Shown in pieces: positions 1 to 64,000 of a stretch of DNA of 64,000 bases (its first letter is position 1; every line of letters begins with the position of its first letter). The DNA lies in contig NC_037253.1 in assembly GCF_000002425.4 (NCBI RefSeq), positions 18,598,780 through 18,662,779 on the forward strand, in the 5' to 3' direction. This stretch comes from Physcomitrium patens (lineage: Eukaryota; Streptophyta; Bryopsida; Funariales; Funariaceae). Both the position numbers and the translations under genes were made by a program. Below the pieces are notes generated by a model. It had not been told where the DNA came from and ran no database searches. It was given only the letters and a program-made list of their open reading frames with translations.

Positions 1-47
1 AATCATATTTTCAATTGCATTCAATCACAAAATTATAAAATTACAAA

Positions 48-51
<4 letters not shown>

Positions 52-84
<33 letters not shown>
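52..84. repeat. poly-A run (33 bases)
   Basis: An uninterrupted A homopolymer. It could be the tail of an old retroposed sequence, but nothing recognisable lies on either side. Confidence 0.9.
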
Positions 85-86
<2 letters not shown>

Positions 87-357
87 ATCTTGTGAACTCT
101 CTATTAATTTCTTATGAATTCTATATAAATTTTCTATGAACTCTATATAAAATAGCTATGAATCCCATATAAACTCTATATAAACTTCTTGTAAACTTTG
201 TATGAACTTTGCTTTAGTTTTGGTCAAACTTTTGTTTTTTTTTTTCAAGCTCCAAATAATATTAAGTTTTTTGTTGAAAACCAAGAGGAGTGCATGCAGT
301 GAATGAAAGCAACCACTTATTTTCTTGAGCAATCTTAATATATTAGACATTAGACAT

Positions 358-359
<2 letters not shown>

Positions 360-406
<47 letters not shown>

Positions 407-424
407 ATATATACACACACATAT
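360..424. repeat. (AT)n/(AC)n microsatellite
   Basis: An alternating AT tract of about 50 bases with one interruption, followed by a few AC units. It is a simple sequence repeat, probably variable in length. Confidence 0.9.
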
Positions 425-1109
425 GTCTGTGTATCTATATATTTGAAATGTTAGAGTCAATATATCAATGCAAGTATCAATTGAAGATTTTATAATAATA
501 ATTTGAATTATTAAATTTTTAGTACTATATTATTAGTTTTAATTTTTTCCATTTTTTATGGTGGTTTGAGATTATTGTAGATCTTATATCATCATTTTTT
601 AGTTGGATTGTAAAACATTTATATTAAGAGTGAGTAAAAAATAATAATATTAAGAAATAATTATTTTTAACATAATTAATTTTTTTAAATAAAAATTTTT
701 TAATTCTTTTTTTATTAAATTTTAATATTAAATCTGATGTTAGATGTTAATTAATCTATTCATAAATAAAATTATTATAAGATATGGATGTTTTTATATG
801 ATACATGTTTGTATGTATATAACTTAAATATAATCGTAAATAAATTATATGAGATTTATTCAATAAATAAATTTATAATAAAATTTAATAAAATTAGATA
901 TATGAAACAAAATATATTGATATAAAAATATATAATTTATATGTGTGAAAATCAAAGTATATATTAAAAAATTATTCTTTGATTTTTTTAGAGATTAATA
1001 TAGATTTAAATATGTGATTTAGTAGTTGCAACTAATTATTAAAAAATTAAAAATTTTAATAAAGGCAAAAGAAATTTGAATGTAAATTCATTATTATGTT
1101 AAGTTTATA

Positions 1110-1412
1110 ATGATATTTTTTATTTTTATTTTGAAGAGGTATATGTTTGATACATCAAATCAAATGGTAGTTGCAGTTGCTACTTATGTCCAAATAACAA
1201 CCAAGAATATGGCATCTACCACAAATGAGGTACCAAAAACCTTGCAAAGTCATCAAAGCAATTGTGGAGATGCTAATGCTTATGTGCAATTTCCATTATT
1301 TTTTAGCCTTGTAGATATTAATTGTGTAGTAAGGCCTTCTATTTCTACTTCAACACAAAATAGAGAAATTAATGTTATAGACATGGCACATATTTTGGCT
1401 TACAAAGTATAA
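1110..1412 (+). other. unidentified 100-codon open frame
   Basis: This is an open frame of 100 codons with a less extreme amino-acid composition than its surroundings, containing many Thr, Ser, Asn and Gln codons. It matches no family I recognise. It lies just past the C-terminal end of the viral-type polymerase relic and on the opposite strand, so it may be another fragment of the same insertion or chance. Confidence 0.2.
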
Positions 1413-1493
1413 AATAGTCATGTTTTTTCTAATATTGTTATATGGAAATATTTTCTTAAATTTCTTTTTGGTCTTAATAAACAAAAAATTAAG

Positions 1494-2560
1494 TTAGTTA
1501 CTACATCTAGCTTCTATCATTAGATCCTTCAATTTGATACTAAATACAAATAAAGATATAGTAACACTAGAGTACTTTTTTTCTAATATCTTTATAATTA
1601 TTAGGCTTTTTAAAGAAATATAATTCTTTATTAGTGACAAGAACTCACCTTTGACAAATCTTATTATTTTTTCATATGCTACTAAATTAATAATCATCTC
1701 TATTAATGATGAATACATATTCTTCAAGATCATATAATTATCTCTTTTGGATATAACTATTTCTTTATATATCATTTTACATTTATCAACCATGAGTCCA
1801 ATATATCTCTTCTTTATTATTAGAAGAAATGTTTCAAATATACTTTCAAATTTAAGTTTCATAGAAGAAAGAAATTTCTTTGATACTTCATTAAATATAT
1901 GTATACCTAATGTTTTGCATGACTTATAATCCTAAGTAGTATGAGATGTAAATATACACAAGTTAATATCACTATATATCAAATTTATAAGATACCTAAA
2001 TAATATGACATTCAATGCATGCATAAGTATGAACCTATCTATTATTGATATAGACTTTGTACCTTCTATAAATTATAGATATGAAGAATTACAAATCCTA
2101 TATGATCTATATACAAAATTGACAGATATCTTTAGAGCAAGCTTTTTTTTCTTCAAGAATTACCATTTCTATATGTATAGAAGTAATAGATTGTATTTTA
2201 ATTTTTTTTCTCTTTAATATTAGTATTTTTAATAGAGATGGTACTAATTCTAGAAGCTTTCTACCAAAAATATAAGACTTCTTATCAGATACATATATAG
2301 TGAAACAAGGTTGATTAAAGTTCTTCTTAATAAATATTGAGTAATATATATTATGATTTATTATAATAAAAGGATGCAAACTTGATAAGTCAAGCAAAGA
2401 ATACCACTTCTAAATTCTAAAAGTAGGATTTGACATTATAGCTTCATTATATTCAAATTCTTCAAGTAGTAATTCTGTCTTGTTAAATACAATACATTTT
2501 AATTGTAACATTCTTTGTATAGTTGAGACTTCATTTTTATCTGCTGATCCTTGGTATAGA
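1494..2560 (-). pseudogene. family B DNA polymerase relic, NCLDV (giant virus) type
   Basis: Read on the minus strand, several polymerase landmarks appear in the right order. At about 2320-2390 the motif SLHPFIII followed by HN matches palm motif A (SLYPSII). At about 2180-2270 an L-x-x-L-L followed by a KRKK cluster matches the finger-helix region. At about 2049-2069 a decayed I-E-G-T-K-S stands where YGDTDS is expected. At about 1770-1800 is KKRYIGL, followed by a ...KRDN...Y...I motif typical of the thumb-side KKxY segment of NCLDV polymerases. Frames change and stops intervene, and the catalytic aspartates of motif C are lost, so it cannot be active. The exonuclease end upstream is not recognisable and the C-terminus stops early at 1494. 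In living viruses this enzyme copies the viral genome. Cellular Pol delta is the main alternative; the GIV-x-KRRDN-like stretch fits viral members better. Confidence 0.75.
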
Positions 2561-2569
2561 GATTTTAAA

Positions 2570-3180
2570 TGCTTGTTCTTACAATTGTTGACATCTCTAT
2601 CATACTAATCCATATATTCATAGATTGGCTATATACTTCTATCACATTAATCCATATATTTATAAATTGGTACTAGTACTACATTGATAGAATGACAATA
2701 TTCAATCAAGACCACTTCTTCATAATTCAGTTACTAATATCAATCTTTATTTGCTCACTATCTAAATTATATACAATAGTAATCATATTATTTCTTCATC
2801 TAATAAATTCTTTTGGATATACTATTAGAAAAAGTACCATTGAGTCTTCATAGCAATTTTTTAGCTTGTTATATGTCTCTTGAGTGATCTTTAGAATGCC
2901 ACTACCAAACAACAAAAGGTACTTAGATGAATGATATTCTATAAATTCAATAGCTTTCAAGAATACTTCTCTCATTATCTTAGGAACAAAGAAGACATTA
3001 GCTCTAACAATTTTAATGTTGATGACATTCTAGTACTTACATATGAATTACAAATCATATATAAAATAGGCTCTAAGTCTTTGAGCATATATTAAGGCAG
3101 AGTGCAATACCTCGCTTGTTTTTATTCCAATAGTCTCCAAAGACATTGGATTCATTTGTTCCTAGTTAGTACAGATATAC
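2570..3180 (-). pseudogene. decayed coding remnant upstream of the polymerase relic
   Basis: On the minus strand this stretch reads as broken coding sequence. One frame (about 3020-2790) stays open through a run rich in Ile, Phe, Lys and Tyr. It lies where the N-terminal part of the polymerase should be, but I cannot recognise exonuclease motifs, so it may be the polymerase N-terminus decayed past recognition or a neighbouring gene. The composition matches the relic next to it. Confidence 0.3.
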
Positions 3181-3439
3181 ATTTTTTGTTTTTATTTATT
3201 TTTTTTGTTTTATAAATTTTTTGGATTTAGTACATTCTTACAGATAGTTATTTGCATCTAAAATTGCTTTAATATATCATTCCAATGACCTATTACCAAT
3301 TTGCATTAGAGATATGGAAACAAATTTTTATAGCACAAAATGATGATAGATTGGCTATACTCATGTTTCCAAATGTATAGTTCTTTATTATATGATATAG
3401 ATAGCTTTATTCTTGTATCATCAAAAATATCAAGAATAT

Positions 3440-4260
3440 ATATATGTATATGTATTTGTTGAAAAGATGTGCTCTAGCATCCTACAATAAAGTGTTGGAT
3501 TAAAAAATATAGTATTGTCTCTATTATTCAATAGTATTTCTTCTTCTATTAAATACTATAGTTGTTGAAGGCATATATGAAGAGAAAAGCTTAGGTTCTC
3601 TCTTGAAATATAATAAAGCAAAGAATACAATATTGAAGATTTATCTCTCTTAACACCTACTCTTATCAGGTTTATATAACACATTATCTTCTAAAGGTTT
3701 ATGTTCAAAAGAAGAGATAATAAGACTATTATGGTATCAAATATCAAAAAAGAAGAGTATATAGATGTTATTATAGATCAGATTCTACTTTTATTTTGTT
3801 TTTACTAACAAGTAAAAGATAAATTTAATAAATTATGCAATATTAAAGTTGAAGAAGAGAAGGTGTTTAAATACTATATATGAATATATTCTTTTAAGGA
3901 AGAATTTCTAGAATTGTTTATATCATGATATGTAAGAGAGTACTTTATTAAGTCAACAATAATTACAAAATTAGAAGATGAGAAGTATAAGTTTGAAGAA
4001 AGACCTACCATGAGATATCATGGAGATGTCCTTATTAGAGAATATATGCATGTGATGTAGGATTCTTTTTAGGACTAATAAAGAACCAATTATCTAATAA
4101 AGACATGTTTGAGTTACTTCCTTGTTGCTATACTATAGATTATTTTAAAAGACCAAAGTCTAACTATTACAAGTTTATACAAGATATATTTGATGCTAAC
4201 AAAAGCAATAAAAAGATAATGCTATTTAAGCCATTACATCTTTTAGAATAAGGAAGAAAC
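3440..4260 (+). pseudogene. decayed open frame, candidate giant-virus gene
   Basis: On the plus strand, opposite to the polymerase relic, a long stretch reads through with only scattered stops and frame changes. The best-kept block is about 4065-4255, where a frame contains L-P-C-C-Y-T and, about 35 residues later, K-P-L-H-L-L-E-x-G-R-N. A conserved CC pair followed by a G-R motif recalls large early transcription factor subunits of NCLDVs, but I place this from memory of a pattern only and do not name it. Base composition is the same as in the polymerase relic. Confidence 0.35.
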
Positions 4261-4299
4261 TCAAACATATTATAAATATAATAAAAAATATGTTATGAT

Positions 4300-5264
4300 C
4301 TTCTAATATGTTATCAACTTCTATTGTAAAATGGAATTGTTTATACCATTGGTAGTCATTGATATATCTTTCAATAAGAGGAACATCCTTAGATATACAT
4401 ATAGTATCAAAAAATATGTTTCTATTGGTATTATTAATAGGCCATACTAATACTACTTCTTATATCATATATAAGTCCATATTTCTTGATATCTACAAAT
4501 TATCATTTGCAAAATATAACATTAGTACACACAAGCACAAAAATTAACTTTCTATATTAATATATATATATTTTTATGTTACTACTTTATAATAAATCTT
4601 GTTATAATAATCTCTTTTTATTCTTATAATATTGTTTCTTTTAAAATTGTACCACTTATATATTCAATTTCCAGCTATGAACTAAAATGAACCTCCACTA
4701 GTTTGAAGTTTATTCTAATTCATAATTTGTGAATTAACTATTTAATTATTAGAAATTATAGCTCTTATTGAACTTTTAATCAATTTATTCTTAATCCTTA
4801 AATCTTCTAAGTGGGAGATAAAATAATTGCCCCTACATGTACAATTATTCTAATTTACCACAATTGTATCTACTATGCAAATTCACAAGTTGTAATTCTT
4901 ATTTAAATCCTAATTAATCACTCTTTAATTTTCTTTATCATTCAAGTAACCAAGCTCAACTTCTATCAATAATTCACACTTATAATAATAACTCTTCTAC
5001 AAAATGCATGCTTAAAAAATTCTTCTCTTAATTCTTAACTTAATTCAATTAATTAATTATTTTATTTTATTTTATTTTATTTATTTTCATCTATTAATAA
5101 AAGGTCATCCAAGTATAATTTATCATCCATGAATAATTTATCATCTTTGAATAACTTATCATCTATCTCAAATTTCACCCTTGATTAAATTTCATCCAAT
5201 ATTTAATATTTATCATCCAACACCTAATGTAATCAAACCCTGAGTGAGTACCTTGCTTTTATCC
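4300..5264. other. AT-rich stretch without a recognised gene
   Basis: One 62-codon frame (4359-4547) could be a remnant of the preceding decayed gene. Nothing else coding is seen. The right end becomes T- and C-rich with short direct repeats before the GC-richer segment begins. Confidence 0.5.
5110..5172. repeat. short degenerate tandem repeat (TTTATCATC-type)
   Basis: Three close copies of a unit of about 20 bases built around AATAATTTATCATC lie next to each other, with a looser match continuing downstream to about 5215. This is low-complexity DNA with no evident function. Confidence 0.6.
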
Positions 5265-7040
5265 TTAACCTCCCTCCGAAACGTGAGTCACGTTGCAATG
5301 TGCTACCGACCAGGGGTATTGCAAAAGAGTCCCTTTTTACAGGGCACTCCTCCTCGACTACAATCTTGCAACTCTCTTCCGACCTGCTCCAGATGAGGGC
5401 TCACCCTCGGCTTTTACTTGTGCAGCGCTTCCCAATTCCACCACTAGATGGATCAGATTCTAATTGAACTAGGAAGAGGGCGGCCAATAATCACCAATCG
5501 ACTTCGTTATAGGGAGTTGTTGAAAAATTCAGTGTCTTGCTGCCGTGAGCTTGTGTGAGACAATTTTCCACCTTCTTGATCAAGGTGGGCGAGAGAATTT
5601 CCTTGAGGCAAGCAATCTCTAAAACATTTGAATGCCGGTCAGTGATGAATCCAGTGCAAGGATTGGACAAGACTGGTTCCAAGATCTCGGCTCGCATGAA
5701 GGATTGGATAGCAACCAAAGTGCGGTGCCGGCAATTGTTTTGTTTTGTTTTTTTTTTTTTTTTTGCTTTTTTTTTTTGCGTGTTAGGCTGGGCCTTAATA
5801 GCATGACGCATTTTTCCTTGATCGCAAAAATTAAAAAATCAGACACCGCAGACCGCTGCTCCGCAACGAAGGACACAAAAAACAAAAAAAAATGGACAAC
5901 TGCTCTATGCACTTGCAACCGCCCGTGCAAGAGTGGGAACAGACAAGGGTGTTGTATAGAATCAACCCCAAGATACTCTAACTGCAAGGCTTGTATCAAG
6001 CATAAACAACTAGTGCTCTTCTCTCCAAGCACCACCGACACTTTGAGCTTCAGCCGTCGATCGATGTTCGTCAATGATTGTGAATGAAAACATAAACGAG
6101 AGGATTGATGATTGAAGTTTTTGTAGCCGCGCTGCCTCGACTAGTCAACCACCACGTCGAAGGCAACCAATGCAAGGAGAGCTTAGACCAGTGCGGCATG
6201 CACTATTGCTACACCGCCACAAGTAGAAGAACCACAACCACTCCAACTCCGCACTCTAGACAATGCCTTAATCTCATTGGGTAAAGCTCTCCATTAGCTT
6301 CAAAACTCCAGTCACTCCTCTTCTAACTAATTAGCAACTGGAGGTTCAAGTCGCATTGGAATGACGACTCCAACATTTCCTCGATAAAAAGCCATACAAC
6401 CCGGCAACAACATTGACGGCCTCTTCCACCAGTGGAAAATCGCCGACTTTGAAGCTCTTCTACAACGAAACAACAATAACAAGGGAAAAACAAAGAAAAA
6501 TGGACTGTTGACCGCAGCACCCTAAAACATGGCTTGGCCTCCCGCAGACCAACCAAGACTGGGATTAGGGGAAAAAAACTGCCATAGTTGCAATTGGAGC
6601 TCTATCAAATAATACAAAAAACCAAAAAAATGAGAGATGGGTCGCTGCACCACAGCAAAAACGGAGAGAAAAAAAGACAGTCAATGCACTGCTTTGGAAG
6701 ATGCTGGCGGCCCTTCGACACCAACTGCAACTAATCCCTCGGCTCGACGTTCAGAAAAATCCCACTCAGACAGGAAACGGAAAAGAAAGGTTGCGCCGTC
6801 TGCTAAATTCAGAGCTCCACTGAACACAGGGAAAAACAGAAGAAAGAGCTTGATCACAGTGCAGCCCTTAAACTTTCGCAATGCTTTGGACATACCAAAC
6901 TCCATACAATACACTCACGTCAAAAAATTCAAAGGCAAACTCCATCTCGATTGGAGCTGGATCCGTACAAGTAAAAAAAAAACATAAACAAGAGAGTCAA
7001 GGATCCGAGCGGCCGGACCCTATCGATGAAGAGGCTGCCT
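5265..7040. mobile_element. GC-richer intercalated segment of unknown family
   Basis: Base composition jumps from very AT-rich to roughly balanced at about 5265 and falls back at about 7040, where an (AT)n tract starts. Overlapping frames on both strands (5491-6087, 6323-6556, 6637-6987) are open mainly because T and A stops are rarer; none shows a protein family. No terminal inverted or direct repeats could be matched between the ends. It behaves like a relatively recent insertion into the viral-type tract: an unknown LTR element fragment, a Helitron-like piece or a captured genomic segment are all possible. Confidence 0.4.
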
Positions 7041-7111
7041 CTATATATATATATATATATCTTTTCCTTCTTTGAATTTGTTTCTAATTTTTATTTATTT
7101 ATTTAATGATA

Positions 7112-7134
<23 letters not shown>
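7041..7134. repeat. (TA)n microsatellites
   Basis: Two alternating TA tracts (about 7041-7061 and 7109-7132) sit exactly at the right edge of the GC-richer segment. Confidence 0.85.
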
Positions 7135-7142
<8 letters not shown>

Positions 7143-7399
7143 TATACAAAGACTACTTCTTTTGGTCCTTCATCTAATATTAGATAACCAAAAACATATT
7201 CTTTGTAGAATTTTTCTCACTAAACTCTATCCTAGGTTGAATATCTACTATTGATAATCTATTTTCTATTTCTTCTAAAAATTCTACTATTAACTCCCTA
7301 TTAATTTAAAAAACCTATGAATTTAAGCACAATAAGTGTATTTTTTATACTAAATGTCCAAGTAAGTCAATTTAGTGATTCATACTAGTATATATATTT

Positions 7400-7865
7400 T
7401 TAGTAAATGATCATGAATTATTTATTTTTTCTTCATCTCTTGTAATTCAATACTTAATGTAAGACAATGCTTTGAAACAAGCATGTTATATGTAGGATTA
7501 AATATGAACTCTTCTCTAATGAATATTGTCATACCATGCACAAAGATATCATCTTCAAATATAGAAGTATTAAGAGTATATGATGGCATTATTATTATTA
7601 TTGTAACAAATTCTATAACATCCTATTGTACAGATTTATAGTAATCAAGTGTAAAGTTTGATATATCCTTTTTTGTAAAAGCATTTGTATTTCCTCCAAA
7701 CAGATTCTTATTGACAAAATTTCTTGCTATTAACACCATAAGATTGTTTTCTTGTCTTGCATAAGGATCCATCATCTCTTTAGATTCAATTGTATCACTA
7801 TTAAGTCTATATCCATTATTTTGTATCATCTCTCTTATAATAAGTCCAAACAAGCCAAAAGACAA
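7400..7865 (-). pseudogene. decayed open frame, unidentified
   Basis: An 80-codon frame (7865-7623) continues in another frame to about 7400 on the minus strand with few stops. It carries a mixed sequence with D-P-Y-A-R-Q-E-N and N-L-F-G-G-N-T-N segments, which looks like real protein and not translated AT repeats. I recognise no family. It probably belongs to the same AT-rich viral-type insertion as the polymerase relic. Confidence 0.35.
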
Positions 7866-7879
7866 TACCTCCTTCTATA

Positions 7880-8400
7880 GTCATCATAAAAGAGCAATTA
7901 CAATCAATAAAAAAGATGTTGTGCAACAACTAATACACTTCAAAGCAATAGTTTATAACTACATACTTTACAAGAAACAATACAAATATCTTATAAAACT
8001 AAGTTTATTAAATTGTAGTATTGACAAAAGCTATTATCCTAATGGTGTAAATATAGTTTCTCAAGTATTTTCTATTTTACACAATAGAAATGAGTCCATG
8101 AAAAAACCTTGTGAAGTTCAATTTGATCTTGATAGACTGGAAAAAAAAAAAAAAAAAAAAAAAAAATGAATATGCTTATATCTAGTGATTGTATAGCAAT
8201 ACCATCAATCGATTTAGATATGTTTAAACATGGTAGGAAAAACCTACCTAGAGAGATAAAACAAGAAGTTGTAGAGATAAGAATAGTTATAAAGATGAAG
8301 GAAGAAGAAGAAAATATAATAGAAGCTCTTCTTGATCAACCTCCTATTGAGGAACAGATAAGAAAAATTAAAGAATTGGAGATGATTCCTTTATTATACT
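7880..8400 (+). pseudogene. decayed open frame, unidentified, broken by an A run
   Basis: The frame 7880-8166 reads as plausible protein and then runs into a 26-base A homopolymer (8141-8166). A 78-codon frame (8166-8402) follows in another phase, containing a Lys/Glu-rich segment. The two are probably parts of one old gene separated by the expanded A run. No domain is recognised. It diverges from the minus-strand remnant at 7400-7865. Confidence 0.35.
8141..8166. repeat. poly-A run (26 bases)
   Basis: An A homopolymer inside an otherwise protein-like reading frame. It accounts for the frame change there. Confidence 0.85.
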
Positions 8401-8679
8401 AGATATGAGGTATACAATGTAGAATGGTCAGCGCAAAGATATATTATATACTACCAAGTAGTTATGTTGAAAAAGCATAGAGTGCCATATGAACTATGAT
8501 ATTACAAAAAAAACATGACTCACTTAAAGAGTATCAAGTTAACTATCTTCATATTTGTGAGTGAAAAACTATAGTATCTATTGGTTGTTATTGTGAAAAA
8601 AAAAAAAACTATAAATCCATATCTAATTGTAAAAAGAATGAAAAATAGAAAATAACTATAAATAGAAGAGTACCACAAA

Positions 8680-9229
8680 TAAATAAGTAAAAGAAGATAT
8701 TATTGACCTTAAGATAAAAGCATATGAAGAAGAGCTAAAAAAAAGAAGTCTTTTATATGTATTGTCACAAGTTGCAACTAAAATATCCAATGAAGTTTTA
8801 GAAGAGAATAGAACGAGTAGAAGAAATCCTAAAGACTTCTTTAATCCATCATATCATCTTTATTATGAAACAAATTCAATAAAAAAAATAATATATGTAT
8901 AAAACAGATAGGATTCTTATAATGAAAAGATACTTGAAAAGCTTTAAGATAGACAAAGAGTAAAAATATCTTCATTTAACAACAACCTAGTAATAAATAA
9001 TAAAGACAGTCCATACAAGGATGAAGTTGAAAGATACAACTTTGATTGTTCAAAAGCATCTGTTTTTGGAGACTACTTTCTAAGATTTATTGAATTTTTT
9101 ATACTCAAATCTAAAAAATATAAGGTATGGAATAGTAGACAGAGATATTGATAGTTAGTACAATATCTATCTCATATATGGCTAGTGTAAGAAGTAATAT
9201 AATCTATGATGACACCAAAAGTAAAATGT
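8680..9229 (+). pseudogene. decayed open frame, left part of a gene split by an LTR
   Basis: The plus strand reads as protein with few stops, for example a charged helical stretch near 8700-8870 and a Phe/Tyr/Lys-rich stretch near 9030-9110. It ends where the solo LTR begins. The frame seems to resume after the LTR at 10577, with the same composition. The family is unknown. Confidence 0.35.
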
Positions 9230-10576
9230 TGTTGTATTATATATTGTCTTGATTAAAAATGCACTAAGCATATAACTGTAGAAGGTAGGATTGTATTTTA
9301 TAAATATCTAAGAATTTTAATATGTTTCATTCTTATAAGAAAAATATAATTTGAATTTTAATACAAAAGATCTTAAATCCAATGCAAAGTACTCAAAAAC
9401 ACTCTTCTTAGTAATCTCTACAATGCATAAATTCCAATTGTCTTATTACTTTCATAATTAGATAATTTTAACTTTTCTTTGTAAATCTTAACTCTAATTA
9501 GCAAGCTTGAGCAAGTTGTAGCTCCTAATCTAACCATCTACTTGGAACAAAATTTTATACACATATGTCATTACAAATGTTTTTATGTGTTCAAAAAGAA
9601 TTCACCTCAATCCAACTTATAGATTGTAAGAAAATGTCCAAAAACCACCCTAATATTACTCAGCCACCAATTTGAAAGTTGATAGAAATGTCCTAGTAGT
9701 GATTTCTCCTTCTTTAAATAATAACTTTGAGTCAAAATTGGTTTGTAGCTTGATCTTTAAGTCTTCTAAAATCATGTCAAATTTCACCTTGATCCAAGTA
9801 GTAGATCTTCAGATATCATAGAAACTCTATCCAATTCCAAACTACCAACTTTCGATACCATCTTGTACCAAAATCTAGATATCTCTTAACCACACCATTA
9901 GATTTTTACAAATTTTTTCACAAACTTAGTACACCTAATCAATCAAGTATTATCAAATTTTGAACTATAGATGTGACATCAATTTTACGAACTAGTTGAG
10001 AGTGTCAGCTCTAAATATATTGTATAAATCCTAAGTTGCCAATATAAACCCTGACTTTGAATAATAATTTTTGAGTCGAAAAAAAACCTAAAAAAATAAG
10101 CCTTATATCTCTGGAACAAGCTTTAAGCTAGCTCTTGAATTCTAATCTTTGATCTTCAAATGAAATCCTATTTTTCCCTAAATCGTTGTTTTAGTGGCTG
10201 GAGGTCTGATTTTGAACCTATCTCACAAACGGTCAACCCTTGGGTATCAATCTAACCTATCCTAGGGGTTTTTTTAGCCAAAACCTACCTTCAACTTAAT
10301 CCAGGTATCAACCATGCTAATTATTTACCTCTTTTAATCTGATTTTACTAATTTATGGTCTTTTTAAGGCAATAAAAGAGTCTCTATAGTCTAGAAGATA
10401 AAATTACTAACCAATCTTTAACCTATTAACTATTAAGATAAGAAAATAAACTAAGAGGCTTTTATGAATGACATGTTTAAATATCTTGAATTATTATTGA
10501 ACGAAGATAATTAGATATTAATTAGAAATTTATTTTTGATTATATTTTCACCATGCAGTTGTATTTTATCATGACA
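9230..10576 (-). mobile_element. solo LTR of the element C family, minus orientation
   Basis: The reverse complement aligns along its whole length with the 1.3-kb LTRs of element C. The end at 10576 reads TGTCATGA on the minus strand, matching the C-type start, and the other end near 9230 matches the C-type 3' end. A landmark block around 9930-10010 is the inverse of 17800-17880. There is no internal region, so this is a solo LTR left by recombination. Flanking 5-mers are similar but not identical (AATGT and ATATG), so the target duplication is not certain. Confidence 0.75.
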
Positions 10577-11460
10577 ATATGTTAAAGCTCAAGCTTATGA
10601 TGTAGAAGACTTTAAGCTATTTGTATCTTATTTTAAAATATATAGAAAAGAAGAACTAAAGATAAAAATTTGTGAGACAAATGATAAGTTTGAAATATTT
10701 CTTGAATATTTTGAAGTTCAAATAGATCTAGACCTTAACCATTTAAGATTAGAAGGATTTAATTATGATTAAATATTGACCTTTATATTATATAAAGACA
10801 AAAACCTAAATGACAATCAAAGAAGATTCTTATTGAAGCTAAAGTATGTGTTTAAGAATGGTATAACATAAAATCTTGATTTCAATTTTGAACCATATAT
10901 TCATTCTTTAGTTGATGTCTTTCTTCAAGATTACAAATTCAATGATTCGTTATATCTAGAGATATTACGATCAAGACTTAAATTAATAATTGTAGATAAA
11001 ATATATATATATATGTATATTGGTTTTAGTAACAAAAAAGGAAGAAAGGATAAGTAGCTAGTATGAATGTTGCAAGAAAGCAAGCATAAACATGATAGAA
11101 GATATAAAATTAGAGAAGTACAACTTGTTAGCACTCTCACTGCAATATGTCAGTAGAACTAAAGCATCTTTTTAGATGATATACTTCTTGAAGTAATATA
11201 TGGTATTAACATTAGAAGTGAGAAGGTATCTATTGTACATCATGTATTCAATAAAAAATACATATTATCTCTATTTGAAAGACTTCTTTAATAAATTCTT
11301 GAAGTAAAAAATATCCAAAGAAGATAGGGTTGAAGTTGTCTTTTTATAAATCTAGGAATAAGGTACTTTTTTTAATGACTAAATTTTAAAAATATGTGAT
11401 ATCAATCAATACTAACACATCAAATACATCATAGATATGTTTAGTGGTATTGCAAATATT
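10577..11460 (+). pseudogene. decayed open frame, right part of the LTR-split gene
   Basis: Protein-like reading continues from the LTR edge, with a long nearly open stretch at 10580-11010 broken by two or three stops of the CAA/CAG-to-TAA/TAG type. It is rich in Lys, Asp, Leu and Phe. Reading gets poor after an (AT)n tract near 11000 and recovers partly up to about 11460. I recognise no domain. Composition and the lack of retroelement motifs tie it to the viral-type tract. Confidence 0.35.
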
Positions 11461-11923
11461 GCCTAAGGCTTGGAAGTGACATGCAAGGTCAATTAGACAA
11501 ATATAAGTTTATATAAATAATATAAAAGATATTATCTTCTATATATAAATTCATCTATCTTATAAAATATTATGTTTAATAAATATGCTATTGTGTTTAT
11601 ATTTTTTCTCTCATAGAATATTTAGTATGATTTCTTATATAAAGAATTCAAAGTAATATTATTATTTGTAATTATTAAGAAAAAATAATATTATATTAAA
11701 ATATTACTTCACTCTCTTACTAATTTTAGAATATTAATGTTAATATAAATATTCTACAATGGTGACTTTTCATTAAAAACTAACATTATTATTCTAACTA
11801 ATGGAATTTTTTTCTTATCAAATGTAGAAGCAATATCATGATCTATATAGAATAAAATAAAATAAATAAATTATAAATTATATAAGAAATATTTTAAAGA
11901 TAGATGGATTTATTGAATAATAT
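11461..11923. other. AT-rich stretch, nothing recognised
   Basis: No open frame of note and no repeat structure beyond short A/T runs before the LTR at 11924. Confidence 0.5.
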
Positions 11924-12917
11924 TGTGCTATACTTAATTTAAGTGCATCAAAGTTATTTGGACAATAATTAATTTCATAAGTAGAAGAGAAAGAACATAA
12001 TGCTAATATATTTATAAATTTGAATAGAATTTAGATTAAGAGGTTGTTGGCTTAAATAGATTATTTAAGCTTAAAATTATAGTCTTTTAGAATAGATATC
12101 CAACTATATAATGGTTCAAGGTACATATTGGAAGAAGATTAGGATAGGGGTTTTGGAATCAAATAGGATTTTTTTTTTTTTTTTTTTTTTTTTTCACAAG
12201 AATTTTTGGCAAGAAAGATTCAATATTGGTTTGGATTTTTTTACTTTACTTTTTGCATTTATATCTTTTTGTGATGATATTTGAAAGAAGCTAGATCAGA
12301 TTTTGAGCTTTCTATTAAACTATAGCATGCAAAAAGATGGAGATTTGAGGAAGGCAATCCAAGAAAATTTGTAGAAAAGGGTTTGATGGAGTTTTTAGGA
12401 CAGGAGATTCAACATTGGTTTGGAATTTTCTATGCCACTTCTTGTATTTTTATCTCTTTGTATTGATATTTAAAAAGAAAATAGATCTGATTGTAAGCTT
12501 TCTAATAAGCTATAGCACATAAGAAATAGAGTTATGAAGAAGAAGATTCAAGCAAATTTATAGAAAAGAGTTGCTTGAATTTTTAGGTAGCAAATTTGAA
12601 TACTAATTTGGAATTTTTTATATCATTTATTAGATTTTTTATTTTTTTATTTATTTTATTTTCAATGAAATAAAATTTACCTAAATTGAGTTAGTAATAA
12701 GTGAGTTATAGATATTTTAGTAAAAAGAGGTTTGGATTTGAAATTTAAATAAGAATTGGATGCATCCTAATACAAGAAAGAAATTAATCTATAAATTGTA
12801 CTTAGCCTTTGGGCTGCCTTATATATTTGATTTTATTTGAGACAACATTATGCCTTTTTATAACCCACTTGTGATTAAAGATTCTATATTCTTTTAAGGA
12901 GGCTCCCTTTCTTGACA
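11924..12917 (+). repeat. LTR of element E family (5' side)
   Basis: It starts TGTGCTATACTTAATTTAAG and ends in CTTGACA. Its first 200 bases and its last 150 bases align closely with the LTR at 44291-45086, which has the same orientation. A 26-base T run (12169-12194) lies inside it. A primer-binding-like TGGTGCTTC begins at 12924, just after the end, which supports the reading as a 5' LTR. Confidence 0.75.
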
Positions 12918-12923
12918 AAAATT

Positions 12924-12941
12924 TGGTGCTTCTATTGAGAG
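12924..12941 (+). promoter_or_regulatory. candidate primer-binding site of element E
   Basis: TGGTGCTTCTATTGAGAG starts seven bases after the LTR end. Starting with TGG fits a tRNA 3' end; which tRNA was used I cannot say with confidence. Confidence 0.45.
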
Positions 12942-13029
12942 TATTCTTTAGACAATTGAAGGTGCAAGTAGAATATAATAGAGTTATAGAGCTTAGTTGC
13001 AAGCTTAGAGTATGAGAAAGAATTCATGA

Positions 13030-13740
13030 GCTAAAATGAGAGAAATGAGATATTTTTGATATTCAAAGATAATCGGTGATTTTGGAAGGGCTAGTATAAG
13101 TCGCACTGGAAGAATAAGTGTTAATGATTTGATCTTAGCTTTGAATATATTCATAGAGAGACATCAAAAGGAACAATCAAGTGAAAAAGAAATGACCAAG
13201 GAATTACAAGGCATGGTCAACAAACACGGGAGGTTTGAAAGGAGGAACATCACTAAGTTTTTTTGAGCATATGTCAAAAAGATGGAAGAACATTAAGTCC
13301 CAAAGTCTTGCTATATCTCTACTTTTGAATTGGCATGTATTCTTGAAATTAAAAAAGAGGGTGAAGGATTTATATGGAAATAATTTAGAAGTCTTTAATG
13401 ACTTTGAAGGAAGGTTAAGAGATTAAATTTTTAATGAATATTTAGATAAAGCAACAAAGATATCATTTTTGGAAAGGATTGAGTAACAACCGAGGAAGTT
13501 TAAGGCCCTCAACAAATTTTTTAGGGACTTTGAGAAAAAATTCTCTCAACTCTCATCTTTATTGAGACTTTTATTGGGTGTGAAGAAGACCAAGCTCTTC
13601 TTGCAAGTAATAGATGAAGGACTAAGAGATACAATAACTCAAAAAATTATTTCAATATTAACATATTTTGGAAAGAATAGTATATTATAGATGAATTATA
13701 GTAAATAATAACATGAGATTTGTATAGCAAATAAAATAAT
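13030..13740 (+). pseudogene. gag remnant of element E
   Basis: Following the LTR and primer site, broken frames on the plus strand resemble the gag start of element C (18830-19260): a helical capsid-like run, then a Glu/Lys-rich segment. Stops break it, for example at 13425. The region is cut off near 13740, where Tc1/mariner sequence begins. Element E pol sequence reappears only at 41650. Confidence 0.5.
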
Positions 13741-13839
13741 CTTTTATAGCTTCCAAATGAGGCTAAGTTGAAAAAAATCCATTAAGTATTTGTGAAACTA
13801 TAACTAATCCAATTTGGACTAGTATTGAAATATTTTTTT

Positions 13840-14182
13840 GAGAGTGGTATTTAATTACATATTAGTACTTTGTAGGACCTCTTTTGGCCTTGATAAGTAC
13901 TTCCAACCTCCTAAGCATACTTTCTATAAATTTCTTGTATAAAATTATTTTAATATTATTTTATTCAATAACTATTTTTTAAAAAATTTCTAATCTCTAT
14001 TTGGTTTTATCTTCTAATTATTGAGTTGGCATTGAAGGTACTTCCAAAGATTTTCAATGGAATAAAGATTAAGAAATTGAGCAAGCTAATCCATTACTTT
14101 AATCTCATGATGATCAAATCACTTCTATTTTAGTTTTGAATCATGTTTAGGGTCATTATTTTGCTAAAAAATTACCTCTTCT
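13840..14182 (-). pseudogene. Tc1/mariner transposase C-terminal remnant
   Basis: On the minus strand the typical catalytic-domain landmarks appear in order. NDPKH-x-SK (about 14140-14165) corresponds to the second Asp region. A decayed form of WPAQSPDLNPIENLW follows, with IENLWKYL fully kept near 14045. The end motif resembling I-x-SMPRR...V..AKGG-x-TKY lies near 13880-13930. This is the DDE transposase of cut-and-paste elements. Stops and C-to-T changes abolish the frame. The N-terminal half is missing because the copy B LTR begins at 14183. Confidence 0.75.
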
Positions 14183-14729
14183 TGTCAAGAACATTAACTG
14201 AAAGAAGATGCATAAACTTAGAAAATTTGTGTTAAAAAAAAGTGACAAAATAGCAATAAAGTAGTATATATATTAAAAAGAAATTAGAATGGTTATTGTA
14301 AAAATAAAAAAATAAAAAATAAAAAATTAGAGATTCTTAAATCAAGATTAGAAGCAAGAAAGGAGTTGACAAGAGTGAAGAAGGATTTACTCTTGACTCT
14401 ATATATATTATCTAATTAGGAGTTATGTAGCAATGTTCTATATGATCTCTAATATATGTTGACTTTGCAAGATACATGCCTAACTTATAAGGTAAGTTTT
14501 CTATATGTGGGCCATATAATTAGTTTGTTCTTCAAGCTACTAATATGTGTAGTATATGGCCAACTTTTTGAGTATGATTTTAACCTAAAAAGTCAATTAT
14601 AGATACCTATAAAGTCAAAGCAACATCTATGAAGTTCCTATAAAAGATATTATGGAAGAAACCTACTTTTATCTACTTTTATCTAAATTATATAGATAAT
14701 TATTGGTTTACATGTACATATCCATGACA
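14183..14729 (-). repeat. 3' LTR of gypsy copy B
   Basis: The reverse complement begins TGTCATGG at 14729 and ends CTTGACA at 14183. It aligns with the 561-bp LTRs of copy A over its length but is heavily C-to-T decayed. The polypurine tract of the element lies next to it at about 14730-14745 (minus strand AGAAGAGAAGATAA). Confidence 0.8.
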
Positions 14730-14830
14730 TTATCTTCTCTTCTAGGAACGAGTTTCACAAAGAGCAGTCTTCATATGTTAAGAAAATCTAAGATGTAGCA
14801 AATTATAATTACTATTTACTCCAATCTTTG

Positions 14831-15193
14831 TTATCTTTGAAGATAGTTGATAGGCTTTCTAAGCCATCGATAGTGTTTCATACCAGAGAAAATAAACCAC
14901 CTTGTTATTTGATCATTGTTAAGACCTTTGTAACTTCCTTCAAATAAAATATTTTCAACACTGTCAAGAATTTTTCCTACCTCTAATAAAATCACCAAAC
15001 ATCGGGAGTTTCTTCCAAGGTCATGATACCAAACATATTGTATCTTGCCATCTATTCAAGAAAAGACATGTTGTTCTTGAGGATCTTCATCTCGATTTTT
15101 TCATCTAGAAGATTGTAACAATTGCAATGTCTTGTCTAATAAGTCCACAAATAAAAATTCTTGAGTTGAATATGTTGGTTGTTGGTTTTCCAT
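14831..15193 (-). CDS. extra reading frame downstream of pol, copy B
   Basis: It starts with MENQQPT on the minus strand, is about 120 codons long and ends just before the polypurine tract. It is the counterpart of the frame at 33329-33685 in copy A: the start MENQQPT, the block VWYHDLGR-x-SRCLVILLEVG and the block GLNNDQI are shared. Two internal stops (arising by C-to-T change) break it. Where copy A has a TAA this copy has CAA, so the frame was open in their ancestor. The function is unknown; no domain is recognised. Confidence 0.6.
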
Positions 15194-15304
15194 GTCTTTA
15201 ATATCATAAATATATAGAAGCTACAAAAAAAGATAGAAAGTAGAATGTAATCTTCTCTGGACCTTATTTCTTTTATAACAAAGACTTACTATTCTTTATC
15301 TTGA

Positions 15305-17222
15305 TTTAGATGGATGTCATCGATGAAAAGCCTCTACTCCCTTTGTTGCATTTGTAAGATTTTTTATTGGCTCCTATGTGCATTCACTAATATCATATTC
15401 ATGCCAATAGACAAGATATTCTAATTTATTTTGGTGTCGCCTTAAGTCTAGAACTTCTTTTATTTCAAACTCTTCATTATTGTTTACTTCTATAGGAGGA
15501 AGTCAAGCTTATGTTCTTCTTCATATGACCTTTTGTAGTTCTTGAGCTTCCTATAATTGCATCTTCATTGTTTCATGTAGTTCTGATAAACAATTTACCA
15601 AATCTTTTGTCATAGGATTATCAACTTTTGAAAAATTAAAAGTATCAAGTTGTGGTTGGTAACTAAAATCGACAAAAAAAATACATTTTTTATGTAGAAG
15701 AATGCATCGTATTATTATAAACAAATTCTATCAATGGCAAAAAGATTCTTAAATCATCTTGTCAATAATTGATAGTATATCTTAAATATTACTCCAAAAT
15801 TTGGTTTATGTACTATTTTTATTTATCAATTTGAAGATGAAAGGCTGAAGAAAGCTTTATGTCCACCTTTAAAATCTTAAAAAGATTTCTTTAAAATCTT
15901 GATACAAATTGAATCCTCCTATCCGATATAATATGTTTTGGTAATCTATGATATTGATAGATATCGTCAAGGAAAAGCTTGGTAATTTTTTCACTTATGA
16001 TAGATTTTGTACATGGTACAAAATTTGCCATTTTGGTAAAACAATCTACTATCATAAATATAGAATCATATAATTCTGAGACTGGAAGATCCATAATAAA
16101 ATCCATTGAAATAGAAGACCATGGTTGCTTTGGAATAAGTAATGGTTGAAGAAGTCTATAAAGTTGATGCTGAGGAATTTTTGACCTTGAACAAATATCA
16201 CATAATTGAACAAAGTCTTTTATAGCCTTTCATATTTGCGGCCATCAAAAATCTCAAGGTATTAATTCCACAAAATTATTGTATACAAAAAGTCAACACA
16301 ATACAAGATTGGTACAAAAACAAAGGCTATCTTTAAAGCTTCAAATATTGCTTCTACTTCTTGATTCCATTGAAGTTTGTCTTTATAAGTCAAACATGTA
16401 AGTAGAGTTACAATTTGAAAGAAGTCCTTGATGAAGATCTTATAATAATTGGCAAATCCCAAAAAACATTCAAGATCTCAAACCATTTTTGAGATCTTCT
16501 AATCCATAATAATTTTAACTTTTTTAAGATCCATCGAAAGTCAATTATTTGAAATGATATAATTTAAGAAGTCAAATTTACTAATATAGAATATATACTT
16601 TTTTATCTTCGCAAAAAGTCTTGCATCTCTTAATTTTTGTAACACATAACAAATATGAAGTTCATATTCTTTTATATTCTTAAAATAGATCAAGATATTT
16701 TTTAGATAAGAGACAATAAAATCGTCCAAAAACTCTAAAAAAATATCATTCATAAGATGTTGAAAAGTTGTTGGTGCATTTGTAAGTCTAAAAGGCATGA
16801 CATTATATTCAAAATGTCCATACTTGGTTCAAAATGCAATCTTTCATTCAACTCCTTTGATGTGTACTAGATTATATTTTTTTATAGATCTATTTTGTAT
16901 AGATTTTATCTTGATTCAACTGATCAAGCAGTCTAGATATTAAAGGTAATGGATATCTATTCTTGATGGTGATCTTATTCAGTCCTCAATAATCAATATA
17001 CATCTGCAATGATCCATCTTTTTTCTTCACAAATAGAATTAGGACTCCTACTAGAAATTTGAAATAGTATATAAAGATGTTGGCTAGATTCTATTTAATA
17101 TACTCATTAAATTTGGCCAACTCATTTTGTGATAAATTGTAGATTGATACAAATAGGGATTATGCTCCTTCTTGAAGGTCATTTAAACAAACATAGAAAC
17201 GATGTTTTAAAAGAGTATCCAC
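15305..17222 (-). pseudogene. pol remnant of gypsy copy B (RT, RNase H, IN, chromodomain)
   Basis: On the minus strand, in coding order: reverse transcriptase beginning near 17220 (VKKKDGS at about 17015), the MPF-x-LTNAP block at 16798, and an FVSYLKN-like block where YLDD is expected, so the catalytic Asp pair is lost. The RNase H start is at about 16462-16262. An internal deletion near 16260 removes the rest of RNase H and the integrase zinc finger. The integrase core follows (MDFIMDLP at 16106, SDR...FVSRF at 15891), then a chromodomain at about 15500-15314. Many stops are present. The protease and gag-side part lies beyond element C, at 25881-26450. Confidence 0.8.
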
Positions 17223-18546
17223 TATCATAATGTAATACGACTATATAGTGAAACTATAATCAAAATTAAATTTCTAATTAATATTTAATTATCTTGATTT
17301 AATAATAATTTAAGGTATCTAAATATGGCTTTTATAAAAGCCTCTTAGATTATTTTTTTATCTTAATAGTTTGTAGGTTGAAGGTTAATTAATAATTTTA
17401 CCTTCTAGGCTATAGAGACTCTTTTACTACCTTAAAAAGACCATAAATTGATAAAATCAGATTAAAAGAAGTAAATAATTAGTATAGTTAATACTAGGAT
17501 TAAATTGAGGATAGATTTGGGCTAAAAAATCCTTATGATAGGTTAGATTGATACTCAAGGCTTGACTATTTGTGAGATACGGTCAAAATCAGATCTCTAG
17601 CCACTAAAACGACCACCTAGGGCAAAATAGAGAATCATTCAAAGATCAAAGATTAGAGTTTGAGAGCTAGATTAGAGCTTCTTCTAAAGACATAAGGTTG
17701 GTTTTGGTAGGATTTAGACAGACTTAGCAATTGTTGTTAGAAGTCAAGGTTTGTATTGGCAACTTGAGATTTATACAATAAAATTAGGGCTAGCACTCTC
17801 AACTAGTTCATAAAATTGATATCACATCTATAGTCTAAATTTTGAAAATACTTGATTAATTAGGTGTTTTAAATATATATAAAATTTTGTGGTAATCTAA
17901 CAATGCAATTGGAAGATATCTAGGTTTTGGTACAAAGATATATTTGAAGCTGGTAGTTTGAGGTTGAATAGGATTTTTATAATATCTAGAGATCTATTAG
18001 TCGGATCAAGGTGAAATTTCTTACGATATTGAAGGACTAGTAGATTAAGCTGCATATCAATTTTGAATAGAAGTTAATAGTTGAAGAAGGAGAAATCACT
18101 ATTGGAACTTTTTCTTTATCTTTCAAGTTGGCGGCCAAGTGACATCAATTCAGTTTTTGGAAGTTTGCTCACAATCTATTAGTTGGATTACACTAAAAAT
18201 ACTTGAGCATATAGAAGATTTATATTAACAATTACATGCAAAATTTCACATCAAGTGGATGGTCAAATTAGAAGTTACAACTTATCAAAGCTCACTAATT
18301 AGACTTGGGACTTACAAGAAAAATCTAAATAGCTTAAATATGAAAGTAACTAGGTAATTGAGATTTATATGTAATTGAAGCTACTAAAAAGAGTACTTTT
18401 TAGCATTTTTGAATTAAAATTCGGATTATATTCCTCTCATATAGGTGAAATCTATTAGGATTTCTTGGATATTTATAAAATACAACCTCATCTTTTTCAA
18501 CTAGGTGCTTGGTACATTCTCAAGCAAGATAATATGTAATATGACA
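17223..18546 (+). repeat. 5' LTR of element C
   Basis: About 1.32 kb. It starts TATCATAATGTAATACG (the first G of TGTC has become A) and ends GTAATATGACA. It matches the 3' LTR at 24571-25880 throughout, and the solo LTR at 9230-10576 in reverse. Confidence 0.85.
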
Positions 18547-18550
18547 TAAG

Positions 18551-18568
18551 TGGTGAACCCGACGTGAA
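18551..18568 (+). promoter_or_regulatory. primer-binding site of element C, tRNA-Trp type
   Basis: TGGTGAACCCGACGTGAA begins four bases after the 5' LTR. It is complementary to the 3' end of plant tRNA-Trp as I recall it (ending ...CACGTCGGGTTCACCA). It is strikingly free of C-to-T decay compared with the rest of the element. Confidence 0.7.
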
Positions 18569-18615
18569 CATTTGGGATGGAAGGTATTGAATTGTATTTG
18601 TGGTTATTTAAAATT

Positions 18616-20130
18616 GATGGTGCTAGAAAGCAAGAAAGTTGAATTTGGTATCTTTGATGGAACTTTGAGTGGAGTTGCAAGTGGATCTTCAAGTAGAGCT
18701 TCAAGTGGATTTTTTACTAGTAAACAAGGTTTGTACTTTGATCTAAATATTACAAAAATGTTTCAAGTATTCACATTATTTATAAAACAACAGTAGGGCA
18801 ATGATCAAAAAGAGGCTTTGGCAACCAAAGCATTGCAAGTAATGTATACCAATATTGACCAATTTGATGGAAGAAATATTTTCAAATATTTAAGATGTTA
18901 TATGCAGGAAATAGATTTACATTTCTGAGAAGGAGATGATTCAATTATTTGAGCTTGCTATGATATTAAAGATAAAAGAGCATATAAGGTCTATTATAAG
19001 ATAATTTGAAAGTTCATGAAAGATATTTTTACATGCATTAAAAGATGATTATTTTTAGAGGATATTGATCGAGTTACTAAGAAATCATTCTTAGAATGGA
19101 TTGAACAACCTAACAAAAATTTACAAGCTACAAAATTATTAAGAAAATTTGAAAGGTAATTTTTTTTATTATTTAAAATAGAAAAATTAACATTAGAATC
19201 AAACAAGATTGAATTGTTTCTTCAAGCTGTTCATAGAGAATTATAAGAAAAGTTGGAAGTTCTTCTTGAAGACAAGGAAGAAGATAAAGGATTGACAACA
19301 AAGTGGAGGGTTGTTGAAGATGCTATTGGATTACTTGCCAAAAGAGAAAGGAGAAAGGATAGGATTGATGCTCGAAGAATGGTACAAGTACCAAAGATCC
19401 CAATCTCTACTATACAATTGACTTTGCTTACTGTCCAACCTCCATTGGCTTCACCAAAGAAAGAAGATATGGAACTTAAAGAGTTTATACAAGGGATGTG
19501 ATATCTTCAAATCAAACTTGTAAGGCTTGAAGAAAAGACTTCTATAATAAGTTCAAAGGCTACTTTTAAATAAGGGTATGTGCAAAAATGTATTTGATAT
19601 GATGATGATTTTTATTTTCAAAAATATTGTAGTGAATTTGAAGAGATAGTATAATAAGACATTATTTATTGAAAAGATGGAAAGGTTGCATTGAAGAATA
19701 CTGGTGATCTTCTCCAAACTAACTTTGGTAAAAGAAGCATGAAAGCATTGGTTAAAGATTATTTACCAATACATGGAATTGCAGCAATGGAAGCTGCAAG
19801 TTATAGAACTAAGGTAGATAATGATGGCAGATAGAATTATGTTGGAAATATTCAACCTAGAGAACTTTGGTGTTCTGTCATTTCTACAACACAAAAAGAA
19901 AAGATACCACAAAGATCTTTATTAAGAATTATTGTAACAATTCATGGTGCTACAAGTTGGAAGGATCTTGTAGAAGCTTTGTTAGTATATGCTTATATTA
20001 TTAAAAGCCAACATGAAGCTTTAATGCAAGAAAAGAGGAGATTTTTTTTTGATAATACAAGAGAAGGAAATTCTTCTAAGAGACAAACTTGAAGAAATAA
20101 GGCTCGTGAAGCAGCTTCACAAGAATTGCC
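18616..20130 (+). pseudogene. gag remnant of element C
   Basis: A Ser/Gly-rich start (18640-18720) leads to a capsid-like helical region around 18840-19260 and a Lys/Glu-rich stretch at 19253-19500. Stops recur every 30-90 codons, and no zinc knuckle could be identified. It codes for the particle protein in the intact ancestor. Confidence 0.55.
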
Positions 20131-20365
20131 CACAAAAGATACTTCAACAATATTAGAAAAAAAAATAAAGGAGATGAAAGATAAAGATAAATTAATAACT
20201 TATAAACTAATTTTTGATATTAAAGCAACAAAAAATTTAAAAGAAGTGCTTGAGGAATATGTATTCAATGCTAAGGTTGAGTTTACATAAAAAGAAATTT
20301 TAAGAATTACCAAGAAAGAATTCTATGATGTCATTATTGACAATATTAAACAAAAGAGGTAATAA

Positions 20366-21120
20366 ATGGTAGAAGCTAGATTAAATCATGCTATTGATGC
20401 ATGCATATATGAGGGTGAAGAAAATGTATTTGATAATTGTTACAAACAATCAACAAGTGAAGAGAGGAGTCATAATCAAAGAGTATATTTTGATGATCAA
20501 GGTAATAAAGATAGAGAGGTTTTAAGTCATTATACTCAAAAGCATTGAGTTAGAACAACTACAAAGGCATTAGTAAAGGTTGGAGATATAGATGAGCCAA
20601 TTGTTGCTTTGATTGACCGCAGTTCAAAGATAAACCTTATATCTAATAATCTTTATATGAAGCAAAGATGGCCAATTGATATGGAGCATGGATGGAAAAT
20701 ACGAGCAGCTAATAATACATAAGGTGAATTATATGGTGATTGCCTAGATATAAAAATTTAGATTGATAATATTGCAATGGAGCAAAATTTTTTTGTTTAA
20801 AATACAATGCCTTATCCTCTCATTTTGGAGCAACCATATATTATTGCAACCTGGATGGAAACAAAGGTGCTTGATGATAGTTGAGCTTATGCACGAATTT
20901 ATAATGAGGATGAGAGGAAGATAGTATAGTTTTTGATTGTGCTTCCAAATCATGAGCAAAATCAAGATAAATTGAGAGAAAATCCATTGCCAAGGGTTGT
21001 TGAAGAATTCAAGGATATTTTGAGGGTACTACTATAAAGCAATATTAGAAATGTACAAAAGAAGAGGTACTCTTTCAAGATGTAAGTGCCTTTGATAGAG
21101 GATTTATTGATATTTTTGAA
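20366..21120 (+). pseudogene. aspartic protease region of element C
   Basis: After a 60-codon frame, the run V-A-L-I-D-R-S-S-K-I-N-L-I-S at about 20605-20650 matches the retroviral protease active site (D-[ST]-G-[AS]-x-x-N-L-I-S). The catalytic Asp is kept, but the flap-side residues are decayed (DRSS in place of DSGS). The downstream P-L-I-L-x-x-P-Y-I block fits the I-L-G-x-x-W/Y motif at the end of the domain. Confidence 0.6.
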
Positions 21121-21131
21121 AATGGAGTTTT

Positions 21132-22990
21132 ATGTATAAAAAGATTGATGACTTAAAAAGAAAAGAAAAAAAAGAATTGTGTATTATTGAAAAAGAATTA
21201 TATAAATTAGGTATATTTAAAGATAATGAAAAGATTATTGGTATTTATGAAGAAAATAGACTGGAAGATCATTTGGAATTGATTACATCTATTGAATTAG
21301 GTGACGATGATAAAGTTATATCAATTCATTTAAGAGAAGTTTATGATATAATTAAATCTTTTCAAGCACTAGAGGTTATAGTTGAAACAAAATATAAGAC
21401 AATAGATAAGAAAATTAAACTTATTACTGGATCTTTGCTAAAAGATTCTACAAAACAAATGGAGGAAGAATCAAAGAAAAGGAGCTTGAGGGATTCAAGG
21501 AATATTGGATACAAGTTTATTAAAGAAACTTTTCAGGGATTGAAGATTAATTTTGATGGCTCTTTATTGCCAGAGGAAATTATTTTCTTCAAAGAGATGT
21601 TGGCAAAATATAATTTATCATTTGTCTTTGAATCTTACAAAATTAGGTATATGGATCCAAATATTGTAATACCTATGGTTATTTTCATTGTACCACATAT
21701 ACTTTAGAATTTAAGGCCAATTTGAGTACCAAAGGTACATTTATCAAGCTTAGTAGAATATTAAAAAAAAAGATGAAGATGAAGATTTTGGAGCCCTCTT
21801 TTGCACCATATTCTAATCGATGGTTTTTAGTGCTTAAGAAAAATTAATCATTATGATTTATTCAAGATATGCAACCAATGAATGTCATAACTATCAGGAA
21901 TGTAGAAATTGAGCCTATAATAGAAGAATTTATTGAGGCATTTACAAGAAGGGCTATTTATTCAATGGATGATTTATATTTGGCCTATGATCTATTTCAA
22001 CTTGCAAAAAGGAGTAGAGATATGACAATGATGAGAATACCACTTGGATTTGTTAGAATGTATACTCTTCTTTAAGATAAAATTAATTAAATTACACATA
22101 TGATGAACAGAATGAATAAGGTATTGAGAGATTTTATTCTTGAGAAGTCTATGCTTTTTCTAGATGATGTTCCTATAATTAGGTGCAAAGAAAAAGACAA
22201 GGATGAAACTTTAGATAAGAAGGGGTGTCACAAGTATGTTGTTAATCATATACAAGATTATAAAAAAATACTAATTTGGCTTGGAAAAGTTCATCTTATA
22301 TTATTGGATGTAAAATCTACATTTGAAATACAAGAAGCTGTGATTGTTGGACATTTATGTCGATTTTATGGAAGAAAACCAGAACCAAATAAGATTGATG
22401 TGATTGAGAGAATGAAAGAAGATTATAGTTTTTTAACAAAGGTAAGTAGATTTTTAGATGTATGTGTATTTTATCATATTTAGATTCTTCATTATGCTCA
22501 TATAGCAGATCCATTGTATGAATTGTTATGCAAAGGCTAGGGATTTAAATGGGAAGAAAAGCATATTAAAGCAATGCAAAGATTGGAAAAATTATTGACA
22601 TTGCCTCCAATATTGATTAAAATACATTATAATTACAATAGACCACTAATTTTTACAATGGATACTAGTCCAATTACCATTAGATAGACTATAGGTTAAG
22701 ATGATTCAAATAGACACAAATTTGTAGTGTGATTTGGATCTAAGGTTTTAAATACTTGCCAACATGCATATTCACAGGTGAAAAGAGAACTATAGAGAGT
22801 TATTTCAGTTATAAGAGTTGAAAAAGATTATTTGATTGGGACTATGATAGTGATTGAAACGGATTGTTTGCCTTTACTTAGAATGATTACTAATTGTACA
22901 ATACTAGATATTGCAATGTTGAGATGGATTGCTTATATCAAATTATTAAATTGAGAATTTAAGCATGTTATAGAGAAAGATAATTCTAAT
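21132..22990 (+). pseudogene. reverse transcriptase and RNase H remnant of element C
   Basis: A 191-codon open linker (21132-21707) precedes RT. RT blocks are visible: P-Y-S-N-R-W near 21810, the finger block DLYLAYDLFQLAKRSRD near 21980, and the active site FLDDV near 22165. The thumb/connection block GHLCRFYGRKP is near 22345, and RNase H starts with F-T-M-D-T-S near 22655. At least ten stops are present. RNase H becomes unreadable by about 22990. Confidence 0.7.
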
Positions 22991-23289
22991 AGCAGATATA
23001 TTATTTTGAGCAGTATATGATAGAAAAGATGAAATGATTGAAGATATTGATGATGTGGATACAAAATTTTATTCAATTGCATAATTGAACAAGGAAGATA
23101 AGCCATTTCATGAAGAAAATTATGAAGAATTATTAGATATTGGACATTATTTGAGTGCATTAATCAAGCGTACTAATTGGTCAATTGAAAAATTTTAAAA
23201 AATTAGAAAAAAAGCATATAGGTTTGTATTAAAAAGATGATATCTATGGAAGAGGCCAAAATCAAATATTAGAATGCCATGACAAGTAG

Positions 23290-24375
23290 TAGGTATTAAA
23301 GAAGTTCAACAAAGACTACTCAAGGAATTTCATGATAGTTTATAGGTGGAACATAGAAGAATTTGGACTACTTTTGCTAAATTGAAAGAACGATATTGGT
23401 AGAAGAATATGTATCGAGATGTAGCTTCATTTGTAGAATCTTATGTAACTTATCAAATGTATTCAAATATACGAAATCGAGATTGATGACATCTGACATA
23501 TCCTTTAGCTATTCATTTTAAATAAATTATGAATTTGATTACTATGCCCATAGGACTATGATAAATGAGATATTTAATTTTAGCTTGTGAAGATTTATCA
23601 AACCAAGTAGAAGACAAGGTATCAAAAACAAAGTCCAGAGAAGAAATTTGTAGGTTTTTACTTGAGGATGTTATTTGTCACTATAGATGTATGAAAAAGA
23701 TCACTACAGATCATAGAGAATTAGATGTACATGAAGCTTGTGAGTTTTTTAAGAAATTTGGGATTAAATTATCATTGACTATTGCTTATAATCTAAAGGA
23801 GAATGTAAAGAATGAATGTAGACATCCATTAATTGTAAAAGCCTTAGTTAGAGCTTCCAATAGAAGAAAGAAAGAATGGCCTCAAATTCTATCTTATGCA
23901 TTATCGGTGATCAAATAACATATAGTTTAGTAATATAATATATGCCAATGGAACTTATGACAAGTCAAAAATCAATTATGCCAATTAAAGAACATGTACC
24001 AACTTGGAATATGCTACCATGGAAAGATGAATTTATAAACGAGGAATTATTAGCTATTAGAATTTGACAACTTGAACAAGGATCGAAAGATGCAAAACTA
24101 GCATTAAAAAAGTTACAAAAGGCAAGATTAGGGAATAAGACTCAATTTGATAAGCAACATCAATTAATGCCTAGAGCAATTGAAGAAGGTGATTGGATAC
24201 TTGTTTATGATAGTAGTCTAGATAACCAACATAGTACTTTGCAAAAGTTTTCAAAACATTGGTTTGGACTATATGTGGTAGTAATAATTCATAGTAAATG
24301 TACATATTCATTAAAGGAGTTATATGGTATGAGGTTGAAGATAACTATAACTAGGAAGAAAGTGAAGATTTTCAA
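23290..24375 (+). pseudogene. integrase remnant of element C
   Basis: The zinc-finger region (H...H...C...C, with the first Cys altered) lies at about 23320-23460. A core block with LITMPIG is near 23535, and the block D-H-R-E-L-D-V-H-E-A with Y-N-L-K-E-N-V-K-N-E near 23710-23820 matches the second Asp and the Glu of DD35E in this lineage. Frame 23565-23918 is still open. The C-terminal part ends near 24375, before the polypurine tract. Confidence 0.65.
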
Positions 24376-24570
24376 AAGATGAGAGAGAGAAATCAATATG
24401 AAAGATCATGCTAAAAATATCAATATTTTTGAAGACAAATATTTTAAAGACGATGGAAAAAATAAAAATAAAGGATTTGATGAAGAAAATGAAGAAATGG
24501 TGTGATATCAATTATGGCATATGGTTCATTTGGCACATGCCGAAAGATGTATAGGTTAAGAGGGAGTGGA

Positions 24571-25880
24571 TGTCCTGATGTAATATGACTATATAAAGTT
24601 AAATTTTTAATTAATATCTAATTACCTTGGTTCAATAATAATTCAAGGTATCTAAACATGGCTTTTATAAAAGCCTCTTAGATTATTTTCTTATCTTTAT
24701 AGTTAATAGGTTGAAGGTTAATTAGTAATTTTACCTTCTAGACTGTAGAGACTCTTTTACTACCTTAGAAAGACCATAAATTGATAAAATCAGGTTAGAA
24801 GAGATAAATAATTAGTATAGTTCATACTAGGATTAAGTTGAGGGTAGGATTGGACTAAAAAAATCCTTAGAATAGATTAGATTGATACTTGAGGGTTGAC
24901 CATTTGTGAGATAGGGCCAAAATCAAATCTTTGGCTACTAAAACAATTATTTAGGATAAAATTGGAATTCATTCAAAGATCAAAGATTAGAATTTGAGAA
25001 CTAGGTTAGAACTTCTACCAAAGATATAAGGTTAATTTTGATAGAATATAGAGAGACTTAGCAATTATTATTGGAAGTCAAGGTTTATATCGACAACTTG
25101 GGATTTATGCAATGAAATTAGAGCTAGCACTCTCAGCTAGTTTGTAAATATGGTGTCATATTTATAATTCAAATTTTGACAATCCTTATTTAATTAGGTT
25201 TTCTAATTGTATTTGAAATTTTGTGATAATCCAATAATGCAATTGAGAGATATTTGAGCTTTGATACAAGAACATATCAGAAATTTGTAGTTTGTAGTTG
25301 GATAGGATTTCTATGATATCTAGAGATCTACTAATTGGATGAAGGTGAAATTTGGCATGGTATTGAAAAACTTGTAGATCAAGCTATATATCAATTTTGA
25401 ATTAAATTTAATAGTTGGAGAAGAAGAAATCACTGCTAGAACTTTTGCTTCACCTTTCAAGTTGGCAGCTAAGTGACATTAGTACAATTTTTGGAGGTTT
25501 TATTACAATCTGTTAGTTGAATTGTACTAAAAATTCTTGAGCATATAGAAGACTTATATTGACAATTGCATGCAAAATTTTATATCAAGTGGATAGTCAA
25601 ATTAGAAGTTATAGCTTGTCAAACCTCACTGATTAAAGTTGGAGCTTACAAGAAAAATCTAAATAGCTTAAATATGAAAGTAAGAAGGTAATTGAGGTTT
25701 ATGTATAATTGAGGCTAGTAAGATGAGTGTTTTTTAGCACTTTTGAATCAAAATTTAGATTATATTCTTTTCATATGGATGAAACCTATTAGAATTTCTT
25801 GGATGTTTGTGAAACACAACCTCACCTTCCATAGCTAGATACTCGATGCATTCCCAAGCAAGATAATACGTAATATAATA
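24571..25880 (+). repeat. 3' LTR of element C
   Basis: It begins TGTCCTGATGTAATATGAC and ends GTAATATAATA, where GACA has decayed to AATA. A polypurine tract (AAGAGGGAGTGGA) ends immediately before it. It aligns with 17223-18546. Confidence 0.85.
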
Positions 25881-26450
25881 CTGCATTTTTTTTCTCAAAT
25901 ATAACCTTAAAATCCTAATATTGGCCTAAAATACCACTTAAAGTCTTTGTACTTTAGAAATAGGTGTGGCATAAATGACACAAGGTGATTCTTCTTTTGT
26001 AACATGCAAGAAAGCTCTTGTACCTACAAACATAGGTTTAATTGTATTAGACTTGTGATTTCTACTTGATTAATTACATTCTTAGTTATACTTTTAGAAA
26101 TATCAAGAATACAAAAAATCTAATCTATTCAAGGATTGTATTTTTTTAACCATAATAAATCTAAAATGATTGGATTAAAAGAAGATTTAATGCTATTAAA
26201 TACTACAAAGCTATTATGACCATTAATTATTACTTCTATAAAAAAGGTTTTGTGAGTAACATATCTAAAAGACAATGGGCAACCATCTATGATATCTATG
26301 TGAATAGGTTTATTTTTCTTTACTAAAGATATTTTAAATCTTTTAGTAAATTCTTCATCTAAAAAATATGCCAAGGCTCTTGGTTCTAACAAGGCAAAGG
26401 CTTTGTAATGTATAGGTCCTAAAACAATATTTAATATAAAACAAAGAGAG
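25881..26450 (-). pseudogene. protease part of gypsy copy B
   Basis: On the minus strand, frame 26392-26129 reads through a block equal to the copy A protease (ACFLDEQF, P-V-H-V-E-V-I-D-G-R-P-L-S, I-N-G-H, LGLSWLEKYN counterparts). The DSG active site itself is degraded (the counterpart reads PRA). It continues to 25881, where the match to the copy A linker stops inside the E-K-K-N-T-D region and picks up again at 17222. It was therefore once continuous with 15305-17222. Confidence 0.75.
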
Positions 26451-26454
26451 GATT

Positions 26455-26590
26455 CTGAAGAGAGGATTAATATAGTAATATCTTACTTGAAATTAGTTGC
26501 TATTAGAAAACATATATAAGATAAGGATTCAAGAACAAGAAATAAAATTAGTTCAATATTAAAACAATAGCTAATTACAAGGCAAGAAGG
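26455..26590 (-). repeat. part of element G LTR left of copy A
   Basis: Read on the minus strand through the copy A insertion point, this piece is the continuation of 34354-34689, which starts as an LTR with TGTCATGAACATAC. The boundary with the copy B protease at about 26455 is approximate because both sides are decayed. Confidence 0.4.
26586..26590 (+). other. target-site duplication of copy A (left)
   Basis: GAAGG directly precedes the TGTCATGG start of copy A. The same GAAGG directly follows its last base at 34354-34358. Confidence 0.9.
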
Positions 26591-27151
26591 TGTCATGGCC
26601 ATAATCATGTAAGCTAATAATTACATATAGAAATAGGTAGAAGTAAGTAAAAGTATGTAAAAGTAAGTTAATTCTATAATATTTAATATAGAAGCTTCTT
26701 AGAAATTTCCTAGACGCTGCCTTGACTTCATAGGTGTCTTTAATTGATTTTTTGGATTAGAAACGTGGTCAACAAGTTGGCCATGTGCCACACATGTTGT
26801 TAGCTTGAAGATCAAGCTAACTATGTGGCCCACACGTAGAAAAACTTGCCTTGTAAGTCAAGGCATGTGTCCTACAAAGTCAACACATATTGGAGGTCCT
26901 ATAGAACGTCGCCACGTAGCCCCTAGTTAGAGAGTATATATAGAAACAAGAGTGAAGGCTTCTTCACTCTTGTAAACTCCTTTCTTCCTTCTAGTGTAGT
27001 TTCAAGAATCTCTAGTTTTCTTGTCTTTTGGCAATAGCCATTCCAGTTCCTCTTTTAATATATATATTTGTTTATATATATTTTGTTACTTCTCTTTGAG
27101 TGAAGGCTCACTTGTCTGAATTGTTTTTTCATCGAGTTCTTTTCCTTGACA
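26591..27151 (+). repeat. 5' LTR of copy A
   Basis: 561 bases starting TGTCATGG and ending CCTTGACA. A TATA-like TATATATAG lies at 26935-26943. GAA and TTC units alternate around 26691-26714 (see the heat-shock-element entry). Confidence 0.95.
26691..26714 (+). promoter_or_regulatory. heat-shock-element-like GAA/TTC cluster in copy A LTR
   Basis: GAA-GC-TTC, three bases, GAA-AT-TTC, two bases, AGA. The perfect element is alternating GAA and TTC with two-base spacers; here one spacer has an extra base. The corresponding stretch of the 3' LTR is at about 33893-33916. It lies some 240 bases before the TATA-like sequence. Confidence 0.4.
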
Positions 27152-27173
27152 GATTGACAAGAGTGCACTTACA

Positions 27174-27183
27174 ATATCAGAGC
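27174..27183 (+). promoter_or_regulatory. candidate primer-binding site of copy A, tRNA-Met type
   Basis: ATATCAGAGC resembles the TGGTATCAGAGC site complementary to initiator tRNA-Met that many plant elements use. It lies 22 bases after the LTR, which is further than usual, so this is tentative. Confidence 0.4.
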
Positions 27184-27364
27184 TTTGTTTTTCTTGAGTA
27201 AGAGTGGAATACCCCTTTCTCTTGACAATACATAAGCGTATTAGAAGTTTGCGGATTACCCACTTCTAAACTGATATTGTTCTTAGTATCTTCTTTGTTA
27301 TCAAGTCTTTTCTTTTTCTTTTGTCTTGAGCAATATCAGACAAATTTTTCTTCTTAGTATCATT

Positions 27365-28370
27365 ATGGCAGAGCTTGTTGAAATGAAGAGTGCAATGGCA
27401 CAAATGCAAGAACAATTGAGGGAGTTAATGCTTGCGATGCATCAACTCAATTCACCAACACAGGAAAGAACAAGAATAGCAGAAAGTGGAGATATAGAGA
27501 TGATCGGAGTTGCTTCAACATTTGCACCAAATCACATTCCTTCTCTAATTGTACAACACCCTGTAAGCACTAGAGAACCAAAAATTGCTTTATCCGAGAA
27601 ATTTGATGGTACAAGATCAAAGTTTCAAGGGTTCATGAATCAAGTACAATTGGCAATTGAACTTCAATCGCAAAGCTATCCAACTCCAGGATCATAAGTC
27701 AGGTTTATTGGCACTCTACTTGCTGGTTCTGCATTATCGTGGTTTTCGTCTTTTTTTGAACAACAAAATCTAATATTAGACAATTTGGAAGCTTTTTTGG
27801 CAGAGTTTTGATCTACGTATGGTAAACACGATGCAATTTGTGTCGCAGCAAACAAGATCCGAATTCTGCGACAAGGAAACCGCTCAGTAACAATGTATGC
27901 TTCACAATTTTGACAACTTGTAATTGACATCAAGTTGGATGATGCTGCACTCATCAGTCAATTTTTTTATGGATTGCAATACGAAGTAAAGAAATTGATG
28001 CTCAACTTACCTGATCCTCAAACTTTGAGACAAGCAATCGGTTTTGCGGTAAAATGTGACAATCGACTTTTTGAATTTCGATCCGAGAATCGTACACGGG
28101 AACCACAATGTTATTACTCAATGACAACATCAACATCTTCGCCAAATGTACATTCGAAAGTAGAAGACATGCAAATTGACGCAGTACGTTTTAAATCCCT
28201 AACTGAGCAAGAAAAGATTCGTCGTCGTCAAGAAGGATTATGTTTATATTGCGGAGAACCTAAGCACACTGCTCAACATTGTCCACAGAAACAACGTAAC
28301 TATAAAATGAGGAGTACGGCAGTCAAAGAAGACAACATGTTGGAAAATGGATTCATCCAGCTACAATAGG
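27365..28370 (+). pseudogene. gag of copy A
   Basis: The likely start is MAELVEMKSAM at 27365, in frame with a capsid region and a CCHC zinc knuckle (CLYCGEPKHTAQHC, 28238-28279). Three in-frame stops break it: TAA at 27695-27697 and TGA codons near 27810 and 27914; a TAG at 28368 ends the frame. The first three could have come from CAA or CGA by C-to-T change. Gag packages the element RNA. The protease that follows is in the -1 frame when element D is removed. Confidence 0.85.
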
Positions 28371-28644
28371 GACCGTTGTCGTGTTGTAACACGAGTATAC
28401 AGTGAAAATAAAAAGAAAGGAGAATTTTATTAATATTCAGTTACCTCGAATATTGGGAGCATCGACCAACTCCAGTACAAATACTGAGTGGTCAGGTTCA
28501 GTCACTCCGTTACAGTCAGCCGGGGCATACTGAAATGCTCCATTCAATTCCAATAACAAGAGTCAGCAGGAAGAGAAGGACCAATTCACACGACGGGTTC
28601 GAGGAGCCAATTGGATCCAATTTCGATAATCCAATCCGGGTCCT

Positions 28645-28846
28645 CTTATCCAATATGAGACCTGAATTGGCCGGTCAATCCAATGCAGTCTAATTACGAG
28701 AAATCCAGGTCTTACTACGGGTCTTAGCCAATCTGACGCGAGGACCAATTTGACCCAATTACGGGAACATCCAGGTTACTATGGGCATCTTTCCCAATAT
28801 AGGACCTGAATTGGTCGGGCGACTCAATGTGGTCCCGATTACGGGG
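28645..28846 (+). repeat. two direct copies of a ~52-bp unit in element D
   Basis: 28645-28698 and 28794-28846 share a frame running from a CCAATAT-x-x-GACCTGAATTGG core to an ATTACG-x-G end. Diverged versions occur at about 38740-38810 in element F. Confidence 0.65.
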
Positions 28847-28949
28847 TTCGATTCTGTTTCAGGCTGTCCTGTTCTCTGTGCCGTTTCAGGGAACGTTGTT
28901 TTCGGTAAATGGATTTCTTAAAGGTAAAAACGGAGGAGAAAGCTCTGAC

Positions 28950-29035
28950 GACGAGAGCCAATTTTGGATCCAAGCTTGACAACGAGAGCCAATTTCGGAT
29001 CCAAGCTTGAGGTGGGAGCCAATTCCGGATCTAAG
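28950..29035 (+). repeat. triple direct repeat in element D
   Basis: Three neighbouring copies of GAGCCAATTTCGGATCCAAG-type sequence with small differences (TTTTGG, TTTCGG, TTCCGG), each followed in two cases by CTTGA. Confidence 0.8.
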
Positions 29036-29747
29036 ACGAAAGATTGAAAAAATTCAGAGGATAAGGTTAGGGGGGATATAGAATGGAATTATTATGTATA
29101 AGAAAGTTGATGATTTTAAAAGAAAAGAAAAAAAAAGATTATATGATATTGAAGGACAATTATGCAAGTTAGGTACATTGCAAGATGATGAGAGGATTTT
29201 GGGTGTTCATGCTTTGGGTCAGGGAAGGAAAGACATAGAATTTGGATTTTTCTTCTTCATAGAGTTTTGGGAAGACTGAGGCAATCGCTGCTGAAGTCAG
29301 TGTTGTAATGGTGAATCGGGATTTTTAAATGAAGTGGATTTGAATACTCTTGACTGTTTTGTAAAATCGAGTTACGTCTGTGATTGAAGGATTAAAAGGG
29401 TGTCTATAGGATTGAGTATGCGGAGTGAATGAAATTTATTGGGTTAATCTAACAGGACAGTCAGTGGATACAAGATCGTAAGTACAAAGGGGTATTGAAG
29501 ATTAACAGTTTGGGTTGTTCGGGGTTCTCTGTAACGTCTAGAGACCTACCGGCTGGGACAAAAAAAAAAAAGACTTCGACAAGCAGTCAAAGAGCATCCG
29601 TATAGATTTACGGTACATTGTTGCAGTCGTTTATATTCCAGCAGTCAAAAACTGATAGACTGCTTGACTATCGGTGAATCTCCATACTACTTTCTACAGC
29701 CAGACGCCCGACGCGTTCTCGAGCAGGAAAGCACGTAATACGACACC

Positions 29748-32700
29748 GTGCAACTAGAATCTTGTACAATTCCTAATGAAGGTCCTATCCTCTCCTCAGA
29801 ACCCTCTTCTTGTTTTATAATAGAATTATATTTAGGACCTAAGAATTGCAAAGCCTTTGCTTTATTAGATTCGGGAGCCTCAGCATGTTTTTTAGATGAA
29901 CAATTTGTTAAAAGTCATAAAATACCTTTTGTACAAAAAACTAAACCCGTACATGTAGAAGTCATTGATGGCCGTCCTTTGTCTTCTGGAGATGTCACTC
30001 ATGAAACTCGCCCTATAAAAGTAACAATAAACGGTCATGTTAGCTACATAGCTTTTAACATAATTAAATCCCCGTCCAATCCAGTTATTTTAGGTTTATC
30101 CTGGCTAGAAAAATATAACACTCGAATGGATTAGAATTCTCGTAAACTTGATTTTTTCCAAAGCATTATTAATAGTTCTACCAACCAAGTAAAAAATTAT
30201 AAATCTAATATAGTAAAATCCGTACTTATAGGTGCAAAAGCATTTATATATGCATCAAAAGAAGGATCAACTTTTGCTATTTATGCTGCACCTATTTTTG
30301 AAAGCGTAAAGACTTCAAGTGGCATTCCAAGTCAATATCAGGAGTATCAAGACGTTTTTGAGAAAAAAAATACAGATATTCTTCCTGAGCATCGCCCATA
30401 TGATTGTTCAATCGACCTCAAGGAAGGAACTCAGCCACCATTTGGACCAATTTACAGTTGATCGTAAGATGAGTTGGCTGAATTCAAGACATATTGATGA
30501 GAATTTAGTGAAGAATTTCATACGCCATTCAAAATCTCCAGCAGGAGCTCCAATTCTATTCGTAAAGAAAAAAGATGGTTCTTTGCGAATGTGTGTTGAT
30601 TATCGAGGACTCAACAAGATCACAATCAAGAACAGGTACCCATTACCTTTGATATTAGGACTCCTTGACCAGTTGAATCAAGCTAAGATTTATACAAAAA
30701 TAGATCTAAGAGGAGCATATAATCTAGTATGAATCAAGGAAGGAGACGAATGGAAGACTGCGTTTCGAACCAGGTACGGACATTTTGAATATAATGTCAT
30801 GCCTTTTGGACTCACGAATGCACAAGCTGCTTTTCAACATCTCATGAATGATGTATTTCATGAATTCTTAGACAATTTTGTCGTCTGCTACCTAGACGAT
30901 ATCCTGATCTATTCTAACAACGTCGAAGAGCATGAAATACATGTTCGTCAAGTATTACAAAAACTTAGAAATGTAGGATTGTACGCCAAGATCAAAAAGT
31001 GTGTATTTCACACTACTCAAGTTGACTTTTTAGGATACATCATTTCAAATGATGGTCTCATGATCGATTCTAAGAAAGTCCAGACAATCATGGATTCGAA
31101 GATTCCAAAGACAGTAAGAAATGTCCAATGTTTCTTGGGATTTGCCAATTACTATCGGATCTTCATCAAAGACTTTTCACGAGTTGCAGCTCCACTTACA
31201 TGCTTGACCAATAAAGACAAATTCCAATGGATTCAAGAAGCGGAAGCAGCATTTGAAGCCTTGAAGACATCGTTTGTCTCTGCACCAGTCTTATATCGTG
31301 TTGACTTTTCCAAGGCATTTTTTATGGAAACAGATGCATCAAATTTTGCCTTGGGTGCAGTTTTATCACAAATGGGAACAGATGACAAACTTCATCCGAT
31401 AGATTTTCATTCAAGAAAATTCTCAGCAGCCAAGATCAATTATGAAATCCACGATAAAGAACTTCTTGCGATCGTGGATTCCTTTTAAGAATGGCATCAT
31501 TATCTAGAAGGCGCTTCTAGTCCAGTCACTGTGTATACAGATCACAAGAACCTCGAGTATTTCATGTCAACACGCGTGTTGAATCGTCGTCAAGCTCGTT
31601 GGAGTATGTCTTTGTCAAGATTCGAGTTCATTATCACTTATCGGCCAGAAAAACAACAAGGTTTGTCCGATGCATTATCTAGACGTTCTTATTTTGTACC
31701 AAAAGAAGGAGATACAGCTTTTGAACAACAAAGAATGGTCTTCTTGAAACCGGAGCAATTTCATCTCCGAACAATGAAATCAACATTGACTGTTGATTCA
31801 ACTTTTCTCAAGCAAATCCAGTCCAGTATGTCCTTAGACCCTCTTGTTCATGATATTGAGAATAATTCTTCCAAGTCTCATGATTCTTCTAAGTTCGAAT
31901 TCAAGAATAATCTATTATATTTTGAAGGACGCCTATATGTTCCAAAAGGAGAAGCACGTTTACGTGTTCTTCAAGCACGTCATGATTTTCCAACAGCAGG
32001 ACACTTTGGATATAATAAGACTTTGGAACTCATATCAAGAGATTTTTGGTGGCCACAAATGTGGAAGTCAGTCAAAGACTTTGTACAATCATGTGATATT
32101 TGTTCAAGATCAAAAATTCCTCGTCATTGACCTTACAGACTTCTTCAGCCATTACCTATACCAGAACAACTATGGTCTTCTGTTTCTATGGATTTCATCA
32201 TAGATCTTCCAAGCTCAAGATCTTATGATTCTATATTTGTGATAGTAGATCGTTTCACCAAGATGGCACATTTTGTGCCGTGTACAAAATCTATCACAAG
32301 TGAAGAAACAGCTAAGCTTTTTATTGATAATATCTATCGCTATCATGGATTATCTAAAGATATCATATCAGATAGGGGAACTCAATTTGTGTCGAGATTC
32401 TGGAGGACCTTTTTCAAAATTTTAAAAGTGGACATAAAGCTATCTTCGGCTTTTCATCCTCAAACTGATCGACAAACAGAGCGCGTAAACTAAGTCTTGG
32501 AGCAGTATTTAAGGTGTACCATCAACTACCAACAAGATGATTGGACAACCCTTCTGTCATTGGCAGAGTTTGCTTATAATAATATGGTACATTCTTCCAC
32601 GCAACAAACACCTTTCTTTGCCAATTATGGCTATCATCCACGACTTGATGCTTTTGATTTTTCAAAAGTTGATAATCCTACAGCAGAAGATATGGCAAAT

Positions 32701-33234
32701 CGGTTATCGGAGTTACATGCAATAATGAAGGCGCAATTGAAGGAAGCTCAAGAACGACAAAAGATAAACGCAGATGTATATCGTAAGGAGCAACCACAAC
32801 TCAACGTGGGTGATAAGGTATGGCTACTTCGTCGTAATATCAAGACCACTTGTCCTTGCGACAAGTTAGACTATCGAAGGCTGGGACCATTTTCTATTTC
32901 TGTACAAATCAATCCAATTGCATATCGTTTACATCTATCGAAGATAATAAAAATCCATCCAGTATTCCACGTGTCTCTTTTTGAACCATACAAGACAGTG
33001 GACATACCAAGAAGATGACAAGCTCCACCTCCTCCTATAAAAGTGGACAATAATGAAGAGTTTGAAGTAGAAGAAGTCTTAGATTCAAGGCGGCGTCGAA
33101 ATAAAATAGAATATCTTGTCCATTGGCACGGATATGATATTAGTGAATGCACATGGGAGCCAATGAAGAATCTTGCAAATGCAGCAAAGGCGGTGGAGGC
33201 TTTTCATCGACGACATCCATCAAAATCAAGATGA
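29748..33234 (+). pseudogene. pol of copy A: protease, RT, RNase H, integrase, chromodomain
   Basis: Protease active site DSGAS at 29868-29882. RT has [15 protein letters not shown] near 30565 and the intact catalytic YLDD at 30889-30900. RNase H begins with METDASNFALG near 31325. The integrase zinc finger (H-x-x-x...H...C-x-x-C) lies at about 31978-32112; the core shows MDFIIDLP (32188), SDRGTQF (about 32369) and TERVN (about 32478). A chromodomain follows at 33043-33234 (EFEVEEVLD, W-x-Y...TWEP), which in such elements steers integration to marked chromatin. Stops: TAG 30132, a pair near 30460, TGA 30730, TAA 31486, TGA 32128, TAA 32491, TGA 33016. A short deletion near 30495 shifts the frame. 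The motifs are otherwise complete. Confidence 0.95.
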
Positions 33235-33328
33235 AAACCTTTTTTATAAAAGAAACAACATCTAGGCAAGATAACATTCTACTTTCAATTCTTGTTCGTA
33301 GCTTTGTTGTAGTAGTGGCGCTCAGGAG

Positions 33329-33685
33329 ATGGAGAACCAACAACCAACGGATTTAACTCAAGAGCCTTCATTTGCTGACCTGCCGGACGAGACATTACGA
33401 TTGTCACAACCTTCAAGACGACGCAATCGAGATGAAGATCTTTAAGAACGACATGTTCTTCCTCGAATAGATGGTGAGATACAACGCGTTTGGTATCACG
33501 ATTTGGGAAGGGACTCCCGATGTTTGGTGATTTTGTTAGAGGTAGGAACAACTCCTAATGGTGTTCCAAATATTCTATTCGAAGAAAGTTACGAAGGCCT
33601 CAACAATGATCAAATAATTGGGTGGTCTTCCCGCCCTGGTATGGGACACTACCGATGGTTGAGAGGCCCTATCAATCATCTTTGA
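33329..33685 (+). CDS. extra reading frame downstream of pol, copy A
   Basis: It starts MENQQPTDLTQEP, about 95 bases after the chromodomain stop and in another frame. It has about 118 codons with one internal TAA (near 33442) that reads CAA in copy B, and a terminal TGA that reads CAA in copy B. A basic RRRNRDED segment is followed by VWYHDLGR-x-SRCLVILLEVG and an acidic/aromatic tail. No membrane segment or signal is visible. Because it is retained in copy B, and in outline in element G, it was probably translated from the active element. The function is unknown. Confidence 0.65.
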
Positions 33686-33778
33686 AGAAAACAGAGATCA
33701 GAGTATGTGGCGAATACAATTCATCGCATCATAGATTTCCTGAACATATGATGACCGCTCCTCGTGGAACTCGTCCCT

Positions 33779-33792
33779 AGAAGGAGGGGTAA
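33779..33792 (+). promoter_or_regulatory. polypurine tract of copy A
   Basis: AGAAGGAGGGGTAA directly before the 3' LTR, the usual primer for plus-strand DNA synthesis. Confidence 0.8.
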
Positions 33793-34353
33793 TGTCACGG
33801 CCATAATCATGTAAGCTATTAATTACATATAGAAATAGGTAGAAGTAAGTAAAAGTATGTAAAAGTAAGTTAATTCTATAATATTTAATATAGAAGCTTC
33901 CTAGAAATTTTCTAGACGCTGCCTTGACTTCATAGGTGTCTTTAATTGACTTTTTGGATTAGAAACGTGGTCAACAAGTTGGCCATGTGCCACACATGTT
34001 GTTAGCTTGAAGATCAAGCTAACTATGTGGCCCACACGTAGAAAAACTTGCCTTGTAAGTCATGGCACGTGCCCTACAAAGTCAACACATATTGGAGGTC
34101 CTATAGAACGTCGCCATGTAGCCCCTAGTTAGAGAGTATATATAGAGACAAGAGTGAAGGCTTCTTCACTCTTGTCAACTCCTTTCTTGCTTCTAGTGTA
34201 GTTTCAAGGATCTCTAATTTTCTTGTCTTTTGGCAATAGCCATTCCAGTTCCTCTTTTAATATATATACTTGTTTATATATATTTTGTTACTTCTCTTTG
34301 AGTGAAGGCTCACTTGTTTGAATTGTTTTTTCATCGAGTTCTTGTCCTTGACA
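33793..34353 (+). repeat. 3' LTR of copy A
   Basis: 561 bases from TGTCACGG to CTTGACA, the same length as the 5' LTR. GAAGG at 34354-34358 follows as the target duplication. Confidence 0.95.
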
Positions 34354-34689
34354 GAAGGTCTTGGCTAGACCACAAGAAATAAATTGTCTAGACTAAGGAT
34401 CTCCTTAGCCTCGATTCTTATATATACTAGGTCCTATAAAGCTTCTTGAGAAGTTTCCATGAAGCTTGGAAATAAAAGAAGCCTAAGATCTTTCATCAAT
34501 AACTTCGTAAATAATCTAAAGCATCTTAGAACCTTTTAAGATCTGCTATAATCTTTTAAAACTTTCTTAGAATCTAATGGAACCTTCTCTAATCTTTTAG
34601 AACCTTCTAGGATATATAAAAATCTTCTTAAAATCTTCTAGAACCTTTTAGAATCTTCTTAAATCTTCTTTAGTTGTATGTTCATGACA
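34354..34689 (-). repeat. LTR of element G, right of copy A
   Basis: On the minus strand it begins TGTCATGAACATAC at about 34689 and has a TATA-like TATATATAAG at about 34417-34426. The polypurine-like stretch AGCTAGAAGAGGAAGTAA lies just upstream (34690-34707 on the plus strand). It is continued at 26590 on the other side of copy A. The upstream half of the promoter part is filled with GAA/TTC units. Confidence 0.65.
34580..34658 (-). promoter_or_regulatory. heat-shock-element-like array in element G LTR
   Basis: Units repeat every five bases: GAA at 34580, TTC 34585, TAA 34590, TTT 34595, GAA 34600, TTC 34605, GGA 34610. After a gap come TTC 34636, GAA 34641, TTT 34646, GAA 34651 and TTC 34656. 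Alternating nGAAn and nTTCn in 5-base register is the binding pattern of heat-shock factors. The array lies 150-240 bases before the TATA-like sequence of the LTR, i.e. in the promoter part. Confidence 0.6.
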
Positions 34690-34730
34690 TTACTTCCTCT
34701 TCTAGCTTTGAGGTCTCTGTAGCCATCAAT

Positions 34731-34990
34731 AGTATCATAAGCCTTGTACTCGTCACTAAGCATAAACTTCAATATCTTCATTATAAAATTGTCCTACAAA
34801 CACTCCTTCTGGACGTCCTTCATAGGCAGGTTCTACTTCAAATATTACTAGATATCCTATAATATCTTTATGGTTCAGGTCGCTCTTTATCTTGGGATCA
34901 TCTCCACAAGCTACTTGGTTGAGATGGTATGACCAACAGGGCATCTATCTCTTGACTATCCATATCATATAAAGTAGATAAGACTAAAAA
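34731..34990 (-). pseudogene. extra reading frame downstream of pol, element G
   Basis: Between the chromodomain and the LTR of element G, a minus-strand frame (34944-34756 open) contains D-I-I-G-Y-L-V-I-F-E-V followed by P-E-G-V-F-V-G-Q-F-Y-N-E-D. Order and spacing resemble the LVILLEVG ... NILFEESYEGLNND part of the copy A frame, and the position within the element is the same. Similarity is weak, so this is a probable but unproven relative. Confidence 0.4.
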
Positions 34991-35182
34991 AATATAAATA
35001 TACTATGGTCAAGAATTCAAACTATTAAATTATACTCTTCTAAATATTTAAAAAAAACTTGCCTTTATAGAAGCTGCCTCTTTTTTTTCTTTATAAAACA
35101 AAGAATTAGGAATCTTCATGGTGAAGTCATCTTATCAAGCTATTGTTCCTCATTTTTCCTCTTCTAGTCTAGATGGATGTTG

Positions 35183-35446
35183 TTATTGGAACTTTTGAAC
35201 CTTCATTTGGGTATTTATAAGATCGCTAAGTGGTTCCTGCGTATGATCATTGATATCATATTCATACCAATTGACTAAATATTCAAGCCTTCTATGTCTT
35301 ATACTTAAATCCAATACCTCTTCTACCTCAAATTCAACATGATCATTGATTTCAACCATAGGAAGTAGTGGTTGTCTTTGACTTGATATGTTCAATTCTT
35401 TATACCTTTCTAAAAGTGAAACATAAAAGACTGGATGAATCTTCAT
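35183..35446 (-). pseudogene. chromodomain end of element G pol
   Basis: The minus strand reads KIHPVF-x-VSLLE, then EFEVEEVLDLS, then YLVNWYEYD and T-x-EPLSDL. This is the C-terminal integrase tail plus chromodomain, as in copy A. Upstream pol is missing because element F begins at 35460. Confidence 0.8.
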
Positions 35447-35459
35447 GGATGAATATAAT

Positions 35460-36222
35460 TGTAGAATAGATATTATTTTATTTTTGAAAGATATTGATAA
35501 AATATATTAATAGTCCATATAATAAGAAATTTAGGAGGATGGATGAGTGATTTAGTTCTTAAAAGCAGTTAATTACAAAATTACGGTTAGAATCTGGAGA
35601 ATCATGGAAAAATATATAAGAATTGTAGAAGTTAATTAAAGTGCCATCGCTGTGATAGTGTGAGCCGGGGTAAGCTTGGTACTATCTCTTTCTTTTTGTT
35701 TGTTATTTTCTTTGAATAAGAGGATTGAGAGTTTCTAAATATTGTGAAGTAAATTATAGAATGAAAATGTGATTAGTATTATTTGAGAAGAAAAAAGATT
35801 GAATGCTAAAATCTGATTGTAGTTCAGCAGAGAGAATGAGTCTGTGTTTGTGTGAAACACTGTAATGTGAATGGTAATTCTGTGTGAAGAATTACAGTGA
35901 TTGGAATGAGAGTAATTGTGTGCTGAAAGCTGTGAGGGCGTAGTATTACAAATGGAGATTATGAGGGTGAATATATTGGTGGAAATAGCAGTTATTGATA
36001 TGACTGAATTGTTATAAGGAAGAGACCGATAAGATGAAGGAGGAGATTATAGTTTCCTTGTGTGTTCAGATATTGGAAATAGAGACGATACATTCAAGAA
36101 GTAATTGATTGTGTGATCCTAACGTGAACGCTTAAGCAACTAGTCATTCTCCGTATTCGAATCCTCCTATACAGATTTATTTTGAGAGATTTCTTCCAAA
36201 ATAAGTAAAACGAGCAATCACA
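35460..36222 (+). repeat. 5' LTR of element F
   Basis: It begins TGTAGAATAGATATT and ends AGCAATCACA; 763 bases. It matches 40859-41649 throughout. Confidence 0.9.
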
Positions 36223-36225
36223 TTT

Positions 36226-36246
36226 TAGTACTGCTGCTGGGGAGTG
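36226..36246 (+). promoter_or_regulatory. primer-binding site of element F, decayed tRNA-Asp type
   Basis: TAGTACTGCTGCTGGGGAG corresponds position by position to the tRNA-Asp site TGGCGCCGTTGCCGGGGA used by Athila/Tat-type elements, with G-to-A and C-to-T substitutions and one other change. It lies three bases after the LTR. Confidence 0.55.
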
Positions 36247-36482
36247 ATAATAGCTTTGAGTGTAAGGAATTAATTACCAAGCATATAAGAAAATAGGCAA
36301 TGGAAGAAAATTTTAGTAGTGTTTGAAGCAAGATTATAGTTAATAAGAATGAGAGTATTGCATCGAGGAAAATAAATCAGTTGAGAGAAAGACAGGGAAG
36401 AGCGCAAAGAAGGATCTTGCTTAGAGAGGAGCAAGAACATAATCTTAAAAGAAAGCATCGATAGAATTGGATTAAACTATGG

Positions 36483-38503
36483 TTGCAAGCTTGTCGGTGC
36501 ATCCGAACATATCAAGAACTGGACAAACTGTTAATTCTACAATTGTATGTACCATTAGAAAAACTGCCAAGAACACTTGTAGAAAATTTTGTTAACATTT
36601 TAGTGGAAATCTTGAGGCCGTTAACTAAAAGAGAAGGAGGTGTAGAAGAATTTGGTACTCCATTGGATATTTTTTTAGTAGTGTGTATTGCTGAAACGAG
36701 CAATAGTGGCTCTTCAGATTGGCACAAATTGGTCGCCAATAAAGATAACTATATTGTATTTCAAAATCTGACGTTTTCACCTATAATTCAACTAATAAAA
36801 CTAATTGCAAAAAATAACAGTAAATCGAGGAGCATGGAGAGCTCAGAAATTAGAATAAGGGAAAGCAGAGATTATTTTAAAATGAAGTTGAGCAGAACAA
36901 GAAATTCAATGGCGTCAGGAGGATCAACCATTCCAATTGCAGTACAAATGGGTGCACTAGGCAATCATATGACTAGTGTCATGCCACTACCTACTTTTCG
37001 AGGATTTTTGGGTGCGGATCCCGATCAACATTTGTCTCAATTTCTTATAGCATGTGTAGTTAATAATGGCAAAATAGAAGATATTTGGCTGAGATGGCTG
37101 CTAGCGACATTGAAAGACACAGCGTTTGAGTGGTATAACCGCCAACGTGTGGGACAATTTATCATTTGGGAGGCATTGAAAAATATATTTTTAGCCCATT
37201 TTCGATCAATTGGTTTTGAAGAACGTCTTAGAGAAAAATTAATGAACAGAGAATGGTACCAAGGGAAGTGGTACAATCATATAATGGTCACGTAGCAGAT
37301 ATACTTCAAAAATGGCCAAATAACCAAATGTCAAAATCGTTTGTATTGTCCATATTGATTAATGGACTACACCCACCAGAATTGAAGATGTTTGTAAAGG
37401 AGGCCCAATTAGCCACTATTGCATCATCTCTTGAGCGAGCAAAAGTATGGGAGGAATGTCACTATGACCAGAACTTAACCGTTGGAGCCACGATGATTCC
37501 ATCTCAAGGAGGTTATCAAATGACAAATTGGAATGACGCATCGAGAAGTTATCTGGGAAAGAATGATTATCGTACAATTCAACAGGGAATAGTGGATGTC
37601 GTTCCATTATAAGCTGTACTACCATCATCATCACATCCGTATGCACCTTATTCCGCGTATGAGAAAACAATACCTACAAAGGAATTGCCAAATGCATTGG
37701 TATCAAGGGATCCCAATGAGTCATTGCTGTTAACATTGACAAAAAAAATGGATGAATTGGCTATGAATCTGGCCAAGGATAAAGAAAAAAGGCATAAACC
37801 AATGAATGTGCGTCCCAATGTCTAGTGGAGCAATTGTAAGGGGCAAGGTCATTTAGTAATAGAATGTCCTTCACCTCCCCAAATGACTGTACAATGTACC
37901 TATTGCGGGGGCAAGCATATTACCACCAACTGTTAGAATTTACGGAAGCAACAACAACTCAGTAACCAGATAATGACTCAACCAACTTCGTGGGATGTCA
38001 ATCAAGTACAAACAAATAATATGTTTAGTTGGAATGGACATCGAGCGAATAAACAAAATAGGAATTATTCTAATTTCCTCAACTCTGAATTTTACTAAGA
38101 AGGTGTATCCAATACTCACGGATTGGCGATGAACCAATCAAGATACCATCAATATCCACCCATGATGAAGCCAATGCCAGACTCTACAGTAACAATGGGT
38201 CAACCTAGATCCTTTAATCATTTGACATGGAACAGATTTAGCCGTTATATACCAGTAGAGACACCCATTATCCCTGAAGGAGTTGGCAAGAGACCACTTC
38301 GTTGCTATCGTTACAGACAAATCAGATATTATGCGAGTGAATGTCCTAATCCAAGGGCTAGTGATCACTATGCTCTAATATGTGGAAATTGTAAGCAATC
38401 TGGTCACACTTATCAACAGTGTAATGCGCCCTTTAATTATAATAATCGGCACCAGCAAATGCAAACAAGCCAACCAGCGGAGGACAAAGGCCCTATTCAA
38501 TGA
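36483..38503 (+). pseudogene. gag of element F
   Basis: The first frame (36483-37295) holds the capsid region with PTFRGFLGADPDQHLSQF, WLLATLKDTAFEWY and the F-x-x-HFRSIGFEERLREKL block of the retrotransposon gag family. It shifts frame near 37280 and continues at 37253-37612. Zinc knuckles follow: CKGQGHLVIEC near 37830, CTYCGGKHITTNC at about 37900-37935, a third with Cys-to-Arg damage at 38301, and CGNCKQSGHTYQQC at about 38382-38423. Four knuckle-like motifs are more than usual. Confidence 0.75.
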
Positions 38504-38639
38504 GACTCACCAGTACATCGTGTCGAGGTGGTGAACGCAATGCTTACTAGAGGCCAACAAAAAGACAAGAATCCAATTCAGGACATGGATGAACTAATCG
38601 CAAGAGAGCAAGTAGCACCATCTACGGTGCTAAATGAAC

Positions 38640-38880
38640 CAATATGAGTATTGGGACGTATCCCAATATTGAGACCTCAACAGACTAAGGAATCCAATTT
38701 GGTTCGACGTGCCAATTAGGGGACCATCCAATCCAGGTCTTGTTATGAGCTTCATACCTAGTATGAAACCTGACTCGATGGCAGAACCCAATGAGGTTCC
38801 AATTACAGAGACTTCGGTTTCATTCCAAGCAGTTCTGATCTTTACGCAGTTCCAAGAAATGTCCTACCTGTTGAAAGATC
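38640..38880 (+). repeat. repeated-unit block shared with element D
   Basis: Units around AATTGG/AATCCAA, GACCTCAA and CCAATTACAGAG recur here and match the inner block of element D (28590-28880) in order. Confidence 0.55.
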
Positions 38881-39129
38881 CTCTCGTAGGCGGGAATTCC
38901 AAGGAAGCTCCAGTTGCTGTTCCAATTTTGATTATAGGGCGGAAGAATATCTTACCTCACAGAGTTAAATTCAAACCAATGAAATGTAAAAGAACATTTG
39001 GAATTATTCTCAATATGAAATCCTATGACATTCTGAACGATTTTGATGTTATTCAGCCTTCAATTATAATGAAACAACTTTTGGCTGTAGCACCGGAATG
39101 TCGATCTAAATTGAATTTAGCGCTAATAT

Positions 39130-39540
39130 GACGAAGATTCTACACTAAAGAAATTCATGAAGTTAGCTTAATCCTAAATCTGAGAGCACCAACAATCGAT
39201 GTATCAATCGATGGCATTTTAATTCCAGGGGTACAAGTCGATGGTGGCTCCAGTGTGAATTTAATGAATGCGGATACAATGGAGGACTTGGATCTAAAGC
39301 AATTGCTACCTACGACATTGGTCTTGCAAATGGCAGATCATAGTTGGGTGAAGCCAATGGGAATCTTACGAAATATTGCCACTGTAATCTTAGGATTGAC
39401 ATACAAAATCAATTATATTATATTTCAATTACAGAGTTCTACATTATCATATCCCATTTTATAGGGCAAACCTTGGCTTTATCAAGCCAAAGCTAAGAAT
39501 GATTGGGACCGAGGCACATTGATAATTGAATAAGGTCGTG
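39130..39540 (+). pseudogene. aspartic protease of element F
   Basis: V-D-G-G-S-S-V-N-L-M at about 39238-39267 is the active site (normally D-x-G-[AS]-x-x-N-[LV]-[LM]), followed by a beta-rich domain with a G-x-L end block (MGILRNIATVILGLTYKIN). Frame 39255-39464 is open. Confidence 0.7.
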
Positions 39541-40163
39541 ACCAGATTATTTTACAGATGTATCCAGTACAATATCATGGAGAATCTCAATTGCCAGAAT
39601 TAGAATTTACATCAGACAACGAGAGTCAATCGATTGAGGAAGATGACGATGCTATAGATTCACCGCAATTTGAAGTAGGACAAAACACTTCAACAACAAA
39701 GACAGTAGTCTACCAATGTAGAGGTCCCGATGAATATTTACTGCATCAGAAGGATGCGACTAACTCGGATCATGCTATTGCCAAATGGATGAATAATTCT
39801 GTAGTCAATAGAGTCAGCACATTGGAACCAGATTTGGATGGTTTCCATATGTCGAATAATACAAGATATTCAGATCAGGAGAAGATAATTAAATCAAAGG
39901 TTGTTGAAGACCTTGTGTGTCAATCTATTAACCTGGGTATTAACAAAATACCACAACTAATTAAAATATATGCCGATATTATAGGTACAGAATTGGATGG
40001 TTGAAAATAGTTTTTCGTCCATCACAAATCTACCTTTGTATGGTCGTATGCGGATTTGAAAGGGATTCCAGTTGACGTGTGTGAGCACCAGATTATTTTG
40101 GAGGAGGGTATTACACCAGTTCATCAAAGATAACACCGGCTTAATCCAAAATATTTCCTTTTA

Positions 40164-40436
40164 GTGAAAGAGGAATTGGATAAACTTCTTGACATGGATT
40201 TTATTTATCCTGTTTCGCATAATACATGGGTGTCGCCAATCGTGATGGTACCAAAGAAGAATGAAAAAATCAGAATTTTTCAAGATTTCCGGAAACTTAA
40301 TGCAGCCACCACGAAAGATTACTTCTCATTACCTTTTATAGACAGTATGGATAACATGTTGTCATTATCACCAAGTAGTAAAAGAATAGGAGTGGGGCAC
40401 CAGTTAAAGTCATTCTATGGTATTGTTTTGGGTTGA
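40164..40436 (+). pseudogene. truncated reverse transcriptase of element F
   Basis: The RT start is clear: EELDKLLDMDFIYPV, WVSPIVMVPKKN, IRIFQDFRKLNAAT, then DYFSLPFID. It ends by a stop at 40436 before the palm motifs, so the YxDD site, RNase H and integrase are missing. Confidence 0.8.
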
Positions 40437-40519
40437 CTAGAGTGCCATTTTCTTATATTTCTTGTGTTTTCAAGAGTAGTAGTTCCAATTAAGAGTTAAT
40501 AGTGAGGAGTCGGTCATAA

Positions 40520-40750
40520 GTGTCGATTGAAGATATTCTAGAATGGATGAATCAGCAGCAGCAACAATTGAAACTTCGGGATGTCCAGATCCTGAAATTG
40601 GAAGCTCAAGTCCGTGAACTGGGCGAATACAATGAAGACCTTTTAGCTCAATTGAGGCAAGAGCTAATAGAAAGATTGGAGGAGGACGAAGATTTGCAGT
40701 TGGAACCGGAATCGATGGAACCAATAACAAATACTGCGACAATTGATTAA
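40520..40750 (+). CDS. coiled-coil reading frame at the 3' end of element F
   Basis: A 76-codon intact frame, MSIEDILEWMNQQQQQLKL at its start, strongly helical and charged (Q-x-x-Q...L..E..V.EL..Y..D.L.QL..EL.ERL), ending in an acidic tail. Heptad-like hydrophobic spacing suggests a coiled coil. It may be the tail of the original polyprotein or a separate small frame left by the deletion. Unlike the other frames in this nest it has no stop. Confidence 0.45.
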   Translation: MSIEDILEWMNQQQQQLKLRDVQILKLEAQVRELGEYNEDLLAQLRQELIERLEEDEDLQLEPESMEPITNTATID

Positions 40751-40843
40751 TTAGATAGGCCAGAGGAACTAGTAATTTTGTGGAAATTTGTTAAGTAGTT
40801 TTTAGATAGGTATCAATTGAGTGTTTACGAGGACGATGCACAG

Positions 40844-40856
40844 ATAGGAGTGGGGC
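40844..40856 (+). promoter_or_regulatory. polypurine tract of element F
   Basis: AGATAGGAGTGGGGC shortly before the 3' LTR start TGTAGAATAG. A similar AATAGGAGTGGGGC occurs at about 40384, just before the RT deletion point. Confidence 0.6.
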
Positions 40857-40858
40857 TA

Positions 40859-41649
40859 TGTAGAATAGATATTAATTCGTTTTTGAAAGATATTGATAAA
40901 ATATATTAATAGTCCATATAATAAGAAATTCAGAAAGACGGATGAGTGATTTAGTTCTTAAAAGTGGTTAATTATAGAATTACAGTTAAAATCTGGAGAA
41001 TCAGGGGAAAATATATAGGAGTTGTAGAAATTAATTAAGGTGCCAGACTATGATAGTCATGAACCGAGGACCATTGCTAAGATAGTGTGAGCCGAGGTAA
41101 GCTTGGTACTACCTCTTTTCTTTTGTTTGTTATTTTCTTTGAATAAGAGGATTGAGAGTTTCTGAATATTGTGAAGTGAATTATGGAATGAAAATGTGAT
41201 TAGTATTATTTGAAAAGAAGAAAGATTGAATGCTGAAATCTGATTGTAGTTCAGTAGAGAGAATGAGTTTGTATTTGTGTGAAACACCGTAATGTGAATG
41301 GCAGTTCTATGTGAAGAATTCGAGTGATTGGAATGAGGGTAATTGTGTGCTGAAAGCTATGAGGACGTAGTATTACAGTTGGAGATTATGAGGGTGAATA
41401 TATTGGTAGAAATAGCAGTTATTGGTATGACTAAATTGTTGTAAGGAAGGGACCGATAAGGTGAAGGAAGAGATTATAGTTTCTTTATGTGTTCAGATAT
41501 TGGAAATAGAGACGATACATTCAAGAGGTAATTGATTGTGTGACCCTAACATGAATGCTTAAGCAATTAGTCATTCCCCATGTTTGAATCCCCCTATACG
41601 GGTTTATTTCCATTAGATTAATTTGAAATAAGTAAAACTAGCAATCACA
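40859..41649 (+). repeat. 3' LTR of element F
   Basis: It begins TGTAGAATAGATATT and ends AGCAATCACA. It is somewhat longer than the 5' copy and carries a short extra segment near 41050-41080. Confidence 0.9.
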
Positions 41650-44290
41650 AGTACCAAAAGCTTTTGATAGGCATGTTATATACTCTAGTAGGAATTTATA
41701 CTCGGATTATGATCAATTTCAATTAGCAGAGCAGAGTAGAGACTTAATCACTATAAAGACTCTTTTAGATCTAATACGCATGTATATCTTGCCACAAGGT
41801 GCATTTAATTTTGTGGCTTATATATAAAATACAATGAATCAAATTTTAAAAAAATTTGCACCAAAAAAACTATATTCTTTTTAGATGATGTTTCAGTAAA
41901 AGATTGTAAGGATAAGACTAAAGATTTGACTTTTGAAGATGATGGATGCTGTACATTTTATAAAAGAATATATTAAAGATGTAGAATACATTTCAAAAAG
42001 ACTTAAAGAAATAAATCTCACTTTATTTCTTGAAAAGTCCATATTAGGATTTTAAAAAATTATAGTTGTTAGACATTTATACACAAGCTATAGAAGAAAA
42101 TCAAACCTAGATAAGATAGATACCATAACAAAGATGAAATCATGTATGAGTAGCACAAAGATAAGAAGATTTTTTGATGCTTGTATATTTTATTATATAT
42201 GGATTTTCCATTATATTCATATTGCAGAGCCTTTGTATTAATTATTGACAGAAAGAAAAGAGTTTGCATGAAATGAAGAAGAAGAGTTGGCCATAGATAG
42301 ATTAAAAGTGGTTTTGAAATCACCATCAATATTAAGGCAAGTAGACTATAATTGTGGAAGACTGGTGGTAGTGACAATTGACACAAGTCTCCTAGCCACT
42401 AGGTGGGCAATTGGATAAGATAATAAGAAAGATAATTGATTTGTAATTAGATTTAGAACAAGGATTCTCACTTAGAGTCAAAGAGCTTATTCACAAGTGA
42501 AAAAAGAGCTTTGAGGTGCACTTATTACATTAAAGACTAAGAAAAATTACTTAATAGGTACTCATGTGGTATTAGGGACTGATTGCTTTTTTTTTCTTGG
42601 AATGGTTTTTAATTATACTACATTGAATATTATTATGCTTAAAATAATTAATTTCATTAAGTCTTTAAATCCTATTTTGATGTATATCATAGAAAAAAAA
42701 CTTGATGGTGGATACATTGTTTAGGACTAAGTACTCAAAAGAGAAGGAAAAAAATGCTTGCATAAGAAGAAGATTGAGATTTGGTTCAAGGCTTTATATT
42801 TGCTACAAATAGAAAAAATTAAGGTGATGAGATTCTACCCTTCAAAATTGATTTGTATAAAAAGAGGTTGAGAGACATTGGCTTATATTTAAGTATAATA
42901 AAGAGGTAAGAAGGTTGGTTGAATAAGACCTTTAAGGATATTAGGCACCAATCCTATAACTATCTTTTACATTATGGGTCCTTGTGGAAGAAATCAAAGA
43001 AAAGAGATAGTATGCTATTCAAAAGAGTAAATGATTTAGGGACCAAACTTAAAATAATAGGTGAGTTTCATCATACATTATGGGCTAGACATATAGGAAT
43101 TTGGACTACCTATATCAAGATCAAAGAACACTATTGATAGAAGGGCTTATACAAGGATGTAGAAGAGTTTGTGAACTCTTATAAAGAGTCTCAATTATAA
43201 TCCAAGATGAGATATAGAGATGATTTATGGCCTACATATTTACTTGCCATTTATTTTTTTGTGGATAATTGATTTGGTTGCCATGCCAATGGGACTCTAG
43301 AGTATAAAGTATTTACTTTTGGTAAGAAAGGAACTCTCTAATTATGTAGAAGAAAGGGCATTGAGGTCAAAGTCTATAGAAGTGGTGTAATGATTTATTT
43401 TGGAAGATATTATATGTTGCTATAGAAGCATTAGAAGAATGAAAGTAAACTGGGATGAATATGATACAATAGATGCACATGATTTCTTCACAAGATATAA
43501 GGTGCAATTAAAATTATCAACCTCCTACAACCTCAAAGCCAATAGTAAGAATGAAAGGATGTATTGTCCAATCATTCAAGCTTTGTTCAAGGCATGTAGG
43601 AATCAAATAAGATTATAGCTCAAGAATTTGTCATTTACTTTATAGGCAGATGGGACCACTCATAGCACAGTTATTGCCTATATACTAGTGAAGTTGATAT
43701 TGGAACAAAAATCCTTAATACCTACATAGGAGTCTATTCTTTCTTCGTTGTTTTTGTCTTAAGAAGATGACATTGACAAGAAAAGATTGTTAGAACTTCA
43801 AATTTACCAACTAAAAAGATTGCTCAAGGATCATGAAGTTGCTACAGAGAAGCTTAAGGTAGTAAGATTGAATAACAAAGAGAAGTTTGATAAAACTCAT
43901 TGGTTAAAGCCTAAGCCAATTAAAGTAGATGATTGAATTTTGATTTATGATAGTAGTTTGATGGACCAACATTCTACTTTTTATAAGTTTTTATGGCATT
44001 GGTTAGAATCCAATATGGCACTTGAAGTCCATAATAATACAATTTATTCTCTTTGAAAATTAGATGGAATACAATTAAAGATTAGAATTATAAAAAAATG
44101 AATTAAAGTCTTTAAGCAATAAGATGACATGAATTATATATAAGATTTAGAGGCTTTTGAGCCTCAATATTTTGATCAATGATTCAAAAGTGATACAACT
44201 TACAATGACTTTGATTTAGATGATAGTGGTGTTGTAGTCTAATTCTTTGGCACATACTAGAGTATGTACAGGTTTAGAGAAGATGAATAT
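41650..44290 (+). pseudogene. pol remnant of element E
   Basis: From the left edge, frames on the plus strand match the element C lineage: RT finger block NLYSDYDQFQLAEQSRD near 41725, active-site FLDDV near 41880, connection block near 42070-42110, RNase H start near 42375 and integrase zinc-finger region near 43060-43200. The integrase core fragments are near 43440-43610 (DAHDFF, NLKANSKNER). Stops are very dense, so this is among the older copies. The N-terminal RT, protease and gag are absent here. Confidence 0.7.
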
Positions 44291-45086
44291 TGTGATGCAC
44301 TTAATTTAAGTGCATCAAAGTTATTTAGAAGGTAATTAATTTCATTGGTAGGAGAAGAAAAAAATAATACTAATATATTTACAAATTTTAATGGAATTTA
44401 GAATAAGAAGTTGTTGGCTTAAATGAATTATTTGAGCTTGAAGGTATTATCTTTTAGGATAGATATCCAACTATATAGTGGTTTAAGGCTGGTATTGGAA
44501 GAAATTTAGGGCAGGGATTTTGGAATCAAGTAGGATCTTTTTTTCATAGGAGTTTTTGAGATAAGAGATTCAACATCGATTTGGATTTTTCTATACTACT
44601 TCTTATATTTTTATCTTTTTATATTGATATTTAGAGGATAATTAGATCTAATTGTGATATAGCATGCAAAAAACAAGCTATAGCATGCAAAAAATAAAGA
44701 TATGATGAGGGAGATTCAAGCAAATTTGTGGGAAGAGGTTGCTAGAATTTTTGAACAGCAAATTTCAAGATTGGTTTGGAGTTTTTTATGCTATTTATTA
44801 GATTTTCTTCTTCATTATTTTTCTTTTTTTAATTTTCAATGAGATAAACTTTATCTAAATTGAATTAATAATAAGTAAATTATAGATATTTTAGTGAAAA
44901 GAGGTTTGGATTTAAGATTAGAATAAGAATTAGGTACATCCTAGTACAAGAAAGAAATTAATCTATAAATTGTACCTAGTCTTTGGGCTGCCTTTTATAT
45001 TTAATTTGAGACAACATTGTACCTTCTTGCAATCTACTTGTAATCAAAGACTCCATATTCTTTTGAAGAGGTTCACCTTCTTGACA
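44291..45086 (+). repeat. LTR of element E family (3' side)
   Basis: It starts TGTGATGCACTTAATTTAAG and ends TTGACA. It aligns with 11924-12917 in the same orientation. A short direct duplication (GCTATAGCATGCAAAAAA) occurs near 44650-44700. Confidence 0.75.
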
Positions 45087-46392
45087 ACGGGTTGTTCAAA
45101 TTGACAAGTATGACATATGAAAATATACATTATTTCATAGCAACTAGCTTGATTGAAACTTGATATTGCCATAGATTGCAATTGATTATTATTTTAGTAG
45201 GCAAATATCTTTGGCATTTTATAGTCTTTATCAATCATCATATGGATAAAAGCAAATTCTACTAAGTTCAAAGCATGTGAAGCTAGCTCTAATTATAAAC
45301 TTAATTGACCTTAATATTTTGATTCAATGTTTAGAAGATGAAATAGAGTTTTTAAGAAAGCCATACTTATGGCTATAAAAAATTTATTTATTGCTTAACA
45401 TTGTGGTACCTTATAATATGCTTGCATTTGTAGTAGAGCTTATTGACCTCAATTGTAGAAATTCTCCAAATGAAATTATATGTATTTGTAATATGAGGTG
45501 CCTTCAATATTTGATATTAAGGCAAGACTCACAATTCTTTGCATTGAGGATGTATTGTCTTATAGTTCAACCAAGCCATTTACCTTATAATTTACTTTAA
45601 TTTAGTATTTTTCTATCTACTTAGTTTTTTTTGTTGGTTGTCTTTGTTGAAATTGACTAAGATTTGAAGACTTAAATAGAAAAACTCCCTTGATTTAACA
45701 TTCTTATCAAGTCAAGTCTTAAGAATAATTTTGAGAGAGAAAAAGCTTGTGTTGTAAGAGTATACTTAGCTATGGTAATTTAATTATTTAATAAAGCTTT
45801 AGGATTTTTTTTTCTATTTACATTTGTACTTTTAGATTCATCCATTGTATTGAGAAATAACTTCACTTATTTGTGTGTAGATTTATCATCTTTCTTTGAA
45901 AGTGTATTGATTGTGCATTTATATTTGATTTAGATTGTACACTTTGTGATTGATTTGTAGTACTTTATATATTGTGTGTAATAATCTTTATTTACATAAT
46001 AAGAGTGTTACTATAGATGGTGATAATATCACTCATTCATATTATATAATTATCTTAAGGATACTTAATTTAGCTAATAATTTGATTATATTTAGTTAAT
46101 TTCATTATGAAAAATATTGCTAGGTGTTCTATAGATGCAAATTCCATTGCAAGGATAAATTCCAAATCTATAGTATGGCATCAATGTGTTGATTCTAAAT
46201 CCCTTATCCTTGTCTTTTTTTTTCTTTTAATTTCAATTTATTCCATTCTAGAAATTCAATAGAATTAGGATTTTAGAAAGTTCTTGCTTAGACACTTCTA
46301 TTACACAAGGACATCCAATTATTCAAATATAAAAAGTCTAATGAATCTAAAGACTTTACTTAGAAGGTAACAAAATCTTAATTAGAAAAAAG

Positions 46393-46413
46393 AAAAAAAA
46401 AAAAAAAAAAAAA

Positions 46414-46455
<42 letters not shown>
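46393..46455. repeat. poly-A plus (CAA)n microsatellite
   Basis: About 24 A followed by about 13 units of CAA. Confidence 0.9.
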
Positions 46456-46456
<1 letters not shown>

Positions 46457-46818
46457 TATTACATCTAAAGAATTTTTTTTTAAGTTATGTATTTTATTTT
46501 TAAAAAATTAAAATATAATAGTTTTCAAAAATAAAATAAAGATCAAAAAATATATACATATATATTCACATAAATATATCATATCAATATCAAATTATTT
46601 TATTTAAATTCATTTATTTTAATTTTTGTACTTATTAAAATAATTTTTTTTAAATATAAGTGTTGGTTTTTATATTTATAAAATAATTTTTTTTGTAATT
46701 TTTTTGGATTATAATTGTATATCAAATATCTAATATTTTTATTTAATTTAATAGAAATATAATAATATCTTTTCATAATAAATTTTTTTGATGTATATTC
46801 TTAAATATTTTTTAATAG

Positions 46819-46820
<2 letters not shown>

Positions 46821-46861
<41 letters not shown>
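46821..46861. repeat. (AT)n microsatellite
   Basis: An uninterrupted alternating AT tract of about 41 bases. Confidence 0.9.
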
Positions 46862-46863
<2 letters not shown>

Positions 46864-48275
46864 CGTTTTTGTTTGATAAAAATCTTTACAATAACAAGGC
46901 AATTCTAATTGTACTTAGTTGTAAGATAAATAGATTAAAAAATCATTCATTGAGACAAAGAAGCCTTCTCATTAGATAATTAAGATAATAGAAAAAGTTA
47001 TATATTGACTTTTCTTAATGAAATTCTCTAAATATTAGCTATTTAAGTTGTTGAAGTAATTAAAAAATTCCTTTACCAAAAATATTGAAGAAATTTTAAT
47101 GGTTCCATTGTTATTCAAAATTTTATTTGTTTTATTGTTTTTGGATTCATATTTCTTTTAGAGTTGTTGATTTGTGACTTGACAAATTGAAATGTTACAA
47201 CTATTATGTGCTCAATAGAACAAGTTTATACTAATATGTATATCTATATCTATATATATTATATGTTGTTATATGTTTTATTTATTTAATTGTTGTTAAT
47301 AAATAAAATTGTATTTGGAAAAATGTATAAAGTTTTAACTTGTCACAACTCTTTGTAACTTGTCTTTTTTACTTTAATGTTCTATATGTACAAAATTTCT
47401 TCAAAAACAAATGGTATATCTTTCATACTACAACTTCTTCATATTGAACCTAGTCTTTTTGGATTGTATGGAGCCCATAATTATTTAAACCTTAAACTAC
47501 GTACTATTTTTCATACATTACTGTCTACAATGATTAAAATCCAATTAAGTCATGGAGGGCGTTTTTCAAAATGAAAGTTGTTCTTCAGGACCACTGTAAC
47601 TTACATTGTATTATTTTTATTTTTTTACCCATGTATTCTAAATCGTAGTTCTAAAAGATGTAAGATTTAGCAACAAAATATGTCATTATACATTTTCAAA
47701 ACATGCGGATATATATATATATATATATATACACACATGTAAATAAATACAAATAAATTGAAACGAAACACAATTGTCAAATTCAACCCTTGTAAGTCAA
47801 ATATGTTGGTTCTCCAATTTTTCAGGAACCTATCAAGTTTTTATGATTGAAATCCTGTTGAAAAACAGTCATTGACAACATCAAAGAAATTCCAGGAATA
47901 TTAATTTTAGATAGGGCATGAAGTACATATCTAAAAAAAATAACAAGGAAAAAAGTTGCAGTAGGATTTACAAGTCTTGTTTAATATGTTTGGTGGAAAT
48001 TTTTTATTTATTTGTAAATAAATACAAACTTATCATGTTTAATCAATTTTAATTGACAAACACGATTTTTTTTATGATGCCTCAAATTTACCAAACCAAC
48101 TAGAAAAATAATAAGTAATTTGATATTTTAAACTTTAATTCATAGTGCTTTTAGTAATTATAGCTTAATTCAATCATTTAGTGATATTTCTATATCACTA
48201 ATATATAATTTTGTGTTTGAGCTTTTAGAATTTTATTGTATTGCAGATGTAAAAGCAATCATTTAAATTCAATGA

Positions 48276-48307
<32 letters not shown>

Positions 48308-48699
48308 ATAGTGTAAAAAATCCACAGATATGAATTAAGAAAATAAATCTAATTTTTGATGCAATAACTTGATTTTTTTTAAATGATAAATATTTATTAT
48401 TACAAATAATGATAATTGATAATAATAAAAAAAATTATATTGATAAAAAAGAGATTCCATTTAGTGAGGATATTTTAATTTATGAGGTTTTACACACCCA
48501 AAAGTTTAAACACAATCATTTTAGTCAATTTCACAAAGTAACAACCCCCTTCCCTCTCCCCTACAATTTTCAAAACCATGAATGATCTAAAAATTCTCAG
48601 AACGCTAAAACAGCCAAAATTTGGCTAAAAAAACATTATAATAATATTCGTAAACAATATAATTTTAATTATATACGAATTGTGTAGCTACATTGATCC

Positions 48700-49181
48700 T
48701 CCAACTTGGAAAAGCGTCAAACGTGCATGGGAACGAAGGGCCCACGTAGGCGAAGAAGCAAAGCGAGGGGGGAAGGGGAGGGCGGCGACCAAAGGTAGGA
48801 AGGGTAAAGGGCGGGGCAGCGGGAGAGGGGGCAGCGCGAGGTAGGGAGGGAGGGAGGCACATCGCGAGGTGCTTCGGCAGCCATTCCGCAGCGGCATTCC
48901 GATTTGCATCCCCCCTGCCTGTTGCTGTTGCTACCGGTGCTGCTGCATGGTGGCCGTTGCTGTACGCTATTATCTCTCTCCATTCTTCACACACGCTCTC
49001 TCTCTCACACTGTCGGTCACTCTCTGTCTTCCCTGTATTGCCCCCTTATCCCTGTTTCTTTCTCTCTGTGTGTGTCTCTCGCAGTGGGCATCACCTGGAT
49101 GTGCACGGAGGGTCACTTCTGTCGCGACCACGACGTGCCTACTTGACCGGATTGCAGTACAGTCGGCGTTGGTGGGACGTC
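48700..49181 (+). promoter_or_regulatory. GC-rich promoter and 5' leader of the Myb/SANT-like gene
   Basis: CpG-rich sequence from about 48715 to 48960 gives way to a long CT-rich tract (about 48970-49085: TCTCTCTCC, CTCTCTCTCTC, TTTCTCTCTG), typical of plant TATA-less promoters and leaders. No good TATA box is seen. ATG codons at 48957 and 48964 open upstream frames; the 48957 one is in frame with the gene but looks like leader sequence. Confidence 0.55.
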
Positions 49182-50148
49182 ATGAATGACTCCATCGCGC
49201 GCTCGCGCAGACGGAGGGCGGTCGGGCCGTTGGGTGTCGATACAGAAGCTGTCGCGTCGGGAAGCTTCGTACTGGATCCTGCATTCGGGAGTAGCTTTGA
49301 AGAAGGGTTTGCAACGGAGAGTGATCGTCAGGTGTCGGGGAGTGGGATGTGGGGAGGTAGTAACGGTGGTGGTGGCGGTGGCGGAGGTGGTAAAGGGCAG
49401 GATAATTTTGGTGTGGAAGCTTTGAGCGATGCGCCTCGGTCGTCGGGGGACCAATTCATGGCGTTGCTTTCAGGTGGTGGTGCATATGGGGGCAGTAATT
49501 CGTCTTTGTTCTCGGGGATGCAGATGTTCGGATCGCAGCAGCCGCCGCAGCAGCATGCTGTGGGAATGCAGCAACAGCAACGGCAGCAGTCGATGCAGAG
49601 TTTTGGGGCGGGTCTTGGTGGGTGGCAGAACATGTTGGGTAGCCAACAGAGCTTAGTGCAGTCGCAAGCGCTTTTGCAGGGGCTTGGGTTTATTTCAGAC
49701 CAAGGGCTTACGCTGTCGAATTCGTTAGGTCATCATCAAGTGCCGGCAGAAGAGAATTGGATAGGGCGTGATGGGGATGGTATTCGGAACGGTGAAATGT
49801 CTGTGAGTGGGGATTCGAGTGAAAGCGATTACTCGAGTAAGGGGGAAGGGAGTCGTCGACGGGAAAGGAAAGAGAAATCGCGTAAAGGAGGGAATGCCGG
49901 AGAGAAGTTTCGAAAGAAATTTAGAGGTATGCCGACAGGACCTCCTATTTCATGTACGAAAATCCTCATTCGTCGGGTTTCTAGCGCTTTCAATCTATTA
50001 CTGGTAAAAAAAAGTTATCGGGCAAGAGCGGTATATAACACTCTGTGTAGTACTCCGAGTGCTTAGTGTATATTCTGTGTCTCATATTGCAGTTTTCTTA
50101 ACAGTGGGGTGTCTTCAAAAGATCTTTCCCTTTTTCCTTCAAATTGTA

Positions 50149-50193
<45 letters not shown>

Positions 50194-52068
50194 CTCCTTA
50201 AGTCCCAGAAGGCATGCCGACGAAGTGTTGAGTTGAAGGCGACTTCACAAGAATGCTGTCCTGTCGAGAGTACTCTGACTTAGTTTCGAATCATAACTTC
50301 GTCGTCTTGTGAATTCAGGCAACGAGAAGGGAGAAGAAAAAAGTGACTTGTTTAGGGCTGATGGAGAGCCATCGAATTCGTCGAAAAATGGTTTCAAGGT
50401 GAGAAATGCCTACCAGAAATCGTAATAGTGCATTAGATATCGAAGCGTCGGTATTTGGTGTCTTCCTTTGAATCTAGCATTGTTATCTTCTCATCGTGGC
50501 TTGGGGATTAATTCCAAAGTTGGAACAGAATGAGAAAAGTGAAAAGGTCATGTTCTTGGTATTTTTTACATTCATTCTCATCACAATCTTTTGGCATTCA
50601 CAGATGAGAAAGGAAAAGCACAAACACAGCCGGCGGGAACGTTCTGCAGCTTGTGGTGCTGGGCTGTCGGAGAAGAATCTAAACGTGGAGTTCCTGGCAT
50701 CTTCATCAGACTCTGGATTTAGCAGTGATTATTCAGACAAGGACGAGGAGGGCTGGAATAAGAAAAGAAAGCGTGCCGGTCAGGATGCTGATGGAAACAT
50801 CACATGGACAGATGAATCTGTTAAGTTCCTTTTTGAAACGTATGATGCCATACACCAAAGGCTGTGGAAAGAAAGTAATGGCCATGTCAAGTATCAGAAG
50901 AAATGGACACCTATACTGAAGGCCATGCAAGATAAATTCGGAAGGCATTTTTCTAAGAAACAATGCCAAAGCAAATATTGGAGCGTGAGGCGTGAGTGTG
51001 CAGATTACAGGTAATAAAATCCAGCAATGTGATCCATTTTAAAATCGTGCTGGTTGGATGCGCTTTTTTCTTTTTTTTTTTTCTCTTTTTTCTTTTTTTT
51101 CCTTCCGTTTTCCTCTCTGTTTCTTGATATTGAAGTTATGGAAGGTTTGTCCTGGATTGAGTTACAGATTTATGTGTTAACTTTGTTCGATAATTGTTGA
51201 TGACAGGAACATGTCTGCCAAAGCTGCTCGCTCTGATCCGTCCTGGAATCCCAGCATAGCAGGAAGAGAACTTCTAAAGCCGAAGTTTTACGATGTTTGG
51301 TTTGAGGTCTCTGGGAAGAAACAGGGTATCGTGACAAATTCTAATTCAACAAAGACTGGTGGTGTCAAAGATTGGGGAGCCTCCTCCCGTGACCCGAAGG
51401 CATCAGGCCCTAACTTCTCGTGGAAAGTTGTTGGCAAGGATGGACAACCGGGGAAACACAAAGTTGAAGATTGCGGCAATGCACTAAGGGATATGCAGCA
51501 GCTTATGCAAGCGCAGCTTCAGGTGAGATTTGCAATCAGGATAAACTGAAGTTGCTTCTTTGCTGCTCGTGGATTTGTATTAGTTGTAAGATTACGAAAG
51601 TAATAGCCAGTTTTCGCCTGTTTTTACAAGTCTTGTATACGGGTATATCGTTTCTAAGAAGCCGCGTACATCCATGACCTAAATGAGCTTTTCGTTGTTA
51701 AGGGCCTTCAAATTGTTCCCAGAGGACATGTTATAGCTCCATTTAAGTTACATTGTACTCGAGCACAATGTTCTAAAATGTGGAAGCCTTACGAAATGAT
51801 TTGGTGGTACTTGGCCCTACAGGTTTCCGAGAAGAGAGAGGAGGCCATGAAGTTCCGTGCAGAGCTCATGATGGATCTCTTGATGCAACATATGGAGCAC
51901 GTGGAGAGAAGAGTAAACAGTTTAGATGATGGTCGGCAACCCCAACTTTACCTTCTAGAGCGTGTTAACCACAAGCTTGAAAAAGTGCTAGAAGGCTTTA
52001 CTGCACTGAATGAAAATTTGTCCATTGTAGCATTTAAATTTACTCAGAAGCAGTCATCATTGGGATGA
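49182..52068 (+). CDS. Myb/SANT-like DNA-binding nuclear protein (5 exons, 597 aa)
   Basis: Exons 49182-49926, 50319-50398, 50604-51010, 51207-51522 and 51823-52068 join in frame with GT..AG borders. Residues 1-248 are low-complexity: a poly-Gly block (nine G), Gln-rich stretches and Ser. Residues about 268-340 are charged, with KKRKR as a nuclear signal. A Myb/SANT-like domain (PF12776-like) spans about 343-415, with W at its start, a second W before the middle helix, FG-x-x-FSKKQ, then YWSVRRECADY. It is followed by a conserved-looking W-N-P-S...P-x-F-Y-D-VW segment. Residues 517-597 form a helical Met/Glu-rich coiled coil. It probably binds DNA in the nucleus; the target is unknown. The start MNDS was chosen over the upstream MLYAII because the latter lies in CT-rich leader. 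Confidence 0.8.
50155..50193 (+). repeat. 39-base T run in intron 1
   Basis: A long T homopolymer in the first intron of the Myb/SANT-like gene, some 125 bases before the acceptor at 50318. A second T-rich tract lies in intron 3 (about 51066-51105). Confidence 0.9.
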
Positions 52069-52110
52069 CTTCTCGTAAAGTCCTCGTGTACAGTAGCTGG
52101 CATGGTAAAT

Positions 52111-52116
52111 AATAAA
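52111..52116 (+). terminator. candidate polyadenylation signal
   Basis: AATAAA 43 bases after the stop codon of the Myb/SANT-like gene. Plant signals are loose, so this is a guess by position. Confidence 0.35.
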
Positions 52117-54607
52117 TTGGTTTAACTCGTTACTAAAGTTGACGGCTTACTGTTCTGTGTGTGAGGGAGGTAATCTTTCATATATTCCACATTGTGAGTT
52201 TCACCTCCACTTTCTGCTGTACGTTTTGAAACTTGTGGATTCAGGTACATTTAACAGCTCTATTTCCACTGCCGCTTAACTTCAACTTTCAACGGGGGAG
52301 GATACTGATAAGGACTATACAAATTGCTATATTGATATAATTCTACTTGCAGCTCAAACTTGTGGTAAAACGGTCTTCAAGCTTGTGTAACATCATTGCT
52401 CTCCAGACCTCGCACTCCTGTGAGCTTTGCTCTGCTCCAGCTGCTCGACTTGGGCAGACAAGATCCTCCCCCTGAGAGAAGTTATATCAGGTTGAGCTCA
52501 ACTTCCGTTGCAAATGAAGCTCAAATTGCAATATTCTATTTACCATACTTCTTTTGGTGTTCGCGGTTTTGTTCTTAGAAGTTATTGTTCATCCGAAAGC
52601 TGTGTATTATCTGGTGTTCAGACATTAACCAGGTTTCCATGGTCGATTTCCTTGTGGCCCAACTGGTGGAGTACTTGTAGGCAATGGGTTTGGGCGTGAC
52701 TATCGACAAAATGGAGTGTGCTGCTGGAATAGAAGTCAACAAAAGGACGGCTGTTGCAGGTACGTGCACTTGCACTTTGTTTTACGATCTTTGTTAAGCA
52801 AAGTTCTTTTCTTCCGTCCTTATGCACCGCTGAGTCTTCGTTGCAGTCGATGAAGAAGTTGAGGACTCGAGCGCTTGATCTCTCGTTTAGGTTTTGCTTG
52901 CGACTGCGTTATTTTGGTTATGTCAGGCTCCAGCTATTAAGGGACAGATGCCAGGGAGATAGAGATGGCGAAAGTCTGGTACATCTCTTTGGTGGTAGAA
53001 GAGGAATCATGATTCTTCCGAAGAGATCTATTTCTGCATCCGGTTGGGGTGAAGCCCAGAAATACAAGTTTCTCGACTTAGTTTTTGAAAAAATCCTTGG
53101 TTATTACATGTACTATAATGCTTCAGTTCTAGTACACTAAAGTGTCATAAGCTATCACATGAAGGAATTGATATTTCCACCTAGAGTACTAATATTGTCA
53201 CCCAGCAAGTACTTTGAAAGATGGTTTCTTTAAATGAATATTTGTCTAAGTTTAGGTTTAATTTAATTTTTAAAAAATTGCTTGTTTATTTTTATTATTT
53301 TTAATTCAAAATAATAAGTATAGCACAAGGGCCTAAGGTGGAAATAGTGTAAGAAAAGATGCTGTGCATTAAAACAATGTGATAAGAAAGAGTAGTATAT
53401 TGCTATCATATTTCAATTGGTTAGTTTTGAATTGGTGACCTTTGGGTTCTAGAGATCCACATCTACTACGTGAAATCTTTTTAGTAAATTTTTCACTTGA
53501 AGAATAAGTGAGATAGATTAGAGAACAGGTTTTCTACTTTGACTAGTGTCCACTTGTGAATTTGGTAACTATTTTTGGTAGCAGTCCAAGGATAGAAATT
53601 TTTGCCAACTATAAATGCATAAAAAGCTTTTCATACGATATATTATGAAAGCTAAAGTAAATTAAAAAATTGATATTTACAATTTATAAATGTGTACTTA
53701 TATGTACATAACGTCTTGAGGATTTAGTATTAAAGACAATGTGATTTGATGACACAAAAGATGATTGTTATGCAGTGGACAGAAGTAATACACAACGTGA
53801 TGAGAAGATTTTAGTGTATGTATAAACAAGGAATGACACAAAAGAATATGTTTAAGGGGGGTGAAATTCACCCATGGCTATATATTCTTTAACGATCATA
53901 CAACTCGTGTGATGGTAAAATAAAAGATTATATTCACTAGAGTGCAAAACAATTTAGGCACTGGAAGGAGTTTAAAATACTAACTGCATAAAAATCGAAG
54001 ACTCCAAATTTAAGATTCTAAAATGACTAAATAGAAGATGCATTCTGGTGAAGTAGAACATACTATTGACGAGGAATTAGATCAAAAAAGATTATTGCTT
54101 TAGAGAACGAAAGAGAATTATGAGCGCCATGAAGTGAGGCATGGTATTTCCACCCTGAATTGTAGTGCGGAACCAAGGCGAGAAACAACCTTGAGATATT
54201 ATCCCAAATTTACAACAAAGTGGATGACTCACGGGAAACATGTTCATAGCAAGGGCGAAAATCTGTAAAGAAAGCAGAGACACTGTCAAACTAACACCAC
54301 AAAACAAAACCAAGTCATCTTGATGGTGACCAACGTAATGAGGCCCGCTGAGGCACATTAGTGGTCAAATATCAAAGCTGCAACTCGTTAATAACAACAG
54401 AAAGCATCGACAATGCCCCATTTTTGGAGATCAGAGCTGAGGCGTTAAAAATAATTATAAGCCTGCTGCTTTTTGCTCTTAGTATCACACAAACCAGAAA
54501 AATATGCAGGATATATAGATCCAAATTTAATAAGGCTCGCTTCGATGAACCAAGGGATGGAGCCGTACATTTGGATCTCAAATGAAAAAAAGCAATAAAA
54601 GAAAAAG
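52117..54607. other. intergenic region between two convergent genes
   Basis: The first kilobase (52117-53140) keeps gene-like composition and a few open frames (52396-52578, 52754-53140), probably 3' untranslated sequence, perhaps spliced (TTGCAG at about 52755). From 53140 to 54000 it is AT-rich with nothing recognised. From 54090 to 54607 composition rises again and probably holds the 3' untranslated region of the minus-strand gene. Confidence 0.5.
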
Positions 54608-57600
54608 CTACTTTTCTTTGCTCTGTTGAGTTTGTAGACTAATCTTTAACCGGATGCTTTCTTGCTGAATTCGTGCCTGTTCTTGTACAAGCTGCAACCT
54701 CTTCAGAAGCAGGACTTGTTCAGCTTCGCTTTGTTCATGCCACTTGTCCTCCAGTGGATTCTGCTCTCCCAAAGGTAACCAAAGAAGATTCCGGGCTGTT
54801 CACACACGCAACGTCATTAAGAATACTTATCTGCCACTAATCAAGCAGGAGTGAAAGTCCTGAAATGATGTTACCTTGTGCAGACAACCAGCAACAAAAC
54901 ATCACTTCAAATGCCTTTTACAAATCTAGTGTCAAACAATCAATATTGAACGAAGACCTAAAAGAAAAACCATCATAATACCTGGAAACGAGGTCTCAGG
55001 AAAGTCAGTCCAGCTTCCCATTCCTGAACCTTTCATCCGTCCACCCTGTCCAGCAACTGCTCCAAGTCTCTCCGCAACCAAGCGCAATTCTTCCATAATC
55101 TGGGAACTCTTCTCCCTAGCCTCCTCAACTATTTGAGTAGTCTTGGCACGAGTTTCTACTAGCATCTTCTCAGATATGACTAAGCTTTGAGTCCTGGCTT
55201 CCTCGACCATCTTTATGCAGGTGCTCCTCATATCTCGTAAGAATGCAAGATTCTCCGCCCGTAACTCATCACTAAGGACTACTTTAGCTGATTGCTCAGC
55301 CGGAGGAGTTACTACGTGACCATTGGGCGTTGCACCTCGATTTGAATTGTCTTTTCCAGACGTGTTCAAATCCACTTCCATTGCAGTGGGAGCAGGTTCC
55401 TTAACTGGAACAGCTTTTGAGGCTGAGGATTGTTTTTCTGCCGCGACGGTAGCTTCTGTTGCACGATCTGCAGGAAGTGCCGACGCAACTGGCGCTGCTG
55501 GTACTGCTGGTGGAGTTCCCTTCACTGAAGGCTGTCCATTGAGACTAGTTTCGTTATTCTTGCTTACAGCTTTCTTCTGTGCAGTGGCATTACCTGCAGT
55601 AGGTTGACGTCCTTTGATCTGCGTCGGCTCAATTTCCTCTTCCTCTTCTTCTTCCTCGTCCTCGTCATCCTCCTCTTCCTCTTCATCGTCATCGTCATCA
55701 CCATTCAGCATCCCCGCTGTGGCCTGAGCAGATTTTACATAACAGAAGAATTGAGTATGTGAGGTGCCAAAACTAAGAAGTGACTAAGAGAAACAGATAC
55801 AGACCCAGACATATAGATTTATTACTGAGATGACTAATAGCAGCATCAAACATGATTCAAACAATGGTTTACATGCTCCACAAACACAACCAGGGTTAGT
55901 TGCACAAAAAACATGAGACCTACCTTGTTTGGGCCCCAAATGGTATGCCAGATTCGCCACAACGTCCCTTCATGTTCGTTCTTCCAGACATTTGTTTCAC
56001 CCGCCTGAATGCGTTGTGAGAGAGCTTCATAACGTAATCTCATGCGCCTAACCTTTTCACAAAGTCTTTCGATTCGTTGTTCCTTAGAATCGTACTTGTC
56101 CATAAACGAAAGCTTGTTCATTAGCTTCTCCCAATATGGGTCTGCCCGAGCAGCTGGAAGAGTATTTCCGTAAACATTATTGACGCGATCCAATTGAAGT
56201 TCCTTTGAGAGGGTAGTTTCCTCCTCAGGCAACCATGGTCGAGAAGGCTTAGCTGTCTTCTGTGGTGTTTCTCCCTAAAAGTAAAAAGTCGTGCCAACTG
56301 TTACAACTCAGAAGTACAGCAAGGTTTGCGATTGGGAAGCACCGTAGATCGGAGAATACAATTAGCAATCAAGGAAACGCAGATTGACTTGCATAATCAA
56401 GGAATAGACCCAAGAATTGCAGACGTACATTGAAAATATTGAAAAAATTAAGGTGCGAGCAGTCTAAACACCAAAGCGGCGTTTCATTAGATTTGTCTTT
56501 AACCCACTTCAACAATCCAGAGAAATGTCACCAGAGCTCTGAAAAAGTGCCCAGACTACAGGTGCAATTCACATAATACTCACATCAGACTTGCTCGACG
56601 TGGGCTTTGCGCTGTCGGACTTAGCGGCAGGACTCTGAGCTTTCCTCTTCGCCGACTTCTTCATATCGTTCTCCGCAGACTCTTTCGACTGTTTTTCTTT
56701 TGGTGCAGACTTGGCTCTTTCTGTTTTAGAAGCAATTTCTTTCTTCTTCTCTGTCTGAGTAATTGCTGGCTGGAAACAAATTTGCAGCAATATGTGAGGG
56801 AAAAACTCAGCGGATGGTGAGAAAAACTAAGGCTAGTGCGCTCACAGCAAATCCCAGACCAATGGGGCTCTGAACATATCGGAACATATGTGAATATCGG
56901 AACATAAAACTGTCTGCTCAGGGTAAGCACATCCGATCAGAAAATCACTCAGCAGATAAACGAAGAGGAAATCTACTTACTGAATTGAATCCCAATAATC
57001 GACACATCAGTACAGTAAACAGTAAACAAACAATGAACAAACTTGACCAAGTTCTGAACAGAGATCTTTAACACCCCGAAAAGATTCCAACTTTTTTTGA
57101 AAGCTGGGGGCATCCACGAAGCACAAATGGGACCAAGGATTTTACGTGATACAGCCGATTATAATGGATATTTAGTTTGTCCCAGCTGATTCCACCAGTG
57201 ATAAATGCAGCCCATAAATAAGAACTTTTAAGACGTCGTCTATCCGACCCAAATTGAAGATGTCTTGTGGTGGATCTCCATGGACCGAACCTTTGATTCC
57301 ACTACACGAATACCACACTAAAATCCTATACAAAACTTTTTGACTCACTCCTCAGAGACCCCAACTCAGATCTGGTGGATCATTTTACCATCAGGATTAC
57401 CCAAGATGGCAGATCTTCGAATAAAGATTTTTCAACAGATCTGAGTAGCCTGTAGTCTTTAAAAGAGGTGCTGAGTCCAGATTAATCACCATTGATCTAC
57501 GATACAATTCGATGAGAGCTTTACTGTATTGCATCAATGGAATAATGGAGATCTGCCACAAGTAAGATAGGGTAAATGCAGAGGCCTTAGACCCCTACAG

Positions 57601-58379
57601 TAGTATTGACTCGGACCTCCTTGTTATTGATCAGTATGTTAATGTTAAGGAAGAAATATACTACATAAAGCAGGATATGTCAAGTGAAAGAGAATTTAGA
57701 ACATCCTCTCAAGTTCATAGGGATAAAATCGGTTCTAATCCCGAATCGAGTCCACGCAGCATTAGGGAGATACGGCAGTCAAATGAGAATCAAAATCATG
57801 AAAACAAAGTCGTGAATTAATACCTTAGATGCTGATTTCGCTGCAGAGGCTGCCACCTCGGGCTTCTTTTTCTTAATTAGAGGCTCATCCTCCTTGTCTT
57901 TCTTCCAGTTGGCCTCTCGTGTCCTCTTCGCAGGACTACCGGGAGCGCCAGGAGCAGATGCTTTGATGGCCGACTGTTCCAGAATTTCCAATTAAACCGG
58001 AACTGAAGAGCTTAAATATGTGCTACTGATTGCAGTAATATACGCACATCACAAGATGCAAGGGTACACCATTACAAAATCCCCTAGAGTCTGATCCAAG
58101 TGCCTGTGATGAAGATGACACTAGAGAACTACTTGAGAAGTTCAACAAGAATTATCATACTGAATCATGTAGAAAAAAGAAATGTACCTGCTGCTTAGTA
58201 GGTAGTATACTAGTCAGCTTTTTCTTAGTAGTATCGGTGCTTTCGTCACTCTCAGATTCGTACTCAGACCCTCCCTCGGCCTGCTCCTCGTCCTCGGTTT
58301 CCTCATCGCTGGTCTCTGACTCGTCATCTGAGTCCTTAGGAACGGGCTTTGTCTTTGCTGGTGTAGAACCCTTATCCAT
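54608..58379 (-). CDS. GeBP/GPL-family (DUF573) protein (6 exons, 602 aa)
   Basis: Exons on the minus strand: 58379-58188, 57973-57824, 56769-56584, 56274-55924, 55723-54982 and 54795-54608; the first four introns are phase 0. Residues 1-64 are acidic (Ser/Asp/Glu). Residues 65-176 are Lys-rich with KKKK and KRK nuclear signals. The GeBP domain is residues about 185-293: RPW...EEE at its start, LCEKVRRMRLRYEALSQRI in the last helix region and HEGTLWRIWHTIWG at the end. An acidic run (about 25 of 26 residues D or E) follows at about 301-326, then an Ala/Pro linker and a long helix (about 430-515). The C-terminus (about 560-600) is a leucine-zipper-like helix (VLLLKRLQLVQEQARIQQE). Known family members are leucine-zipper nuclear regulators. 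The role here is inferred from the family only. Confidence 0.82.
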
Positions 58380-59099
58380 GGCTTCAAAAAGAAAGGAAAA
58401 GAAAAGAAAGGAAAAAAATTAAATTAAACATAAACAAAAACGCGCGATGATGGATGAGAATCTAGAGGGACGACTTACACGCAATTCCGAGTTGCAAAAA
58501 TAGACTCACGGAAACGCAATTTTACGTACTCCAAAGACTTCAAAAATATACAGAACTACGTATCGTTCACGGAAGGACATCAAAACTCAGAACCACCATA
58601 AAATTTCTAAAGCGATACCATCTGCAACCTGGGAGGGATGTAATTATGGCAGCAGATGGACGCTTCTGTAAGAGCCATTCACACATGCTATGCTAAAGAG
58701 CACGTACTGGGGAGACTCAGGAGATTTTACCGGAATGCTCTGTTCTGAAATCATACAGGTCAAGCCAAAGTTCAGAAAAACGCCACAAAGCTGAGAAAAA
58801 ATTCAGGTAGATTTGCGGTACCAAACAACCGAAAGGCCTCACGAGGCGCCTAAACTTCATTTAAACCATGCACAAAATCATCCGCATCCACGACACACAC
58901 TAGAAACTCCCCAGATCAAGATGCATAATAACCCCATGCATTATACAACCACGGCAGTGCTACAACTTCAAACCAAACAGAACCCAAACATACACCAGCC
59001 TCGAAGTTACTTAAAAAAAAATATACCAAAATCAAGACATCCCCAACCACTCGCATGAACAACCAAACTAGCACCAACACAAAACAAGGGACACAAGCG

Positions 59100-59760
59100 G
59101 GCAAACCTTAAAACTCTCCTAAACCCTGGCACCGGCGCGAGAAAAAAGCTTCTCAAACGATGAGCAAGTCCATTCCACCAGGTGCGAGCGAGGCGAGGCG
59201 AGGCGAGGCGAGACGAGCACGGAACTGGTGGCGAGAGGCGAGAAGCGTAGGCTCAGCGCGTCCAGGGGAGGGTTGGGTGGGGAGCGGCACAACAGACGGT
59301 TCGTAGCGACAAAGAGTCAGTCACCTGGAAGCGGCAGGTCGATGCGACGGGTCACATGAGTGGAGCTGGGGCAGTGGAGCGCCGGTTGTAGCCCGCAGGA
59401 TTCGTGTGATGCGATGACGCTGGCGCTGCCCAGCGAGTGGGGGCAGGCAGGGAGCGACGAGAGCGAGGGAGTGACGAGGCGGGCGGGCCGACGCGCGCGC
59501 GCGGGTGGCTGCTTACGCCCCTGTCTCCGCGCTGCGCGTTCCACACCCCCCAGCGCGGGTGCGAGCAGGCGCTGGTGCGGACCCGTCGCGACGCCCGTTC
59601 GCGCCAGCCAGCGGGCACATTGCGGGCCGTGTACGGGCCACGAGCGGGCCTTCCACGGACGACGACCCAGCTTGCGTCGCGACGGCGGTACACCTGCTGA
59701 ACCTTCGAATTTTAGGGTTCGCTGCTTGCCCATGACGCGAGATACTTATTAAACCAAGTT
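59100..59760 (-). promoter_or_regulatory. GC-rich promoter/leader region of the GeBP-type gene
   Basis: CpG-dense sequence with a GAGGC tandem repeat lies upstream of the first coding exon. The acceptor TTTTGAAG at about 58383 just before the ATG suggests an intron in the leader, whose first exon would be in this region. A CT-rich tract on the minus strand (about 59775-59790) may mark the start of transcription. An open frame of 138 codons (59733-59317, starting MGKQRTLKFEG) is most likely leader DNA kept open by base composition. Confidence 0.5.
59183..59215. repeat. (GAGGC)n short tandem repeat
   Basis: About five GCGAG/GAGGC units in the GC-rich promoter region. Confidence 0.85.
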
Positions 59761-62100
59761 GTGTGTGGGAGTGTGAGAGAGAGTGTAACATGCTATTTAA
59801 GAAGTTTGTTTTCCTCATGTCCTCGGTGTACTATGTGAAACTTCCATTGGAGATGTTGCCATTTCACTGCCTGTGTCTCTTAAAGAACCAGCAAGAAATC
59901 TAGGAAATTGAAGAAGAACTTGTGAAGTTTTAAACGCAACATTGGATCTTTTTCTTTTCTTTTCCACGAGAATGTATGAGCGGGAATAAGAGAATTTTAA
60001 ATTATTTTAAAGAAAAATCATTTTTGAAAGTGTGATTAAAATATAATTTAAATGGATTTGTACATTTTGTGTTTTAAATTCAAAGAGTTCAGCAATCATA
60101 GACTTCGGACTCTCATTTTTTATTTCTTCATTCTTTGTTTTTCTTTTTGTATTTCATTATTTTTGCAATTGCTATTTACATTTCAAACAGTAAAGGATAA
60201 AATAGAGATAGTGTAGGCTCTATTTCAATAAGTTCCATCAAAGTAGTAGCAATTCAAAATTATGTTTCAAATGCTTATAATGTTAGTGTTTAATGATTTT
60301 AATTTCTATCTTTATTTTTAAACACTATTCATATTTATATTCAACGTCTTCAAAACTCAACAAGTGTCATTCTACAATCTACATATGTCAACATATGCAT
60401 ATATATTGGTTGGCAGTTTTGAGCTTACTTAATTATGCATATTATAACTTATTTCAGGTAATAACAATTAATAATTCTAGCCAACTTATTCATTTTTTGT
60501 GTCATTTTAACTTTGATTTCACAAAAAAGATAATACTACTCTTAAATTATTATCTACAATTCAAATTTGAGCACCAAGATATTTCTTTACTGTTTTCCAA
60601 AAAACAAATTAAATAATTGATAAACCTTTTTTGGAAGGATCCAAAAACATTTGATAACACTTTTAAGATTATGTGATCATCATTCTTGTAAATTTGCTTA
60701 ATTAGTCCTGTAATGTCCTTTTTAAGGCGAGAGATACTGATCAAACCAAGTTTTTACACTTTGTCATGCTAAACCTCAAGTATATTGATTGCAATTTTAT
60801 AATTCTATTATAAAGTGTTGCAATTCCTATTTGTGATTTATATTTTTTTCCTCCATATTCAATTCCAAATTTTTATAAGATGAATACCAAGAAAACTCCA
60901 AATTGTCTTAAAAAACACAAAAATAAAAATCAGATGCAAAGAAAAGATTAAAACACCTCAATTGGTATTATTGAAGGGTCTTTTTAGATTTTATTATTAT
61001 TATTATTATTATATATATGGTACAATTAAGATCCTTATGGCCAAATCTACAGTCAAAGCTGTAAAATTATCTCAATCAAGTATCATGTGAGTTTAGAATA
61101 TTCTATCAAGACTATTGCAATTTAATCATGATACTTTAAAAATAAATCAAGACTTCCTCTATATTTACATAATGCAAAATATTAGAATAAAATATATCAT
61201 ATATTATCTTATTCTTGGTTTATTGAATTTTTATGATTACTTTCTAATTTTACAAAGTCTTATTTTCTAAATTAAAAATTATTTTTAATTTTTAACTAAT
61301 TTATTCAGTTAAATAATAGAAATTTACAATCTTATATTATATTCTCATATATTGGATTGATATTTTTAGTAGAAGTAGAATCAAATATAATTTTTTCCAA
61401 TTGTAAAGTAATTATATGACTTTTTGAAAATATTATTTTAAATTTATATACCAAGTTTAATTAATTTTTATGTCCCTTACAAAATCCTATTTTATAAAAA
61501 ATTTATAAAAATTATAATGAATATATGTATATATATATATATATATATATACATACAAGCATGCAGTGCCAAAGACATCTACATCACTTGAAGGAACAAA
61601 ATTAATTAGAAGCAACTAGAGCAAGTTAAATTCGTATTTTAGAAGTATACTCAAATATGGAACAATGGTTACATATTATTCATTTATCATCTTTAGAGAA
61701 TAAAAACTTAAAAAATATCTAAAATTACCATTAATTTTACATTAATTTTGGATTAAGGTCAATTCAAAATAAAGCATATTGGTAATTTTAAACATTTTGG
61801 ATCCAAATACTGTGTTATTGGTACAAAGTAGATTATTCGAACTGACAAATAAAAAATAATAGTAATAATAATAAATAGCACTTTTCTATGTTTCAGTCCT
61901 TCCAATATCTTGTGACACACAAAGACAACCAGAATTAAGACACTAAAAACCAAAGTTATCTAATTTTGCTAGATGCTTAGGAATTATTTCATCAAATACC
62001 ATATTACCTCATTATAGGTTTCTAAATAATACATACGTGAACACTAAGTAAAAAAAATCATTAATTGTTGCATCTCGATTAAATTTGAGCTGTTCTAAAC
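59761..62100. other. AT-rich intergenic region
   Basis: No gene recognised. A 107-codon frame (60293-60616) consists of Ile/Leu/Tyr/Asn-rich AT-derived sequence. (TTA)n at about 60995-61015 and (AT)n at 61521-61551 are simple repeats. Confidence 0.6.
61521..61551. repeat. (AT)n microsatellite
   Basis: An alternating AT tract of about 30 bases. Confidence 0.9.
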
Positions 62101-62109
62101 TCAATACAA

Positions 62110-62561
62110 TACGCCTGGAAGAGGCGCAAGGACCGAATGCTCATGATAGTAGAAATGGGAGCGCGTCGAAGGGTCGCGAACGACTCCAAATCCAAACGTG
62201 GTGACGTAACGACCGACGCGGCCGAACGCCTGCGCACCGCGAGTCCGCGGCGCCTGCCGGGTGGGGAGGCCTATCCGATGCGCGATGGATGAGACGTGTG
62301 CAGGCTGAATGTGTGGGTGCCGAGCGTAAACCCTGTTCTCAGCTCCAGCACATGTCGAGCAGATAGCGCATGCTTTTTTGTTGCATGCACAGCGGGTTCA
62401 GGTGCTGGTTTGACGCGCAGGGTCTCATTCAGACGCGAAGGCTAGTATTGTTGTGAAATGGTCCGACGTATTGTAGATTTCTGTTTTTGATTACACGTTT
62501 TTCAATTGTTTTCTTCTTTTTTCTTTTCTGGGAATTGTTTCGGGTTTAGCGAGAAGTAGAT
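62110..62561 (+). promoter_or_regulatory. GC-rich promoter and leader of the plastid-type gene
   Basis: A sharp rise in CpG content begins at about 62110 and is densest at 62160-62300. The leader before the ATG at 62562 is T-rich (TTTTCTTCTTTTTTCTTTTC near 62510). No clear TATA box. Confidence 0.5.
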
Positions 62562-63017
62562 ATGGCTGCTGTGTGTTGCCCAAGCACAGTGACCGTCGCA
62601 CTGCCTGGCTCTCATCGACCAGATTTGGGGCATTCTTATACTAGCCGCAGCTCGTTTGTGAGTCTTGGTCGCCCATGTTCTGGGTTGAAGCGTGATTTGA
62701 AATTGAGCGGAAAGAGCTCACAACGGGAGCGAGCGGAGTGCAGGGGGAGGGTTGTAGTGAGGCGACTCGGAGGGGTTAGAGCAGGACTGCCAGTCATTTC
62801 AAGCGTGCCTGTTTTGGGGCCTCTGGCGAATGCGGTCTTCAATCCTGTTCTGCTCTTCATAGTGTATGCCGCGGGAGCGTTTAGGTTTTACTCTGGTTTT
62901 AAGAAGACAACGTATGCTGACAATTCAGCTACGAAGATTAGCATGACAGCTCTATGGCCAGTGTTATTTATCGCATCGAAAGCGTATCGCAACAACTTCA
63001 AGAAGGCTGTTTCATGA
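62562..63017 (+). CDS. probable plastid-targeted small membrane protein, 151 aa
   Basis: Single open frame, MAAVCCPST start, TGA at 63015. The first 65-75 residues are Ser/Arg/Gly-rich and nearly free of acidic residues early on, like a chloroplast transit peptide, with a possible cleavage near the VVVRR segment. Two hydrophobic segments follow: about 84-108 (PLANAVFNPVLLFIVYAAGA) and about 127-140 (MTALWPVLFIASKAY). Between them is RFYSGFKKTTYADN, and the end is basic (YRNNFKKAVS). The layout suggests a small thylakoid or envelope protein of land plants. I do not recognise the family well enough to name it. Confidence 0.7.
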   Translation: MAAVCCPSTVTVALPGSHRPDLGHSYTSRSSFVSLGRPCSGLKRDLKLSGKSSQRERAECRGRVVVRRLGGVRAGLPVISSVPVLGPLANAVFNPVLLFIVYAAGAFRFYSGFKKTTYADNSATKISMTALWPVLFIASKAYRNNFKKAVS

Positions 63018-64000
63018 GGGGCCCGAGGAGGATGCGAGGGCATGCTTTGGGGTTAAAATTACATTGGAGCAATGTGTAGGATAATGGGACGTTTTAGGCT
63101 CGGAGCAACAGTGCGCAGAGTTTCGGTCAAATTACATTAGCAGCAGAAGCTAAAATTGTAGAGTACTTTGTATTTGTGCTAAAGATTTGGGCACATATAA
63201 GCGAAACGTGATACATTTAAGACACTTCAGCTGTGGTTTCCCTCGAATTCTTGATCTTGTCATGCTCACACAAATTTTGTTACAGAAACATTCGTATTGG
63301 ATCTTTATGGTTTTTGCTTTGACTATACTCCTGTTTTTTCTAGGCGGTAAAATCTTGCTTCGACACACGCAAAACTGCAGCAGAAATCATCCTTTACTTT
63401 CGAAGTGAGTCACCCGTTATATGTATGAACGTCGCAAATAGAATGTTGAAGAATTATTTTTCTGTAAAATCTACCTTAGAAGCTTGTAATTGATGTCCCT
63501 TGGGCTTGCTGAAACAGTGACTAGGTTTCCAGGTTTGTGGGGTTCCGGATGCCTTAGAAGATCCTTGTCAACATGAGACGAATCTTTCTGACGCGTCGAA
63601 ATCAAGCTGACATAACTTCTTAAATAGAGAGCATATTGAGACTTTCTTCAATTCCACACTATCCTAGGGAAAGATTGTACAAGAAAAGCCTGTGTAATCA
63701 AGCACTTGGGGCAGGATCTTGACCTCCATCTCAAACTGTCCAAACTATTCAGGTCTGCGAAATGACCTTGTCAGAAAAGCTGGTCTTGCTCCTGGCAAAC
63801 TTTTAGTTCCACATATGGAAGACTGCATGGTCAACCACAATGTATGGGTATATATGAGCCATCCTTGCCACACAATACAATGTCTGGATACTTTTGTGCG
63901 ATAGGCTACATGGCTTGCACTGTGGATAAGAGGAAGAGCACACGCCAGACCCTAGTTGGACAGATGAGATCTGCGTGTAAGTGTTGAGAGGCTTTTTTGG
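63018..64000. other. 3' flank of the plastid-type gene
   Basis: Balanced composition, so it may hold the 3' untranslated region and the edge of another transcription unit. Short frames (63187-63408, 63719-63904) show no family features. No gene is supported. Confidence 0.45.

Follow-up and report, generated by a model that had tools for sequence, protein, structure and literature searches.

A decayed giant-virus-type insertion in the moss Physcomitrium patens

In P. patens, a stretch of 64,000 nucleotides (here called the window; positions 18598780-18662779 of contig C1) harbors a dead and old insertion, which almost certainly derives from a giant virus of the Nucleocytoviricota type and is one of about two dozen in the nuclear genome. 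The viral DNA is found at 1455-10720 and is composed of a broken family-B DNA polymerase (PolB) gene, a DUF5757 gene, RPB5 and two virus-linked open reading frames (ORFs). It has been rearranged by an in-place inversion, by loss of the exonuclease half of PolB and by two inserts. This copy makes no polymerase and displays no sign of present function. The assignment is based on homology, gene neighbors, chromosomal location, the decay spectrum and the separation of the polymerase family from cellular DNA polymerase (Pol) delta. A scenario that would account for these data is one where giant-virus DNA entered the moss nuclear genome, gave rise to about two dozen related copies through insertion or duplication, and was not under coding selection after insertion. 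Information would then have been lost mostly through C-to-T change, the pattern expected where silent DNA carries methylated cytosines, with further erosion by one deletion, one small inversion and subsequent inserts.

A decayed family-B DNA polymerase on the minus strand of the window is confirmed. Two pieces match the Pfam DNA_pol_B profile in the correct order, i.e., 1494-1931 (9.2e-12, profile positions 241-378) and 2107-2409 (2.2e-4, profile positions 62-137, where the 20.6 bits are below the curated cut-off of 23 bits), which bears out the claim of an earlier note on this DNA that ordered PolB motifs are located on this strand. That note placed the polymerase at 1494-2560. The gene is indeed found there, while the homologous stretch identified by blastn against the other copies is slightly wider, 1455-2622, and covers the C-terminal half of the protein (palm, fingers and thumb) with frame changes and stops. 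At the C-terminal end, approximately the last 42 residues of the frame of locus L003 (about 65 of those of P0002) are unmatched in the window. Comparison of 1455-2622 with the relative P0008 gave 151 bits; among 200 dinucleotide shuffles used as a control, one gave any match, at 22.7 bits.

The polymerase motifs are recognizable but altered. In motif A the window has DLSSLHPF, where 10 of 18 readable copies have DFSSLYPS, and KKRYIG is the same in 14 of 20 copies. Motif C reads YSDINL, where 10 of 20 copies display YGDTDS; because this catalytic motif is changed, the window polymerase is dead regardless. In the last block, the window has KRDNY, 13 of 20 copies have RRDSC and three have KRDSC, i.e., KRDN is a product of decay. 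The earlier note had used this block as a marker of asfar-, pox- or mimi-like viruses, an argument that fails for this reason, and a kinship with Asfarviridae, Poxviridae or Mimiviridae by way of the KRDN signature was rejected.

Next to the polymerase, at 2623-2650, lies a minus-strand deletion point at which PolB has lost about 1.2 kb relative to the copy on contig C25, and with it its N-terminal and exonuclease half; in blastn, window position 2622 corresponds to position 2779 of L003 and window position 2660 to position 3973. Adjoining the very start of PolB is the C-terminal part of the DUF5757 gene (2651-3696, minus strand), which is ~68-75% identical by blastn to those of the loci L029-L047 that reach there. 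The middle part with the domain (3704-4247, blastn) is instead on the plus strand, inverted relative to the other aligned copies, and yields a PF19061 (DUF5757) match of 1.8e-10 at 4039-4251 on that strand. The N-terminal part is again on the minus strand (4269-4530, right limit approximate; blastn matches from 4269-4301). Since the gene remains on the minus strand to either side, the middle part is attributed to an inversion in place, and a different virus as the source of the opposite strand was rejected. The 715-residue ORF of locus L031 was identified by Pfam as DUF5757 (9.4e-30).

The RPB5 gene is split between residues 139 and 140 by a non-viral insert of 2,716 bp (4676-7391). Using the L031 RPB5 ORF (RPB5_C in Pfam, 7e-14) in tblastn, residues 140-171 were found at 4580-4675 (3.5e-8) and residues 1-139 at 7392-7811 (62.9% identity over 140 positions, 1.2e-52, with a DNA match to 7840), both on the minus strand. 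The GC content of the insert is partly higher, and clear terminal repeats or a target duplication were not seen. Further along, on the plus strand, are remnants of the two virus-linked ORFs, orf243 (residues 79-242 at 7846-8351; tblastn to the ORF of the C25 copy, 1.5e-39) and orf266 (8358-9145; tblastn, 1.7e-60), which in the C25 and C13 copies reside downstream of PolB, on PolB's own strand. The segment 9155-10583 has no viral match and harbors a repeat that a repeat search also located at 17225-18189 and 24595-25524; we refer to it as a transposable-element-like insert. It is followed by 137 bases (10584-10720, plus strand) that match the sequence just past orf266 of the C25 copy (blastn, 73.9% over 138 bp, 9e-16). 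The left flank, 1-1454, has no match among the viral loci compared; a plus-strand ORF of 108 residues at 1086-1412, with no Pfam family match, adjoins the viral stretch.

In a scan by short pieces, matches to viral loci were obtained for 46 of 67 pieces of 1455-4675, for none of 57 pieces of 4676-7000, for 137 of 1,297 pieces of 7001-64000 and for 32 of 220 pieces of L049, the locus to the left of the window, while none of the reversed control pieces matched. The matches in 7001-64000 and L049 proved to be the RPB5 segment 7392-7840 and otherwise repeats, presumed to be retroelements, that are present in some of the loci.

The insertion is joined to the chromosome in the assembly, which contains 470,438,890 bases in 101 contigs. 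To its left, an Integrase_H2C2 piece is found in L049 within 10 kb of the window, and to its right a reverse transcriptase/RNase H frame at 30733-31485; we take both to be parts of Ty3/gypsy elements. The description of the tract as one without retroelement motifs thus holds within 1455-4675, where no retroelement pieces were seen, and does not hold on either side. Contamination of the assembly by viral or microbial DNA has a practically negligible probability: the locus is at 18.6 Mb of a 30.2-Mb contig, retroelement pieces flank the viral stretch on both sides, decay is heavy, a related family resides on many contigs, relatives are found among P. patens UniRef entries, and a piece of the window is 98% alike in another sequence, P0001. 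No points in favor of contamination were found, and the earlier reading of the tract as a plant-genome insertion rather than a contaminant join stands. Elsewhere in the window, a GeBP-like piece is seen at 55849-56274, and the segments 11931-12915 and 44290-45090 consist of tandem-repeat-bearing sequence that is also found alongside the viral copy of C25 (L130, ~928-2165 and 5577-6830).

The window copy is part of a family. A search of the genome with the piece 1497-1931 gave 23 matches, 22 of them outside the window at 41-61% amino-acid identity. For 19 of these 22 (C8, C3 and C14:2.665M were left out), DNA identity to window 1455-2622 is 73-77%. A PF00136 profile search gave 45 matches, some of which are probably exons of host polymerases. 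DUF5757, which we take to be a marker of giant viruses, was found at 21 places in the genome and gave no match in 14 control genomes. At 12 of these places a PF00136 match is found within 5 kb, in 11 cases on the same strand, the window's being the only one on the opposite strand. The D5_N profile has seven matches, five of which are within 17 kb of a PolB match, and other copies gave Pfam matches to RPB5 and to an XPG-type nuclease. In other words, linked viral genes are present both in the window (DUF5757 and RPB5) and elsewhere (XPG nuclease and D5_N). A capsid gene (PF04451, Capsid_NCLDV) was not found in the genome, a result of little weight since the control for this profile matched nowhere. 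Some copies have neighbors on the same strand (C14 at 2.665/2.672 Mb and C19 at 7.344/7.365 Mb).

The viral type of the polymerase, proposed in the earlier note and checked here on related unbroken copies, is upheld by phylogeny. In a 74-row PolB tree (60 proteins from the best 120 of 512, and 14 of at least 80 viral loci), obtained with a quick method, five moss-type rows, including three from P. patens UniRef, and seven environmental rows form one clade with an SH-aLRT value of 100, distinct from the 20 rows of cellular Pol delta; the trees did not include named giant viruses or Pol zeta. An AU test on 30 of the 74 rows rejected a grouping of the moss-type and environmental rows with Pol delta that leaves out 11 other rows (p = 9.6e-6). 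The environmental rows of the clade are 43-52% identical to the L003 protein. In a piece tree with 15 stop-free copies, the window piece itself pairs with P0001 (100/100) inside a 19-row moss-type set (99/99).

These data bear on the possibility that the fossil descends from the Pol delta or zeta of the moss itself, as a processed or decayed pseudogene. Such an origin would agree with structure searches, where the best match of piece 1497-1931 is Pol delta (3iay, 4.8e-5), as is that of profile A1, and with the UniRef name of the P. patens copies. The zinc finger PF14260 is nevertheless absent in the L003 frame and in P0002-P0016 (the window copy is devoid of that end), DUF5757 and RPB5 adjoin PolB, and the family groups with environmental PolBs of ~860 residues, away from Pol delta. 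A Pol delta pseudogene was rejected on the basis of the tree and the AU test, and we consider an origin from the moss's own polymerases very improbable. Also against the viral reading, the structure search with piece 2110-2409 gave an archaeal PolB as the best match, and no giant-virus polymerase is seen among the 60 chains listed for profile A1. With E values up to 0.1, the L003 frame matches only PF00136, PF03104, PF13482 and PF10108 in Pfam; PF03175 (DNA_pol_B_2), the marker of Polinton or protein-primed PolBs, is absent at this threshold.

In UniRef, the viral-type PolBs P0002, P0005, P0006 and P0007 of P. patens are named "DNA polymerase delta catalytic subunit", which is likely a misannotation of gene models that do not correspond to the loci end to end: P0002, P0005 and P0006 are 100% identical to genome loci over the first 113-119 residues and 93.7-95.3% identical over all or most of the gene model. 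These entries, retrieved with the open PolB frame of L003 (contig C25), identify the host as P. patens. Among the best 120 of 512 proteins, the nearest relatives outside the moss-type set are the environmental PolBs P0008-P0010 and P0012-P0016, mostly of 846-884 residues, at 41-51% identity. Single-piece searches of IMG/VR for free relatives found none, and profile A1 found at least 80 loci there at 22-30% identity, of which the 14 placed in the tree all fall outside the clade. Relatives of both PolB and DUF5757 at 70-83% were also seen, P0003 and P0125 each being listed with a 28,401-bp contig and P0004 and P0128 with a 7,613-bp contig; these represent either other mosses with insertions or free virus.

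Of the 20 copies compared, that in the window is the most diverged, with a mean DNA identity to the other copies of 75.2% (78.1% for L014 and 84.2-90.5% for the other 18). Its GC content, 0.229, is the lowest (0.25-0.36 in the other 19), and its terminal branch has a length of 0.29 changes per site, the median being 0.044. The substitution excess in the window is 2.64 for C>T relative to T>C and 2.80 for G>A relative to A>G. Where the other copies have a cytosine, the window has T at 62% of CG, 42% of CHG and 43% of CHH sites, and CG loss was highest in all six copies examined (e.g., 27/11/10% for CG/CHG/CHH in L001). The pattern points to cytosine methylation as the probable cause of decay, although CHG loss in the window does not exceed CHH loss, which counts against this reading. 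The published P. patens insertions are reportedly cytosine-methylated.

Changes private to one copy were counted in the 17 of 20 copies that are longer than 1,100 bases. In the window, only 40% of these changes (n=63) are C>T or G>A, and they are distributed 19/19/25 over codon positions 1/2/3, at rates of 0.086/0.077/0.158. Because they still favor third positions, part of the window divergence may predate insertion. Pooling of the 15 other full-length copies, with L014 set aside, gives 32/29/49, and L001, L003 and L004 together display 1/1/15. The third-position excess is clear in the pool and absent in L002, L007 and L016, and separate insertions are therefore only moderately supported. Divergence of the copies partly as working viral genes is likewise moderately supported; as we read the data, the copies then decayed in the genome, that in the window for the longest time or at the highest rate. 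If the neutral rate in mosses is ~9.4e-9 per site per year, the age of the window copy would be ~30 million years. This figure is a guess at the upper end, since mutation is faster at methylated cytosines and some of the change may have preceded insertion.

The similarity of the copies raises the question of whether all stem from one insertion, i.e., a mobile element of giant-virus genes that multiplied in the moss genome. About two dozen copies are present, DUF5757 is located upstream of PolB on the same strand in 11 of them, the downstream genes are identical in kind in C25 and both C13 copies, and some nearby inverted pairs are 96-99.9% alike. Matches between copies nevertheless end at differing places in the C25, C13, C16 and C1 flanks. 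A fixed unit with common ends was considered, where C25 matches both C1 and the window to ~220 bp past orf266 and the two C13 arms match each other to ~270 bp past it; this reading is weakened because C25 and C13 share only ~20 bp past orf266 and C1 matches C16 and C13 further out. The third-position excess, pooled though not copy by copy, also indicates change under selection. Multiplication of a mobile element is thus quite unlikely, and we infer instead insertion from several related viruses rather than one.

To our knowledge, giant viruses that infect land plants have yet to be isolated, and the moss fossils constitute a record that giant viruses reached the germ line of a land plant. Within this record, the window copy is an old point in a series of differently decayed copies, useful for dating infections and for measuring the erosion of silenced foreign DNA; the known picture is unchanged by it. 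The literature searched makes no mention of "DUF5757". Giant-virus insertions in P. patens are already known, and the present finding is correct but ordinary. A passage of PMC5294986 attributes to P. patens a DNA polymerase and one further core gene of a putative Pithoviridae group, and cites the inserts as described earlier (Maumus et al. 2014). Excerpts of other reports describe the P. patens viral load as among the largest reported (PMC11244446), silenced Pimascovirales homologues, some loci of which are expressed (PMC12142844), and traces of giant viruses (PMC7466625). Hence, in the earlier note's phrase "candidate endogenous giant-virus insertion", the insertion is substantiated, with DUF5757 and RPB5 as neighbors, while "candidate" is out of date because passages of PMC5294986 and PMC12142844 refer to an earlier description of such inserts (Maumus et al. 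2014). The assignment of the moss copies to a virus family, putative Pithoviridae or Pimascovirales, is that of the passages in PMC5294986 and PMC12142844.

The window copy resembles the published P. patens NCLDV insertions (Maumus et al. 2014, Lang et al. 2018) in species, kind of PolB and clustering of viral genes, and differs from the other insertions in being the most diverged of the 20 compared and internally rearranged. Repeated endogenization tied to DNA methylation or epigenetic silencing is described in parts of reports on Amoebidium (PMC11244446) and Acanthamoeba (PMC12210455), which, in contrast to the moss, are protist hosts; the likeness is one of description, not of sequence. An excerpt on Rhizophagus irregularis (PMC10640383) describes an endogenous, nuclear viral region of 1.5 Mb and viral DNA polymerase genes in fungi, i.e., one long continuous region in a fungus compared to many short ones in the moss.

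The join at 7840/7844, where the start of RPB5 meets orf243 and orf266 in opposite orientation, is oriented as in a head-to-head dimer that has lost its center. Moss insertions might partly derive from inverted viral dimers (head-to-head or tail-to-tail), as would arise from replication through closed ends, and the window join would then be an old dimer remnant. If true, the dimers record in fossils the replication form of a land-plant giant virus. Sets in opposite orientation within 25 kb are found at C4:1.152/1.162M (99.94% identity over 1,786 bp), C13:10.77/10.79M (96.8% over 3,346 bp and, further in, 96.7% over 3,223 bp, around a 9.2-kb spacer), C15:9.045/9.063M (96.0% over 1,280 bp and 91.7% over 108 bp) and C2:12.154/12.174M (98.4% over 381 bp). 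In their longest viral matches these pairs are closer than most copies, which average 84-90%. A derivation from dimers is nonetheless unlikely, because a plain later inversion would account for the window join just as readily and the C4 pair is both short and nearly identical; the C2 pair, which is based on 381 bp only, lowers the odds further. Two further pieces are found at the C2 pair, one repeated and retroelement-like, the other in direct orientation.
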